Shown in pieces: positions 1 through 64,000 of a stretch of 64,000 nucleotides of DNA. This DNA comes from Symbiodinium natans (taxonomy: Eukaryota; Sar; Dinophyceae; Suessiales; Symbiodiniaceae): positions 212,001 through 276,000 of the forward strand of contig CAJNDS010000258.1 of NCBI GenBank assembly GCA_905221605.1, written 5' to 3'. The notes beneath the pieces are model-generated. The model was not told the origin of the DNA, did no database searches, and saw only the letters and a list, made by a program, of their open reading frames with translations. Made by a program: the position numbers and the translations under genes. Position 1 is the stretch's first letter. Each line of letters begins with the position of its first letter.

Positions 1-1
1 T

Positions 2-180
2 GCTGAGCAGGAGGCAAAGTCATCTGGGCCGTTGGCTGCACGCCAGGCGAGATGCACCAGACAAAGCAAGTTTGCACGCGGCATGCGGCCTGCACTGACA
101 CCAAAGCGGCCAGGACCTCCTCCGCCTGTGCGAAGTCCTCTTCGATACAGACTGTGCCTTGCCGAGCAGTGTGTTTCACA
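2..180 (+). CDS. possible exon, partial gene at left edge
   Basis: An open plus-strand frame runs from the window edge. It has a plausible composition: an Ala/Arg-rich stretch (AEQEAKSSGPLAARQAR) followed by a basic, proline-rich segment (KRPGPPPPVRSPLRYR). No ATG supports a start here, so it would be an internal exon of a gene that begins outside the window. A second short open stretch at about 285-390 contains EASWRAVAPSG. It resembles KASWRAVC encoded near 2245, which hints at related exons on both sides of the 179-bp satellite. No family is recognised, and chance reading frames in GC-balanced DNA remain possible. Confidence 0.25.
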
Positions 181-884
181 GCTCTTCTCTGAATCGGGTC
201 ACCTTTGGAGCTCTCCCAGCATGAAGCATGTGAAGCTGAAGCAACCATTAAACTCTGAACATCCCTCTACGTCCCCAAACCCTACGACTTCCTCAGCCTT
301 CAGTGACATTACTCGAGAGGCCAGCTGGCGAGCCGTGGCGCCTTCTGGAACTTCCCGGGATCGGGCCGGGAACATTGGCACCGAGACGGGCTGATGCCTT
401 TGCACTTTGGATTGCTTTGGATTAGGTTGGATGCCTGCAGCTGGCAAAGCCTTAGGAGCTTAAGATCAGGGTCACCCTTCTGGTTCCTTGAGTGTTCCTT
501 GGAAGAGATTGCATGGCTTCAGTATTTCTGAGGCTGACCGTTGTTACGGCGGCTCGGCAGTACCCTGACAATGCAGGCACCTCGAGTCCACCTTTTGACT
601 TTGGGCATTGGTGAAATGAGCTTTAGACCAGAAGGGTTCTGATGCCGTTGATGTGTTGCACGGCCCCCAACTTTGCTGTAAGAAACTGGTTGAAGTGCAG
701 AGTTGGGAGGAGCCACGCGGGAAGCACGATTGAGAAACCTGAGAAAAGCTCAGGAGCACATGGGCAGTGAACATGCAGCCACGAACCTCCGCGCACAACA
801 AAGATGAGACAACCCGCCCCCTGTCGGACGGCAGCATCGAGAAGGGATGCTCGGTGGAGGTGTTGCTTCTGGAGCAGTTCGTGC

Positions 885-1996
885 GATGAGTCGTCGTCCC
901 AGCCAGCGCATGATTTTGGCGGCATTGCAGCTGTTGCTGCATTGAAACGACAACATTGGGCAGGGATGCTTGGTATAGGCGTTGCTGTTGGTGCCTTTCT
1001 AGGCCTAGCAGTGTCACGCCAAGCAGAGATGGAGCATCCGTGGACATTCGTTCCTGCTCCGGCCATTCCTGTTGTGGCCCCAGCGGGAGTCGTCGTCCAA
1101 GCCAGCGCGTGATTTTGGACAGCATTGCAGCTGTCGCTGCAGGGTTGCTTGGTATAGGCGTTGCTGTTGGTGCCTTTGTAGGCCTAGCAGTGTCACGCCA
1201 AGCAGAGATGGAGCATCGGTGGGCATTCGTTCCTGCTCCGGCCATTTCTGTTGTGGCCCCAGCGGGAGTCGTCGTCCAAGCCAGAGCGTGATTGTGGACA
1301 GCATTGCAGTTGTCGCTGCAGGGTTGCTTGGTATAGGCGTTGCTGTTGGTGCCTTTCTAGGCCTGGCAGTGTCACGCCAAGCAGAGATGGAGCATCTGCG
1401 GACATTCGTTCCTGCTCCGGCCATTCCTGTTGTGGCCCCAGCGGGAGTCGTCGTCCAAGCCAGCGCGTGATTTTGGACGGCATTGCAGCTGTCGCTGCAG
1501 GGTTGCTTGGTATAGGCGTTGCTGTTGGTGCCTTTGTAGGCCTGGCAGTGTCACGCCAAGCAGAGATGGAGCATCTGCGGACATTCGTTCCTGCTCCGGC
1601 CATTCCTGTTGTGGCCCCAGCGGGAGTCGTCGTCCAAGCCAGCGCGTGATTTTGGACGGCATTGCAGCTGTCGCTGCAGGGTTGCTTGGTATAGGCGTTG
1701 CTGTTGGTGCCTTTCTAGGCCTGGCAGTGTCACGCCAAGCAGAGATGGAGCATCTGCGGACATTCGTTCCTGCTCCGGCCATTCCTGTTGTGGCCCCAGC
1801 GGGAGTCGTCGTCCAAGCCAGCGCGTGATTTTGGACGGCATTGCAGCTGTCGCTGCAGGGTTGCTTGGTATAGGCGTTGCTGTTGGTGCCTTTGTAGGCC
1901 TGGCAGTGTCACGCCAAGCAGAGATGAAGCATCTGTGGACATTCGTTCCTGCTCCGGCCACTTGTGTTGTGGCCCCAGCGGGAGTCGTGGTCTAAG
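885..1996. repeat. 179-bp tandem satellite, about six copies
   Basis: Units recur every 179 bp; for example the GGGAGTCGTCGTCCAAGCC block lies at 1084, 1263, 1442, 1621 and 1800. A diverged partial unit opens the array near 885 and a diverged one closes it near 1996. Because 179 is not a multiple of three, identical peptides appear in shifted frames on both strands. These are by-products of the repeat, not genes. Adjacent units differ by only a few substitutions, so the array is recent. Confidence 0.9.
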
Positions 1997-2239
1997 CCAG
2001 AGAATTCAGCGCGACGTGTAAGAGTCAATGGATTATATATAGAGAGTTTGCTGCCGAGGAATTTGCGGGGGAGGCTTGCAGACAGTCACGGACCCTGGTT
2101 TTTAAGCGCAATCCCTGAGTCTGGAGAACACAGCCGAGAAGCAAAGCCCAGATTTCTTGCAGCAGGTTTCATGCGCCTGCAGCCCTTTACGCAGCTGGGC
2201 GCCATTGACGAAGACTCGGAGTCTGACAGAGAGCCGAAG

Positions 2240-2990
2240 GCCAGCTGGCGGGCAGTTTGCCGAGTTCAAGTTATTCGACTTGCCTGAAGCCGAATTTAAG
2301 AAGACCTGCTTGTGTGAATCCGTATTGTTTACACAAGCTTGGTGATTCTGCAGCTATGCGCCCACAAGAACCCCTAGACTCCCTCAACCTCGGACCCCAA
2401 AAAGCACCACTTTGATTTCAGAGCCAAGGCCGCTGCCGGAGAGTCCGAGCGCGTGGCCGCAGCGCTGCGGCCCGGGGAGCTGCTGCTCTTCCTGTACTCT
2501 GCGAAGCGCGGAATCTCCCCCAAAAAAAGGGGGAGGGCTGAAAGATGCTGAAAGTCTGAGGGGCTGAGGGCTTGGGCCTTTATTTCGGACACGCGCACTA
2601 TACGCACACTAATGGACATGGTGGTGTGAGCACGGGGCACAAGACAACGGGAGCCTGGAAGGCATGCAGCCATCCCCAACTTCTCCGATTTCGATCGCTG
2701 CCTGCTGTACTCGGTGTACGGCCCCGAGGGTATCTCCGACGAGCCGTTGCTGCACATCAGGGTGCCCTGTTGCAGTTCGAAGGTTCCATTGACTCAACTG
2801 ACCTGGCCTGCTTGGGAATAGAGAGTAGGAGCGCAGGACAAGGACCAACCAGTTGTGTACACCATGAGCTACGAACCAAGGACCTCAACATCAAGAGCAC
2901 CGCTCCTTCCTTGTTTTCAACTTCGAAATCGAAGTCGTCTATGCTAGCCCTCATGGCGAAAAGCTTGAATTAGATGAGCTGAGTCGGTAG
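2240..2990 (+). CDS. 3' end of an unrecognised multi-exon gene
   Basis: Four exon-like plus-strand stretches follow one another. About 2240-2343 contains GGQFAEFKLFDLPEAEFKKT. About 2371-2515 follows a CCCCTAG acceptor and contains DPKKHHFDFRAKAAAGESER and then RPGELLLFLYSAKRGIS. About 2668-2758 contains NFSDFDRCLLYSVYGPEG. The last stretch, about 2900-2990, contains FNFEIEVVYASPHGEKLE and ends LDELSR with TAG at 2988-2990. The composition is much more protein-like than the antisense frames. I do not recognise a family. Splice sites were not proven by phase, and upstream exons may lie beyond the 179-bp satellite. The gene end at 2990 is the best-supported boundary. Confidence 0.45.
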
Positions 2991-3309
2991 AGGCTGCAAA
3001 GTTTGGCTTGCCTGGCTTTTGCATGTAGCATCACAGCCGCACATGAAGTAGCAGCAGTGCCCAGAAGAGGCAGCTTTAGAGTGCGCAGATGATGGAGAAA
3101 TATTTATTCAACCCAGTGTAGCCTGAGTCACAGTCACGTGCTTAATTGCTGACCGTGCTTTGATTCGGATTTGGTGCTAGGCCTTTGCCGACGACTCTCC
3201 GCAGACATGCTTGAATGGAAACAGAAGGCACTCCGCCGGCTCCAGTGAGCTGTGTTTTTTGATTTTTGTTCGAAGCCCTATATGCACTGATGCAATACTC
3301 CCCTGGACC

Positions 3310-3429
3310 AGCTCGGACTCTGGCCTCTTTGATGCCGTGCTCTTTGGCTTCCGGCTGGATACGGAGGAAGCACTGGATCAAGCGCAGGACCCCTTCCCCG
3401 GGCTTGTGCCCTTTGCAAGTGGTCCTTGA
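3310..3429 (+). CDS. isolated exon candidate
   Basis: A protein-like plus-strand stretch encodes DSGLFDAVLFGFRLDTEEA followed by LDQAQDPFPGLVPFA. The in-frame stop lies 3427-3429, and a possible GT donor follows CCCTTTGCAA. No neighbouring exon could be joined with confidence and no family is recognised. The stretches 3000-3300 and 3440-4080 show nothing that can be named. Confidence 0.3.
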   Translation, partial: SSDSGLFDAVLFGFRLDTEEALDQAQDPFPGLVPFASGP

Positions 3430-4309
3430 GTTGTTTCCAGGCCAACTTCGAAAAATCCAGAGCCGTGGGGCTCAGCACAAGCCATCCAGCTCTGTCAACT
3501 GACAGGTACAAGTAGGCCTAAGTAGACCAATGTTGCTTTGTGTCAAACGGTGCTAGGGTGCAAGTGGGCCCTTTTGTTACTGGCATTGTCGCTCCACATC
3601 AAAGTGCTCTTTGGATGCCTCTGTACATCAAGTAGAATCATTCGCATCCCCAAGCCCTCCAAGGCGTCTGGTGATCAGCGGACACAGGCACGGCTCTTTC
3701 GGTCAAAAGATGCACAAGCGAGGGGGAAGATACCTTATGACATGCATACCAGACCGGGTTCAGGCCTTAGCCTTAGCATGCTTTGAGTTAAGGGAATGTT
3801 CGTGGCTGCCATCTGGTTGTAAGATCCACAGTGAGGGAGCGTGCTCCGCAAGCTGCAGTGGGCTGCTGGACTGTTTGTATTGTGATTCAGTCATACTTGC
3901 AGCGTGCTCGGTGCGCTGTTGTGCAGTCTGCTGCGCTCCTGGCCTATGCGGATGCGGCTGCAGCGCAGGAAGCTTGATCCTTTCATGTGCCGCTGAAACT
4001 CGGCACGTGGAGTCGTGTGTGAAAGATGGTTGGAGCGGGGGCATTCGTTGCAAAATGCAGTTCACTAGGGACTAAGAGCACGGCTTCATGCAGTGCTATG
4101 CATGGGCACAGAAGTCTAGCGGTGATTCAGACTCTGGCTACGGGCTCAAGTGTCTTCTCAGCTCACGGTCCCTTGGCCACTCAGCGCCGTTTTGGCATGT
4201 TTCTCTTCCGCCAGCCTGCAGCGCAGTCCCCAGCTGCACCAAAGCCGCCAAAGGCCGGGCCTCCATGGCAACAGCTTTCGGCAAAGGATTTCCGTGTTAG
4301 GGCTCGCAT

Positions 4310-4367
4310 GGCTCGCCTACTCATCCTCGTCGTGGCCCTTCTGTTTCCAAAGCAGAGCGCAAGCTGA
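4310..4367 (+). CDS. possible first exon with signal-peptide-like start
   Basis: An ATG at 4310 opens a short hydrophobic stretch (MARLLILVVALLFPKQSAS) and is closed by TGA at 4365-4367. It resembles a secretion signal: basic residue, hydrophobic core, small residues near the end. An upstream ATG-less open region reads QSPAAPKPPKAGPPWQQL in the same frame, so it could equally be the tail of a longer exon. Low confidence. Confidence 0.2.
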
Positions 4368-4629
4368 GAAGGAGAGGATGTCATGCTCATCTCCTTGTTC
4401 CGCGATGTTCCACTGCACCATGCCTCACGGAGGCAAGCGGCGACTTTCGCTCCGGCGCATACGTTTGGCCGCAGCTCCTCCAATTCATTGCTGGGGTATT
4501 TGCGGCACTTGTTTGAAGCAGGAAAAGCAGAGTAGAAAGCGCTTGGAAAGACAAGCTGCTGCACACTTCTGTCTGTCCTCTCTCTAGCTTTACGCATCGG
4601 GTTCCCTTACTCCAGAGCCCCCTGCTTAG

Positions 4630-4844
4630 CTGAGGCACGATGTCAAGTTCTGCGTGACAGCTCCAGCGAGCCTCGGCCAATCAGAGACTGCCAGAAGGAG
4701 AGCTCCGGCTCTGAAAGAAAGGCATCAGGCGAACTTTCGGGCACGAAGAAATCGTCGCCTCGAGCGGAACAAGGTGGGGATGGAGGCACAAGGCCTGAAG
4801 CAATGAAATCCGGGCGGCGGTCGTCGATGTCACTTGTGCCCTGA
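4630..4844 (+). CDS. candidate terminal exon, Ser/Lys-rich tail
   Basis: After a pyrimidine-containing acceptor (CCCCTGCTTAG) a frame stays open to TGA at 4842-4844. It encodes EARCQVLRDSSSEPRPIRD, then QKESSGSERKASGELSGTKK, and ends RRSSMSLVP. This looks like a flexible phosphorylatable tail. The complementary strand across the same bases is also protein-like (DDFFVPESSPDAFLSEPELS), so the strand is not settled. No family is recognised and upstream exons are not resolved. Confidence 0.3.
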
Positions 4845-5336
4845 GGCGGTACATGGCGGAATGTGCCATGAAGAAACTCTGGGTGCAAGAGGGTTTCGTG
4901 TCGAGCGCAGTCAATGCCACACGCCTACTTGAAACACCTGCGCTGCCGGGAGAAATCAAAGGGCCAGTGGCACGGACACTGACCGAACGAACACTACCCT
5001 ACCCCTCCTGCCTCTTTCTGTGCAACACTCCAGTATTGCAGGCCCTCACTTTTTACAATGAAGCACAAATTTTAAATTGTAAACGCTTGCGCGCCACACC
5101 TCGGCAGCCGGGCTGGCCCAACGCAGGGTGTAGCGTCCCTGGGGGGCTCCCAGAGCGGTAGGGTACTTCTTCGTGTTTTTTTGGCGTGGTCTCTGTGGGA
5201 GGGCCACAGACTGGAACCCCGCGGCATCAGGTTGTGGCTTCCCCCAAGCAGTTCAAGCACAGGGCGGGGGAGGGTGGGGGAAACCCCAGCACTTTCCCAT
5301 CGGATGCACTGGTCCGACTTGTCCTATGATTTTTCT

Positions 5337-5707
5337 TGGCAAGCTGGGACACAGAGGCGGCCAAGCTCGAGAGAGAACCAGCAAGAGAGCAGTTGGGAAC
5401 AGAGGTTGCGAAACTCTGTTCAGGAGATCACGACCTGAAGTTTCCAGCGGCGATTTCCGACAGGACCGGCGAAGCTGGGAAGGTGCAGCAGAGTGTAACA
5501 GTGCAGTGTCAGACCGTCAGATCTATTCGCTTGCAGGACCATTACCTGCTCCCAACACCTCCGGGCAGATGGACCTGCTTCCAGCTTCAGCAAGAAGTCG
5601 GCAAACCCAGTAGAAGCCAGAAGAACCTCCCAGTAGAAAGTCAGAGGCGGGGGGCAACAACCAGAACAAGGGTGGATGACCATCACTTTTGCCAGGCCAT
5701 GTATTGA
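5337..5707 (+). CDS. possible exon, charged helical segment
   Basis: An open plus-strand stretch encodes WDTEAAKLEREPAREQLGTE followed by VAKLCSGDHDLKFPAAISD, a charged segment that could be helical. The frame stays open to TGA at 5705-5707. It has no ATG, so it would be an internal or terminal exon. It could belong with the exon at 4630-4844, but no phase-consistent junction was found. The product is unknown. Confidence 0.25.
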
Positions 5708-6211
5708 GGCAGTCATGGATTGCGGCAGTTTTCATTGCTGGCCCGCTGAAAGTATCCTGTGTTTTGTTGTTTGGGCATGTTCGGGCTAGCGATAGCGGAG
5801 AAAACCGACGCTGTGGCACTATCTTGCCGTTGCCACGAAACTTCTATGTGGTGGCTCAGTGCTTCTCACATGCAAGTTGGAAATCACACTTCCCCGTTTC
5901 CACATGACAACCGCGCTAGCAAAGGTTCCTGTGGCAGCCAAGACCGCGATGAGGTCGACGCTCGAATCATTCTTTGCTTGAGAGTAGTATTGCCATGTGC
6001 AGTGCTTGGCTGGTACGCAATTTGCACGCAAGAGGGGCCCACACATCTTGTAGTTTGAGGTGCACGTGTCGTCATTGCCGATCATTTGTTGAAAAAATGA
6101 TTGTAACATAGTGGCAAAAGTGTTTAAACCCCTGGACCGAAGGGCACAGTCTGGATGTACTGAGGACTTCTGTCGAACTTGTGGCTGTCCCTTGGCTTCT
6201 TTGGGCTCAGC

Positions 6212-6550
6212 TTAGCAAAGCAGCCTGGCAATCTCTGAGAGCCGTTTTGGGTTCGGGTTCAGGATTTCTGCGATGTCTGCGAAGTTGAGGCCCTTCCCCA
6301 GCGCAGCGGTGCCGCGAAGCAGCGGCCCGCCGCCAGCGGGAGGAGTGGCCGATAGTTCCCCTGTAGGCTTTTGAGACTTCGTGACGATACATTTGCAAAC
6401 CCTTGCAGATGCACGTGGCCCTTGGTAAATCAACATGTGCGACGGCTGGCACTTCCTGAGTCCAGCTGCTGTCCCGATGTGTTGGGATGACTTGGACAGA
6501 GGCAGCGGCGGAGAGGGCGAAGAAGGAGCGCGAGGACTGGACAGCAAGTT
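6212..6550 (-). CDS. minus-strand terminal exon, unknown product
   Basis: On the minus strand a frame runs from about 6550 to TAA at 6212-6214. It encodes SKSSQHIGTAAGLRKCQPSH, then a Pro/Gly-rich stretch (GELSATPPAGGGPLLRG), and ends GLNFADIAEILNPNPKRLSE-IARLLC. The last part looks like amphipathic helices. It lies 150 bp downstream, in minus orientation, of the larger coding stretch at 6698-7157 and is probably the same gene. The overlapping plus-strand frames are less protein-like. No family is recognised. Confidence 0.4.
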   Translation of the reverse strand, partial: NLLSSPRAPSSPSPPLPLSKSSQHIGTAAGLRKCQPSHMLIYQGPRASARVCKCIVTKSQKPTGELSATPPAGGGPLLRGTAALGKGLNFADIAEILNPNPKRLSEIARLLC

Positions 6551-6697
6551 GCGTTGCTTGTTGTGCGAGGCTTGACTGAGCCAGTCTTCGTGTTCATGAT
6601 CACCGCGCTACTCGTAGGAGCGTGCAGCTGCTGGTCAGCTGACCTTTGAGGACGGCACGAGCCTGGGTGTCAAATGCCCATGGCGAAAAACGAGAAC

Positions 6698-7157
6698 CTG
6701 CAAATGGGCATGTGTCCAGCAGACCCTCTGCTCCTTGCAACCAGAGTCTCGGTGTGAGCGTGTGGTCACAGAGCGGTCCTGTGAGAGGATATGGCGCATG
6801 CTCACTCTGCGGGCTTTGCTGAAGGGCTCTTTCCCAATGGCCTTCAGGATGCCGAGACATGTGCTGTGACCAAAGTTTTTTCTGTTGTGCATCAAAGAAC
6901 CTACCAGCAGCCTGCCACCGTTCCTGAATGACTGGGCTGGGCTTCAGCAGGATCGCGCCGTGACAGCGAGAAAGATCGATGTCGAGGTGTGCTGGCATCT
7001 CCTTTTTCTGCGACCTATCGAAGTGGAGGAAGTTTAGGTACTCATAGCTAAGTCCAACGTTCGAACACACTCCCTGGTGCAAGGCATACACGAAGCTTCT
7101 GCGCCATGCAGCTTTCAGTGCTGGCCACGTTCCAGATTTCTGAATCCGGCGCTCTCA
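6698..7157 (-). CDS. minus-strand exon, unknown product
   Basis: A minus-strand frame is open from about 7157 downward, with no ATG at its upstream edge. It encodes KSGTWPALKAAWRRSFVYAL, then SYEYLNFLHFDRSQKKE, LDIDLSRCHGAILLKPSP and ERWQAAGRFFDAQQKKLW. A GT donor follows CCATTTGCAG at about 6698. If it is ignored, the frame continues to TGA near 6600. The mix of hydrophobic and aromatic residues is typical of a folded enzyme domain, but I cannot name the family. The exon at 6212-6550 is the likely continuation. Confidence 0.45.
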
Positions 7158-7473
7158 AGGTTCACGCGTTTCACGTGTAAGACTCTGCAAGACTCTGCAA
7201 GACTGTACAGTACAGGCAGGGACTGGCCGCTTCTCCCCCAGACGTCTGGGTGGAGCTCCTTTTGCCTCCTGCCTGTGAACCAAATTCCCAAGCAAGCGCC
7301 AAGCAACCTCTGTCTTGGCCTGGTACTGCTTGCTGACCGTGGAGGGTAGAGAACATGCCACACAGGCGGCCCCTTGGGGGATTTCTCTTCGGTCACCTGA
7401 AAAAGTCCGAGCTGATCGTGCCTAAACCGTCTCTGACTAGTGGAACATTATGGAACATCCGTGACCACGAAAG

Positions 7474-7785
7474 TGCACAGGAGGAAGCCAGCAGCTTGTC
7501 GCTGGACCCGGACCGCGAACTCGCAGAGGGGAGCATTGCGCTGCTTTTCTGGCTGCATAGACACGGAACTCACATGCCACGATATGCCACGTCAAGGACG
7601 ACTCGGCAGTGCGCCTGGCACGGGAAGCGTTCAACCAGCTGCAGGCACATCCGGCACCAGTTCGTTGCGTCATGAAAGCTTTCGACTCCTCCAGGATGCT
7701 GGCGACATGGAAGGCCAGGCAGCTGGGAGCTGAGTGTGGCTCAGGCTTTGCCGGAAAATTGTCGGAGCTCCTGTTGGATCTGTAA
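7474..7785 (+). CDS. plus-strand exon pair, helical protein
   Basis: Two plus-strand stretches look coding. The first, about 7474-7530, encodes QEEASSLSLDPDRELAEG. The second follows a GCATAG acceptor at 7560 and encodes CHVKDDSAVRLAREAFNQLQ, AHPAPVRCVMKAFDSSRMLA and TWK. It either ends at a GC donor after 7713 or reads on (GSGFAGKLSELLLDL) to TAA at 7783-7785. The helix-rich composition resembles the TPR-like exons that start at 8155. It could be their 5' part or the last exon of a separate gene. No ATG exon was identified. Confidence 0.4.
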
Positions 7786-8154
7786 GCGACACAGAAACCA
7801 GCGAAGGCGCATGTTCACGTGGTAGCCAGTCTCCAAGGCGGCACTGCATGTCCTTGCCAAGGCACGGCCGCTGAAAGCAAAAAAGCAATCCTCTTAAGTT
7901 CAGTTGCAACTTGAGACCGCTGTTTCTCTCTTCATTCTATTCTTGCTGCATCGCTGCAATTTGCTGCGTATCTGTATGTGCAGCACCGCTGTTTCTGTGC
8001 AGCTTCGAGTCTGCGCTAGAAGCCGCTAGAATCGAATCTGCTAGAAGCCGCTGACTTTGTTGAACGGCTGCGTCTGGCAACCGTCTTGTCTACACACTGA
8101 CACCGTTGCATGGAGCCCATGCGTGTCAGTCACCTTTCTTTTTCCCCCCCCAAG

Positions 8155-11100
8155 CTGTGGGATCTTGGAGGCACACCTGGCCCGCAGCAGCTTTTCCGAT
8201 GCTCTGAAGGCGGCCGAGGCGCACGAGAAAGCACAAGTACCCTGCAGCCAAAAGAACATCCCCATATTTCCTACTTGAGTGACTAATTAGGGTTTGGCGC
8301 AAGTTCAACGACTCCTTTCATCACTTGAAGGGCCATTCCCATTCACACTCATGACTCCGCCGCGTGCTACAATCTACCTGAACCGGAGCAGCCCATTGCA
8401 AGAGCTCATGACCCATTCCCCGAACGGTTGCTATCTGCCTGAAGCTCTAGGATGAGAAGATTAAAGTGGAAGGATGCTCTTGAAAGAGTACGGCGCGTGA
8501 AGCAGATGATCGACAGACTGATGCAAGTGTTTCATTGTGTCACATGCAATTTTACGCGCCAAACTTGAGTGCGGCAAACATCGCTTAACAAATACAATCG
8601 AAAACGGCTGCAGGGTCAGTTTCCAAACCAGTCTTCGAAATGCACGGAAATAGCACATTGCAAATCTGCAGAACATCCCTTCCACCAGGTCTTCGCAAGC
8701 GTTGCAAGCCAAGGCTATCAATAAAGCAAAAAGAGTTCTTCCCAATGATCTTCACGCCTCTGACTCTGCCGCAGCCGTGATCAAGCCGAGCAAATGTGAG
8801 TTTGGGGGCGGAAGCGCCATGGGCGGAACGCAGGCGTCTTTCTGTTGCTGCTGGGAGAGGCCCAAGCTCCCAGACCCTCGGAACCCCAGCGAGGAAGCCT
8901 TGCTTGCACCTCGCGTGGCAACAGCAGGAGACACGACAGCTGAGGACGAGCAGGTGAATCTGGAATTGCGAGTAGCCAATACTTTCATTGAGCTCAAGCC
9001 CGTGACCCCGAAAAGGAGGAGGACAAGGAGCCGCAGCCTCCCGAAGGATCTGAAGGTTTGCAAGGCGACAGAGGCGGCAGCAGGTCTGGCGAGCCAAGTG
9101 GCTTCGAACACGGAGGATGCTCCAGAAGGCCGCCATCAAGAACGTGAGGAGCCACCGCCCCTGGATCATCCTTTCGAACCTTACCTCACTTATCCGATGG
9201 TGGTGGCGGAGAGGAGGTTTATGCGAGAAGTGTTGGGGAGGCTGAAGTGGCGTAAGGTGCCAGAGAGGCCTCATTTTTGCCGCAACACGTGTCACCAGTG
9301 CTGCCAGCTCTGGAACGACAGTTGGCGCCTGGCGGCATGTGACCACAGACAACCTGAAGGGTTGCCTGGACAGGTTCCCGCATGCCGGGACCTGGACGTG
9401 ATGCCCTCTCTGGAAGAGAGCGATCCTGAGGAGGATCTATGAGGATGAGACGGATGTTGCGGCCGGTGCAATCTTTTGAGGCAGCGAAGATTGCCCGGCA
9501 TGCAAAATTTCTCCCTTCGGATCTGGGCAACGCGCTGCTGTCGCCGGTCGGCTTTGAACAGACGAACCACCTGCAACACCAGGCAGTGCAGCGCGACAGG
9601 CCCTCTGTTGACCGGCCCCGTGTTGGGGAGGGTAATGTGAGAAGGGCGAGCAGTAGCTGATAGCTGCGGGCAAATGGTGCTGCCTGCTCGGGATTTTCAG
9701 ATGCGACGCACGATCTGGCAGTCTTCGTGCAGATTTCGAACCAGCCACTTCCTTGGTCAGCCGCTGAGGCCCAGAAGGACTTGCTGCAATGCGTTTCGAC
9801 ATGATGGGTTACGGCTCTGTACCGACCGGAAGTGTTCTGCCTTCAGATCGCGTGCTGCTTGATAAAAGGGTATTCGGCCGTGAAGCGACTCATGTTGGGA
9901 CTTGATGGAAATTACCATGCAAGGCTTGAAACCGTTGCTACTCAAACGGAGGTTCTAGAGGAACGAGATAGCAATCAAACAAAAAGAGTTCTTCTCAATG
10001 ATCTTCACGCCTCTGACTCTGCCGCAGCCGTGGTCGAGCAGATGTGAGTTTGGGGGCGGAAGCGCCATGGGCGGAACGCAGGCGTCTTTCTGTTGCTGCT
10101 GGGAGAGGCCCAAGCTCCCAGACCCTCGGAACCCCAGCGAGGAAGCCTTGCTTGCACCTCGCGTGGCAACAGCAGGAGACACGACAGCTGAGGACGAGCA
10201 GGTGAGTCTGGAATTGCGAGTAGCCAATACTTTCATTGAGCTCAAGCCCGTGACCCCGAAAAGGAGGAGGACAAGGAGCCGCAGCCTCCCGAAGGATCTG
10301 AAGGTTTGCAAGGCGACAGAGGCGGCAGCAGGTCTGGCGAGCCAAGTGGCTTCGAACACGGAGGATGCTCCAGAAGGCCGCCATCAAGAACGTGAGGAGC
10401 CACCGCCCCTGGATCATCCTTTCGAACCTTACCTCACTTATCCGATGGTGGTGGCGGAGAGGAGGTTTATGCGAGAAGTGTTGGGGAGGCTGAAGTGGCG
10501 TAAGGTGCCAGAGAGGCCTCATTTTTGCCGCAACACGTGTCACCAGTGCTGCCAGCTCTGGAACGACAGTTGGCGCCTGGCGGCATGTGACCACAGACAA
10601 CCTGAAGGGTTGCCTGGACAGGTTCCCGCATGCCGGGACCTGGACGTGATGCCCTCTCTGGAAGAGAGCGATCCTGAGGAGGATCTATGAGGATGAGACG
10701 GATGTTGCGGCCGGTGCAATCTTTTGAGGCAGCGAAGATTGCCCGGCATGCAAAATTTCTCCCTTCGGATCTGGGCAACGCGCTGCTGTCGCCGGTCGGC
10801 TTTGAACAGACGAACCACCTGCAACACCAGGCAGTGCAGCGCGACAGGCCCTCTGTTGACCGGCCCCGTGTTGGGGAGGGTAATGTGAGAAGGGCGAGCA
10901 GTAGCTGATAGCTGCGGGCAAATGGTGCTGCCTGCTCGGGATTTTCAGATGCGACGCACGATCTGGCAGTCTTCGTGCAGATTTCGAACCAGCCACTTCC
11001 TTGGTCAGCCGCTGAGGCTCAGAAGGACTTGCTGCAATGCGTTTCGACATGATGGGTTACGGCTCTGTACCGACCGGAAGTGTTCTGCCTTCAGATCGCG

Positions 11101-14100
11101 TGCTGCTTGAGAAAAGGGTATTCGGCCCCGTGAAGCGACTCATGTTGGGACTTGATGGAAATTACCATGCAAGGCTTGAAACCGTTGCTACTCAAACGGA
11201 GGTTCTAGAGGAACGAGATAGCAATCAAACAAAAGGAGTTCTTCCCAATGATCTTCACGCCTCTGACTCTGCCGCAGCCGTGGTCGAGCAAATGTGAGTT
11301 TGGGGGCGGAAGCGCCATGGGCGGAACGCAGGCGTCTTTCTGTTGCTGCTGGGAGAGGCCCAAGCTCCCAGACCCTCGGAACCCCAGCGAGGAAGCCTTG
11401 CTTGCACCTCGCGTGGCAACAGCAGGAGACACGACAGCTGAGGACGAGCAGGTGAATCTGGAATTGCGAGTAGCCAATACTTTCATTGAGCTCAAGCCCG
11501 TGACCCCGAAAAGGAGGAGGACAAGGAGCCGCAGCCTCCCGAAGGATCTGAAGGTTTGCAAGGTGACAGAGGCGGCAGCAGGTCTGGCGAGCCAAGTGGC
11601 TTCGAACACGGAGGATGCTCCAGAAGGCCGCCATCAAGAACGTGAGGAGCCACCGCCCCTGGATCATCCTTTCGAACCTTACCTCACTTATCCGATGGTG
11701 GTGGCGGAGAGGAGGTTTATGCGAGAAGTGTTGGGGAGGCTGAAGTGGCGTAAGGTGCCAGAGAGGCCTCATTTTTGCCGCAACACGTGTCACCAGTGCT
11801 GCCAGCTCTGGAACGACAGTTGGCGCCTGGCGGCATGTGACCACAGACAACCTGAAGGGTTGCCTGGACAGGTTCCCGCATGCCGGGACCTGGACGTGAT
11901 GCCCTCTCTGGAAGAGAGCGATCCTGAGGAGGATCTATGAGGATGAGACGGATGTTGCGGCCGGTGCAATCTTTTGAGGCAGCGAAGATTGCCCGGCATG
12001 CAAAATTTCTCCCTTCGGATCTGGGCAACGCGCTGCTGTCGCCGGTCGGCTTTGAACAGACGAACCACCTGCAACACCAGGCAGTGCAGCGCGACAGGCC
12101 CTCTGTTGACCGGCCCCGTGTTGGGGAGGGTAATGTGAGAAGGGCGAGCAGTAGCTGATAGCTGCGGGCAGATGGTGCTGCCTGCTCGGGATTTTCAGAT
12201 GCGACGCACGATCTGGCAGTCTTCGTGCAGATTTCGAACCAGCCACTTCCTTGGTCAGCCGCTGAGGCTCAGAAGGACTTGCTGCAATGCGCTTCGACAT
12301 GATGGGTTACGGCTCTGTACCGACCGGAAGTGTTCTGCCTTCAGATCGCGTGCTGCTTGAGAAAAGGGTATTCGGCCCCGTGAAGCGACTCATGTTGGGA
12401 CTTGATGGAAATCACCAGTGTGTTTTTTCTGTAAAATCGAGAAGAGTATCTTAGATGGCTCATCTTGCCGGTTCAGGGTTAGCGTGTTGGTTGTGGGGTA
12501 TGATTTTTACGGTTTTCCGTCCTGCAGAGGCCTCATCCCTCCCTCCCCCCCCTCCCCCGGCCGCGGGATCAGCGTGAGACCGCAGGGAGACAACAGTGAG
12601 ACAGTAACGAGTCGTGTCCAGATGTGTCGAGGAAGCCCTGCAGCGGTTCCAATCACTGGGCCATGCCTCCGGCCAGGCTGCCACGCTGAATGCAGGGGCC
12701 TTTCAGCTCTGTTTGATGCTTCTTGGCTCTGGCAAGCGGCTGTTTTTCCAAGGTTCTTGCCCAGTCCCTTCTCCGAGAGGTCGGTTTCTGAGGATTTCAC
12801 GAAGACGAGAGGCTGCCAGTTGCACCGACCTGCCAGGATCCTGAGGCCGCTCTGCGCCACGCCGTCGAAGGCCGCGATGCCTTCCGACGCCTCGGAGACT
12901 CCAGGCCAGGGCTCCGATGCTCAGATTCTGAGATTCGGCCTGATGTGCCTCTTGGTAACTTTTTCTGGTCCATGTTCACAACTGCGCAGGCTTAGGAGAG
13001 TTGTGGCGTCGAAGACTCGCTCTCTGAAGGCGTGCCTCGATGCTGGAGCGCACTGCCATCGGCGCGTGCCTCGCCTGTCTGGAGCTCAACAACCGAAGGA
13101 AGAACAAAGGAAGCACATGACATGACCTCACATGAGGCTCACGATATGGCTTTCTTGTGCTGAGGTGGGGACACTGCCCGTGCGCTCAAGGATGCGGAGG
13201 CCGCCACACAGCCGCTGGACGGGGTATGTTCAAGGAATGCACGAAGACATCTCTGCGCTGCCCAGTGCATAGCGGTTTCATGGATGTGAATCTTCCAGCC
13301 AGGCATCGGTAGCCAGCTGTCGCCGCGATCCTGGTGACCGTCGTGATGAGGCCGTTGAGAATGGCATCATTCCCGAAGCGCGTGACCACGTGACACACGT
13401 GATTTCCTGTTGGTGTTTCTGACCAGGCGGCTGCCATGGCTCTCCTTGCAGAGGCACCAACACATCGGCACAGCTTTCTGTCAACTCAGCCTGTGCTGAT
13501 GTGCAAGAATGCCCGGTGTACTGGCCTGCCGAGGTTCGCAATGCCAGGCCGGTGCGGACGACCAGAATGAGCAGTGTAGCTGTAATTGAAGACGGTCAAC
13601 GAATCATATCTAGCACTGGGCCTTCTTTGATACGATTGCCCGCCACACCTTCAATCACTGCGGCCTGTGGCCCAGGGAGGAATTTCACCTCGTGGTTCCA
13701 GTGGCGGCAGAGGCAGCTGAGATCTTCGCGGCTTGTGGTGACCAGAGGAATCAGGCGTCGGTTGCCGGTCGCCGAACGATGTGAATCTTTCCGCATTTTG
13801 TGACGATGGTGGAGATACGTTAGTCTTCCTGTAAGCGTCCGCAGGCACACCTCTAGGACGAAGTCCGAGCATTAGGCTGTAGTTGATGGCAGGCAGCTTC
13901 CTTGCATTCGGCCGCCTCAGCTGCTTTGCCCGATTCTCACACACATCCTGTATCTGCATGTAAGTTTGGCAAGTAGCAAAGTTTTGAAGCGCCTGACTGC
14001 TCGCATCTTCTTTTGACTTCCATGCTTGCTCCTGCACATGGCAGATCTATGCAGATAATGGCAGAGTGTAGCCCAGCTTGGGCTCTGCCATCTCTGCCTT

Positions 14101-17100
14101 GAGCATGTTTGAGTGTGCCGCCTGATTGAAAGTCGTACATTCTGGTCATCATCCTTCTTTGCCCAGGGCTGCGGGCCGCGCGGCTGATGCCCGACGCCTG
14201 GCGGCGGAAGCGCAGGCTGGAAGCATGACATGCGAGATCTGATCTAAAGCCGTGCACCGCTGATTGCCCCCTAAACCCACTGTTTCAGGCCTTGCTGCAC
14301 TCGCTATTCGAGCGAGCGCGCGAGGCAAGGTCCAACGAATGGCTGAGGGATGTGTCAGGGTTGCTGCTGTAGGAGAGACGACGGAAAGGAACATTACCTC
14401 CGATGTCTAATAATGTTCTCTTGGGACAGGTCTCGGCTCGAGGCATTGTGGTTCAAGCAGAGATCTCCTTGAGCAACCCGGACAAGGCAGTTGATCGCAT
14501 GATCGCAATTCTGTAGCAGCTCTACGTAGTCGCCGACTCTGCACAATGCATACCCCTTCATCCCCGCCCCTCTGGCGTGCCGGCTAATTTTTTTGCGGCT
14601 ACCTTTCAAGAGTCACTACGTCGTGTTGTCTCTTGCATGCTTAGATGCGACCTGTAGTTCCCCACCTTCGGTGTGGGGTTGTTAGATTTAAACTCAACTC
14701 TTCTTCTCGCCCGGAACTTTTCTCCTCACCCGGTCTACTCCTAAAGACTTTCTGGAGTGCCCAACCCCAGAGAGCGCCCAACCCCAGAGACTTTTTGGAG
14801 CGCCCCAGAGTCTCCCTAGAATGCCCAACCCAGCTGGAGCGCCCAACCCCAGAATCTCCAACCCCAGAGACGTTTCAAAGAGTCTCCCTGGAGTGCCCAA
14901 CCCCAGAGTCTCCCTGGAGTCCCTGATCCCAGAGACTCCCTGGAGTGCCCAATGGAGCCAACTCCAGTTGTAAGCACATACTAAGAAAGCGTATTTGAAT
15001 CAATGTCTTTGTTTGCACATGTTATTTGCGCTGTTTCCATTTAACGAGGAGCAAGGTGGGGATGTTCGAAGTATCATTATTTGTGCTTTTTCAGCTGTGG
15101 AGGCCTTGGAGATCGCCTCGGAGGGGTTGGTGGCCATGCAACAGCAAGGTGATCATTTGTCCCTTGCAGAGGCAAACCGCTGCACATCCAAGCACCCAGT
15201 GCTCGTTGCAGTCATGATGTAGATGTTGAAGGAACTCCGACACAGAGACACACACACACACACACACACACATGTCACCGCACGGCTCAGAAGGCCCACC
15301 GGCACATCGCCGCCGCGCAACTTGCCGCAAACATGCTGGAAGAGGCTTGGTCGGCTTCAGATGCTTGCGGACGCCCCGGCTGTCTGACTTCTCCTGCTCT
15401 GCAGGCTCGCCAGTCAGCCATGGCAGCGCACCGGGCTTAGAGAGGCAGGCCACTGAAGCTAGTGCTGCTCTCTGTGATGAAATTGAAGGATCAAAGGAGG
15501 CTCACAATTACACATCTGCATCTGGGCTAGATTCTTGAGGCCTTCTCAGTACTCGTACCTACCAACCTACCCTTGAGCGCCTCTCGACTTGACTCCACAG
15601 GCTCTCTACGGTCTGCAGATGTGTTGGGCAGATTTCGTCAGCTGAGGCGCAACTGCTCCGAGAGGTTGCTTGGCACCAGGAAGTGGGAGTGCAAGGCTGC
15701 CCAGAAGATCCCAGAAATATCGGAAGCCAAGCTGTCATAAGGCGTTTGAGTAGCATTGTTGATCCCTCACTTGGCTTTTGCATGCCTTTGCCAAAGAGCA
15801 GTTCTGGCTTCCTGCGGCGCAGGCTGAAGCACTGGAGCTGTTGGCTGAGCCAAGTCCTGAAATGTCATCTTCGCGTCTCTGCGTCAGCAAGCAGAGCATC
15901 AATGGCCAAGGATATGTCGTCAGGCCAAAGACTTCCAGGCTTCAAGCCCAGACAGGGAAGCTTACGAATCCAAGCAGGTTCTTGCAATTCAAGCGTGACA
16001 CTACAAACTCTTTGCCTACCTACTGATCACACGGCCGACCGTATAGCTCCGTACTATTGCGTGCTAGCGAGATTGAACGACACTTCTGTTCGAGATCGGA
16101 GCAGAGAGATGTCCAAGGCTTAAAGGCTGTGGTGTGAGCCTCTGAGGCTATGACGCAAGCGGCTGAGGAGACTTTCTTGTGTAAGTGTTTCAGTGTCTAT
16201 GTCAGGCCTTGGAGTTCCCCACGGTTTTTTCCCTTTAGAAGCCCGGGATGCATATGGTTGTTTACGATATCAGGGGGTACCTTACTGGGGTCCTTACTAT
16301 AAGGGGATCCCTACTCTTGGGGGTGAACCATTAAGGGGTCCCTTGTTATCGTAAACCCCTAAATTACATCGTCGTACATGGCCGTAGGCCATGTGTCAGG
16401 AGCTGGCGGAGTGCTGCTGTGAAGCTGCCTGGCCCCGGCGCGAGGCACGTCTCGCTCACTTGTGGTTTGAAGTGGCAGCCCTAAACCCTAAACCCTAAAC
16501 CCTAAACCCTAAACCCTAAACCCTAAACCCTAAACCCTAAACCCTAAACCCTAAACCCTAAACCCTAAACCCTAAACCCTAAACCCTAAACCCTAAACCC
16601 TAAACCAAACCTAAACCCTAAACCCTAAACCCTAAAACCCTAAACCCTAAACCCTAAACCCTAAACCCTAAACCCCCCTAAACCCTAAACCCCCTAAACC
16701 CTAAACCTTAAACCCTAAACCCTAAACCCTAAACCCTAAACCCTAAACCCTAAACCCTAAACCCTAAACCCTAAACCCTAAACTCTAAACCCTAAACCCT
16801 AAACCCTAAACCCTAAACCCGAGTTTCGAAACCCGAGTTTCGAAACCCGAAACCCGAAACCCGAAACCCGAAACCCGAAACCCTAAACCCTAAACCCTAA
16901 ACCCTAAACCCTAAACCCTAAACCCTAAACCCTAAACCCTAAACCCTAAACCCTAAACCCTAAACCCTAAACCCTAAACCCGAAACCCGAAACCCTAAAC
17001 CCTAAACCCTTAACCCTTAACCCTTAACCCTTAGCCCTTAGCCCTTAGCCCTTAACCCTTAACCCTTCACCCTTGACCCTTGACCCTTGACCCTTAACCC

Positions 17101-18649
17101 TTAACCCTAAACCCTAAACCCTAAACCCTAGCAGCCGCCACACTTGCAAGGGGTTTTCAACCTGGGTTGGTTCCAGCATGCCACTCAGGCTTCAGCGTTG
17201 CGCACTGCCACGCGCGGCCGGCAGCTGAGGGGGATGTATCTGTTGCAAGTCGACTTGCGCTGAGAGCCCGGTGACGCACCGGTCGATCTTGAAACTATGA
17301 CGTGGGTGGGGGTGGGGGTGATGGTGGTGGCGAGGGTTAGGGCATAGTTGCATGGGCCCATGGGCCTATGACTAAACTGAATCTCGGCTTGTAGGTAGAC
17401 CTGAATGATCTTGAATTGCGTAAGGCAGACGGAGACGTCGAAGCTGATTAAGTTTAAGTCTCACTGATTGGCAAATGAAACTATATACGCTGCAGTGGCA
17501 GGCGCCAAGGTTTTGAAAAACGTTGGACATGTCGTGTGTGTTTTTCGCCACAGTTGTATGGCCCCAGCGCTGATACCCCTCGGGTGCGTAGCAGTCTAGC
17601 GAATTCAGCGGCCCCTGCTCGTATCGCATATTGTAGTCTTGGGGTTGTACCGTATATGATGTGTACATTTGCAAATGTAGTACGCTAGCCTGTCTTACGT
17701 CAAGTGTACGTATTCGTGAGGACAGTATTGGCCGTCTGAATACCATGCTCGAGGCCAATTGGCGTTGCGAAAGCCTCGCCGTGCACTGGAGGCGGCAGGG
17801 CGGGTACGTGCCTCAGCGAATTTGCTCCACATGCCGCATAATCCTAACACTGTTAAAGTAAGGGAAAGTGCTGATCGTACGCACATCACCACCAGGCCAT
17901 GACCCTCTTCCGTGAGACCGGAAACGACACAGCGGCGAACGAGATGAAGCTTCTGTTTGCCAGGGTGCGCCGAATTTGTGGGGCATGTGCTGAGAGACGT
18001 CGAACTTTGAAAGCTCTGCCTTTTGCCAGCCCAGATGCTGTTGGGGCCTCTAAGGGCCTCTGGGGATGGGACAGGCCACGGAGCTGCGGAACAGCATGCG
18101 CGATGCAGCTCGCAATGCAAGACAGGCCACCTGCGAGCCATTTCCGAGCCATTGCCATGTCTTGCGTACCTGTTTGATTCATGTTGCTGTGATATGGAGT
18201 GGTGCAGGCCTGGCTGCTCTTTCGCGAGAGAGGCGCCTTGCATAAAGATTTTCCGAACTTGAAAGAAGATGATTCACCGGCTTGAGATGCCACGATCAAA
18301 CCATAGCTTTGCTTACTCACAGCAAAGAGTACACACAGGAGGAACACTTAAACGACAGGTCGTCCGCCACCACGCAGATGCCACACCGGCGTAGCTGTGA
18401 AACAATCACACACGCAGGAATCTCAAAAGACGTTGTGGGCACCATTTGGTACCAGGTGACCCGAGCCTCCTCTTTCAGGCGGCGAAGAGCTGCCGGGGAC
18501 CTCAAATTTTTCCTGTTGCAACATGCTACAGCAAGGCTTTTGCAGCTTTTGCTGACGGCATATTGGCTGCTGTCAGACTTCTCTCAGGCCACGACGCCCA
18601 TCATATGTTCGATGATGAGAATGTCCTTATTCTGGAGAAAGTGAAGTGA
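8155..18649 (+). CDS. TPR-like repeat gene built of micro-exons
   Basis: Many short plus-strand exons encode helix pairs typical of tetratricopeptide repeats. Proposed exons: 8155-8236 (LARSSFSDALKAAEAHEKAQ), 12622-12691 (EEALQRFQSLGHASGQAATL), 12837 to about 12885 (EAALRHAVEGRDAFRRLGDS), 13165-13199 (GDTARALKDAE), 13427-13453 (AAAMALLAE), about 13711-13763 (AEIFAACGDQRNQA), 14167-14209, 14289-14324, 15095-15171 (AVEALEIASEGLVAMQQQGD), 15291-15344, about 15800-15850, 17896-17958 (AMTLFRETGNDTAANE) and 18479-18649. Most follow an AG acceptor and end at a GC or GT donor, commonly in phase 0. TPR proteins are usually binding scaffolds; the partner is unknown. Introns contain the triplicated block and the telomeric array. 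Stretches near 15405-15499 conflict (an intron of only 14 bp would be needed), so that part is unresolved. Confidence 0.55.
8819..9442 (+). CDS. copy 1 of triplicated 207-aa protein
   Basis: An ATG frame encodes 207 residues starting MGGTQASFCCCW. Gly2 and a cluster of three cysteines are the pattern expected for N-myristoylation plus palmitoylation, so membrane anchoring is possible. The middle holds NTFIELKPVTPKRRRTRSRS, a short hydrophobic motif followed by a basic Arg/Ser stretch. The C-terminal part is Cys- and Trp-containing (RPHFCRNTCHQCCQLW) and ends SLEESDPEEDL. No enzymatic family is recognised. The antisense strand also stays open, but it lacks an ordered composition. The frame is preserved in all three copies, which mildly favours real coding. 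Confidence 0.4.
   Translation: MGGTQASFCCCWERPKLPDPRNPSEEALLAPRVATAGDTTAEDEQVNLELRVANTFIELKPVTPKRRRTRSRSLPKDLKVCKATEAAAGLASQVASNTEDAPEGRHQEREEPPPLDHPFEPYLTYPMVVAERRFMREVLGRLKWRKVPERPHFCRNTCHQCCQLWNDSWRLAACDHRQPEGLPGQVPACRDLDVMPSLEESDPEEDL
10067..10690 (+). CDS. copy 2 of triplicated 207-aa protein
   Basis: This copy has the same length and frame as copy 1. The visible protein change is Asn to Ser in the EQVxLELRVANTF segment, from GTGAATCTG to GTGAGTCTG. The N-terminal MGGTQASFCCCW pattern and the acidic end are unchanged. TGA overlaps a short downstream frame in the same way as in copy 1. Function unknown. Confidence 0.4.
   Translation: MGGTQASFCCCWERPKLPDPRNPSEEALLAPRVATAGDTTAEDEQVSLELRVANTFIELKPVTPKRRRTRSRSLPKDLKVCKATEAAAGLASQVASNTEDAPEGRHQEREEPPPLDHPFEPYLTYPMVVAERRFMREVLGRLKWRKVPERPHFCRNTCHQCCQLWNDSWRLAACDHRQPEGLPGQVPACRDLDVMPSLEESDPEEDL
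11317..11940 (+). CDS. copy 3 of triplicated 207-aa protein
   Basis: This is the third intact 207-codon frame. It differs from copy 1 by Ala to Val in VCKxTEAAAG (GCG to GTG). All motifs noted in copy 1 are kept. The repeat unit around it is truncated about 470 bp downstream, at 12412. Function unknown; it may be the most recently active copy or simply the end of the array. Confidence 0.4.
   Translation: MGGTQASFCCCWERPKLPDPRNPSEEALLAPRVATAGDTTAEDEQVNLELRVANTFIELKPVTPKRRRTRSRSLPKDLKVCKVTEAAAGLASQVASNTEDAPEGRHQEREEPPPLDHPFEPYLTYPMVVAERRFMREVLGRLKWRKVPERPHFCRNTCHQCCQLWNDSWRLAACDHRQPEGLPGQVPACRDLDVMPSLEESDPEEDL
14755..14952. repeat. minisatellite of GCCCAACCCCAGAG-type units
   Basis: Short imperfect units built from GCCCAACCCCAGAG and CTCCCTGGAGTG alternate about ten times. 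Unit length varies (roughly 12-30 bp). It lies between TPR-like exons and has no coding signal. Confidence 0.7.
15240..15272. repeat. (CA)n microsatellite
   Basis: A CA run of about 16 units ends 18 bases before the proposed acceptor of the exon at 15291, so it lies in the intron tail. Nothing else is notable. Confidence 0.85.
16260..16356. mobile_element. 97-bp foldback element (MITE-like)
   Basis: The ends GTTTACGATATCAGGGGG and, read from the other side, GTTTACGATAACAAGGGA form a terminal inverted repeat of about 13 bp with further partial pairing. The inside is made of GGGGTACC/GGGGATCC-like steps. A shorter perfect hairpin (CATGGCC-GTA-GGCCATG) follows at 16377-16393. No clear target duplication is seen. 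The size and inverted ends suggest a miniature element, but no transposase is known for it. Confidence 0.5.
16479..17130. repeat. interstitial telomeric array (CCCTAAA)n
   Basis: About 650 bp of CCCTAAA repeats, the plant-type telomere sequence. Variant blocks are present: CCCGAAA around 16820-16880 and 16980, CCCTTAA, CCCTTAG and CCCTTGA at 17010-17100. The array is flanked by GCAGCC on both sides (16475-16480 and 17131-17136). It lies between two TPR-like exons (about 15850 and 17896), that is, inside a gene and not at a chromosome end. Confidence 0.95.
18479..18649 (+). CDS. terminal exon of the TPR-like gene
   Basis: After a CTCTTTCAG acceptor the frame runs 57 codons to TGA at 18647-18649. 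It encodes SKAFAAFADGILAAVRLLSG and then HDAHHMFDDENVLILEKVK. The start is consistent with phase 0, as in most upstream exons. The acidic/hydrophobic end looks like a natural C-terminus. It is the best 3' boundary for the gene that begins upstream, although transcript evidence is lacking. Confidence 0.5.
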   Translation, partial: AAKSCRGPQIFPVATCYSKAFAAFADGILAAVRLLSGHDAHHMFDDENVLILEKVK

Positions 18650-19963
18650 TCTTCTCTCGCGCCAAGCAAAAAGTCTGGCACACTTCGCCATGTGCATGGA
18701 GCAGCGCATGCTTCCAAGATCTAAGGCGCTGGTGGTTTCCGTTACTTTTTCAGTCTTGCGCGTGACTTGATCTGTGGACTGCCTTTGGCTTGAAGCTACT
18801 TTACATTATGAACATGCCCATAAACCAGCCACATTACGAACTGCAAGCCGTAAGCATCATGTCACGACCAGCAAGCGGGGACGAATGGCCTCCATGATTC
18901 TCCCGACCTAACCCAAGACAATGCCTACCACCGCACAGCAATGCAGTGTCACTTTCGGGCAGCACAGTAGGGCACACAGGCTTGTCTGAGGTCATGAGTT
19001 CCTTGCCCGCGCAGGAGGCCTGTCCAAGAAAGTAGCCCCCAAAAGTCCAAGAGTCTCGTGACCTGATCCGAGCAGCTTCCTATGATCCGGTGTTTTCCGA
19101 GTCTGAGTATTGGCGAAAGAGGGGCAGGGACATCGTAAGCTGTTTAGTAAGGTGTGGGACATGCTAGGGCACAGTGGGGGTGCAGCGAGCCGACACAGCA
19201 TGGTATTTGGTGTTTATGACCTCTCCTGGGAGGAGCTGCGCATGAGCGAACCGGTACGCGGCACAGCCCTGTCGAGCTTGTCGTTAGTTCTATGGCCGCG
19301 GGCAGCTACTCACTGCAACAGCTTAGATCACATCTCATCACGATCTGCTTGTTCGTTCGAAGTGTGTCACGACAACTGTCCTGGTGAGTGACGCCGCCAA
19401 GCAGCACACCTAAAGCAACCGGTGCCGAGTCGGCATGGAGCATAGTTGGAAGGTCAGTGCAGCGGCAAAGGCAGCTGACAAGGCAAAGGGAGCCGAGAAG
19501 AGAGAATGGATGTCGTACCAAAAGAGTAGCAGAGAGGAGTGGACGCTGCACAGGTGGTAGTATATAGGGCTTATGAGAGCACATGTGCATGTTCTCGACT
19601 TGTCACAGCAACTGTTTGAATATCAAGTTGGTTTGGTCCTTGCCTTTGCACAGCTCCAATCACTCGCCTCTTGCCTGCACAAAGCTTCTCTACGGGTCAT
19701 GCTGCTTCACATTGCTGCATCTACTGTTGGCACGTTCTGCAAACAGCGCCGACTTGACACATGCCATCGCATGCCATCACATGCCCAAATTTCTTGGCAG
19801 CGATCGAGAGACCCAGCAGAACTGGTACTCAGCAGCCAGAACCTGCCCCTGCAAAACGCGGAAAATACGGCTCCAAGCGCTTCTCTCGATGCGCCGTTGA
19901 CGCCGGCTGTGATCTAAACGGGTGTTTGCATGTGTTTGCGAGTCCAGAGTCCCGAGGCCGGCC

Positions 19964-22556
19964 ATGGCTCCCCCCGAGATTGCCACGATCGCCGAGAAGG
20001 AGTCTGGTGCTGCCTTCGAGGTGAGAAGGGCTCACCGTTTCAAGACGCATGCTTGTGTGACACGAAGGCTGAGTGCTTCTTTTTTACTACGTACAATCTA
20101 CACGATGCTGCACGAAACTCTTCGCATTCCAAAAGTGTTCTTGGCATGTTTGCTGCCACAGCTCCGGATCCTTGCAGATCCCATGGCCGCCGAGGTGCAG
20201 ATCAAGAGCCCCGGTTCCGACAAGCTGCTTTGCTGATCCGAGTCGGGGTCAGCTTACCTTTGAGCCCGCACATGCAGCCAATTGCTGCGTAAAAGCTGCA
20301 TCAATCGTGTGGGTAGAAAGGCTCCGCAGGTCCGCAGGTTTAGTCTTACAAGACTCGTACTAGCATCTGCCGCCTTCAAACATGAACTATTAGGAACGAC
20401 GAAGTTGGGGCGCGGTTTGGTTTCGCAGCGACTTTATGTTGAAACGATTGTTTAGCCACTCATGCCTGACAATGCACTGGGCCATTTATGTGACTATGTC
20501 TTTTGTCCATCTGCGTTACTTTCTACCAGGGGTACAAGCTGCAGACAACCCCCGTCGCACTAAAACTAGGGCAAAGCCACATGTCGTCATAGTAGCTGCG
20601 CACGTCGGCGAGCAAGAAATCACAGACACCGGTGAGTTCGTTTTGCATGTGACTTCCCAAGCTATCGGAGGAGCCGCATGTCCCTTAGCTACCGCAGCAG
20701 CATGTGTTCTGAGACCAGCAACAACTTCGCGGAGCAGCTAGCACCTAGGTTCTTTGCTTTGTATACAGACCTGCTGCCTGCTAGTTATCACAAGGTTGAA
20801 GACTGCTGCGCGTCTTCGTCTGGAATCGTACGAGAAGAAGCCGATCACCCAACTGCCGAGCTTGGCCCTGAATAGAAAGTGTGAGGGTAGTCCGGTGCAT
20901 GGTTTGGCGGATGGGTGAATTGCCGTTAGTGTTTCATGGCGTGGGTTCGGGTTTGGGAATGCAAAAGCCCAAGGCTGAGCTGTGTTTGGTGGTTTCGAGA
21001 GCTGGCTGACTTTTTCATAGCTGTGGTGGTTTGGTCTGCACAGTGCAGGCTTCGTCATGAAATACCAAAAGCCCAGTTGTCTGAAAGTAGACTTCGTCCA
21101 AGTTTTGGAGTGGGCTTCAGAGCCTGCAGATCGCACTTGGTTGGGCAAGTCAGGACACTTCTGGGTGCCCCCCGCAATCCGGCTCCTCTGCTCAAAGAGC
21201 AGCGTGCTGATAAGGCTCGGCGGCTACGGTATGGCGTGATGGGTTAGATTGCTGCAATGGGTCCATCGACAGAGGCCCGCCAAGCAAACGAGCAGAAGAA
21301 GGAGGCTGCTCAGCGTGTTCGTGATGAGTTCAAGCCTCTTGGCACGCAGTGCTCGTGAGGAAAGCGCCTAGCGCTTGATGCTGCCTTGGGAAGATGCTGT
21401 CAGTCGGCTGCCAATCCAGGACATCCGCCGAAGTGAAGCAGAAGACTCTGGAGCAGCAGCTGGAGAAAGCCGGAGAGAACCGTGAAGGTACAAAGTGTTG
21501 CAGAGGGGCTGGGAGGTCCGAGCTGTTTCTGTGTTTCGCAGTCTCTGTTTGAGAGGTGCCCTTGCAAGCATCAAGAAGAAGGCGGCCCAGCACATCGAAA
21601 AGGCGCGTGGCCTCTCAGCTTCGTCCAAGCGGGGGAGCTCTTGCTCCGCCGGTTTCTCGGCAGGTGATCGAGGTCAAGGACACATCGAAGCAGAAAGGCC
21701 CTGATCCTCGTTGTGAGCACATGTAGTTCAATATTCGGTTCAGGGTGTTGTCGTTGCTAAGCGACATGCGAAATCTTTATCCCTACTAAGCGACAGGCCT
21801 ATCCCCAAACGAGGAGTTAGACTGAAAGCCGCAAAGTAGTCGTGTCAAACAGTCAAAAAATAGGTGACGAGGTGTGACCAGGTGACAAGGTGCTGAGAAG
21901 CTTTCTTACCAGCCTCTAGAAACCGCTTGTTGCGCTTCTTCTCCACGCAAGGCGAGATGACCGCGGAGGAGGCTCGCGAGCGCTTACAGCAGGCTTTGAT
22001 GAAGAAGGCCTGGCTATCGTGGCGTTGAGATCATCCTCATTTGGCAATATACATGACAATGATTTGTTATCATCCCTCTGAATTTGCTCACCGTAGACCT
22101 GTAGACCTGTAGACATCTAGATCTACCTGTATTTCTGGCATCTGCTGGCAGTCTGACCTCCGCGGCGAGAAGGTGAAGGAAATCTCGGCTAAGGCAACCA
22201 AGCACAACGAGGCTGTAGCAGACAAGGCCGCGGAATGATCCAGCAGTTGACAGCTGTGAGGGTACAGAGTGCGGACTTATCCGACTTCTTGGCAACAGGT
22301 GCTGCAGCACAAGGAGGCCGCGGCGCTCAAAGTGGGACCTCTTGTGTGTCATAGTGCCAGATGGTCGATCTTTCTAAGGGCCCTAGTCAGCGGGCTAATA
22401 AATCGATGAAGGCTTACCGCTGCTTCGCATAATCCACTGTATGGTGCATTTCCAGTAGAACGCTTCTTCGGGTGACTGCCTAGGCCAAGGAAGGGGCCCT
22501 GGAAGAGCTGCGCAAGAAGACACCCGATGAGCGTTTGATGGACATGAGCTGCTCGG
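19964..22556 (+). CDS. stathmin-like gene, 5' micro-exons
   Basis: Joined exons give a stathmin-like protein. Proposed exons are 19964-20020 (ATG start; ends SGAAFE), 20162 to about 20230 (LRILADPMAAEVQIKSPGS), 20802-20864, about 21190-21228, about 21250-21333, 21420-21487, 21556-21602, 21664-21697, 21952-22007, 22152-22226, 22299-22331 and 22494 to about 22556. From 21333 onward each junction keeps reading phase. Most donors are GC (21334, 21603, 21698, 22008, 22227). The joined text includes EKESGAAFELRIL and EKAGENREGALASIKKKAAQ-HIEKV. This matches the order of stathmin motifs (SGQAFELIL near the N-terminus; ENREA...K..HIEEV at the end of the helix). Stathmins bind tubulin dimers. A second, weaker repeat (RGEKVKEISAKATKHNEAVA) follows. 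Stathmin identity is an inference. Confidence 0.6.
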
Positions 22557-22596
22557 ACCGCTTGGTCACTCCCAAAAGGGAGATGCGATCGATACC

Positions 22597-22640
22597 TTAT
22601 ATATTATAGGGGCTACTCAGGTATATGGGGACTATATAAG
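22597..22640. repeat. short inverted repeat, AT-rich
   Basis: TACCTTATATA and, 20-odd bases on, TATATAAGGTA pair as a hairpin with GGGG/CCCC-like steps between. It is similar in style to the foldback elements at 16260 and 51410. It lies just after the exon at 22494, within the presumed intron. Confidence 0.4.
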
Positions 22641-24863
22641 GTATGTATAAGGGTTATGTGCGGGAATAGATTACGGGTCCCTTCTGGGGCCCCTCCTCTT
22701 CCTCACTTCTTCACCTCTCTCTCAGTGAGGCCTGCGCCTCTACGAGCACGGCGCCCAGAGCTAATGCAACGAGGTGCACAAACATCGCACTTACCGCGTA
22801 GTTGCTGTCCTCTGAACGCCCTCCTTGAAACTTCATCCGGCCCCCTCGTCATTGAACCAAGGCGTTACTTCGTAGCGTTTTCGTCTGCCCCAGCCTTTGC
22901 ATCTGGAGTCGTGAGCTTCAAACACTTCAAACACACCTTTACTCGTTGCTGCCAAGGAGTGAGAGCTCGACCATCTGGCTCAGTGAGGTGCAAAGCCATG
23001 AGCACCCTGAGGGTGGGATAAGGTGGGCATGTTCACGAAGTTCACAGGGACGAATTACTGTTCTTGACAATCTCACGGTTATTTCACTTTGTATCGACTT
23101 GTATTACTCCTTTTGTTCACCGTGTATGCCCGCAAGAAACAAGCGCCAATGCAGCTGCATGAGAATTCACCTTCTTGTCGTTCAGGAGAAACGATTTATT
23201 TCTGCTGGGGTTGTGCAGGACTCCCCTCTTAGCCATGTGTGAGGTGAGTTCTTCATTTCGCACGTTCATCAACCGAGCAGAACCCCGCAGGTAGGAGGTT
23301 GATGCAACTGCGCTGGAGAAATTCCCAGCCCAGTTGGTCTTGTAGGGGTAACATTCGCTCAACCTCACTCGAAGCACTGCTCCAGGAATGTTTCCCCAAC
23401 GGACCGCATCATATTCAGCGCATCCAATGTACCCATACGCCATTTTAACGGCCTGCTTTACATGTGCAAGTGTCCAGAGTGCCTTGGCCAACTTGGGCTT
23501 CAACAACCCTAGGTCAAGCCAACTTCTGTCCGCTGTTTTGCCGTTTCTTTTCAAGCCCACCTAAGGCCAGGCCCAGTGTTTGAACTTGCAGAAAACACTA
23601 CTGTAGCATGACTGTGGCTGGCACCTCTATGCTGCAACACCGAACCCCAAAAAGAAAGAGCCAACCTTGCCAGAAAACACTTGGCTCTTCCAGTGTTGCA
23701 GCAACTAGAGCACCTTGCCCAGTGAGTAGTGGATTTGATCAGGGATTACTTTGAAGGTCTCGCATCTGCACCTCGTGTGTAGTTCTCAGCTCCGCGAGAT
23801 GTCCCCGACGTTCTCCCAGCGCCGGCGATCTTGCAGATTTGTTCGATGCTTCGGCATCCGTCTTCCCTGAGCTGATGCGATGGCGACAAAACGGGTATGA
23901 CGCAAGAGTTTACGAAGTTTGGGGTGTGGGGCTTGGGGTTTGGGCTTGAACTTGGTAGCTGTGGAGGCCAGGCGCCATGGTCTTGACCTGCGGGGCCCGA
24001 CAGCGCAGGCCGACCTGACACGTGCTGCTTAATGTTAAGCTCTTGGCTTGCATTCGCGCAAATGGAGGTTATAGAGGTAAGTCGGTAAACAGCAGCATTC
24101 CATGTCAGGAGGATTCAACTCCTGCGCATGCCCAGCTCAAGCTCCACGTTGTACATCTCGAGGACACTCGCGTGTGAATAGATTCGGCAAAAGGCTCTCA
24201 TAATCCGCACCTCTTACTTTGGAGACAGTGACAGTTGACCTCGACTGCCAGGAGGTAGTGGGCCAAGTCCATGTCTGGACCTCCAAAGTGGAGGCTGGAA
24301 CCTGCCATAATGTTCAGAGTTGCAGCTGCCTTGCTTGAAGCATGTCTTGTTGGAGTACTGGCGTGAGATCCATCGTCAATCGTCTCCACTTCACGTTCTC
24401 TGCCTCCCTCACTCATGCTCTTAGCTCAATTCTGGCCTTTTTTTGGTACCCTTAATGAAGAAGGGAAATACTCCAAAGGTGCCCATTGCTTAATCAACAC
24501 CCACGGTATCTACCCTGTTTGGCATAATTGGAAATTGACAACGGCCTATGCAGCTGGTCTAGTTTCTTCCAATGCGCCATCGGTCAACCCATGCATCAAG
24601 TCTTAGCTTCTACCTCCGCTCTCGGTCCTGGGCACCTATTTCGCAAGTAAGCATCCTGTCCATCCCTCAATGCCTCCCTCCCTCCCAATCTATCCATCCG
24701 TCGTCCATCCGTCTGTCCATCCGTCTGTCCATCTATCCGCTTGGCTGTGCGCCTGTGCATCTGGCCATCTTTCCGAGCAATTCTAGGACATGTCTAAGCG
24801 CACCCATGAAGCTCATGCCGGGGGCACACCTTTTCTTGCTGTGCCACCTCCGTAGTTTTCGAG

Positions 24864-27230
24864 GCGGACGTCCTGGGCCTGACCAAGCGAAAGGAGGAGC
24901 TGGAGCGCCAGAATGAGGACCATGTGCTCTCCACACTTTTGAAGCACACTTTTGAAGCAAACAAGTGTGCGTTCAGCACTATTCTGGTCTCAATTAATGC
25001 TCCTCTCTCCATAGACTGACAATCAGATATCTGAAGCAAGGATGCCCAAAACCGCAAGAGAGCCCTAAATCCTGAAGACTCTGTGCACGTCTGTGCAGGC
25101 CCTTGCTCAGCGGCCAGAGCTGGAGAAGCGCGTGAAGGAACTGCAGGTCGGCCAGTTACTCACAGGGCTTTGGGGAAGTTTGGGCTTAGGCTCGGGGTTG
25201 GGGGTTTTCGGAGAGTTCTCTACGTGATGCGAATGACCTCGTGCCATGCGCAGGTTGAAGTCCAACAGTTGCACCAGCGTGCGCAAGAGTTGGAGACAGA
25301 GAAAGAGGCCGGAGTACAAGACAGGTAAGGAAAGAGCAATCTGCTTCAGAAGGTTCTCGGTTTGCTTGTCAGTTGTCCTGCTCAAAGTAGCTGGTTTCCT
25401 GAAAGTTGTCTGCGGGGTGCTGGCCTTGATGTTTCTGAGCTTCGCAGGCCATGGCTTCTGAGCGCCAGCGCCTGGAAGACCAACTCACTGAGAGCCAGGC
25501 CGATCCACGTAGCCACGCATGGGTGGGACATAGTTTGTTGCGACTGCGAGAAAGATTGAGAGGGTGTGGATTGGTGCCCAAGAATAGCATGCTACCGCCC
25601 CGGCTGCACTAAATGAAGTCCTGAAACTCATTCCGGACCCTGTGCGGCTGCATTTTTTTGGGAGGGTGAGGAGCCTTAAATTACCCGCCGCTGGGACTTG
25701 GCGCTGGAATGCGGCTCTTGCCAGGATTGCTGCAGCAGATCTTTGCAGGCATAGCCATAGCTTCACACTTGGCATCACTTGGCTGAGGCAAACTGCGTTC
25801 GACTGGAGGAGCGGGGAAAGACTAGTGGAGCCGCACATGGGAGACACAGCTGTAGGCCCTGTATGGCCCTGTAGGCCGTAGTCACAGTCGCCGCCATAGT
25901 CACAGTGGCCTTTTAGTCGAGTTGACAAGGAGAAGCTCTTTGTGCCGTGTGCAGGAAGAGTGCAGGCAGCACACCGCAGAAAGGGAAAGGAGGGCGGAGT
26001 TGGAGAAGCAGCAGGCAGGGGCCATTCCAGGAGTTTGCGATCGCAGAGAGTCGTGTTGTGATGGGACGTGTAAGGCGGATGTGGCACGCTCTTTTGCAGA
26101 GCTCCAGGCCTGTCATCTTGCCGCGATCAGTGACAGAGCAAGAACATGATCATAATCAGTGAATGGTCAGGAGATGTCAGGAGTGAACCCCGCAGACTCG
26201 CTTTGCCATTAGTCACCTTGCGTGCTGACCTGTAGCAGGCCGTCGTTGCTCAGCTCTTGCCGTGGCTCGGGGAGGCCGCCCCTCCCTTGTCTTGCATGTT
26301 CTAAGACACCAAAAAGTCCCGACATACTTTAGACTACATATCTGACGTATCTCATTCACCAACCTATCGCAAGCGCATGCGCGCACTTTCGTTTCTGCCC
26401 AGCTCGACACGCAGCGAGCGCGGCTCCTCGAGGAGAAGGGTGCGGCGGAGGCCGAGTGCCGGGGGGACGAAAAATGTACTACCTGACGTCACCATGGGGC
26501 CTGGGTACATCCCTAAACCCTAAATTTTCTGAGTACCCTAGTTGGGCAAATCACCCCCCTCAGATGTCCTCGAAAGGCCATGGCGACCTCCTTGCGCTCG
26601 GAGCTGCAGAGGTCGCGAATGTTCTGGGGCACTGCCGCTCGGCCGCAAAAAGTGGGTTTCGACACTGACGTGTTAGGCAGCGCAATCTTGGAGCTCTGTT
26701 ACATAAGCTGTACTACTCCAGACAGCTCTGCCCAAACTCCAAGCAGCTCTCGAAACTGTGCACTTTGGCTTTAGGGGCTTAGATTCTTAGGTCCTATGAG
26801 CCATGGCGGAAAGACGTGCACGGCGTGTGCGCAGCGTCTGCTGAGGTCCCGAGCACGTCTGGGGGCGAGGCAGCTTGCGCAGCTGTCAGCTCCACAGTCT
26901 TGACTTGATTCAGATCTGTTTCGAATTTTTCTCATGGGCGCCATGTGTGGCCCCATCTTACCAGTGAGAAGTCTGAAAGCGTTGTAGCTTATCGCACCGA
27001 TCCTTGCAGTTTGATTGTGACAGGCTTCGAGGCCCTCCTCCACTGGGCGCACGTCTTCACCCACGCGCGGTGGCCGACGTAGCGCAGGCAATGTCGATCA
27101 AAGCCCAGCATGGTTGGGTTCAGGCTTGCGTTCCTCTCTGTAGCACATTGTAGTCCATGACATAGTCTTTGACTTCTCAATACAGAACGTTGAAGAGGGA
27201 CAGCGTGCAGCCTTGATCGAGATGCTCATC
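24864..27230 (+). CDS. coiled-coil micro-exons continuing the stathmin-like gene
   Basis: Six phase-0 micro-exons encode Glu/Arg/Gln-rich coiled coil: 24864-24923 (ADVLGLTKRKEELERQNEDH), 25099-25146 (ALAQRPELEKRVKELQ), 25254-25307 (VEVQQLHQRAQELETEKE), 25448-25498 (AMASERQRLEDQLTESQ), 25955-26014 (EECRQHTAERERRAELEKQQ) and 26403-26450 (LDTQRARLLEEKGAAE). Lengths are 60, 48, 54, 51, 60 and 48 bp, all multiples of three. Donors are GT at 24924 and 25147 and GC at 25308, 25499, 26015 and 26451. Probable further exons are 26576 to about 26620 and 27186 to about 27230 (NVEEGQRAALIEMLI). A possible last exon at 27319-27395 ends at TAA. Linkage to the stathmin-like 5' part across 22556-24863 is inferred from strand, exon style and composition. 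One possible connecting exon (DLFDASASVFPELMRW) lies near 23840. Confidence 0.6.
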
Positions 27231-27280
27231 CCTATAACCCTAAACCCCAAACCCTAAACCCTAAACCCTAAAACCCTAAG
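27231..27280. repeat. short telomeric tract (CCCTAAA)
   Basis: About six imperfect CCCTAAA units including CCCCAAA. They lie directly after the exon candidate at 27186. Confidence 0.85.
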
Positions 27281-27401
27281 ACTGAACATCGACCACAGTT
27301 TGTGTCTCGGCCCGCAGGGAATCAGCGCCGAGCATCGTCCGCTGCTGGGGAGAAGCGCGGCGATGCCTGGAACCGACGACCAAGCCCCTGTAGACTAAGG
27401 C

Positions 27402-27480
27402 AGGGTTTAGGGTCTCGGGTTTAGGGTTTAGGGTTTAGAGGGTTGAGGGTTTAGGGTTTAGAGGGTTTAGGGTTTAGGGT
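27402..27480. repeat. short telomeric tract (TTTAGGG)
   Basis: About ten imperfect TTTAGGG units, in the opposite orientation to the tract 120 bp upstream. The two tracts therefore face each other. Confidence 0.85.
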
Positions 27481-27927
27481 ATCTGTGCCGAAGAGCCTAC
27501 GTGGGCGTTTCCTCTTGCCGGACAGCGTCCCCGCTGCAGGCTCTCTGCTGAACGTCCAGACTGGGCTGTTACATGGCCGCCCAACAAGGAGCACTTTTAT
27601 GTTGCTCTAAGCAGCTCTAGCGACTCTCGTGAGGCCAGCACTCAGCTTTCCAGAGCTCGATAGCCTGGTGGAGTTAAACAGCACTGCTTAGATTTAGAAG
27701 TTGCGTAAGTCTTTGCAGACGTCTCAGCTACAAGGCTGTTGCTAGAAGGATCCAAGGCCCAGTAAGTTCGGAGGACGCAATCCCACTCCACACTTTCTGT
27801 GTTCTGCTCCCGCGCTGACACCAGGAAGCCGCAGCTGCACCAGGCGCACCAAGTTGGACAATGCATTCACTGACGGCTTTCAGGTTCAATAAGCAAGCCA
27901 AATAAGCAGCCAGCGCGCGGTGTCCCT

Positions 27928-28267
27928 GCTTCTCTCCTTCTCTCCTTCTCTCCTTCTCTCCTTCTCTCCTTCTCTCCTTCTCTCCTTCTCTCCTTCTCTC
28001 CTTCTCTCCTTCTCTCCTTCTCTCCTTCTCTCCTTCTCTCCTTCTCTCCTTCTCTCCTTCTCTCCTTCTCTCCTTCTCTCCTTCTCTCCTTCTCTCCTTC
28101 TCTCCTTCTCTCCTTCTCTCCTTCTCTCCTTCTCTCCTTCTCTCCTTCCCTCCTTCCCTCCTTCCCTCCTTCTCTCCTTCTCTCCTTCTCTCCTTCTCTC
28201 CTTCTCTCCTTCTCTCCTTCTCTCCTTCTCTCCTTCTCTCCTTCTCTCCTTCTCTCCTTCCTCTCCT

Positions 28268-28304
<37 letters not shown>

Positions 28305-28372
28305 TTCGCTCTCTCATTCTCTCTCTCTCTCTCTCTCTTTCTTTCTCTCTTTCTCTCTTTCTCTCTATCTGA
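27928..28372. repeat. (CTTCTCTC)n microsatellite and CT-rich tail
   Basis: About 330 bp of an 8-bp unit (TTCTCTCC) with a few TTCCCTCC variants are followed by about 110 bp of plain CT repeats. The long open frames on both strands (Ser/Leu or Arg/Glu repeats) are products of the repeat and not genes. Confidence 0.95.
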
Positions 28373-28622
28373 ACTGTTCAGCTGGCTCTCTTTCCCAGTG
28401 CCCTCCTTGGAGCCTCGGAGGCGCTAGTGAGGTGCTCTTAGCCCTCAGCGCCGAGCTCGCCAAGGCTCTTCGACCATTGAGAACTCTCTGTTGTCTTTGT
28501 ATTGAGAATAAGGCCACGCTCAGTCAGCTGCTAAAAAGCTGCTAAGCTCGGGAGAGTGCCATGGCAGGGTGTAATATGTTCTAATCCAGAGCAGCTGCAA
28601 TTGCCCCAGCCAGTTGCTAGCC

Positions 28623-28722
28623 NNNNNNNNNNNNNNNNNNNNNNNNNNNNNNNNNNNNNNNNNNNNNNNNNNNNNNNNNNNNNNNNNNNNNNNNNNNNNN
28701 NNNNNNNNNNNNNNNNNNNNNN
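28623..28722. other. assembly gap, 100 N
   Basis: Exactly 100 N, the usual placeholder for a scaffold join of unknown size. Continuity of order and strand across it is an assembly claim. The gene at 19964-27230 lies entirely to its left. Confidence 0.98.
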
Positions 28723-28724
28723 TT

Positions 28725-29300
28725 TCCCCTCTTGGACTGTGGGCCTTTTCTTTGGTTTCTACCCCCGCAGTTCCATCCCCCCTTGCCTCCCCTCTGCAAG
28801 GTCTTTCTCGCCCCTGTTGCAAGGTCTCCGTGCCGTCTGTTGTGGTCCCTTTTCCCCCCACCCGCGGGTCCTTTTTCCCCCTGTTGTGGCTCTCCCCCTC
28901 TTGGACTGTGGGCCTTTCTTTGGTTTCTGCTCCCTGGCCCCAGTTCCGTCCCCCGAATAAAGCTCCGCAAGGTCTTTCTCACCCCTGTTGCAGGGTCTCC
29001 GTGCCGTCTGTTGTGGTCCCTTTTCCCACCCATGGGTCTTTTTTACCCCCCCTCTTGGACTGCGGGCCTTTTCACTCCCTGGCCCCACCCAGTTCCATTC
29101 CCAGCAGCCCCCTTGAATAAAACCCTTCCCTGCCCTCTGGAAGGTCTTTCTCGCCCCTGTTGCAGGGTCTTCGTGCGGTCTGTTGCAGCCTCTTTTCCTC
29201 CCGCATGGGCCTTTTTTTACCTCCGTCCCCCTTGGACTGCGGGTCTTTCTTGCCGGGGCGGTCCCCTTTCCCCCTTTGCATTGCGGGAGGGGGGGGGGGG
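28725..29300. repeat. minisatellite of about 172-bp units
   Basis: The block GGTCTTTCTCGCCCCTGTTGC recurs near 28799, 28971 and 29142 with TTGGACTGYGGGCC between. Units are diverged and pyrimidine-rich. Open frames here are repeat artefacts. A pair of diverged direct repeats (GATAGCTTCAGANACAGG...) follows at about 29370-29455 and 29535-29615. Confidence 0.7.
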
Positions 29301-30549
29301 TTCGTTTTGGTGGTGCCAGGAGGCAGAGGGGGGGAAAAAGAACCCGCACATGCGAATGAAAACCCAGCCCGATAGCTTCAGATACAGGAGTCTCGAAGGA
29401 TGACTATGAAAGAATGCATGCCCCGGTCCCGGGCCAGGTTGGACGCCCCTGAATACCTAGCCTAGCTTACAACATGCGAAGCTGCATATCGCCTCGGAGA
29501 AATCTTCGGCTACAGAATCCTTCCGATGCCCAGATAGCTTCAGAGACAGGGGTCTCGAAGGATGACGAGCCCCAGAAAGAATGTATTCCCCGGCCAGGTT
29601 GGACCCCTCATGAATACATGATCCTCCCTTTCCTCCCTTGTGCTTGTACGGGTATACCTAGCGTATAAAGAAGGCGGGGCCTCTTCGTGTGTGTTCGGAG
29701 TTGTTCGAAGCCAGCGAGGCTAAACAAGACTGACATATGGTGACATGCCAGCACTGGGATGAACTGGGATTTCCTGCAATAAGCCATGCTTCTCCGAGGT
29801 ACTTCAAAACGATATTTTCAAACCGCTTAAACCTACTATACAAACTAGAAATGAAAACGCAGGAAACAGACGCCTTCAGAATACATTCCCCAACCTCTGG
29901 GTAATGTATGGGGGGTGGTAACCCCCCCGCCCCCGCCCCAGAATACATTAGTTAGGAGCCCGCGCGAAAAAGGCGATTTCATTCGCTCAAAGTGCCTTGC
30001 GGGCACGGCGTTCCGAGGCTAATCTCAGAACGGCTGTTGCAAAAACAGCCCCAACACGACTCCCTGAAAAACCATCGCAGCTCCTACTACACCTCATACA
30101 ACAAACTGCAGTGCACACTCCGAAGCCAAACAACCATTCAATACGAAACCTCGACACCGTGCCCACCGCTGACCCGCACCAAGGAGCTCTCAAATCGCGA
30201 AAGCAAACTTGTGTCTATACACGGGACTCTCACGATGGACTAGACTTGTCTTTGGTCTTGAGCCGTAGCACTGCGAAGGTGCGGCCGAAACATCAGAGGA
30301 TCCAGGATGTGTAGTATCGTATTCAGGACGGTAATTTTAACTGCTATTGCTGCTACCTGGCTGCAAAAGTACTATGACCACATTTTTCGCTAGTTCGAAA
30401 ACTACCGGACGCCCTCAACCCCAAACCCTACACCCTCAACCCTAAACCGACCTTTCACATGAATCATGATCTCTGAACTCGCCCACAACCCTCAGCCGCG
30501 TAACAAGCAGGTAAACTCCGAATTCGCAGCTTTGCTAGTATAGAACTGT

Positions 30550-30626
30550 ATCATACTAGCATAGCATAGCATAGCATAGCATAGCATAGTATGGTATGGT
30601 ACAGTACAGTATGGTATAGTATAGAC
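30550..30626. repeat. (ATAGC)n and GTATG microsatellite
   Basis: About eight ATAGC units pass into GTATG/GTACA variants. Flanking 29660-30550 and 30630-30820 hold no gene I can support. 30820-31110 is C-rich and then G-rich low-complexity DNA. Confidence 0.8.
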
Positions 30627-31514
30627 TTACAGTGTATCTTTCATAGGCAACTCTCTGCACATTTTGAGTGGCGTGGTACTGCAGACACTTACTCCGAACC
30701 TATTACTGTTCAACCTTTCTGGAGAAAAAGGACTGCTGCTCAGGGATGCAAGTTTGCCACTGACAACTTTCCCGTAGCCTTAGCTTCGAAGTGTTTGTTG
30801 GGTGGCGGCACTTGGCGGCAAGATGTGCCCCTCCCCCCACCCCGCGCCCAAATCCAAAATTTCAGAGCACCCTCCCAAGACTTTTTGGGCCTCTCCAAAC
30901 CCCCCCACCCCCCCCCCCCCTCCCCGCCCCGGTTCAGAGTTTCGAGGCAGGATGCAGAAACCATCCTGTGCCCGGAAGGTGTTGGAAAGGCACCCCCTGA
31001 AAGTGCAGGGTTTTGGGCATAGTTTCCGGGGAGATTGCCCAAGCTTGAAGGCGGCGGGGGGTGTTGGGGGGGGGGGGGGTTTTGTTTGGTGGTGGGGGCG
31101 GCGGGGGGGGGGGTATGGGGTGTAATGCTTATTCTTTTCGTTGAGAATTCTGATATGAAGGAGGGTTCATCTGGAGATTGTACAAACTAACCACTCTGCA
31201 TTGCTCCTGTTGCTGCTACTGTACAGTAGTTTTCTGCGCAGCTGCTCTGCACGTAAGTGGCCGCTGGCTGCAGATTCTGGGTCGATAAGGCCTACAAAAC
31301 CCTGAGCTATGTTTCACTGAACCCACTTGAAGCTGAAGGCCCAGGTGTTCTCCTCAGAGTAAGACTCTCAGAAATTCAATGGCTCTGGGGATACGTCCTC
31401 AAGGCTTGAAAGAACGGAGAGTGGATTTTCACTGAATCTCCAAGTCCCTCAAGTGCCCTCAAGTGGCCTGGAACCCCAAAGCCGAAGAAGACCTTGCTTT
31501 TGCTCTTGCTTTTC

Positions 31515-31605
31515 TCCATCTTTTTCATCTTCTTCCTGCGAGTTCCTGTAGCGCGAGTCTCTCTAGCGCTTCCGGGAAGAGATGATGCGGCACATCCTCG
31601 GCTGG
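31515..31605 (-). pseudogene. fragment copied from the MFS gene 3' end
   Basis: The stretch TCTAGCGCTTCCGGGAAGAGATGATGCGGCACATC is a near match to the 3' end of the transporter gene and its flank at 34735-34770. The upstream flank (CATCTT...CCTGCGAGTTCC...GCGCGAGT) also matches 34690-34735. It covers only the last codons and the adjoining sequence, so it cannot encode a transporter. Confidence 0.6.
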
Positions 31606-31961
31606 AAGGTACGTGGTGGTTTGCATGTGCAAAGCACATGATATTGTGCAATGCAATGCTTAGCTTCGATGCACTCCACAAAGTTAAGGCTTAGGAGATA
31701 AGTCTATTCAAGGAATGCATGAGCCATGTGTACTTGGGATCTGCCCAAGCTTAATAGCACGATTTGTGTCCGTCACTCTACCAAAAAAAACCTCCAAAAC
31801 ATGTCTTATTGCAGCTGGACCGGTATGAAACAGTCGAGCAGTTCGCATAACCATAAACCCAAAACCAAAAGCCCGCGTCCTCCAAGGATTGAAGGCCTCT
31901 GCCAGACATTTTTTGCCGAGAGGAAGATCCCTGGATTGTCTCTGCCACCCTAAGCTTTTGA

Positions 31962-32105
31962 GTTTAGGGTTTAGGGTTTAGGGTTTAGGGTTACAACCCT
32001 AACCCCTCTCAGAGCCTGGGATATCCTGGGATCACCCGGACTAAAGGCCCGAACTGGTTTAGGAACTCAGGGGATTTGGGGTTTGGGAACCCTAAACCCT
32101 AAACC
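31962..32105. repeat. short telomeric tracts (TTTAGGG and CCCTAAA)
   Basis: About five TTTAGGG units at 31962-32002 are followed after a spacer by CCCTAAACCCTAAA at 32089-32103. The pair borders the large minisatellite that starts near 32128. Confidence 0.8.
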
Positions 32106-32127
32106 TCTCTACCATATAACCCTAAAT

Positions 32128-33560
32128 GTTAAACACGAATTTGGCGTTTTCACCCCCATTGTTCAGCACGAATTTGGCGTTTTCACCCGTCCGACCCGTT
32201 TGGCCCAGCACGAATTTGGCGTTTTCACCCGTCTGATCCATTTTGCCCCCCATTGTTCAGCACGAATTTGGCGTTTTCACCCGTCTGACCCGTTTGGCCC
32301 CCCCATTGTTCAGCACGAATTTGGCGTTTTCACCCGTCTGACCCATTTGGCCCCCCAGTGCTCAGCACGAATTTGGCGTTTTCACCCGTCTGACCCGTTT
32401 GGCCCCCCCATTGCACGAATTGGCGTTTTGACCCGTCTGACCCGTTTGGCCCCCCCATTGTTCAGCACGAATTTGGCGTTTTCACCCGTCTGACCCATTT
32501 GGCCCCCCATTGTTCAGCACGAATTTGGCGTTTCACCCGTCTGACCTGTTTGGCCCCCCCGTTGTTCAGCACGAATTTGGCGTTTTCACCCGTCTGACCC
32601 ATTTGGCCCCCCATTGTTCAGCACGAATTTGGCGGTTTCACCCGTCTGACCCGTTTGGCCCCCCATTGTTCAGCACGAATTTGGCGTTTTGACCCGTCTA
32701 ACCCGTCTGGCCCCCCCATTGTTCAGCACGAATTTGGCGTTTTCACCCGTCTGGCCCATTTGGCACCCCATTGTTCAGCACGAATTTGGCGTTTTGACCC
32801 GTCTGACCCTTTTGGTCCCCCCATTGTTCAGTCTGACCCGTTTGCCCCCCCATTGTTCAGCACGAATTTGGCGTTTTCACCCGTCTGACCCACTTGGCCC
32901 CCCATTGTTCAGCACGAATTTGGCGTTTTCACCCGTCTGACCCGTTTGGCCCCCCCATTGTTCAGCACGAATTTGGCGTTTTCACCCGTCTGACCCGTTT
33001 GGCCCCCCATTGTTCAGCACGAATTTGGCGTTTTGACCCGTCTAACCCGTCTGGCCCCCCCATTGTTCAGCACGAATTTGGCGTTTTCACCCGTCTGGCC
33101 CATTTGGCACCCCATTGTTCAGCACGAATTTGGCGTTTTGACCCGTCTGACCCTTTTGGTCCCCCCATTGTTCAGTCTGACCCGTTTGCCCCCCCATTGT
33201 TCAGCACGAATTTGGCGTTTTCACCCGTCTGACCCACTTGGCCCCCCATTGTTCAGCACGAATTTGGCGTTTTCACCCGTCTGACCCGTTTGGCCCCCCC
33301 ATTGTTCAGCACGAATTTGGCGTTTTCACCCGTCTGACCTGTCTGACCCGTTTGGGCCCCCCATTGTTCAGCACGAATTTGGCGTTTTGACGCGTCTGAC
33401 CCATTTGGCCTCCATTGTCACGAATTTGGCGTTTTGACCCGTCTGACCCGTGTGATTGTTTGGCCTCTTGGTGCGTCTGAGCAGACATTTGGCCTCCATT
33501 GTTGAGCACGAATTTGGCGTTTTTGACCCGTCTGACCCGTGTGATTGTTTGGCCTCTTGG
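32128..33560. repeat. about 53-bp minisatellite with 344-bp higher-order unit
   Basis: Some 26 units of the type CAGCACGAATTTGGCGTTTT followed by CACCCGTCTGACCCGTTTGGCCCCCCATTGTT. A block of about 344 bp is repeated: 32655-32940 reappears at 32999-33284. This shows a higher-order duplication. Units beyond 33400 are longer and diverged. The repeating HEFGVFTRL-like peptide in several frames is a by-product. Confidence 0.9.
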
Positions 33561-33849
33561 TGCGTCTGAACAGAAATTGAAAAAACTTTGTATTTTCTTA
33601 AAGTTATGGGATTCTTTGGGCGGGTGGGTTTTTTTCCGTTGCCTACACACACTGCTGGCCTAGTAGATGCTCGAACTTGAGATGCTGACCAAACTTAGTT
33701 TACCAGGGCCCTTCGAAGCATCACTCTAGAAGCCGCTCATACCCCAGTATCCGTAACCCCGCAAGCCGAAGAACAGAATCGCTCATGCTACGCAAATCAA
33801 GACCTAACACCCCCAACCCATCCTAAAGCCCAAAAACCTGAAAAAAAGG

Positions 33850-34215
33850 CCCGAGGTTCTTGTGGATGCCGATAAAGCCGGCCAGGGTCACCAGCAGCCT
33901 CGTTTATCAAAAAGAGCTCTGAAACACCAACGAACCCACGTAAACCTCCAACCACTTAAGCCTCAAAAAACCCAACAAACCCAAAACACATGCCCCTAAA
34001 CCCTATAAGCCCTATATCAGAAAGAGACAACCAACGTAAGCTTCAACTCTGGGAACAGAACCCTAAACGCCCAAACCTAAACACCAAACCCCAAACCCCA
34101 AACCCTGAACCCCGAACCCTAAACCCTAAACCCCAAACCCCTAAGCCTGGTGTCACAAGTCAGGCAGGGCGGCATAGCCGTTCCGGCCGAGGGGAGGAGC
34201 CCCCCGAGCCTGAGC
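33850..34215 (-). pseudogene. two fragments copied from the MFS gene 3' part
   Basis: 33852-33898 matches the terminal coding region of the transporter (TTGTGGATGCCGATAAAGCC against TTGTGGATGCCGAAAAAGCC at 34770). 34170-34210 matches the next block upstream in the gene (CATAGCCGTTCCGGCCGAGG against CGTAGCCGTTCCGGCCCATC at 34820). About 270 bp of unrelated A-rich sequence separates them, including telomere-like CCCTAAA/CCCCAAA variants at 33990-34145. This is an interrupted partial duplicate. Confidence 0.6.
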
Positions 34216-34735
34216 CTTAAGGGACTCTTAGAAAAGGACATTTAAGAGAGACTCTTAATGCTCTACTCTTCGTTTTACTGTACCGTCTAGCATACTCTAC
34301 TACACAGTATACAAAATAGGTCTTAGGGGATTTCGGAACCTTTGGAGGGTCTTGTCGGGCTAGGGCTTCAGGCTTTGAGCTTCTTGGGCTGAGGGTTCAG
34401 GCTCGCTTTGGGGTGTATCCAGGATCAGCCTCGAGCATTGGCTTTGTTGGTGTTCAGCCCCGGAGTTCGGGTGTTGATGCGTGTTGTTGGGCGTAAGATG
34501 CATCTTGCGGTCTCATGACCTCGGAGCACAATTCCGCGGATTCATGCAACGAAGCCCCAAACCCCCAACGCCCCCCTAAACTCTCCTTGATCCCTCTGAA
34601 AAGCCCTCCATCGGGACTACCCAAGGCCACCGCTTGTAATGCTTACGCTCGGACAAGCCAGGCGAGGTGCAACACGTCCCTTTTGTCTCCATCTTTTTTC
34701 CTGCACGCTGTCTGCGAGTTCCAAGCGCGAGTTGT

Positions 34736-36517
34736 CTAGCGCTTCCGGGATGAGATGATGCGGTACATCTTGTGGATGCCGAAAAAGCCGGCCAGGGTCA
34801 CCAGCAACTGCACGGAGGCGTAGCCGTTCCGGCCCATCCAGGGGAGGAGCCCCCGAGCGATGGGTGCGGCAATGACCTTGGCCACGGCCATGCTCAGCAT
34901 CTTCTGGTTGATGAAGGCCTGTCGGCTGTATCCCTCTTCACCAGTTGCGAAGAGGATGCAGAGGCCGTCCGAGATTCCATTGGCTGCCATGGTCATGGTC
35001 ATCATCAGCGCGTCGGCAGCGTACAACGACCACCAGGGCCAGAAGTTCATCAGGAATGGAGCTGTCGCGACACCCACGAAGGCAAAACACAGCATCAGTA
35101 TCGCGCGGAAGTCCACATCTGGGGGAGTGCATGCTACGATGATGTTGGCCAGAAAGGATCCCGCCGCGATGGCGCCGAAGATCCATCCGGTGATCAGGGG
35201 CGTGAAGCCGAACTCCACCTGGGAGATCATGGTGGTCGCTACTTCTATGGAGGCCACGGAGAAGGTTCGCTCAAAGTTGTAGACGATCCCTGCGCGGAAG
35301 AGAGCGGTACGATCCGACCCCACAAGGCTCGCGACTGCGTCGTTCTTGGGGCTCCGATGGGCCTCCTTCTCCTCGGGGGCAGACTGCGCGGACCCGCGCG
35401 GCACCAGGAGCATCAGAATACCGAGCAGGAAGAGTAGCATCAGGACAAACAGCATCACGGGCGCTGCCCCGGCTTCCAAAGCTTCCTCGGTCTTCTCGCT
35501 GCCTGTGAGGTGCACGAGAACCAGGGCAAAGGAGGAGACGAGGTTGCCCAAACACTGACCCACCCCGTAGGCGCCTTGAACAGCTGTCTGCAAATTGAGC
35601 ATCTCGTGCCCGGGTGTCATGGCAAAGGCGAGGAAACCGCCAAAGAGGAGGCTGAGGCCAGCAAAGCCTCCCGCGAAGCTCCTGGACACGATCAAGCAGT
35701 ACCACCGTGCCGTGTCCGACAACGGAACACAAAGTGCGATGACAAAGAGGGTGTGGAACATGAGCTGCAAGAAGGTGCTGGCAATGGCACGCCTTCGTAG
35801 GAAGTCATGAGAACTGTTGGTCAAGACTGTCGCCGGCACGAGGTAGGCCATACCAGCTTGTGCTGCTAATGCACCTAGGCTGGTGGTGGAACACAGGAAT
35901 CCGGAGGCTGCAGGGGAGTAGCCCAGGTACTCTGCCAGGGGCAGTGAGACGGTCAGGAGCATGCCCTGGCCCACAGTCACCATCAGTGCGCCGAGCACGT
36001 AGACTGCTTGCCCAGCACGCCGGCCGATCCTTGTTGAGAGCGTGAACTGAAACATCTCACCGATGAAGAAGGCGGCACAAATACTTCCAACCACGGTCAA
36101 GAAAATGCCCACCTCCGCCCGAAAGGCGTGACGCCACGAGGAGCGTAGATCGCCTGGCTGAAGATCCAAGACGTCAGGCAGTGATGGTGCAGTGACGCCG
36201 GCATGCTGTACCAAAGCAGTGCTGGTGTTGGCCTTTACGGCATCTGACACGTTCACTGCGAGCTGCACACCAAACACCACGTGCGCCAGTGTTGCAGACA
36301 ACGCAAGTACTGCGCGAAGCTGCATCGCCATCGCACGATACAACTGGAGCTTCCGTAATTTGTTCCCACGCCCGCGAAGCCAATGCCAAAACTGATCTTC
36401 AAACAGGGCCTCTCGGTACAGTGCCGCTTCTGCGTAGCTTACATGAGAAGGGTAGAATGGGGAAATGGGGAAGCTAAAAATGTCAGGACCCGGTTTGTGG
36501 CTGGGAAGCTTACGCAT
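34736..36517 (-). CDS. MFS-type membrane transporter, intronless
   Basis: A single uninterrupted frame of 593 codons encodes about 11-12 hydrophobic segments in two bundles separated by a charged loop (SAPEEKEAHRSPKNDAV, about residues 380-396). This is the two-times-six layout of the major facilitator superfamily, which moves small solutes across membranes; the substrate cannot be read from the sequence. Motif-like loops include TRIGRRAGQAVY after an early helix and a basic RKR end. The ATG at 36515-36517 gives 62 residues before the first helix. Met63 or Met65 (MAMQLRAVLALSATL) would start at a signal-like segment. The lack of introns, in contrast to genes earlier in the window, together with a spliced-leader remnant upstream, suggests a retrocopied gene. 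Fragments of its 3' end lie at 31515 and 33850. Confidence 0.75.
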   Translation of the reverse strand: MRKLPSHKPGPDIFSFPISPFYPSHVSYAEAALYREALFEDQFWHWLRGRGNKLRKLQLYRAMAMQLRAVLALSATLAHVVFGVQLAVNVSDAVKANTSTALVQHAGVTAPSLPDVLDLQPGDLRSSWRHAFRAEVGIFLTVVGSICAAFFIGEMFQFTLSTRIGRRAGQAVYVLGALMVTVGQGMLLTVSLPLAEYLGYSPAASGFLCSTTSLGALAAQAGMAYLVPATVLTNSSHDFLRRRAIASTFLQLMFHTLFVIALCVPLSDTARWYCLIVSRSFAGGFAGLSLLFGGFLAFAMTPGHEMLNLQTAVQGAYGVGQCLGNLVSSFALVLVHLTGSEKTEEALEAGAAPVMLFVLMLLFLLGILMLLVPRGSAQSAPEEKEAHRSPKNDAVASLVGSDRTALFRAGIVYNFERTFSVASIEVATTMISQVEFGFTPLITGWIFGAIAAGSFLANIIVACTPPDVDFRAILMLCFAFVGVATAPFLMNFWPWWSLYAADALMMTMTMAANGISDGLCILFATGEEGYSRQAFINQKMLSMAVAKVIAAPIARGLLPWMGRNGYASVQLLVTLAGFFGIHKMYRIISSRKR

Positions 36518-36545
36518 GGAGGCTGTACGGTAACGCTATCAGCGG

Positions 36546-36567
36546 CTGAGCCAAAAGCATACACGGA
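36546..36567 (-). other. spliced-leader remnant upstream of MFS gene
   Basis: On the minus strand, 29 bases before the ATG, the sequence reads TCCGT-GTATGC-TTTTGGCTCA-G. The dinoflagellate spliced leader has the same first five and the same TTTTGGCTCA block, with a five-base centre where this has six. Its presence in genomic DNA is best explained by reintegration of a trans-spliced mRNA. Chance cannot be excluded for a single degenerate match. Confidence 0.5.
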
Positions 36568-36979
36568 GAAGAGCCTCACCCTCCGCCCCCCCCCCCAGTG
36601 CGCGCAACGTAGCAAAGAAAAATCCACTGTACTATTCTACAGTATATCATGCATCACAGAATTATAGTATGGAATAACATCACCACTTTAGACAGCTTAG
36701 TATTGGTTGTACACCACAGCGTGCTAGTGTGTTGTCCACACTGTATTACACGATACTATAGTTTAGTATATGAAGCCTCAGTTTGTCAACTTAACTAAGT
36801 CTTCGGTGCAAGGTCCACCTAAGAATCGAAACAGTAGAGGCGCATATTGGCATTCTACTGCAAAGCCACCCCTCGTCTGAGCCAAGTACAACCTGAAATC
36901 ATCTAATACGTCCCCAGAGCCACCACTCAAAACCCGCAATCACTGGACCCGATATCAGTAGCGGTCATAGTCGTAACCG

Positions 36980-37150
36980 CAGGTAGTGGTGGTAGGTAAT
37001 GGTGGTAGTGGTGGTAGTGGTGGTAGTGGTGGTAGTAGTGGTAGTGGTGGTAGTGGTGGCAGTGGTGGCAGTGGTGGTAGTGGTGGTAGTGGTGGTAGTG
37101 GTAGTGGTGGTAGTGGTGGTAGTGGTGGTAGCGGTGGTATAGGTGGTATG
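36980..37150. repeat. (GGTAGT)n microsatellite
   Basis: About 170 bp of GGTAGTGGT-type units. Open frames such as His/Tyr or Thr repeats are artefacts. 36660-36960 holds AT-rich sequence with no supported gene. Confidence 0.9.
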
Positions 37151-37211
37151 TGGCAAGGACTTTAGGGTCTTGTGAGGTATCTCCTTGGCCACAAGGGACA
37201 GAGTACTTGAA

Positions 37212-37340
37212 ACAAAGAATCCCCCGATTTTCTGTTTCAAGTGTTTCAAGTTTCAAGCGTTTTAAAACACTTGAATCGGAAAATCACCCGATTTTCTGTT
37301 TCAAGTGTTTTAAAACACTTGAAACAGAAAATCCCCCGAT
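37212..37340. repeat. palindromic repeat, perfect 44-bp core
   Basis: Blocks CCCGATTTTCTGTTTCAAGTG and their reverse complement occur several times. 37290-37333 is a perfect 44-bp palindrome: GATTTTCTG...TTTTAAAA...CAGAAAATC, with no spacer. An imperfect copy precedes it at about 37216-37285. Such a structure can extrude a cruciform. Confidence 0.85.
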
Positions 37341-37689
<349 letters not shown>

Positions 37690-38069
37690 CAAAGCGCGCC
37701 CTTGGGCGCCTGCCATTCGGGTGCGTTTTCTGCTCTTCTGCGGGTGGGTGGGGGGGGGGGGGATGATAACGTCCATGCCATGTCGCACATGCCGAACGCA
37801 TCGTGTTTTACAGTGTTTTCGCCTCCCGGAGAGGACTCGCGGCCAACGCCTCGCTAGTAGGGCATCGCTGAGATGCCACTATGCTTTTTCCGAACCTGCC
37901 TAGGGCACAGGGCATTTTTGTTGTTTTCGGCGCCGAAAAACAGCTGGCTCGCAACCCTGAATGCGTGACACTCTGAGTTATTCTCCAGATTTCGAAAACC
38001 TGTACGTTTGGTGAGTCTGACGCAGACTCTTGCGGCTCACGTGCAGGCTTTTCCAGGGGTTCGAAAGGC

Positions 38070-38547
38070 ATGTCTCCATGGCTCCCGGTAACCTTGGCGA
38101 TCTACTTGGTTTTGAGGCATTCCTGTGTAGTTCGGCTGCCGGAACTTAGCAGACTCAATGCCTGCAGCGTGCATGAGCTCACCGAAGTGTTCGACGTGCT
38201 CACTTCTTGGCACCCAGTTGACAGCGCCGAGTACGTGGCTCTGTACGCACTGTTCAGAGAGTCTTTCACGAGAAGACGCGGGAGCATGAGCATGGACTTC
38301 CCGAGTCTGATTGCTGCGGCGCAAACTGTAGCACCTTGGCAGGCACACAGTGTCTGGACTCGGACTGGGGTGTTTTGAAACGATTCATCAGTGCGAAGGC
38401 CAATCGCACCCATCGCGACGACGGTGGCTGTAAAGACGGTTCGCCTTTCCTCAAGAATCGGATTCACCAGTGGGTCTTTCGCAAGTCTTGGTCTGGTGAC
38501 ACTCCAAACTTGCTTTTGCAAGCTGTGCTTCGAGCACTGCAGCAGTA
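38070..38547 (+). pseudogene. possible decayed coding segment, transposase-like hint
   Basis: Two plus-strand frames look partly coding. 38070-38378 starts with ATG and encodes MSPWLPVTLAIYLVL and later FDVLTSWHPVDSAEYVALY. A second frame (open 38222-38547) encodes GTQCLDSDWGVLKRFISAKA and then SPFLKNRIHQWVFRKSW before TAA. The latter vaguely resembles the end of DDE transposases (HTQ...ID..W..LK), but the catalytic residues cannot be shown. A frameshift between the two would make this a relic. Low confidence. Confidence 0.25.
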
Positions 38548-38641
38548 AATCTTTCTCTGTCGAAAGCCGTGCAGCAGGGGAATGCCTGGCAGTTCCAAAA
38601 ATGCTGCCGACACACACCTTTTGACTTCAGGGATGGGCTTC

Positions 38642-38645
38642 AGGG
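38642..38645. repeat. target-site duplication AGGG, left copy
   Basis: AGGG directly abuts the left LTR (38646). The same four bases follow the right LTR at 47474-47477. A 4-bp duplication is within the range for LTR elements. Confidence 0.6.
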
Positions 38646-38933
38646 TACGGGGGGACAACCAAGGAAGGAAATCAACTCCCCTAATCGCCCTGAACTTATA
38701 TTTCCCAGATCGAACCAAGAAACAACCAAGAACACGGATAAGAGCAACCCAGGGGGGAAGGAAAGGGGGAAGGAATCCACACCCTTACCAAACCCTAAGA
38801 ACCCAGGCACTTCTTTTTTAACTTGTGGCTTTCTGTTCAAGCCCATCTTGAGCCAAATACGATTACCGGGTTCATTAACCCTTCCAACTTCCAACACTAA
38901 CTCCTTTCTACAATACCAATTGCAGCTCCGCAC
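38646..38933 (-). repeat. 3' LTR of the CCCH retroelement
   Basis: This 288-bp copy is identical to the other LTR except for two substitutions (GGAATCCACACC here, GGAACCCGCACC there). On the minus strand it begins GTGCGGAGCTGCA and ends CCCCCCGTA. It contains CCG-N9-TTTGGCTCAAG (about 38847-38869), a spliced-leader-like motif. Confidence 0.9.
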
Positions 38934-38942
38934 TCCCCCTGT
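38934..38942 (-). other. polypurine tract
   Basis: On the minus strand ACAGGGGGA directly precedes the 3' LTR. This is the normal place and composition of the plus-strand DNA primer in LTR retroelements. Confidence 0.6.
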
Positions 38943-39302
38943 CCTAGGATTTCCTAGGACACATTGGAGATGCAGATCTTTTGGCCAAAAACTGCCATTA
39001 CGGCAGCAGCCAGCTGCTTGAAATGCAAATTGTGGTTTAACGTCTTCCAGGACGGAATTATAGCACATTGGCTAACCTACTACCCATAGAGAATCTTTTT
39101 TCACCTTGATCCTCTCATCACTGAAGACTCCTTGGCCTTCTTCACCACAAACCGTGGTCTTCGCTACGCGAAAAGCTACTGACTCCTACTATCAGGGATT
39201 TCCATACCCTTAATAGTAACCACCACATTGTCAGCACATTGGCTGTTCCAGCGCACCGGTCTCCAGAAAGAGAAAAACCATCCCTTCATCCATACCATCC
39301 AA

Positions 39303-40580
39303 TCACTTCTTTTTCCGATTGTTGGCAATCTTGAGGTGAAGTTGCAGCAGAATATACTCCAGGTCCGAAACTGTAAGAACAGGATCCTGTATGCCCCTTT
39401 GAATTGAGGATACCAATCCTTCTCTCTTCGCATCCTCAATCGCCTGGCAAGATTGATCCAGCTCTTCATTCGCATTGGCAGACCCTGGTGCCTCCGCATC
39501 GGATGGACGATCCTTTTCCTCAGGATCTTGCACCATTACCACCTCTTCTTTTTTGGGACTCTGACTTTTCTCCTTCTTCTTTGTCTTTCCACCGACATTT
39601 GACTTTGTGCGCGCTTTTGAGGCTTTTTCCACTGCAGAAACCACCACATTGGATGATGATCCACCCTTCTCAATGATCGCCGGCATCTTCTTCGGCTTTG
39701 GAACCATAAGGGTATAAGGATCTTCGATAGCTGCAGCTTTCCTCTTCTTTTTTACCTTTTTCTTCTCCTCCTCAACGGCAACCTCCGTCTCCGAAGTCTC
39801 AACCACTTCTTTTTCGGCAGGAATATCTTTGCTGGACTCCCCTTCTAGGGACCTCTTTTTCCCTTTTTTGGGATCCTTTTCTTCTCCCAAATTGGCTCGC
39901 TCATACCATATCCTCAGGTCATTGACCCATTCTTCCACCTCCGCGAGCGAAACATCGTACGACTTCACTACTTCGAGAAGTTCCAGCACTGACAACATTT
40001 CAGTGGTCCACGAAACCCATACTTGATCCATTTGGTCAGCATCTCCAGTGAACTTCAGGAGTTTGAACAATGGGTCCGCCTCTGCTCGAGCCAAATCTGG
40101 CTTGCCACCGGAGAGAAATGAAATCGCCTCCATCAACAGTTCCGTCATCTTGGTCTCTTCGTCATAAACCATAAAATCCTCCTCATCATCATCGAACTGT
40201 TCAGGAGGGATCTCCTTTTCTCCACCATTTGCACCAGACTTTCTCCTTGGACCATCCCTTGGGGGTGTCCTTGGAGACCTTGGCCTCTGTTTTTCCAACG
40301 GAACACCATGCTCGAAGACACACCTGTCACCAAATCGACACTTCCCAGACCGAGCAAACTGGACACACCTCACACCAGTTGCATCATGCGAGAACCCACA
40401 ATCCTTTCCAGCGAAACATTCTCTCCCTGCCACATAGTATTTGCACCAATATGAATGTAGCACCACATCATCTTCGGAATGGATGAATTTGCAGTCGTCA
40501 CCAAATTTGCAGCGATCTTTCCCTTTGCCAAACCAATAGCAGAAACCCTTCTTCCTCTTCTCCAAGCGCTTCTGCCTCAT
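39303..40580 (-). CDS. retroelement ORF4, triple CCCH zinc-finger protein
   Basis: A 425-codon frame starts with ATG (MRQKRLEKRKKGF). Three zinc fingers follow at residues about 14-92: CYWFGKGKDRCKFGDDCKFIH-like (C-x9-C-x5-C-x3-H), then C-x8-C-x5-C-x3-H twice (ending CGFSH and CVFEH). CCCH fingers usually bind single-stranded RNA. The rest is acidic, then Lys-rich (TKKKEKSQSPKKEE), and it ends IANNRKKK. It overlaps the end of ORF3 by 83 bases in the +1 frame. Its own ATG could serve an internal or reinitiated start. A nucleocapsid-like RNA-packaging role is an inference from position in an LTR element. Confidence 0.7.
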   Translation of the reverse strand: MRQKRLEKRKKGFCYWFGKGKDRCKFGDDCKFIHSEDDVVLHSYWCKYYVAGRECFAGKDCGFSHDATGVRCVQFARSGKCRFGDRCVFEHGVPLEKQRPRSPRTPPRDGPRRKSGANGGEKEIPPEQFDDDEEDFMVYDEETKMTELLMEAISFLSGGKPDLARAEADPLFKLLKFTGDADQMDQVWVSWTTEMLSVLELLEVVKSYDVSLAEVEEWVNDLRIWYERANLGEEKDPKKGKKRSLEGESSKDIPAEKEVVETSETEVAVEEEKKKVKKKRKAAAIEDPYTLMVPKPKKMPAIIEKGGSSSNVVVSAVEKASKARTKSNVGGKTKKKEKSQSPKKEEVVMVQDPEEKDRPSDAEAPGSANANEELDQSCQAIEDAKREGLVSSIQRGIQDPVLTVSDLEYILLQLHLKIANNRKKK

Positions 40581-43047
40581 ACCGGTCCATAGGGCGATTG
40601 TGCTCTACATGAACATTGCCATGTACCTGGGGACTGCTCCCTTCACCCGACGTGCTATCAGTATTTGGTGCTTGGAGTACAGCTGGAAAACCTGGCCTTG
40701 GTCCTACCACCTTCATGATCGGTTTTCCGCCAACTCCTGAGCCATGCTGAGACGATCCAAAAACATTGAACATCTTCGTGAAGGCCTTCCTAGCGCCAAT
40801 CTTCTGCACCCTTTTGATTGGACGTTTCATTGCTCCAACCTTGCATCCAGATGCATTCAAACGACGCAACCTTCTAAACCCAACTCTATGTCCCTTCTTC
40901 CAAAGAGCCATAAGAATTTTAGAGGCAGTAACATTCTCCACCTCTACCTTTTCCAATGATCCCTCACTTCCCGGAACAAACCCATCCATCTCTGAAGACC
41001 TTTCCATCTTTTTTGACACCACTTCGTCGAGGTAGTCTTCTGAAATCCAGGGAAAGTTCCCCTTAGAGGAAGGATTGTCATCATTGTTTGGTCCTTCACC
41101 AGGATATCCTTTGGTGCTGTCAAAGATCTTACCAGTAGTGCGGTCCTGCATAGAGAAATTCGAAGCCACGCGGGAGTACACTGACCACAAGAAAATCCTT
41201 GTGTCCGCCAGTCTGGATGACCCACTGGATTTCTCCTCTTCCGGAGAAACTTCTGGCGCTTTGCCCTTCCCTCCAGTGTCACCGCTTGTCTCACCTCCAG
41301 CATCTTCAATGGGAATAAGGGATTCATTGTTCCCTTGATCAAGCACCGCATCCTCTAGTCCAAGAACTTCCAGCATCGCTGTCGAAGGATCCACCTCCTC
41401 ATCCGCATCGTCGTCCATCCTTCTCCAGAGAGCCTCCAATTGGTCCGCACAAGTCGCCGCTTGAAGAAACTCCATCAACCGAGCCCTCCCGCGCTGCCAG
41501 AGAAATTCTGAAACCATCACCGACCCTTGTGCTCCCAGATTCAGGAATGGGTGAACCATTTTGGCTACCCTCGCCATAAGTTCAATATGAACTTCCATGC
41601 CTGGACTGCGGCTCCAATCATAGGCAATTGCCTCCATAGCAGTACCAAACTTGTCCGTATTCTTGAATTCCCCTTCCAGACCAGGAGACAACAAGGCACC
41701 CATCACCGAAAGAGGGTTCCCCACCGCCGGCAAGCACGGGTTGTCATGGAACGAATGATGCAGGTCAGTATAATATCCTTGATCTCTCCTTTGAAAAAGG
41801 AGTGTTCCAGTCCCTAGCTGGGCATTCATTTCATCCACTTGAACCATTTCAGCACATATCCTCTGTGCCAGGTGCGCCATTGCTGGCCAGACGGTACGAT
41901 CGGTCAGACCGCGACGCATAACCCAATCAGTTGTTGGCGACTGGATCAGCGTTCCTGGATCATACACCATAACCATTGCACCGTCTCCCATTGACTGATC
42001 AGCATCGTCCTCCAGTGCCAGGTTCTCATCCTGTTCGCTTGCACCCTCGGATGACATGCTAATAACCAAATTTCGATCCATCTTATTGGACCCTTTTTGG
42101 CAATCTCTTTGCCCCATTGGCAACTTGCCAACTGCAACCTTCCAATAAATTCGAGTCAGAAGGCCTTTCACCAGCAATTGCTGAAGGTCACTCCTCACCG
42201 GACCACCATCCAACATCTTCGCATCATTACCACGGAGATCATTGCTCCCGCCTTCTCCTTCTTTTTGGTCGGTCTCCTCGCCAGAAATCTGTACTGCTCC
42301 TTCCGGCGCCGTCTCCTGTCCAGCCACTTCATGCCCAGGAAGAACTTGAGCGCTTTCAGAGACATTCACCTGTCCAGCAGCACCTTGCCCAGGTAAAACC
42401 TCATCCGTGGAGCCCACCGCCAGCGAACCAACCATAACTGAACCATCCCTTGTTCTTTTTTGAGACCGTTCAGCTCGACGAGAAGGTTGTGGTAGCGAAA
42501 AAACTTGTGAAGTCACTTCTTGGCGGGTCTCCCCCCGCGACGCTTTGTCGCGCCCTTCGCCAAGGTGAACCGATTTTTTCGGCCCATCATTGGAGCCTGA
42601 AGAACCACTTTGTGGAACATTGCCACGACTCGCAGTTCTCCACGAATCCCTTTCTTGCAAAAAGAGTTCCTTCAGGCGTTGTACCGCATTGGTCTCCTCC
42701 TCGCTTGAATCGCTTGAGGAAGCGGCATACGAGACCAAAGCCTCCGCCTGGTCATCATCATCCACCACATCTGCCCACGCTCTGCTGAATGGATACGACA
42801 AACCACCACGAGGTTTCACCGGCTCCAGTGGCTTCGGTTTTTCCACCACTTCCGCCAGTTGCACTCGTCGTTGTGACCGAGATCGTGGCACCTGTCGCAC
42901 CTGTTTTTTGTCCAGCAAGGGCCTTCCCCTTCTTACAGGGTTTGATCTTGACCGATATTTTTCGTTGGTGGATTCACCGGCGGCATTCCAACTCCCACCA
43001 ACCGCAGCTTCTGTACGCACAACGGAGACCTCTGCGCAAGCGTCCAA
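40498..43047 (-). CDS. retroelement ORF3, large unrecognised protein
   Basis: This 849-codon frame has no ATG at its upstream edge (it opens at TTG inside ORF2). It could be reached by a -1 shift from ORF2 over the 115-base overlap. The N-terminal part is basic (RSRSNPVRRGRPLLDKKQVR), followed by an acidic, Ser/Gln-rich middle. A later part around DWVMRRGLTDRTVWPAMAHL has folded-domain composition that could be capsid-like. This last point is only positional inference. No RT, RNase H, integrase or protease motif was found. The end (EEEEGFLLLVWQRERSLQIW) overlaps ORF4. Confidence 0.6.
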   Translation of the reverse strand: MDACAEVSVVRTEAAVGGSWNAAGESTNEKYRSRSNPVRRGRPLLDKKQVRQVPRSRSQRRVQLAEVVEKPKPLEPVKPRGGLSYPFSRAWADVVDDDDQAEALVSYAASSSDSSEEETNAVQRLKELFLQERDSWRTASRGNVPQSGSSGSNDGPKKSVHLGEGRDKASRGETRQEVTSQVFSLPQPSRRAERSQKRTRDGSVMVGSLAVGSTDEVLPGQGAAGQVNVSESAQVLPGHEVAGQETAPEGAVQISGEETDQKEGEGGSNDLRGNDAKMLDGGPVRSDLQQLLVKGLLTRIYWKVAVGKLPMGQRDCQKGSNKMDRNLVISMSSEGASEQDENLALEDDADQSMGDGAMVMVYDPGTLIQSPTTDWVMRRGLTDRTVWPAMAHLAQRICAEMVQVDEMNAQLGTGTLLFQRRDQGYYTDLHHSFHDNPCLPAVGNPLSVMGALLSPGLEGEFKNTDKFGTAMEAIAYDWSRSPGMEVHIELMARVAKMVHPFLNLGAQGSVMVSEFLWQRGRARLMEFLQAATCADQLEALWRRMDDDADEEVDPSTAMLEVLGLEDAVLDQGNNESLIPIEDAGGETSGDTGGKGKAPEVSPEEEKSSGSSRLADTRIFLWSVYSRVASNFSMQDRTTGKIFDSTKGYPGEGPNNDDNPSSKGNFPWISEDYLDEVVSKKMERSSEMDGFVPGSEGSLEKVEVENVTASKILMALWKKGHRVGFRRLRRLNASGCKVGAMKRPIKRVQKIGARKAFTKMFNVFGSSQHGSGVGGKPIMKVVGPRPGFPAVLQAPNTDSTSGEGSSPQVHGNVHVEHNRPMDRYEAEALGEEEEGFLLLVWQRERSLQIW

Positions 43048-44051
43048 CCATCACGGTACCTGACCTTATCAAAAAGCTCCCGATAGGAACCTCTCGGCAT
43101 AGTTTTTGCACCGGAGTCTTCAGCTTCACGCACCTGAGTGAGGGTTCGCACCGCCGCTCTTCCAGTCCCTTTGTTCCCAGAAGATTGTTGTACCCGTACA
43201 GATGCATCAGAAGGAACTGCCTTTTCCGGTCCTCCCGGTCGATATCGGACCTCACCCACCAATTGCAGAATTTTGCATGCGGTCACTTTGTTGATCCCTT
43301 TGTCAACCAAATCTTCCACAAAGATGAACTCTTGCAAGTCCGACACATTGGTCACACCAAGCGTAATCATCACCTCACTTACATGAGGGGTATACACCCA
43401 CAGGTGTGCGTTGCGAGCCATCCAATTTTCAATCGGCTCCTCCGGATTGTGAAGCTGAGTACTAGTGGATGCAGCCACTGAATTCTTTTGTTCATCAGCT
43501 TCTGCTTCATCCAGAGTACCTTTTTCACCATCTTTTTGTGACACATTGGTCATTTGCAGTGCTTTCGGTGCCGAGGATGAGGAAGATTCAGCTCCCCCAC
43601 TTGCAGGTGGCTGAAAAGTGCTTCTATCCGTAAGCTCCCATCCTCTCTCTTTTTCAAACCGGACCTGATTGGCCACCTGTACCAAGTGTTTCAGGAGCGA
43701 CAGCCGCTCCTCTGACATCTCGTCATGGGAGTACTTGCAGAAATTTAACCCTTTCCGGCAACGTCCTCTGAGGTAATAATCGAAACAGCAATGGTGGAAC
43801 CCTGCGTCCCTTAGTGACTTCCTGGAAGCATTGTCCCAAGCTTTGCCGGGCTCCCAAGTCCCTTCCAATGCTATGTCATCGTTGTGAAGATACCTGCATG
43901 TAGTCCCATATTTACAACCACCTTGATTGTAATACAGACACAGACGACCTTTTGGCTCACCCGACGTAGGCTCACCCTTTGATGCACCTTTGCCAAAATT
44001 GTACTTGGCCCGGACGGCTAAATCCTCCCGCTCCTGCTGTGCCTCATCCAC
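42933..44051 (-). CDS. retroelement ORF2, double CCCH protein
   Basis: A 372-codon frame opens at GTG within the last codons of ORF1, in the -1 frame relative to it. Two CCCH fingers lie near the N-terminus: CLYYNQGGCKYGTTCRYLH (C-x7-C-x5-C-x3-H) at about residues 38-56, and a second ending CKYSH at about 90-110. Then comes a Leu-rich helix (SLLKHLVQVANQVRFEKE), a Ser/Ala-rich linker, and a helical part near VEDLVDKGINKVTACKILQL. It shares its first 34 and last 115 bases with neighbouring frames. Confidence 0.65.
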   Translation of the reverse strand: MDEAQQEREDLAVRAKYNFGKGASKGEPTSGEPKGRLCLYYNQGGCKYGTTCRYLHNDDIALEGTWEPGKAWDNASRKSLRDAGFHHCCFDYYLRGRCRKGLNFCKYSHDEMSEERLSLLKHLVQVANQVRFEKERGWELTDRSTFQPPASGGAESSSSSAPKALQMTNVSQKDGEKGTLDEAEADEQKNSVAASTSTQLHNPEEPIENWMARNAHLWVYTPHVSEVMITLGVTNVSDLQEFIFVEDLVDKGINKVTACKILQLVGEVRYRPGGPEKAVPSDASVRVQQSSGNKGTGRAAVRTLTQVREAEDSGAKTMPRGSYRELFDKVRYRDGWTLAQRSPLCVQKLRLVGVGMPPVNPPTKNIGQDQTL

Positions 44052-47000
44052 TGTACCTTCCTCTGTGGAGGGTCACCGATGTTCCCGTCCTCATCATCAG
44101 CTTCTTGGCTATTCTTTGGATCAGTTGACCCCCCTTCTGGCCAACCTTCACCGTACCGACGATGCTCATAGGGACACCCATCGCCATTGCGACACCTTCC
44201 CTTATTGAAGAACCTGCACAGCTTGCTGTAACCAGGTGACAACACCGTCTTTGGTGTCATGTAAGCCTTTTTGTACTGGTCAGGATCCATGTAGGCTTCC
44301 ATTGGCTTGTTCTCCCTTTTGCTCATGGATTGCACTGCACCATCAAGCTCCTGCAAAAATAGCTTGGTGTCCAACCAAAGCGCGTTCCAAAACTCATCTT
44401 CCCCTTGATTCAGCACCGTTGCCACCGCTTCACCCACAACTGGTCGAGAAAATCTCCTTTTTCTACATGCCAGTTCGAAAAGCGCGTTGTGGTACTGTGT
44501 TCGGGAAAAAGTGGTTAACTTCCCCAAGCCTGTGCTTTCTGTACCATCAGGCTTCCAACCATCATTTTGCAAGATGCCATACGCGCGCCGAGCTTCCGCA
44601 TTGAGGAATGCCTGATCCGCAACACACTCCTGTAAATCTTCCATCGGCCGACCTAACAGCATCCCAGTAATTTTGCCAACATAGGCTTCCTCTTCATTTC
44701 CATTCTCCAGAAGAGCTTTGTAGATCTTTTCTCCATAAAGTTGCCTTTCTTTTCGTTCTTCAGAAGACAACTCCTGTACCACAAGCTCTTCATCGGATTG
44801 CTCTTCCTCCTGTTTCCAGTCCCATTGACCGTTGGAATCTTGGTACCATTGACCAGCATACCATGAATCCGTCCACCACGTACTCCAGCCGCCGGGTTTC
44901 CACTTCCGCAGCGTCTTCTTCTCTTCCAAAACCAGAAAGGCGTCCAAGATTATGGTACCATCATCTTCCACTCGTTTCACTGTTCCATTGACAGTATCAC
45001 CAAACTTGAACTGATATGCATTGTTCCCTTCTGCAGGAATCAATACATTCATATCCCCATGGTCCAAAAAGGCTCCATACCCATTGATGCAGCGCACTAG
45101 ACCCATGATCTCATCTCCCTCTTGATAGCAATGTGGCCCAGGTGACTCCAAGGCTCCCGCTCGGGGCACTTTCTTTACACGCTCTTCAGAAACCATCTCT
45201 GTATCATCGGCTCCTGGCGCATCCTTTGTCTTCACCTTTGGGTCACACTGCTCGTCCTGCTCCACGAGTCCCACAAGCTCATCTTTTTTGTGCTCCTGGA
45301 TTTCAGGACCTCCCTTTTTCTTCGCCAACGGCTTTGCCTCATCTGCTGTAGTTCGCTCGGTGTCGACTTCCGGTGAACTTCCAGACGGCAACGCTTCTCC
45401 CTTCATGGGGGTGGACCCATCATTGGAGTCCTTTGTCTCACCTTCTGCAGCAGGCAAATCTTCTTCCACTGCAGGGCAATTGAGTCGATCATCCACGGCA
45501 GGCACGCTTTCTTCCACCGCAGGCTCCTTTGGTTCCATGGCCTCCAAACGAGAATTTCCACCATCATTGACCACAGCTGCCTCATTGGCTCCGGTGTAGC
45601 CCTTGTCATTTCGTTCCTCGCTGCTAACTTCAGGTTGCACCAGTGCGTCCACCTGTGAACCTCCATCATCAGCTGCTGCGGAGACCTGCGCCCCATTGTT
45701 GCAGTCGCCCGTGGAACGTACCACCACATGCACCTCAACCCGTGCTTCCTTCGCACTCCAGGTAATATCTGGCGCATCAACCCGCGCATCATTGGCGCTC
45801 CAGGCCTCATTTTTCAGATCATCCGTGTCTCCAGCTATTCCAGAAGCTTCTTTTTCCCCTTGAATGGCAGAATTCTTGGCACCAAACGAAGAGACCTCCT
45901 CAGTCGTAACACACAACTTTTTCTCTCCATCCTCCGAATCTCCAGGACCACCTTCCTGAACAACAGGTACCACATCCACCACTCGCTCTTCTGCAGCCGA
46001 CACAGTTCCGATCACCTCATTGGGCATTTTCTCTTCTGGATCCACCAATTCCATCGCTGCCCCACCCTCAGAAAGCGCTTCTGTTTCTTCCCGATCCAGG
46101 TGTTGAGCTCCAGCGATGTTGGCTTGGTTCCCAGGAATCCCTTCCTCATCAGGAGAACCCGAGGTCGGGGCGTCACCATCAGCCCTAGGACCGCTATCCC
46201 TGATAGTAGAGGAAAAATCTTTTTCACCTAAACTATTTACACTACCCTGGAATGCCCTCGTAGACTCGGTCTTCGGAGTAGAGGATGAAGAATCCAGTGC
46301 CGCCTCCATTTCCAGCTCATTGCCTAAAGGAGACCCAACCACCTCGTCACTCTTCACCTTTTCACCTACCACCGGCAATGTCCACTTGGTTTCGTGCGTA
46401 TCCAGGCAGTAATAATATTGTCTCCCATCTTCATGGAGGTGCAATTCCCACATTGTGCCATCACACGCTTGGATCAGATGCTCGTCTTTCCGAAAACCGT
46501 CCCTTTCAGAAACCTGTCGCATCTCGTCCTCTTCTTCTGACAGCTGTCGCAACCGTTCAGCCTCCATCTGTAGGATCTCCTCCTCCCCCATGGCGTATTC
46601 AGCAGCAGGTGCAGCTTCAAAGCCGTCCGCACCCTTCTGTTTGTGACCGCTTCCACCACCTTGGGAACTCGAAGATGGACCCTTTTTGATCTTGTTCAAC
46701 GGCCTCCTGGTCGCTTGTAGCACTTCTCCAATCAGATCGGTCTGAGACTCTTGGTCTACCATTCGACCCGAAGTCGAAGACGACGGCTGGTACCCGTGTT
46801 TGTGTAACACTCGTAAAACAGTCACCTCCATTTCACGATCTATGCCACCAGTCGCATCCCAGTTCCTTTTTTCACCAGGCTTTGGCGGTACAGAAACAGC
46901 ACGTCCTTCAGCTTCAGCATTGCTAACCATATCCCTATTGGGATTCATACCCACATTGGGGCTTTCTGCAACCAAGGCCTCTTCCAGATGTTCTTCAGCG

Positions 47001-47119
47001 TCGGGAATCACCTCTTCCAACACCGCTCTTTCACCCAGAGACTCAGCTGCACCATTTCCAGCTCCACCATCTTGTCCACCATCCGAGGCAAGTTGGAGCC
47101 ATCGCTTCGGAGAAGGCAT
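44018..47119 (-). CDS. retroelement ORF1, WW/S1/CCCH protein
   Basis: The first ATG after the 5' LTR (47117-47119) opens 1033 codons, starting MPSPKRWLQLASDGG. The frame also stays open upstream through the LTR, but no ATG supports that. Visible parts are a Glu-rich helix, a WW-like domain at about 220-248 (MWELHLHEDGRQYYYC...ETKWTLP, two Trp 20-odd apart), a long acidic low-complexity region, an S1/OB-like RNA-binding stretch at about 666-735 (GDEIMGLVRCINGYGAFLD; VNGTVKRVEDDGTIILDAF), and a C-terminal CCCH finger at about 967-985 (CRFFNKGRCRNGDGCPYEH). This is a set of RNA-handling modules unusual for a standard Gag. It ends TAG at 44018-44020, inside the start of ORF2. Confidence 0.7.
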   Translation of the reverse strand: MPSPKRWLQLASDGGQDGGAGNGAAESLGERAVLEEVIPDAEEHLEEALVAESPNVGMNPNRDMVSNAEAEGRAVSVPPKPGEKRNWDATGGIDREMEVTVLRVLHKHGYQPSSSTSGRMVDQESQTDLIGEVLQATRRPLNKIKKGPSSSSQGGGSGHKQKGADGFEAAPAAEYAMGEEEILQMEAERLRQLSEEEDEMRQVSERDGFRKDEHLIQACDGTMWELHLHEDGRQYYYCLDTHETKWTLPVVGEKVKSDEVVGSPLGNELEMEAALDSSSSTPKTESTRAFQGSVNSLGEKDFSSTIRDSGPRADGDAPTSGSPDEEGIPGNQANIAGAQHLDREETEALSEGGAAMELVDPEEKMPNEVIGTVSAAEERVVDVVPVVQEGGPGDSEDGEKKLCVTTEEVSSFGAKNSAIQGEKEASGIAGDTDDLKNEAWSANDARVDAPDITWSAKEARVEVHVVVRSTGDCNNGAQVSAAADDGGSQVDALVQPEVSSEERNDKGYTGANEAAVVNDGGNSRLEAMEPKEPAVEESVPAVDDRLNCPAVEEDLPAAEGETKDSNDGSTPMKGEALPSGSSPEVDTERTTADEAKPLAKKKGGPEIQEHKKDELVGLVEQDEQCDPKVKTKDAPGADDTEMVSEERVKKVPRAGALESPGPHCYQEGDEIMGLVRCINGYGAFLDHGDMNVLIPAEGNNAYQFKFGDTVNGTVKRVEDDGTIILDAFLVLEEKKTLRKWKPGGWSTWWTDSWYAGQWYQDSNGQWDWKQEEEQSDEELVVQELSSEERKERQLYGEKIYKALLENGNEEEAYVGKITGMLLGRPMEDLQECVADQAFLNAEARRAYGILQNDGWKPDGTESTGLGKLTTFSRTQYHNALFELACRKRRFSRPVVGEAVATVLNQGEDEFWNALWLDTKLFLQELDGAVQSMSKRENKPMEAYMDPDQYKKAYMTPKTVLSPGYSKLCRFFNKGRCRNGDGCPYEHRRYGEGWPEGGSTDPKNSQEADDEDGNIGDPPQRKVQWMRHSRSGRI

Positions 47120-47170
47120 TGCTTCTTGATCCCAAAACCTTGAAAGAACACTTAACCGCAGGGAACCTAA

Positions 47171-47185
47171 TTTGGGCTCATAACC
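47171..47185 (-). other. primer-binding site, half tRNA-Met type
   Basis: Next to the 5' LTR, plus-strand GGGCTCATAACC equals the anticodon arm of a yeast-type initiator tRNA-Met (loop CTCATAA). The element RNA (GGTTATGAGCCC) would therefore pair with an internal tRNA fragment and not the 3' CCA end. That mode is known from Drosophila copia and yeast Ty5. Confidence 0.65.
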
Positions 47186-47473
47186 TACGGGGGGACAACC
47201 AAGGAAGGAAATCAACTCCCCTAATCGCCCTGAACTTATATTTCCCAGATCGAACCAAGAAACAACCAAGAACACGGATAAGAGCAACCCAGGGGGGAAG
47301 GAAAGGGGGAAGGAACCCGCACCCTTACCAAACCCTAAGAACCCAGGCACTTCTTTTTTAACTTGTGGCTTTCTGTTCAAGCCCATCTTGAGCCAAATAC
47401 GATTACCGGGTTCATTAACCCTTCCAACTTCCAACACTAACTCCTTTCTACAATACCAATTGCAGCTCCGCAC
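47186..47473 (-). repeat. 5' LTR of the CCCH retroelement
   Basis: This is the 288-bp partner of the LTR at 38646. It contains the same CCG-N9-TTTGGCTCAAG motif (about 47387-47409). Telomere-like TTTAGGG variants start immediately outside, at 47474-47560, overlapping the AGGG target duplication. Confidence 0.9.
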
Positions 47474-47562
47474 AGGGTTTAGGGTGAAGGGCTTAGGCTT
47501 TAGGGGTTTAGGGTTGAGGGTTTAGGGTTTTGAGTCTAGGCCTTAGGGTTTAGGGTTTAGGG
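47474..47562. repeat. degenerate telomeric tract beside the LTR
   Basis: About ten TTTAGGG-like units with many variants (TGAAGGG, TTGAGGG, TTTTGAG). The retroelement inserted at its left edge. Confidence 0.75.
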
Positions 47563-47574
47563 TTTAAGCCCCCG

Positions 47575-47965
47575 AAGCCCCCGTCTAAACCCCCCAGCCC
47601 CCCAGAAGCAAGCAGTTAAGGCACCCAGATCCCTGCAGCCTTCAATCTCCCCCCCCCCCCCCCCCAGCCTCTCAGAAGCAAACAGTTAAGGCCCCAGATC
47701 CCTGTAGCCTTAAGCTTCAACCCCCCCCCCCCAGCCCTAGAAGCAAACAGTTAAGGCCTTAGATCCCTGTAGCCTTAAGCTTCAACCCCCCCCACCCCCC
47801 CCAGCTCTAGAAGCAAACAGTTAAGGCCCCAGATCCCTGTAGCCTTAAGCTTCAACCCACCCCCCCCCCCAGCCCTAGAAGCAAACAGTTAATGCCCCGA
47901 GATACCTGCAGCCTTAAGCTTCAGCAACCCCACCCCCCCCCAAAGCGGGCAGTTAAGCAACCCAG
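47575..47965. repeat. about 62-bp minisatellite, six units
   Basis: Units read CCCTAGAAGCAAACAGTTAA followed by GGCCCCAGATCCCTGTAGCC and TTAAGCTTCAA plus a C run. Divergence grows toward both ends. No coding signal. Confidence 0.85.
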
Positions 47966-48126
47966 ATCCCAGCACATCCCTTCCAAACCCTGAAACCTTC
48001 ATTTTGCGTGCCCGCGAGTAGTTTTTTTTTTGGTGATTTTTCGGCCTCTACTGGAAATGACGCAAAACACCTATGTCCGGCGGTTTTACCACAGCAAACC
48101 CACCAGGCGCCCTGGGGCGCGCTAGC

Positions 48127-48600
<474 letters not shown>

Positions 48601-49454
48601 AGTAGGAGTCGTAAGCACAAAAGAAGCAGATGCCCTTTTTCAACGCTGTCTGCGTCGCGCTTTGGGGAAGGCGGGAACAGATGCACAGGCGTCAACGGAG
48701 CGCCTCACTGCGCATCGTCACCCGCAGCTTGTGCAAAACAACCTCCGGTAGCTTGGAGGCCAAGAACAAGTTTGAAGGCTTCCCCCCCCCCCCCCCGGGT
48801 TCGACGGTTTGTACATAGCATACGGTGTACTACATAGCAAAGTAAAACGCAAGCATGAAGTATACGTACAATATACTGGAACGTGACCGGCTAGCGCAGT
48901 TGAAGGATTGACCAAGTCCTAGTTCACAAGGGAAAGCAGAGAACAAATGCCACTTTACATAAGGAGGGTCATCGATTTTCGACGATTGCATGCATTGAAA
49001 GATTGAAAACGAGGGTCGAAAGCAGTGAACGGTACCACAATTCTGTCAGCGTACTATCATTATACACTAGTAGACTATGGCATACTATGGTTTTCTGCGA
49101 GGCTTTGTGTCCTGGGCTCGGCTCCAAGGACCCCCGGGAGCCCAAAGCCCCCCTCAGTGACTCAGCTAGGGTTTGAAGAGTTTAAAGATTTAAGGGGGTT
49201 TGGAGTTGAGGATGGCTTCGGGTATCGGGGCTCTAAAGGTTAAGGTGAGTAGAACTGGGAGCTGCTTGAATCCCAAGCGTGTCCCCTACTATGGTTTTGG
49301 GGTATAGAATCCTTGCGTCAGAGCTGTTGGGCTCCCTGCGCGCGCGAGGGGGGAAACCAAAATTGGTGCCCGCTGCACGCAGAGCAGATTTCAGGGTTGC
49401 AATAATCATATACCATGTAGTATACAAAAAACAAACTGTGCGATACACTGCAGT

Positions 49455-49655
49455 ATGAGGAGGTCTGCACGGGAGATCTCTCAGCACCTGTCCTTCTTGG
49501 CAAGAGGAGCTCGAGACCCCGAACTTGTGCAAGTTCTCTCTGAAGATGCGTACAGCTTCCTGCAGGGATACGAACAGACCCAATCCAAATGCAACGAAAA
49601 ACTGCACAGCATAGTACAGCTCAGTCTAAAGGGCGTCGTATTGCCTAAAGTGTAG
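49455..49655 (+). CDS. small protein or exon, 66 aa, unknown
   Basis: An ATG frame encodes MRRSAREISQHLSFLARGA, then VQVLSEDAYSFLQGYEQTQS, and ends QLSLKGVVLPKV with TAG. The helix-rich, balanced composition suggests real coding or a recent relic. There is no neighbouring exon and no family match from memory. 48620-49450 and 49660-50560 hold no other supported gene. Confidence 0.35.
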   Translation: MRRSAREISQHLSFLARGARDPELVQVLSEDAYSFLQGYEQTQSKCNEKLHSIVQLSLKGVVLPKV

Positions 49656-50560
49656 AGCACCCATCGATTTTATAGCTTGCTCTTTGTAGCAGAGCATGCA
49701 CAGCATGCACAGCAAACCAGTCAGCCATGACATTGCTTTTCACACCCTCGGCTCTTCGTAGACCATGCCGTCCAGCTCATCGTGAAATCCCTGCAACGGC
49801 GCTGTGTCGTAGTCGTCGTCGGTGCTTGGCGAGCTTCGCGGCACTATCTTCTGGGCAATTAGGGCAATTAGGGCAAATGATCATATTCCACCTTGGAGCA
49901 GCAACCATCATCCCATCAAGCGATCATCACCACCAAGCACTGCAATGTTCTCAACAGCCCGAAAGGGTTTCGTTTCAGGGCTGCCCTTCAACGACTTAGT
50001 AGTGGCTCTATAGGGTTCAGATGCAAAAACCCTGTGGGCTCATGGGCAGTGACCTCTACATAAGCAGTTTCAGATGCCGATTAAGCGACCATCTAGCAGA
50101 CTATTCTGTATACATATATATATATATGATATAGATATATTTGTAAGACTTATCATGTACATTTTAAGCACAGCAAGCTACAAGTATCAGACAGTATACT
50201 GTCCTCAAATCGCAGAGTGTGCAGTGCACTATCCTGCACGGAAGATATGGGCAGCGAGCCAATGTTTCTGGAGAGCAACGCTCTAGGCCTGAGGCTTCAG
50301 GCAGCTTAGTGCTTGGTGTTGAGGGGTCTGGGGCTTCAAGCAGTTTCGAGGTTTGGGATTGACGGGCTCGTTGCTGCCCAGAGTCCGATTTTCGAAGGTG
50401 GGGCGGGTGTTCTCAAAGTCCTGCTTCCGGCATTGTCCACCGAACATGACGTGGAAGAGGCACACAGACAAGTCCTCACAGGGAACTCCCCGACTCGATG
50501 CTCAACCGTACTTGGGGTTGCGAGAATTCTAAACCATTTTTGAACGTGCCTCAACTCGAA

Positions 50561-50587
50561 GCCCTAAACCCTAAACCCTAAACCCTA
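50561..50587. repeat. short telomeric tract (CCCTAAA)
   Basis: Nearly four CCCTAAA units are directly interrupted by the solo LTR at 50588. CCTA is repeated on its other side. Confidence 0.8.
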
Positions 50588-50795
50588 TACGGGGGGGCAA
50601 CCGAAGGGGGACGGGGAGCCAAACTGTCAACCCCAACAGAAGCCCTTAATTCCCCTGGACCAACCACAGACCAAACCCAAAACACAGAACACTCGTTTTT
50701 TTCTTCAGGGCGCATGGCCCAGTCTTGAGCCAAATTAGTTTGCGGGACATTGCCCCTTTTCCTCAACTCCTGAAATGCAAGCTGCAGCTCCGCAC
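50588..50795 (-). repeat. solo LTR related to the CCCH retroelement
   Basis: This 208-bp sequence has the same ends as the 288-bp LTRs (plus strand TACGGGGG...GCAGCTCCGCAC). It shares CTTGAGCCAAAT in the interior and is otherwise diverged. CCTA flanks both sides (50584-50587 and 50796-50799), a 4-bp target duplication. LTR-LTR recombination would leave exactly this. It shows that the family is older and larger than the one complete copy. Confidence 0.7.
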
Positions 50796-50924
50796 CCTAA
50801 ACTCCGGTCCCACTCTTCTGTGAGGCCCACGAAGGCAAAGCCATCTCTCACGCGTTGGCGGGCCTCCTCTGCCATGCTCTGCGTCCTGGTCTTCGAGGGT
50901 TTCTCATCTGGAGCCCTTCAGGCC

Positions 50925-51026
50925 CTAAACCCTGAATCCCTAAACCCTAAACCCTAAATCCCTAAACCCTAAACCCTAAACCCTAAACCCTAAATCCCTA
51001 AACCCTAAATCCTAAATCCCTAAACT
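50925..51026. repeat. telomeric tract (CCCTAAA with CCCTAAAT variants)
   Basis: About 14 imperfect units with a regular CCCTAAAT variant. Confidence 0.85.
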
Positions 51027-51407
51027 TGAAGCCCTCCCGGCTCCGTGGGGAACTCGGGGTTTCGGGAAGCTTGGGGACTAGGCCTTTGGCGCGGGATCCG
51101 ACTCACGGGGTCTCTATGGTATAAGCTGCATGATGTAGAAGACGCGCACCAGGTGCTGTATGCTGTATGCAATTCATTGTACACAATCAATATATACATA
51201 CATGTATGTAGACGTACACATGTATATGTATACTACATACTGCCTACGGGGTTTATTCGAAGGCAATCCCGAAGCAAAAAGGCCCATGACCCTTAAATCA
51301 GTCCCTTCTCCGAGCCTCGGCGGGAGGGCTCGCAAACCTGGGAGCATGAAACCTTCGCTGCTCTTTGTCTCAAAGTTACGCATCACGTGGGCTTTATACG
51401 ATGAAAA

Positions 51408-51499
51408 GGGGGGGTACCTTAATTTTGATTTTGAGAGGGGATCCTACTATTTGGGGGTCACTGGGGGTCTATGGGGGGTAGCTATTTGCGTACCCCCAT
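51408..51499. mobile_element. foldback element (MITE-like)
   Basis: GGGGGTAC (51410) and GTACCCCC (51490) form the ends. The interior (TACCTTA...GGGGATCCTACT) resembles the element at 16260. About 90 bp, no coding capacity. Confidence 0.4.
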
Positions 51500-52060
51500 A
51501 TACACAGCTGCCTATACTTAGGACGCAAGAGCTTCGCTGATGAAAAAGAAGCCCTAGGCTCCCCCAGCACCGAGACACCGAGTCCAGGATCGTCTCCTTC
51601 ACCAACGAGTTGGTAGGTCATGGTGCCTTCACAAGCCCGTCTGTACGGACAGCAGAAATGCAGAAACACAGGGAGCCTGCTAGAACTTCTATCCGCTTAG
51701 GGATGGCCATACATGCATGGAATCTGTGTTTTGACTGCCTGCATGGAGGGCCTTTGCCAGCAAGCACTGCCGTTGGCCGGAAAGACGTTCAGTTTCAGCT
51801 CCACATGGAATAAAAGCACGTACACGGCAAACACCCACATCAGAGTCAACCCATACTTTTGATCTACAATCTGTTGAGGCCACGCCGCCCCTGAAGAGCT
51901 CAACAAACTCCGGCAGCGGGGGCTCCGGTGCATCAGATCCCTCACCCAGCCAAGTGTGGTCTGGGTCGTAGTACCTGATGGCTCGGCCGAGCAGTTGAAA
52001 ACCGATCGCAGTAACTAGTAAACGGTAAGGACTTGATAGAGTCGATGGGAGAGTTGGCCG

Positions 52061-52270
52061 ATGTTGGCCTCAAGTTTATACACCCCGGCAACCGAGAACG
52101 GTTTGAGGTTTAAGTCTCAAGGTGGTCTTGGAGATGCACAGCCGGTGGCGACCTTCGAGAGGGGGAACAAGACAGCAAAGTGCTCCAACGGCAGCAAGTT
52201 GGGGTTCTCAGATAGGGCCGGGGGTGTATGTACCTTTCACATGAAAACCCTCAAACGCAAGCAACTCTGA
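52061..52270 (+). CDS. small protein or exon, 69 aa, unknown
   Basis: An ATG frame encodes MLASSLYTPATENGLRFKS, then GDAQPVATFERGNKTAKCSN, and ends CTFHMKTLKRKQL with TGA. The composition is protein-like and basic at the end. A minus-strand frame just upstream (51697-51945) contains a hydrophobic segment (LTLMWVFAVYVLLFHVELK) that could be a relic of a membrane protein. Neither is recognised. Confidence 0.3.
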   Translation: MLASSLYTPATENGLRFKSQGGLGDAQPVATFERGNKTAKCSNGSKLGFSDRAGGVCTFHMKTLKRKQL

Positions 52271-52454
52271 AGACCTAAACAATTCTCAGCGCCGTTGCGT
52301 TCTCGCGCAGCCTGGGGGCCGTGGTATGTTGAGATTTTGTGCCCTCCAACCGCCATCAAGGCACGCCGAGAGGAGACGTTGCTCAGGCTGACGGAACAGC
52401 CCGACCATGTGTCCCTTCAAATTGTTGTACCTGACAGTTCTCCGAGCTTTTCAG

Positions 52455-52735
52455 AAGTTACTAATAGTAAAAATAATAGTCATCATAGTAATCATAGTAA
52501 TCATAGTAATCATAATAATCAAAGAAATCATAGTAATCATGGTAATCATAGTAATCATAGTAATCATAGTAATCATAGTAACCATAGTAATCATAGTAAT
52601 CATAGTAATCATAGTAATACTAGTAATACTAGTAATAATAATAATACTAGAAATAATAATAGTAGTAATAGTAATAATCGTAGTAATAGTAAGAAAAGTA
52701 ATAATCGTAATAATAGCACTAATAGTAATTGCCAG
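52455..52735. repeat. (CATAGTAAT)n microsatellite
   Basis: A 9-bp unit repeats about 18 times and then degrades to AGTAATACT/AATAAT. Asn/Ser/His or Ile/Val frames are artefacts. Confidence 0.9.
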
Positions 52736-52869
52736 GAAGAGCCCTTGAAGGCTTATTGGCGGCACTTCTTCGAAGTTTCTCATGGTTTGTGTTGCACTCG
52801 CTGCGCGCAAGGCTGGGCAATGCAAAGCAAGGAGACCGGCAAGAGTCCAAACAAAACCCTAGGGCCACG

Positions 52870-52900
52870 GTTTAGGGTTTAGGGTTTCGGGTTTAGGGTT
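52870..52900. repeat. short telomeric tract (TTTAGGG)
   Basis: Four units, one with TTTCGGG. Confidence 0.8.
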
Positions 52901-52979
52901 CCCTGCAAGCTATCTTATGCTATCTCTCTGCACGAGGCACTATCTCGAAAAAACAACATGCAGTCATACACTTTGCAAT

Positions 52980-53072
52980 GTTCCCCCTTACACTAACAGT
53001 CCTGACTGGGGATTGTAGTACCCCCCACCCCCAATATAATCCCTGATAAGGACTGTTAGTATAGGGGGGAAC
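52980..53072. mobile_element. 93-bp foldback element with 30-bp arms
   Basis: The left arm GTTCCCCCTTACACTAACAG continues TCCTGACTGGG. The right arm, read on the other strand, is GTTCCCCCCTATACTAACAG followed by TCCTTATCAGGG. The two arms pair over about 30 bases with few mismatches around a C-rich loop. It is the clearest of the foldback elements. Confidence 0.65.
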
Positions 53073-53888
53073 ATCCCAACATATACTTGTAACTCTATGC
53101 TCTGGAACCCTCGCCTGTTGCCGATGCACCCGTGAGGGCTCAGCGGGCAACGGAGCAGGCCCGGGTCACAAACTTCTGGACAGACCTGTCTGCTTTTTCA
53201 AAGGTTTGAAAAAACGAGGCCAAAGCACGTACAAAAAATATACGATGTAGTACAAAATAGTAATAGAACTTTATTTAACTTTATTTATATAGCACTACAG
53301 AGATAAATGTATACATACATATATACATAGAGTACTCTATATGGTACTACATATAGTAGTACAGATACATATACAGTACATATAGTACTGTGCAGTATGT
53401 ACTACTATGTGGTAAGCTATAGTATACAGTACTGCAAACTACTATCTGCCTAACCTAACCCAATACCCTGAACTTTAAGCCTCCAAACCTTCTACATTGG
53501 TTCGCTCCTGCGCAAGGCACATACCCAGCCCACCTCATCAAAGTTCGTCATCATGTCGGTAGGAAACAAATCCTCGGACTGAAAGCTCACTTGTTCAACA
53601 TTTTCTTACTTGGGATCTGGGGTCGTGGGCTTGAGAAGAACACTCTCTTACAGCTGCTACAACAGCTACTGCAACATTCTGTATTCCGGCTTTCAGATTC
53701 GGGCGCCTGCAGCCCCAAACCCCGAGCGTCACGCGCGGACTGGACTTTAAGCATCTACTCCGATGCTCTATGGCCTAAAACCGAGCAGTCCGGGGGGCCA
53801 CGTACCATCCAGCACCGGAAAAGCCTCAAACCCGCAGTGCCTCCAGGTCTCAACCGGAAGCCCAGCCGCTGCAACTATACTGTATATT

Positions 53889-53981
53889 GCCCTAAACCCT
53901 AAACCCTAAACCCTAAACCCTGATCCCTAAACCCTAAACCCTAAACCCTAAACCCTCAACCCTAAACCCTAAACCCTAAAC
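53889..53981. repeat. telomeric tract (CCCTAAA)
   Basis: About 13 units, with CCCTGATC and CCCTCAA variants. Flanking 53080-53880 is AT-rich with TACATATA-type runs at 53300-53400 and holds no supported gene. Confidence 0.9.
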
Positions 53982-54399
53982 TGCTGTACAGTATACAGAA
54001 CGGACGTTATGCTAGATGCTAGACTATGAGCATGCGGCGCACACTCATGGCAACTCATCCCAAACGTTCGGTCCTTATCCACAGACAGGTTCTGCGGGAT
54101 CTGGCAGAAGCCAGGCATGTGGACCAGCACATTGACGAAGGAACTCCCACACTTTGGGAAGTGAACCCAGGTCCTTGTCACTCTTTGTTTCCGCTTGCAT
54201 TTATGCATTGCGAAGGCTCCTTGTTTTAAATGGTTTCGTGCTTTGACGCTTCGCTTTGGACTTAGTAGTGTCGGGTTCAGGTCTACATCAGCTGTTAAGA
54301 AAAGTCTTACAGACCCTTTGGCCCGGAAGCATGCGGAATCTTAGCTGTAAGGCAAGGCCCCGTGGCCCTTCGGCAGTTTCAAGATCGGTTGACCCTAAA

Positions 54400-54575
54400 C
54401 CTATATATATATATATATATACATACACTATATATATATATATATGTATATCTCTCTCTTTATATGTATACCATGGTATAATGTTAAAAAGGAGATATTA
54501 TATGTATATATATATATATATTACATATTATGTGTATATATATATTTATATTTATATTTATATTTATATGTATGG
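54400..54575. repeat. (TA)n / TATATT low-complexity tract
   Basis: TA dinucleotide blocks are separated by short CT or TATGTA segments. There is no gene here or in the adjoining 53990-54390 and 54580-55140. Confidence 0.85.
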
Positions 54576-55229
54576 TAAGTCTGTCCAATGACGTAAGAGA
54601 CGTGTGCCAACTTCCCGACCCGCCTCTTGGAAGCATCAACATCAGCAGAATTCTGTAGCTCGACGGGTCAAAAAATTGATGCTTTGATGGTTGCCCATTC
54701 CGATCAGGACTTACATGACGGAGGGAGTGCGCCTCGCATGAGACATCATTGCGGGGAAAGAACGCAAAATCGCGCCAGCACAAGCGAACCAAAGAGCACG
54801 CAGAGTGGGCGCCCCCTTACCAGCCAGCAACGTTCATCGTGTCAGGAGTAATTACCGTCGTCGTCCACAACTCGGGTACACGCACGTAGCCAGGTCCACA
54901 GCGAAAATGCCATACCCAGACCCGCTCAGTCCACTCCACTGCGCTGAAAGAATTTTCGAAACTGAGGACTACCTGCTATGCACAGGCCTCTTATTATCCT
55001 GTACTCTATTGTGCTGTTACTCTACTCGGCTCTAGCATTAACAAAACTACAAAAGCTGTTAGAGTTTAGAGGTTTCACCTCAAGCCCAAGCCTTTTTCTG
55101 AGGGCTTGAGGATGCCTCGAACTCGTCCACTTTGCAAAAGCCAGCACACAGTACAGTGAAATCAGTGGAAAGCGAAAACAAGATTGGCGCAAGAGTGCAC
55201 ATTGGCGCAAGAGTGCACCATAAAGATTG

Positions 55230-55610
55230 GGTCACGGAAAAATCAGAAACCAGAACGGTTGAATCAGAAACCAGAACGGTTGAATCAGAAACCAGACCTG
55301 AATCAGAAACCGAAACGGGACAATCAGAAACGCTTGAATCAGAAACCAGGACGGCTGAATCAGAAACCCAGACGGGTGAATCAGAAACTGAAACGGGAAG
55401 TTCGGAAACCAGGAAACGGATGTTTCTTCTGGCGAACGGCTGATGAAGACACTAGCAAACGGCTGATTCGGAAACTGACAAACGGCTGATTCGGAAACTG
55501 GCAAACAGCTGATTCGGAAACTGGCAAACGGCTGATTCGGAAACTGGTGAACGGCTGATTCGGAAACTGGCAAACGTCTGATTCGGAAACTGGTGAACGG
55601 CTGATTCGGA
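55230..55610. repeat. short tandem repeats, GAATCAGAAACCAGAACGGTT type
   Basis: About nine 18-21-bp units (GAATCAGAAACC...) are followed by about seven 23-bp units (GCTGATTCGGAAACTGGCAAACG) that share the core TCRGAAAC. Gln/Lys/Pro frames are artefacts. Confidence 0.85.
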
Positions 55611-55615
55611 AACCG

Positions 55616-55732
55616 GAGGGTTTAGGGTTTAGGGTTCAGGGTTTAGGGGGTAGGGTTTAGGGTTTAGGGTTCAGGGTTCAGGGTTCAGGGTTTAGGGTTG
55701 AGGGTTGAGGGTTTAGGGTTTAGGTCTTAGGG
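55616..55732. repeat. telomeric tract (TTTAGGG)
   Basis: About 16 imperfect TTTAGGG, TTCAGGG and TTGAGGG units lie between two minisatellites. Confidence 0.9.
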
Positions 55733-55734
55733 CT

Positions 55735-56680
55735 GATTCGGAAACTTGCAAATGGCTGCTTCGCGTTTCTGACATGGGCTGGCCACCTGCACGCGACTGC
55801 CCCCCCCCCCCCCCCCCCACCCCCCGCCCACCGCGTTTCTGACATGCGCTAGCCACCTGTACGCGACTCCCCCCGACCCCCACCCTCCCCCCTAAGCAGT
55901 TTCTGACATGGGCTGGCCACCTGCACGCGACTGCCCCCCCCATGGGCTGGCCACCTGCACGCGACTGCCCCCCCCCCCGTTTCTGCAAAGCAGTTTGTTT
56001 CTCACATGGGCTGGCCACCTGCACGCAACTGCCCCCCCCCCCCCCCCGCACCCCCACCGCGTTCTGACATAGGCTAGCCACCTGCACGCGACTGCCCCCC
56101 CCCGCCCCCCCACCACCCACCGCGTTTCTGAAAAGCAGTTTCCCCACCCCACCCCCCCCACCCTCAGTTTCTGGCCTGGACTGCACGCGACCGCCTTTCT
56201 GAAAAGCAGTTTCGCGACTTCCCCCCCACCCCCCCCCAACCCTCCCCCCACCCCGCAGTTTCTGAAAAGCAGTTTCTGACACGGGCTGGCCACCTGCACG
56301 CGACTGCCCCCCCCCCACCCCCCTACCGCGTTTCTGATCCGCAGTTTCTGACTCGCAGTTTCTGATTCGCGCGGATTTCTGACGCGCAGTTTCTGACTCG
56401 CAGTTTCTGGTTCGCGTGGGTTTCTGATGCGCAGGTTTCTGACGGGCAGTTTCTGACGCGCAGTTTCTGATTCGCGCTGGTTTCTGATGCGCAGTTTCTG
56501 ATTCGCGCTGGTTTCTGATGCGCAGTTGCTGATTCGCGCCAGTTTCTGATTCTGCGCCAGTTTCTGATGCGCAGTTTCTGATGCGTGGCCGGTTTCTGAT
56601 GCGCAGTTTCTGATTCGCGGGCCAGCTTCTGATGCGCAGTTTCTGATTCGCGGGCCAGTTTCTGATTTTCTTGTTGTTCA
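55735..56680. repeat. compound minisatellite, GGCTGGCCACCTGCACGCGACTG and TTTCTGATTCGCG units
   Basis: The first part (55750-56330) repeats GGCTGGCCACCTGCACGCGACTG plus a long C run and TTTCTGACA. The second part (56330-56680) repeats GCGCAGTTTCTGATTCGCG. A 322-codon minus-strand frame crosses both but encodes only repeat peptide and Gly runs. It is not listed as a gene. Confidence 0.85.
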
Positions 56681-57439
56681 TAAAGATTGCAGCGCCGCCC
56701 CCCTCCCCCCCACAACCCTAAAGCCTTAAGCCCAGAAGTTGTGCTGCTCATCGGCGGGCCCTTGACCCATGAATCCTCTTCAAGCCCTCCTAGTTTTAGG
56801 GCTCGAGCGGGGTAGAGTCTCTATAATGCACCCACCATGCAAAGATACTCGAGCCGCACTGGATATTCCTACTGTCTACCCGTGCCCTATGCTGTCTTGT
56901 TAAGCTTTTCCGATCCTGTATCGAAGACGCACGCTAGCACGATGAGCAGGCCAGAATGGAGCACCCTCCGCCACATGCGAAACCCAAGAAGGTAAACTGG
57001 CAGCTTTCTTCTTCGCAGGCACATCGGCATGGGGCTCTCCTTGGCATGCTCAATGGTCAGCCTGACAGGCACCGGGCCCGGGGTTTGGCTCTATGACTTC
57101 TTGCGGTCACCATAGTGATGTAGCTGGGGGGTTTTCCTAACGCAGGTCAGGCTCAATTGTACACCCCATCGCCCGAAACCCGAAGACTCTGAAGCCCATT
57201 ACACCCGAAGTGAAGCCACCATATTATTCCTGTAAACTCAGAAAGGGGAGATACCATGAAGCTTTCTGGAAATGCTCCTGGGAATGCCAAAAAAAAACAT
57301 GGAATGCAATGGTTTGAGGAAGGATGTGGCGCTACAACGGCATCTGAGAATCCGATTGGCTAGACTAGCCGAATGCACCCCAGAGCCCAACCTCAGGCCC
57401 CCCAAACAAAAATGACAACCCTAATTACAAACCCTTACC

Positions 57440-57525
57440 AATTGGATATATACATATATATATATATGTATACCTTCATAAAAAACAAACAAACATATAT
57501 ATATATATATATAGTGTGTATATGT
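57440..57525. repeat. (TA)n tracts
   Basis: Two TATATA blocks separated by AAAAACAAACAAAC. No gene is seen in 56690-57840. Confidence 0.85.
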
Positions 57526-57853
57526 ATACTCTACCCAAACGCAACACCCAAACAACCCAAGGCCTTTGCTGCAAGGCCGAGGCGAGGGAGAGCAGAGACC
57601 AGAGCACCGGGCTTCTCATGGCGTTCCATGTCATTGGGTCTACCTACATGGGCGATTATACCCTATAACCCCTTAAAAAGGCCCTTTATAGGGTTGGTTA
57701 GGGGAATGATAAGGCCTAGTAGCCCATGCTGGTATAGGGATTAGGGTCTTGCGTCTAGGGTAAGTTTTCAAGTACCCCAACCTGAAGCCTACAAGGCCTG
57801 ACCCTGAAACCCTCAACCCTTGAACCGCTTATGCATCCTCATCCCTTTTAATG

Positions 57854-57890
57854 GGGTTTAGGGTTTAGGGTTTAGGGTTTAGGGTCTAGT
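57854..57890. repeat. short telomeric tract (TTTAGGG)
   Basis: Five units, the last degenerate (TCTAG). Confidence 0.85.
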
Positions 57891-57997
57891 TAAACTAATT
57901 TTAACATGGGGGTTTGTTTCTTCTGGGTTCGGTAGCGCAAGCTGCGAGGAGATGGCCACGGTCATGCACCTTAGCCGCCTCAGCAGCCGCTGGAGCC

Positions 57998-58140
57998 CGA
58001 ATATAGGGGCCGTAAGAATTATAAAGGGTTTTGGGGGGTTATTATAGTGTAGTTATAAAGGGCTTTGGGGGGTGATTATAGTGTAGTTATCAAGGGACCA
58101 TGAGGGAATACTACTAGGAATTATTCCGACCCCTATATTG
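57998..58140. mobile_element. 143-bp foldback element with internal duplication
   Basis: The ends AATATAGGGGCCG and, on the other strand, CAATATAGGGGTCGG form inverted repeats. Inside, TATAAAGGGTTTTGGGGGG followed by TTATTATAGTGTAGTT is repeated twice about 36 bp apart. No coding capacity. The style is that of a MITE. Confidence 0.5.
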
Positions 58141-58529
58141 CCCTTGAGGCTGTGCACACCCCCCCCCGCCCTTCCTGCCTCTGGATCCCTTGCAGGATTG
58201 GGTGTGGGGGACATGTGTCGGGGTCTTCAGGGGTCTGAGCTGTTGTGTTTAAGAAACATGGTGCAGAGTAGTATGACTTCGGCTGTGTTTTTCTGTCAAA
58301 TCTCCAGTGCTTTGGGAGTTAGGCCCTAGGGCTCTAGGGACCTGGCGGAGCGCTTTGAACCACGCGGGCCAAAGCTGCTCACTTCATCGCCTTCATCGCC
58401 GGGACGTGCGCCTGAGCACTTGGAGTTGAGGCTGGATTTGCTACGGGAGACATAGGATTAAGGCCGACCTCAAGGGCGGTGAGCCGGGGGGTCCAGGCCT
58501 CCGCTTCCCGCCCTGCTTTTCTGGCCCTG

Positions 58530-59268
58530 GTCGCTAACGTTACCTCCCTGTTCTCACGTGTTGCTGCGGTCTGTGCGCTTGGTTTCAGTCTTGCCTTCCT
58601 TGCAGAAACTGCCTTGACCGCAAAGGGCCAGGACATTTTGACCATGCAGCTTCAGAAAGAGGGTGTGGAGCGGGCCGGTTGAGGGTGCTGGTGTTACTTC
58701 CTCACGTCGTGTTGCTCAGCTCGGTGGGCCTGGGGTGCGGGTTGAGCCGCTCAGCGTCCCGGAGGAGCTGCAGTTCACTGGCGTGATGGACGTCTTGTTG
58801 CTGGTAAGGTTTGCATGCTAATGTGTATGACGAGGCCGGTCGCGGGCTGTTGTTTGAGCGTCTAACCACATGACTGTCCACGGTGATGTCCTTTTCGGGG
58901 GAGATTTCAATGCTGACTTGGATGCTTCACCGTCGCTTTTCCGACTTCTATCCTCCGGCTACTGCACTGCCCACACTGACCATGAGATCGCTTGTTGCGC
59001 TCACCGTGCCTCCCGGGGATATGTAATAGATCACTTGCTGATCTCTCCGTCACTTCGGCCTGCTCTTTCCGGTGGCAGTGTGCTGTCTGAGGCCCCGGCC
59101 CGTCGTTGCTGACTTTGAAGGGCATCTCCATGTCCCTTGCAGAGGAGGATTTGTCATTCGCCTGCTGGTTGGCTGCAGGGGCATGGTGTTCAGCTCAACA
59201 TTGCCAAGTGCAAGTGGACCAGCACAGCAGCTGAGGTATGGTTGCTGTTCCCAGTGACCAAGCCGACG
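58530..59268 (+). pseudogene. decayed LINE: endonuclease and RT remnants
   Basis: Fragments in three frames follow the order of a non-LTR retrotransposon. About 58530 reads ANVTSLFSRVAAVCALGFSL then AETALTAKGQDILTMQLQKE, resembling the endonuclease start with its catalytic ET. 58870-59065 reads VLFGGDFNADLDAS and later GYVIDHLLISPSLRPA, with the GDFN and DH motifs. About 59103 reads PVVADFEGHLHV. About 59183 reads HGVQLNIAKCKWTSTAAE, like the RT thumb GLxLNxxK motif. Most of the RT is missing, and frame changes separate every block. The element is dead and internally deleted. Confidence 0.65.
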
Positions 59269-59299
59269 GATCACATGAATTTGCACAACGTGGCACAAA

Positions 59300-59850
59300 G
59301 GCCTTCATGGCTTTCATGGCCTTCATCGCTTTCATCGCCTGCTGCAGTCAAGTTCCCAAGGCGATGGCCCAAAGCAAGCCAGCATCGCATGAATCAACGC
59401 AGCATTCCCTAAGAATGTGCCACCAAGCAGGGAAGGTCACAAAATCTCCAACGCCTCCGCGTGACTCTTTGCAACAGCCCGGCAATCAGTTCGTGCAGCA
59501 TGCGTGTCCCGTGCCCGGGGGGCCTTCATTGCCTTCATGCTCTTCTTCGCGGGAGCTTCCTCGTTATCCGCCTTTTTCTTCATGGCCTGTAGCCAAGGCC
59601 TCGACAGATTGTACCAAGAGATCGTTCACTCACCACGAAACCCTAGCCCTCCTGATGCTAGCCATGTTTGATGGTGGAGTATGACGGAAAAAGGGCCAAG
59701 TGCCTTCATGGCTTTCATCGGTTTCATGGCCTGCCGAGGCAAGTCGAGGGGGACGTTTAAGGCGTGGCCGGCCACGACAGAGGCTTCTGCTTGTAGAAAG
59801 TACATGCCCCCTGCAATTCCGGCCTTCATGGCTTTCATGGCCTCAGGCGT
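59300..59850 (+). repeat. dispersed short repeats TTCATGGC(T/C)
   Basis: Clusters of TTCATGGCTTTCATGG-type motifs occur at about 58383, 59306-59341, 59525, 59705 and 59822. Each has two to five units and encodes FMAFMAFIA-like peptide in one frame. Spacing is irregular, so this is not a simple array. Confidence 0.5.
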
Positions 59851-60912
59851 CTGCTACTGTTACTTTGCAGCCAGCGGAGCCTAACAAAACTTATACCACT
59901 GGCATTCGGGATTCAGGGTACTCAGGATGCTGTAAACGAAGCCTGCCACTTGCGCAGAAACAAGCCATGGCGAGTGGGGGAAGCTATCATAATCAGAAGC
60001 ATACAATCGTAACAAACAATAATAGTAATAATCTTATATGTAGTAGCAACAGTAACTACAACAAACGCAAGCTAAGCCCTGATTGTGGGAAATATTGGCA
60101 ATATCTGCGCAAACCTCGACTCACAGCCCATGAAGGTTAGCTGCAAAGGACATCTTTCCCATCTGAGCTGTGACTCCTGCACCTTTCTACCATGACACCA
60201 TGATACCACTATACTGTGTTGTTATACTACTATGATTACTAGTCGTAATTACTCTTATTTTTGGCATGATCAATGGTAATACTTAAGAATACTCTTAGTA
60301 TTTCTAGACATGTTGTTGTTGTTACGTACGTTCATTGCGCCGCTATACGAACCTACACCATTACACCACCATACCGTGACAAAGTTCTTCGATATCGCGC
60401 AAGACCGACAGCCTAGAAAACCGTGATTTCTAGTCAGCGGTCATTAGACGACTCTCATGACTCATGCCTCATCTCTTCCTTTGATCCTGCCGATACGGCT
60501 TGCGCGATCCAGCAAAGCCATTGGCGAATGATGGCAGCTCGTCGGAGCTCTAGGAAGCTGTACAGGAAGCTGACGCAAAAGTGCTATTCGCACCATGAAG
60601 GTGGCACATGGCCCCACGCGAAAAAAAATGTGGACTGGTGATAGCCCCGGGCTTTCTTGAAACAACCCAAGGGGCAAGCGGCCGTAGTGGCCGTCAAAAT
60701 TGCTGTTTGCATGCGAGGGCCGGGCAGTAGGCTCAAGTTTTGCAAAACGATACTGATCACAATGACATTCGACTAGAAACTCTGTCAGGGAGCGCAGGCA
60801 GGAGCTTGTACCAACCGACAAAGCCCCTGCCGAACCACTGTCACGGCGCCCACACTTTGCAATGCAAATTCTCAAGAAAGATCTGCGAAACAACCGTCAT
60901 GCGGTGGACAGC

Positions 60913-63036
60913 TTATGACAAGCTGGCCACCAACAAGGAAGCTGCCATGAGGGCAGGCGCCAACTGCCTTGGAGCTACTCCGGCGCTTGTGTCAGTGCTG
61001 GGCAACGAAGGCGCAACATTGTCCCACTCTGACGGGGCCTTGCAGTCGTACTTCTGGGACAAGGTGCTGAGACACACCAGGTTCTGAGTAGCTGAGGTGC
61101 CATGGTAACCCACATTCATGGTAGGATTGTTGCCGCCAATTGCCATGATTACGTAGTATGGGGTTCCAGAAGCCAGTACCAGGTCTGTAGAATCGCCCGT
61201 GTTGAAGGCACGCTTTGCGGTGACCTTCATGCGGCCATTCTCGAAGACGTAGCTGACGTCCGTGAGGTCTTGCTTTTGGTCGATCACGATGTTGTAGCCA
61301 TTCAAGTTGCACTGTGACAGGCTCAGTGCCACTCCCTTGTGCATCTGCGTGAGGCCTCGGTCGCAGAACATCTGCCCCAGGCACTGGTAGGCACCGCATG
61401 TCCCGCAAGCACCGCAGGCACCACAGGCGGCACCGCAGGCACCACAAGCGCCACAAGCGCCGCAGGCGGCGCCACAGGCACCACAAGCGCCACAGGCACC
61501 GCAGGCACCACAGGCGGCACCACAAGCACCACAAGCACCGCAAGCGCCACAGGCACCGCAGGCACCACAGGCGGCACCACAAGCACCACAAGCACCGCAA
61601 GCGCCACAGGCACCGCAGGCACCACAGGCGGCACCACAAGCACCACAAGCACCGCAAGCGCCACAGGCACCGCAGGCACCACAGGTGGCACCACAGGCGG
61701 CACCACAGGCACCGCAAGCGCCGCAAGCGCCACAGGCACCGCAAGCTCCTCCAGCTGGGCATGTTCCCAGGAAAGTGTTGCTGAGCTGCCTGAAGGAGCC
61801 CTTCTCAGAGCCTGCCGGGCGGCCAGTCTTGACATCTTCAAAGACAGCATGGCCTGGGCAGCCATTCCCATGAAGGATACGACCCTGGGCCGCAGGGCTC
61901 ACAACAAGAGCCGCTGTCAGGCTCAGCTGGCGGTTGCAAGGCTCACCGGCTTTCTGGTTGCGGTAGCCCGTGATGTTACCAAGCGTGCCGCGAAGGCAAG
62001 GCGGCATGTAGGGAGCCTCCAAAACCATGTAATACTTGTACTCGCCTGTTGCCTCGTCCAAAGCACCGTGGCATTCATCTAGTGCTGATACATCTGCCAA
62101 TGCGCCGGCGCGGTAGGGTCCCATGATCGGCGCACCGTCCAAAGCCCATCCGACCTGCACCTCTGGACCCTCAGACGCCCAAGCTGACCTTCCACCACGC
62201 TTCCACCAGTCGCCAGAAGGTACAGCCACACCCAGCGAGCGCAGGAGACACAGAGGAGGAGCATGGTAATGGTAGTGGCCAAAGGTGTCGCCATGGCCAC
62301 CGCAATTATCCAAGACCCATGTCATGCCCTCTCCAGGATGCTCATGCACAAAGAGCACGGAATTCATAGCCACCCCTGCAATGCCCTCCTTGCTAGACAG
62401 GCTCTTGGGGCTACCAGGCTGCTGTGGCGTGGGCAAGCTCAGCTCCAGGGTGCGGACACGAGGCAGGAAGGGGCTGCTCTGTCCTCGCAAGCGACGACCC
62501 CCAGTTTTCCCGCAGCCTCCCGTGCCACCGCAAGCGCCTGCAGTGTAACCACAAGCACCACCACAAGCGCTGCCACAAGCACCACAAGCACCACAAGCGC
62601 CACAAGCACCACCACAAGCGCCACAAGCACCACCGCAGGCACCGCAGGCACCTCCGCAGGCACCTCCGCAGGCACCTCCGCAGCCACTTCTTTTGCAGTC
62701 GCTGAGGTCCACGCCCGGATGGTAGCCGAAGGTGAAGACATCAGTCCCATCCATCTTAGGTTTCTCGGCATTGAAGCCAAGACCACACCACTTCGTGTCC
62801 GGGCAGTCTGCCTCGACTTTCAGCGTGGCACCGCAAACCACTTCGAGTGTCCAAGTCGCTCCGCAGGCGCCGCAGCCTTGTGAGAAAGTAAGTTTCTGGG
62901 CCACTGCTGGTACAGTCAACGTGAGCAATGAGAACAGTGCCATGACGCTCATGGACATGGCTACAGAGGCGAACTTCTGAGGCAGAGCGCGGAAACTCCC
63001 TTGAGCAGATCTCCCTTCGGTCAGCAAAGATACCAT
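60913..63036 (-). CDS. secreted YHYH/DOMON-like protein with Gly-Ala-Cys repeats
   Basis: A single 707-codon frame, starting with ATG at 63034-63036. A signal-peptide-like segment ends near residue 46 (MALFSLLTLTVPAVAQ). Residues about 47-113 (TKWCGLGFN...MDGTDVFTFGY) resemble the first half of a DOMON domain. The second half appears only at about 549-650 (VSYVFENGRMKVTAKRAF; DLVLASGTPYYVIMAIG). Between lie a Cys-rich Gly-Ala-Cys repeat (about 114-172), a YHYH domain (about 220-400, core DTFGHYHYHAPP) and a second, longer Gly-Ala-Cys repeat (about 425-547) made of 57-bp DNA units. The hydrophobic end (LAPALMAASLLVASLS) suggests a GPI anchor or membrane tail. It is probably a cell-surface or wall protein. 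DOMON domains bind haem or sugars in other families; the ligand here is unknown. Confidence 0.7.
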   Translation of the reverse strand: MVSLLTEGRSAQGSFRALPQKFASVAMSMSVMALFSLLTLTVPAVAQKLTFSQGCGACGATWTLEVVCGATLKVEADCPDTKWCGLGFNAEKPKMDGTDVFTFGYHPGVDLSDCKRSGCGGACGGACGGACGACGGACGACGGACGACGACGACGSACGGACGYTAGACGGTGGCGKTGGRRLRGQSSPFLPRVRTLELSLPTPQQPGSPKSLSSKEGIAGVAMNSVLFVHEHPGEGMTWVLDNCGGHGDTFGHYHYHAPPLCLLRSLGVAVPSGDWWKRGGRSAWASEGPEVQVGWALDGAPIMGPYRAGALADVSALDECHGALDEATGEYKYYMVLEAPYMPPCLRGTLGNITGYRNQKAGEPCNRQLSLTAALVVSPAAQGRILHGNGCPGHAVFEDVKTGRPAGSEKGSFRQLSNTFLGTCPAGGACGACGACGACGACGAACGATCGACGACGACGACGACGAACGACGACGACGACGACGAACGACGACGACGACGACGAACGACGACGACGACGAACGACGACGACGAACGACGACGTCGAYQCLGQMFCDRGLTQMHKGVALSLSQCNLNGYNIVIDQKQDLTDVSYVFENGRMKVTAKRAFNTGDSTDLVLASGTPYYVIMAIGGNNPTMNVGYHGTSATQNLVCLSTLSQKYDCKAPSEWDNVAPSLPSTDTSAGVAPRQLAPALMAASLLVASLS

Positions 63037-63458
63037 CGGAAACAGACAATTACAGCAACAATTTCGAAAGAAGCTTGTTCAAGCTGATGGCTGGGTTGGC
63101 CAGCAACATGAGGGCCACAAGTGTGTCTTTGAAGGAAGCCCAGCTGCTTCTGAGAACCGCGCCAGCTAGGTCCACCTGCATCAAGGCTTCAGAGGGCTCT
63201 CACCTGACGAAGGCGAGTGAGAAGCTATGCGCCCGAGCCAGGTAAAATACACCAAGAGCATCTAAGAACCATTGGCCTTTCTGGATGGCGGGCCTATAGG
63301 GGTGCTTTTGGTAACAGCTGTCAAAAGCAGGCCGCACAGTCCTGAGGCCACAAGCCGCCTTGAGGAAGCGTCTGAGAACTCGGCTCCTGTAGGGTCCACC
63401 GCATCAGCAACAGGCTCCCGGCGCTCACCTGAAAGGCCGAAGCATTTAAGGGGGGGGG

Positions 63459-63480
63459 TTTAGGGTTTAGGGTTTAGGGT
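63459..63480. repeat. short telomeric tract (TTTAGGG)
   Basis: Three units after a G run. 63040-63450 and 63490-63770 hold no supported gene. Confidence 0.8.
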
Positions 63481-63775
63481 GATGGCAACACCAAATATAC
63501 CAAAGGCGTCTGATAGGGTCCTCTGATGGCAAGATCTGAGCTGAACCCCGACATCCAGGCCATAAAGACCCACTGCTATACTTATCCTGCTTCTCAGTAT
63601 TCTTGCTACTTCATTAAGTTGCTATACTATCATTACTATGTTATCGTCTTTATGACTTGCTAATTGTCTTATTTGCCACTGTGAACTGACATCTTCCCAT
63701 TGCACCCATGACTCCTATGATTATCATTTCTTTTATCTATTCATAATCATCGGTACTACAACAGTTGCAGCTGCT

Positions 63776-63776
63776 A

Positions 63777-63844
<68 letters not shown>
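63776..63844. repeat. (CTG)n microsatellite
   Basis: About 22 CTG/TGC triplets. Ala or Ser homopolymer frames on the minus strand are artefacts. Confidence 0.9.
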
Positions 63845-63845
<1 letters not shown>

Positions 63846-64000
63846 GTGATGATCCTGGTGCTACTGCTACTACGACTATGGCGAGTACGAGTAGGACGAC
63901 GACTCCCATTCCTGCTGTGATCATTTTTACTCCTGCTAACGTGGTGCTTATCAGCAAGATTACGCTCTATCATCATTGGTACTGCTGTAGCTCAGATGAT

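What the first reader, a model, noticed from the sequence alone, without database searches (positions are those of the whole stretch)
38646..47473. LTR retroelement with six CCCH fingers, WW and S1 modules and no polymerase
The element is structurally complete (LTRs, target duplication, primer site, polypurine tract) and recent, with 2 differences in 288 LTR bases. Yet all of its roughly 2,700 codons encode RNA-binding-type modules and no RT, integrase or protease. Non-autonomous elements that keep only gag are known, but 8 kb of CCCH/WW/S1 sequence is far more than packaging would need. It may be a new class of gag-only parasite or a carrier of captured host RNA-binding domains.
Basis: partly seen in the sequence, partly recalled or inferred. 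Interest (0 to 1): 0.88.

Follow-up and report, generated by a model that had tools for sequence, protein, structure and literature searches.

The report
Polymerase-less partner of telomere-repeat-targeting copia element
An abundant jumping gene in what looks like a dinoflagellate genome carries one huge RNA-binding protein but no copying enzyme, and shares its ends and its exact landing site, telomere-type repeats, with a copia element that has the enzyme.

Summary
The element is real, but its coding part was misread. It is an 8.8-kb LTR retroelement (minus strand): 287-nt LTRs with 2 differences, a 5-bp CCCTG duplication, a half-tRNA(Met) primer site, and no recognisable Gag, protease, integrase or RT. 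The "four proteins" are one 2,611-codon frame, broken in this copy but whole in 3 of 12 other long copies fetched. It carries a WW-like and a weak S1-like segment, an MLLE (poly(A)-binding-protein type) domain and 3+3 CCCH fingers. Over the stretch I could compare (about residues 290-1356), dN/dS to sister subfamilies is 0.34-0.37 in three and 0.49 in the fourth (neutral simulation 0.70). In 34 elements examined the outer flank is CCCTA/TAGGG in 28 and a one-base variant in 6, in TTTAGGG-type repeats. I found a likely autonomous partner: a copia family with a 3,087-codon frame, the same primer site, an 88% identical 3' terminus and the same target. A 30-nt LTR-PBS junction is identical in at least 21 pol-bearing copies and at least 8 sister copies of the RNA-binding type. 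Best reading: a non-autonomous element mobilised in trans that keeps a selected RNA-binding protein. It is not "gag-only". What the protein does is inferred, not shown.

The parts
47186..47472 (-). 5' LTR (287 nt, TGCGG...CCGTA)
38646..38932 (-). 3' LTR (287 nt), 2 differences to the 5' LTR
47473..47477 (.). target-site duplication, CAGGG on + (CCCTG in element orientation), at the edge of a degenerate TTTAGGG array
38641..38645 (.). target-site duplication, other side
47174..47185 (-). primer binding site GGTTATGAGCCC, complementary to the anticodon arm GGGCTCATAACC of a tRNA(Met)-like sequence of this genome
39303..47119 (-). coding region: one frame of 2,611 codons (MPSPKRW... to ...NNRKKK) in copies L010, L013, L023; in the window copy broken into stretches 44018-47119, 42933-44051, 40498-43047 and 39303-40580
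46373..46456 (-). WW-like segment
   Evidence: PRP40-type WW, E 0.011
44945..45124 (-). S1-like segment (under Pfam cut-off)
44573..44761 (-). MLLE (PABC) domain
   Evidence: (E 1.4e-6, above cut-off)
44162..44224 (-). CCCH finger 1
43710..43946 (-). CCCH fingers 2 and 3
40305..40541 (-). CCCH fingers 4-6
38940..38961 (-). stem-loop TGTCCTAGG-AAAT-CCTAGGACA beside the PPT, also present in the autonomous partner
38933..38940 (-). polypurine tract AGGGGGAG
47387..47397 (-). 11-nt match TTTGGCTCAAG to the 3' end of the dinoflagellate spliced leader, inside the 5' LTR (also 38847-38857 in the 3' LTR)

Best explanation
A non-autonomous LTR retroelement family that is copied and integrated in trans by a Ty1/copia-type family of the same genome, but that keeps, by selection, one giant RNA-binding polyprotein of its own. 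Shown by sequence: shared cis signals with the pol-bearing family (PBS, 3' terminus with stem-loop and PPT, LTR ends), the same target in the same register, many near-identical copies, a conserved open frame in sister subfamilies. Inferred: the element RNA, probably trans-spliced (the LTR carries a DinoSL relict), enters particles made by the copia Gag-Pol; half a tRNA(Met) primes reverse transcription; the copia integrase inserts the cDNA at CCCTA/TAGGG of telomere-type repeats. The element's own protein (WW, S1-like, MLLE, 3+3 CCCH) most likely coats or escorts the element RNA as an mRNP factor, for example for stability, translation, or delivery to the assembly site through MLLE-mediated contact with translation or poly(A) factors, giving it an edge in competition for the shared particles. 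The protein's role is the least certain step.
For: No pol or Gag in the frame. Partner locus C613 (L066-L068): one 3,087-codon frame with RVT_2 (E 3.6e-10, above cut-off), integrase (IS481-type transposase model E 1.6e-8; rve E 0.0015 under cut-off), CCCH and CCHC fingers (under cut-off). Shared: 199/226 identical positions over 3' UTR, stem-loop, PPT and LTR start; 46/52 over LTR end, PBS and leader. Exact 14-nt PBS core 799 times in the genome, control 2; of the first 100 places listed, 19 have an MLLE match about 2.4 kb downstream and 6 the partner RT about 7.3 kb downstream, opposite-strand control 0 and 0 (25 of 26 MLLE rows and 8 of 8 RT rows on those contigs were given). Identical 30-nt LTR-PBS junction: of the first 100 places, at least 21 lead to the partner RT and at least 8 to the RNA-binding ORF. 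Target: 28 of 34 elements exactly CCCTA/TAGGG outside, the other 6 CCCGA or CCCTG; duplication identical in 9 of 10 with both ends seen; partner copies 4 of 4 in the same register. Selection: dN/dS 0.350, 0.373, 0.338, 0.485 against four sisters, neutral simulation mean 0.70, lowest 0.53 of 40; MLLE 0.14-0.23. Open frame of at least 2,600 codons in 20 of 150 MLLE rows.
Against: The window subfamily's own LTR differs from the partner LTR in its middle; the identical junction was shown for sister subfamilies, and a pol-bearing copy with the window-type LTR end was not found (the query for it did not complete). Other copia families score higher for RVT_2 (150 of 2,237 scored; C613 not among them), so another helper is possible. 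Selection was measured on about 40% of the frame only; the S1-like part is not clearly constrained (0.73 against L062), two sisters (L063, L065) each show a stop and L063 and L064 need more than one reading frame. Among 11 near-identical copies non-synonymous changes are fewer than neutral (54 of 94 shared, 52 of 91 single; expected 71%; p about 0.006 and 0.005), but shared and single changes do not differ. No expression, particle or binding data.
Confidence: 0.72

Rival explanations
1. Passive parasite: the element only needs its cis signals; the long frame is captured cargo kept open by chance or by recent spread from few masters.
For: Most fetched copies have a broken frame (9 of 12 others, and the window), and mobilisation in trans does not need the protein.
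Against: dN/dS of 0.34-0.37 (0.485 in one) against sisters at 80-87% DNA identity, MLLE 0.14-0.23, no stop in L062 where a neutral simulation gives 12 on average (lowest 3 of 200); full-length frames in 20 of 150 MLLE rows.
Confidence: 0.15
2. Own particle: the frame encodes a diverged Gag that makes capsids, and only pol is borrowed (a 'gag-only' element).
For: Long helical-looking stretches without any Pfam match (residues about 1725-2110); CCCH fingers resemble the CCCH finger of the partner's Gag region (48% over 27 aa).
Against: No capsid or Gag match in Pfam or PDB sequences; hhalign against the partner Gag segment aligns only the finger. Fold prediction could not be obtained, so this is not excluded.
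Confidence: 0.2
3. Autonomous element with an unrecognisable polymerase.
For: 2,611 codons with large unassigned stretches.
Against: The copia RT of the same genome is recognised at once; no RT, integrase or protease signal in the frame; cis signals and target are those of a pol-bearing family.
Confidence: 0.03
4. Ordinary host RNA-binding gene that happens to lie between two LTRs.
For: Domain types are cellular (MLLE, WW, CCCH).
Against: Dozens of copies with LTRs, PBS and target duplications at different sites; single uninterrupted frame.
Confidence: 0.01

Closest known systems
Tos17 and BARE-2 (non-autonomous copia elements; Tos17 passages read, PMC3977881; BARE-2 as named in PMC10552921)
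   Same: Copia-type cis signals, mobilised with proteins of another element, can be as active as the partner.
   Different: They lack gag and keep pol; this one lacks both and carries a large unrelated RNA-binding frame.
TR-GAG and LARD (plant non-autonomous LTR elements; named in passages of PMC10552921, definitions otherwise recalled)
   Same: LTRs, PBS and PPT without pol; TR-GAG also keeps a coding region.
   Different: TR-GAG codes for Gag, LARD is non-coding inside; here no Gag is recognised and a 2.6-kilocodon frame is under selection.
Ty5 of yeast (passages read, PMC4700185)
   Same: LTR element with pseudo-copia chemistry sent to telomeric regions.
   Different: Ty5 is guided by Sir4 and, according to that text, not by a DNA sequence; here the insertion has a fixed register in the repeat unit.
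SART1 and TRAS of silkworm (listing and abstract start, PMC7265360)
   Same: Retrotransposons specific for telomeric repeats.
   Different: They are non-LTR elements with an endonuclease; here LTRs, a 5-bp duplication and a copia integrase in the partner.
Ty1/copia elements of Symbiodinium (passages, PMC5890265 and PMC11453091)
   Same: Copia is described there as the most abundant retrotransposon group; partner belongs to this superfamily.
   Different: In the passages I saw, no non-autonomous RNA-binding partner and no repeat-specific target is mentioned.

Membership tests
LTR retrotransposon | paired LTRs, target duplication, PBS, PPT | tested here: met
Ty1/copia superfamily (by own pol order) | PR-IN-RT order in its own pol | tested here: not met
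   no pol in the frame; so not filed as a copia member by coding content, only as a partner by cis signals
Ty1/copia superfamily (partner element C613) | integrase before RT in one frame | tested here: met
   integrase-type match in L067 upstream of RVT_2 in L068, one frame of 3,087 codons
TR-GAG | codes for Gag | tested here: inconclusive
   no Gag by sequence; no fold prediction available
LARD | large non-coding interior | tested here: not met
   2,611-codon frame in 3 of 12 other copies; dN/dS below neutral
BARE-2 / Tos17 type | pol kept, gag lost | tested here: not met
   no pol
non-autonomous element of a named helper | shared LTR ends, PBS and 3' terminus with a pol-bearing family | tested here: met
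   (window subfamily: LTR ends only, middle differs)
non-autonomous element of a named helper | mobilisation in trans observed | not testable with these tools
   needs cells
telomere-repeat-specific retroelement | insertions at one position of the telomeric repeat | tested here: met
   28 of 34 exact, 6 one-base variants; partner 4 of 4; chosen from the 40 best LTR hits, not at random

The most novel reading that the evidence does not exclude
An obligate two-part retroelement: the copia family supplies particle, polymerase and integrase, while the window family supplies in trans an RNA-binding polyprotein (MLLE/WW/CCCH) that both RNAs use, so that the two behave like two genome segments of one system aimed at telomere-type repeats. 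Visible exchange of coding segments between subfamilies (L062 is like L010 in the S1 part and like L065 in the MLLE part) would then reflect co-packaging.
Probability: 0.25. Interest if true: 0.92.

Novelty: new variant of a known kind. Interest (0 to 1): 0.78.

Why it matters
Non-autonomous LTR elements usually shrink to cis signals or keep gag. A family present in many near-identical copies that keeps a selected 2.6-kilocodon RNA-binding protein, and no polymerase, suggests that competition or cooperation between retroelements can be fought with mRNP proteins. The system also offers an LTR integrase with near one-base target preference in telomere-type repeats, which as far as my ten paper searches show (open-licence papers only) is described for non-LTR elements but was not found for LTR elements. 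It makes testable how integration is aimed at a heptamer repeat and how interstitial telomere-type arrays of such genomes grow.

Tried and rejected
Rejected: four proteins with programmed frameshifts (intact copies have one frame). Rejected: an RVT_2 partner among the top 150 RVT_2 rows by position (none of the first 100 PBS places lay in front of a listed row by eye); the partner came from a PBS-variant pattern instead. Led nowhere: PAM2 and WW-ligand motifs in both proteins (a few proline motifs, no PAM2); Rfam on the window (none); tRNA scan of the window (none); relatives in viral contigs (none by tblastn); NCBIfam for the ORF (only very weak PABP and S1 matches). Unanswered: count of window-type LTR-PBS junctions.
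Full report
What is there. The window (G000:C258:212001-276000 of a 759-Mb, 2,543-contig genome) holds an LTR element at 38646-47472 on the minus strand. The LTRs are 287 nt, TGCGG...CCGTA, with 2 differences. The same 5-mer, CCCTG in element orientation, lies outside both ends. The PBS GGTTATGAGCCC follows the 5' LTR directly and is the complement of GGGCTCATAACC in a tRNA(Met)-like sequence found 8 times in the genome (6 exact, 2 with one mismatch, control 0); copia-type half-tRNA priming is recalled knowledge. ARAGORN was not run on those places. The host is probably a Symbiodiniaceae dinoflagellate: TTTAGGG repeats, a DinoSL relict, and a size near the 761.6 Mb and 2,855 scaffolds given for Symbiodinium natans in PMC8045281 (passages); this is inference.

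One frame, not four. I fetched 20 regions around other LTR hits: 8 full-length copies of 8,810-8,848 nt, 2 with internal deletions, 2 matching only from element position 756 on, all 98.5-99.5% identical in their long matches. Three of these 12 (L010, L013, L023) hold one frame of 2,611 codons from the ATG. In the window copy that frame is in four overlapping pieces; the other nine fetched copies are also interrupted. Whether the breaks are decay or assembly error cannot be told here. LTR pairs in 11 copies differ at 0, 0, 0, 0, 1, 2, 2, 2, 2, 2 and 8 sites.

Domains. Above Pfam cut-offs in the unbroken frame: MLLE (792-854, E 3.5e-6), CCCH fingers (several models, down to E 1.6e-10), Torus (E 3.5e-13, a model that overlaps CCCH); S1 is weak and under its cut-off. 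A WW segment (222-249) matches PRP40/FBP11 WW domains (E 0.011 with ORF1; 0.14 with the whole frame). Residues 1236-1297 look SAM- or HhH-like to me (recalled, no Pfam match). No pol, no Gag.

The partner. A PBS pattern excluding the window family gave one place, C613:809625. It lies in a TTTAGGG array in the same register and has LTRs of 232 nt (5') with matching ends. Its single frame is 3,087 codons long, with CCCH and CCHC fingers, an integrase-type match, RVT_2, and, as motifs recalled and not matched by Pfam, a DSGAS protease-like and an RNase H-like stretch. The N-terminal 493 aa match no Pfam family. 67 scored copies (of 2,281 first-look candidates) are at least 98% identical over 658 aa; 18 of the 67 have open frames of 3,080 codons or more. 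The window element and C613 share 199 of 226 positions at the 3' terminus, including the stem-loop TGTCCTAGGAAATCCTAGGACA and the PPT, and 46 of 52 around LTR end, PBS and leader. Between the frames only a CCCH finger is alike.

Shared ends across the two coding types. The 14-nt PBS core occurs 410+389 times, control 0+2. Of the first 100 places listed, 19 have an MLLE match about 2.4 kb downstream and 6 the partner RT about 7.3 kb downstream; on the opposite strand 0 and 0. A 30-nt LTR-PBS junction of the partner occurs 145+143 times with up to one mismatch, control 0; of the first 100 places, all exact, 21 lead to the RT and 8 to the RNA-binding ORF (I gave that script 38 of 67 RT rows and 34 of 281 ORF rows, those on matching contigs, so both are lower bounds). 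These 8 belong to sister subfamilies: the window subfamily has a different LTR end, and the query for pol-bearing copies with that end did not complete.

Target. For 34 elements (the 40 best LTR hits, pairs merged) the 5 bases outside are CCCTA or TAGGG at every end seen in 28, and CCCGA or CCCTG at one or both in 6; with both ends seen the duplication is identical in 9 of 10. TAGGG is CCCTA on the other strand, so this is one site in both orientations. Two or more telomere-type heptamers lie within 80 nt on a seen side in 28 of 34, one in 6. Outside the element the window has 220 CCCTA/TAGGG in 55,172 nt, and telomere-type runs cover 833 of 64,000 nt. Four of four partner copies looked at (C613, C161, C222, C12) have the same register. 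The sample is of the youngest copies and two of the 34 (C2378) may be one duplicated insertion.

Selection. Against sister loci L062, L065, L063 and L064 (80-87% DNA identity), dN/dS over 1,061, 1,062, 1,061 and 577 codons is 0.350, 0.373, 0.338 and 0.485; a neutral simulation with the L062 substitutions gives 0.70 (lowest 0.53 of 40) and 12 stops (lowest 3 of 200) where L062 has none. MLLE is 0.14, 0.17, 0.17, 0.23; the SAM/HhH-like part 0.08-0.11 in three; the acidic low-complexity part 0.60-0.77; the S1-like part 0.73, 0.33, 0.45, 0.39. L065 and L063 each show a stop; L063 and L064 match in two or three pieces. dS jumps between segments (0.06-0.45 in the S1-like part, 1.0-1.5 in MLLE), and the alignment shows L062 like L010 in one part and like L065 in the next: segment exchange between subfamilies. 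In 131 scored matches to a sister stretch of 299 aa, 78-100% identical, 7 contain a stop. Within 11 near-identical copies, non-synonymous plus stop changes are 54 of 94 shared and 52 of 91 single against 71% expected; the two classes do not differ.

Spliced leader. The LTRs hold an exact match to the 3' end of the DinoSL primer CCGTAGCCATTTTGGCTCAAG (PMC8045281, passage): 11 nt in the window, 12 in L069 and L070, 15 (19 of 21 overall) in L071; 1,000 shuffles of the window LTR reach 9 at most. I infer that element RNA is trans-spliced and that the leader was copied into the LTR.

How it most likely works. Shown: cis signals, target, copy number, frame conservation in part. Inferred: RNA packaging by the copia Gag-Pol, priming, integration by its integrase, and an mRNP role of the own protein.

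Known or new. Passages of PMC3977881 (Tos17), PMC10552921 (LARD, TR-GAG, BARE-2), PMC4700185 (Ty5) and PMC5890265 and PMC11453091 (Symbiodinium retrotransposons), and the listing of PMC7265360 (SART1), were compared. My ten paper searches listed no polymerase-less LTR element with such a protein and no LTR element with a telomere-repeat register; subscription papers are mostly not held, and PMC5776459 on heat-activated Symbiodinium copia was not held.

Noticed in passing
LTRs of window 38847-38857 and 47387-47397; L069, L070, L071, L066: Relict of the dinoflagellate spliced leader inside the LTRs of both families, in C613 and L070 with a second GCTCAAG in tandem; suggests trans-spliced genomic RNA.
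   Followed up: partly
L067 (C613:802300-808200): The partner polyprotein has stretches that look to me like a cytosine methyltransferase motif (GGPPC) and a 2OG-dioxygenase motif (HRDSHNE) between Gag and RT; Pfam gives no match.
   Followed up: no
L062 versus L010 and L065: Mosaic structure of sister subfamilies: the MLLE segment is exchanged between lineages.
   Followed up: partly
L014, L016 (C2378): Two copies 34 kb apart match the element only from position 756 on and share the break; probably one duplicated insertion.
   Followed up: no
window 16416-17100, 55604-55750: Further interstitial TTTAGGG/CCCTAAA arrays, i.e. more target sites nearby.
   Followed up: no
window 8787-11584: Three near-identical direct repeats of about 1.25 kb.
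   Followed up: no
window 60913-63036 and 34736-36517, minus strand: ORFs of 707 and 593 aa not examined; both overlap or adjoin repetitive sequence.
   Followed up: no
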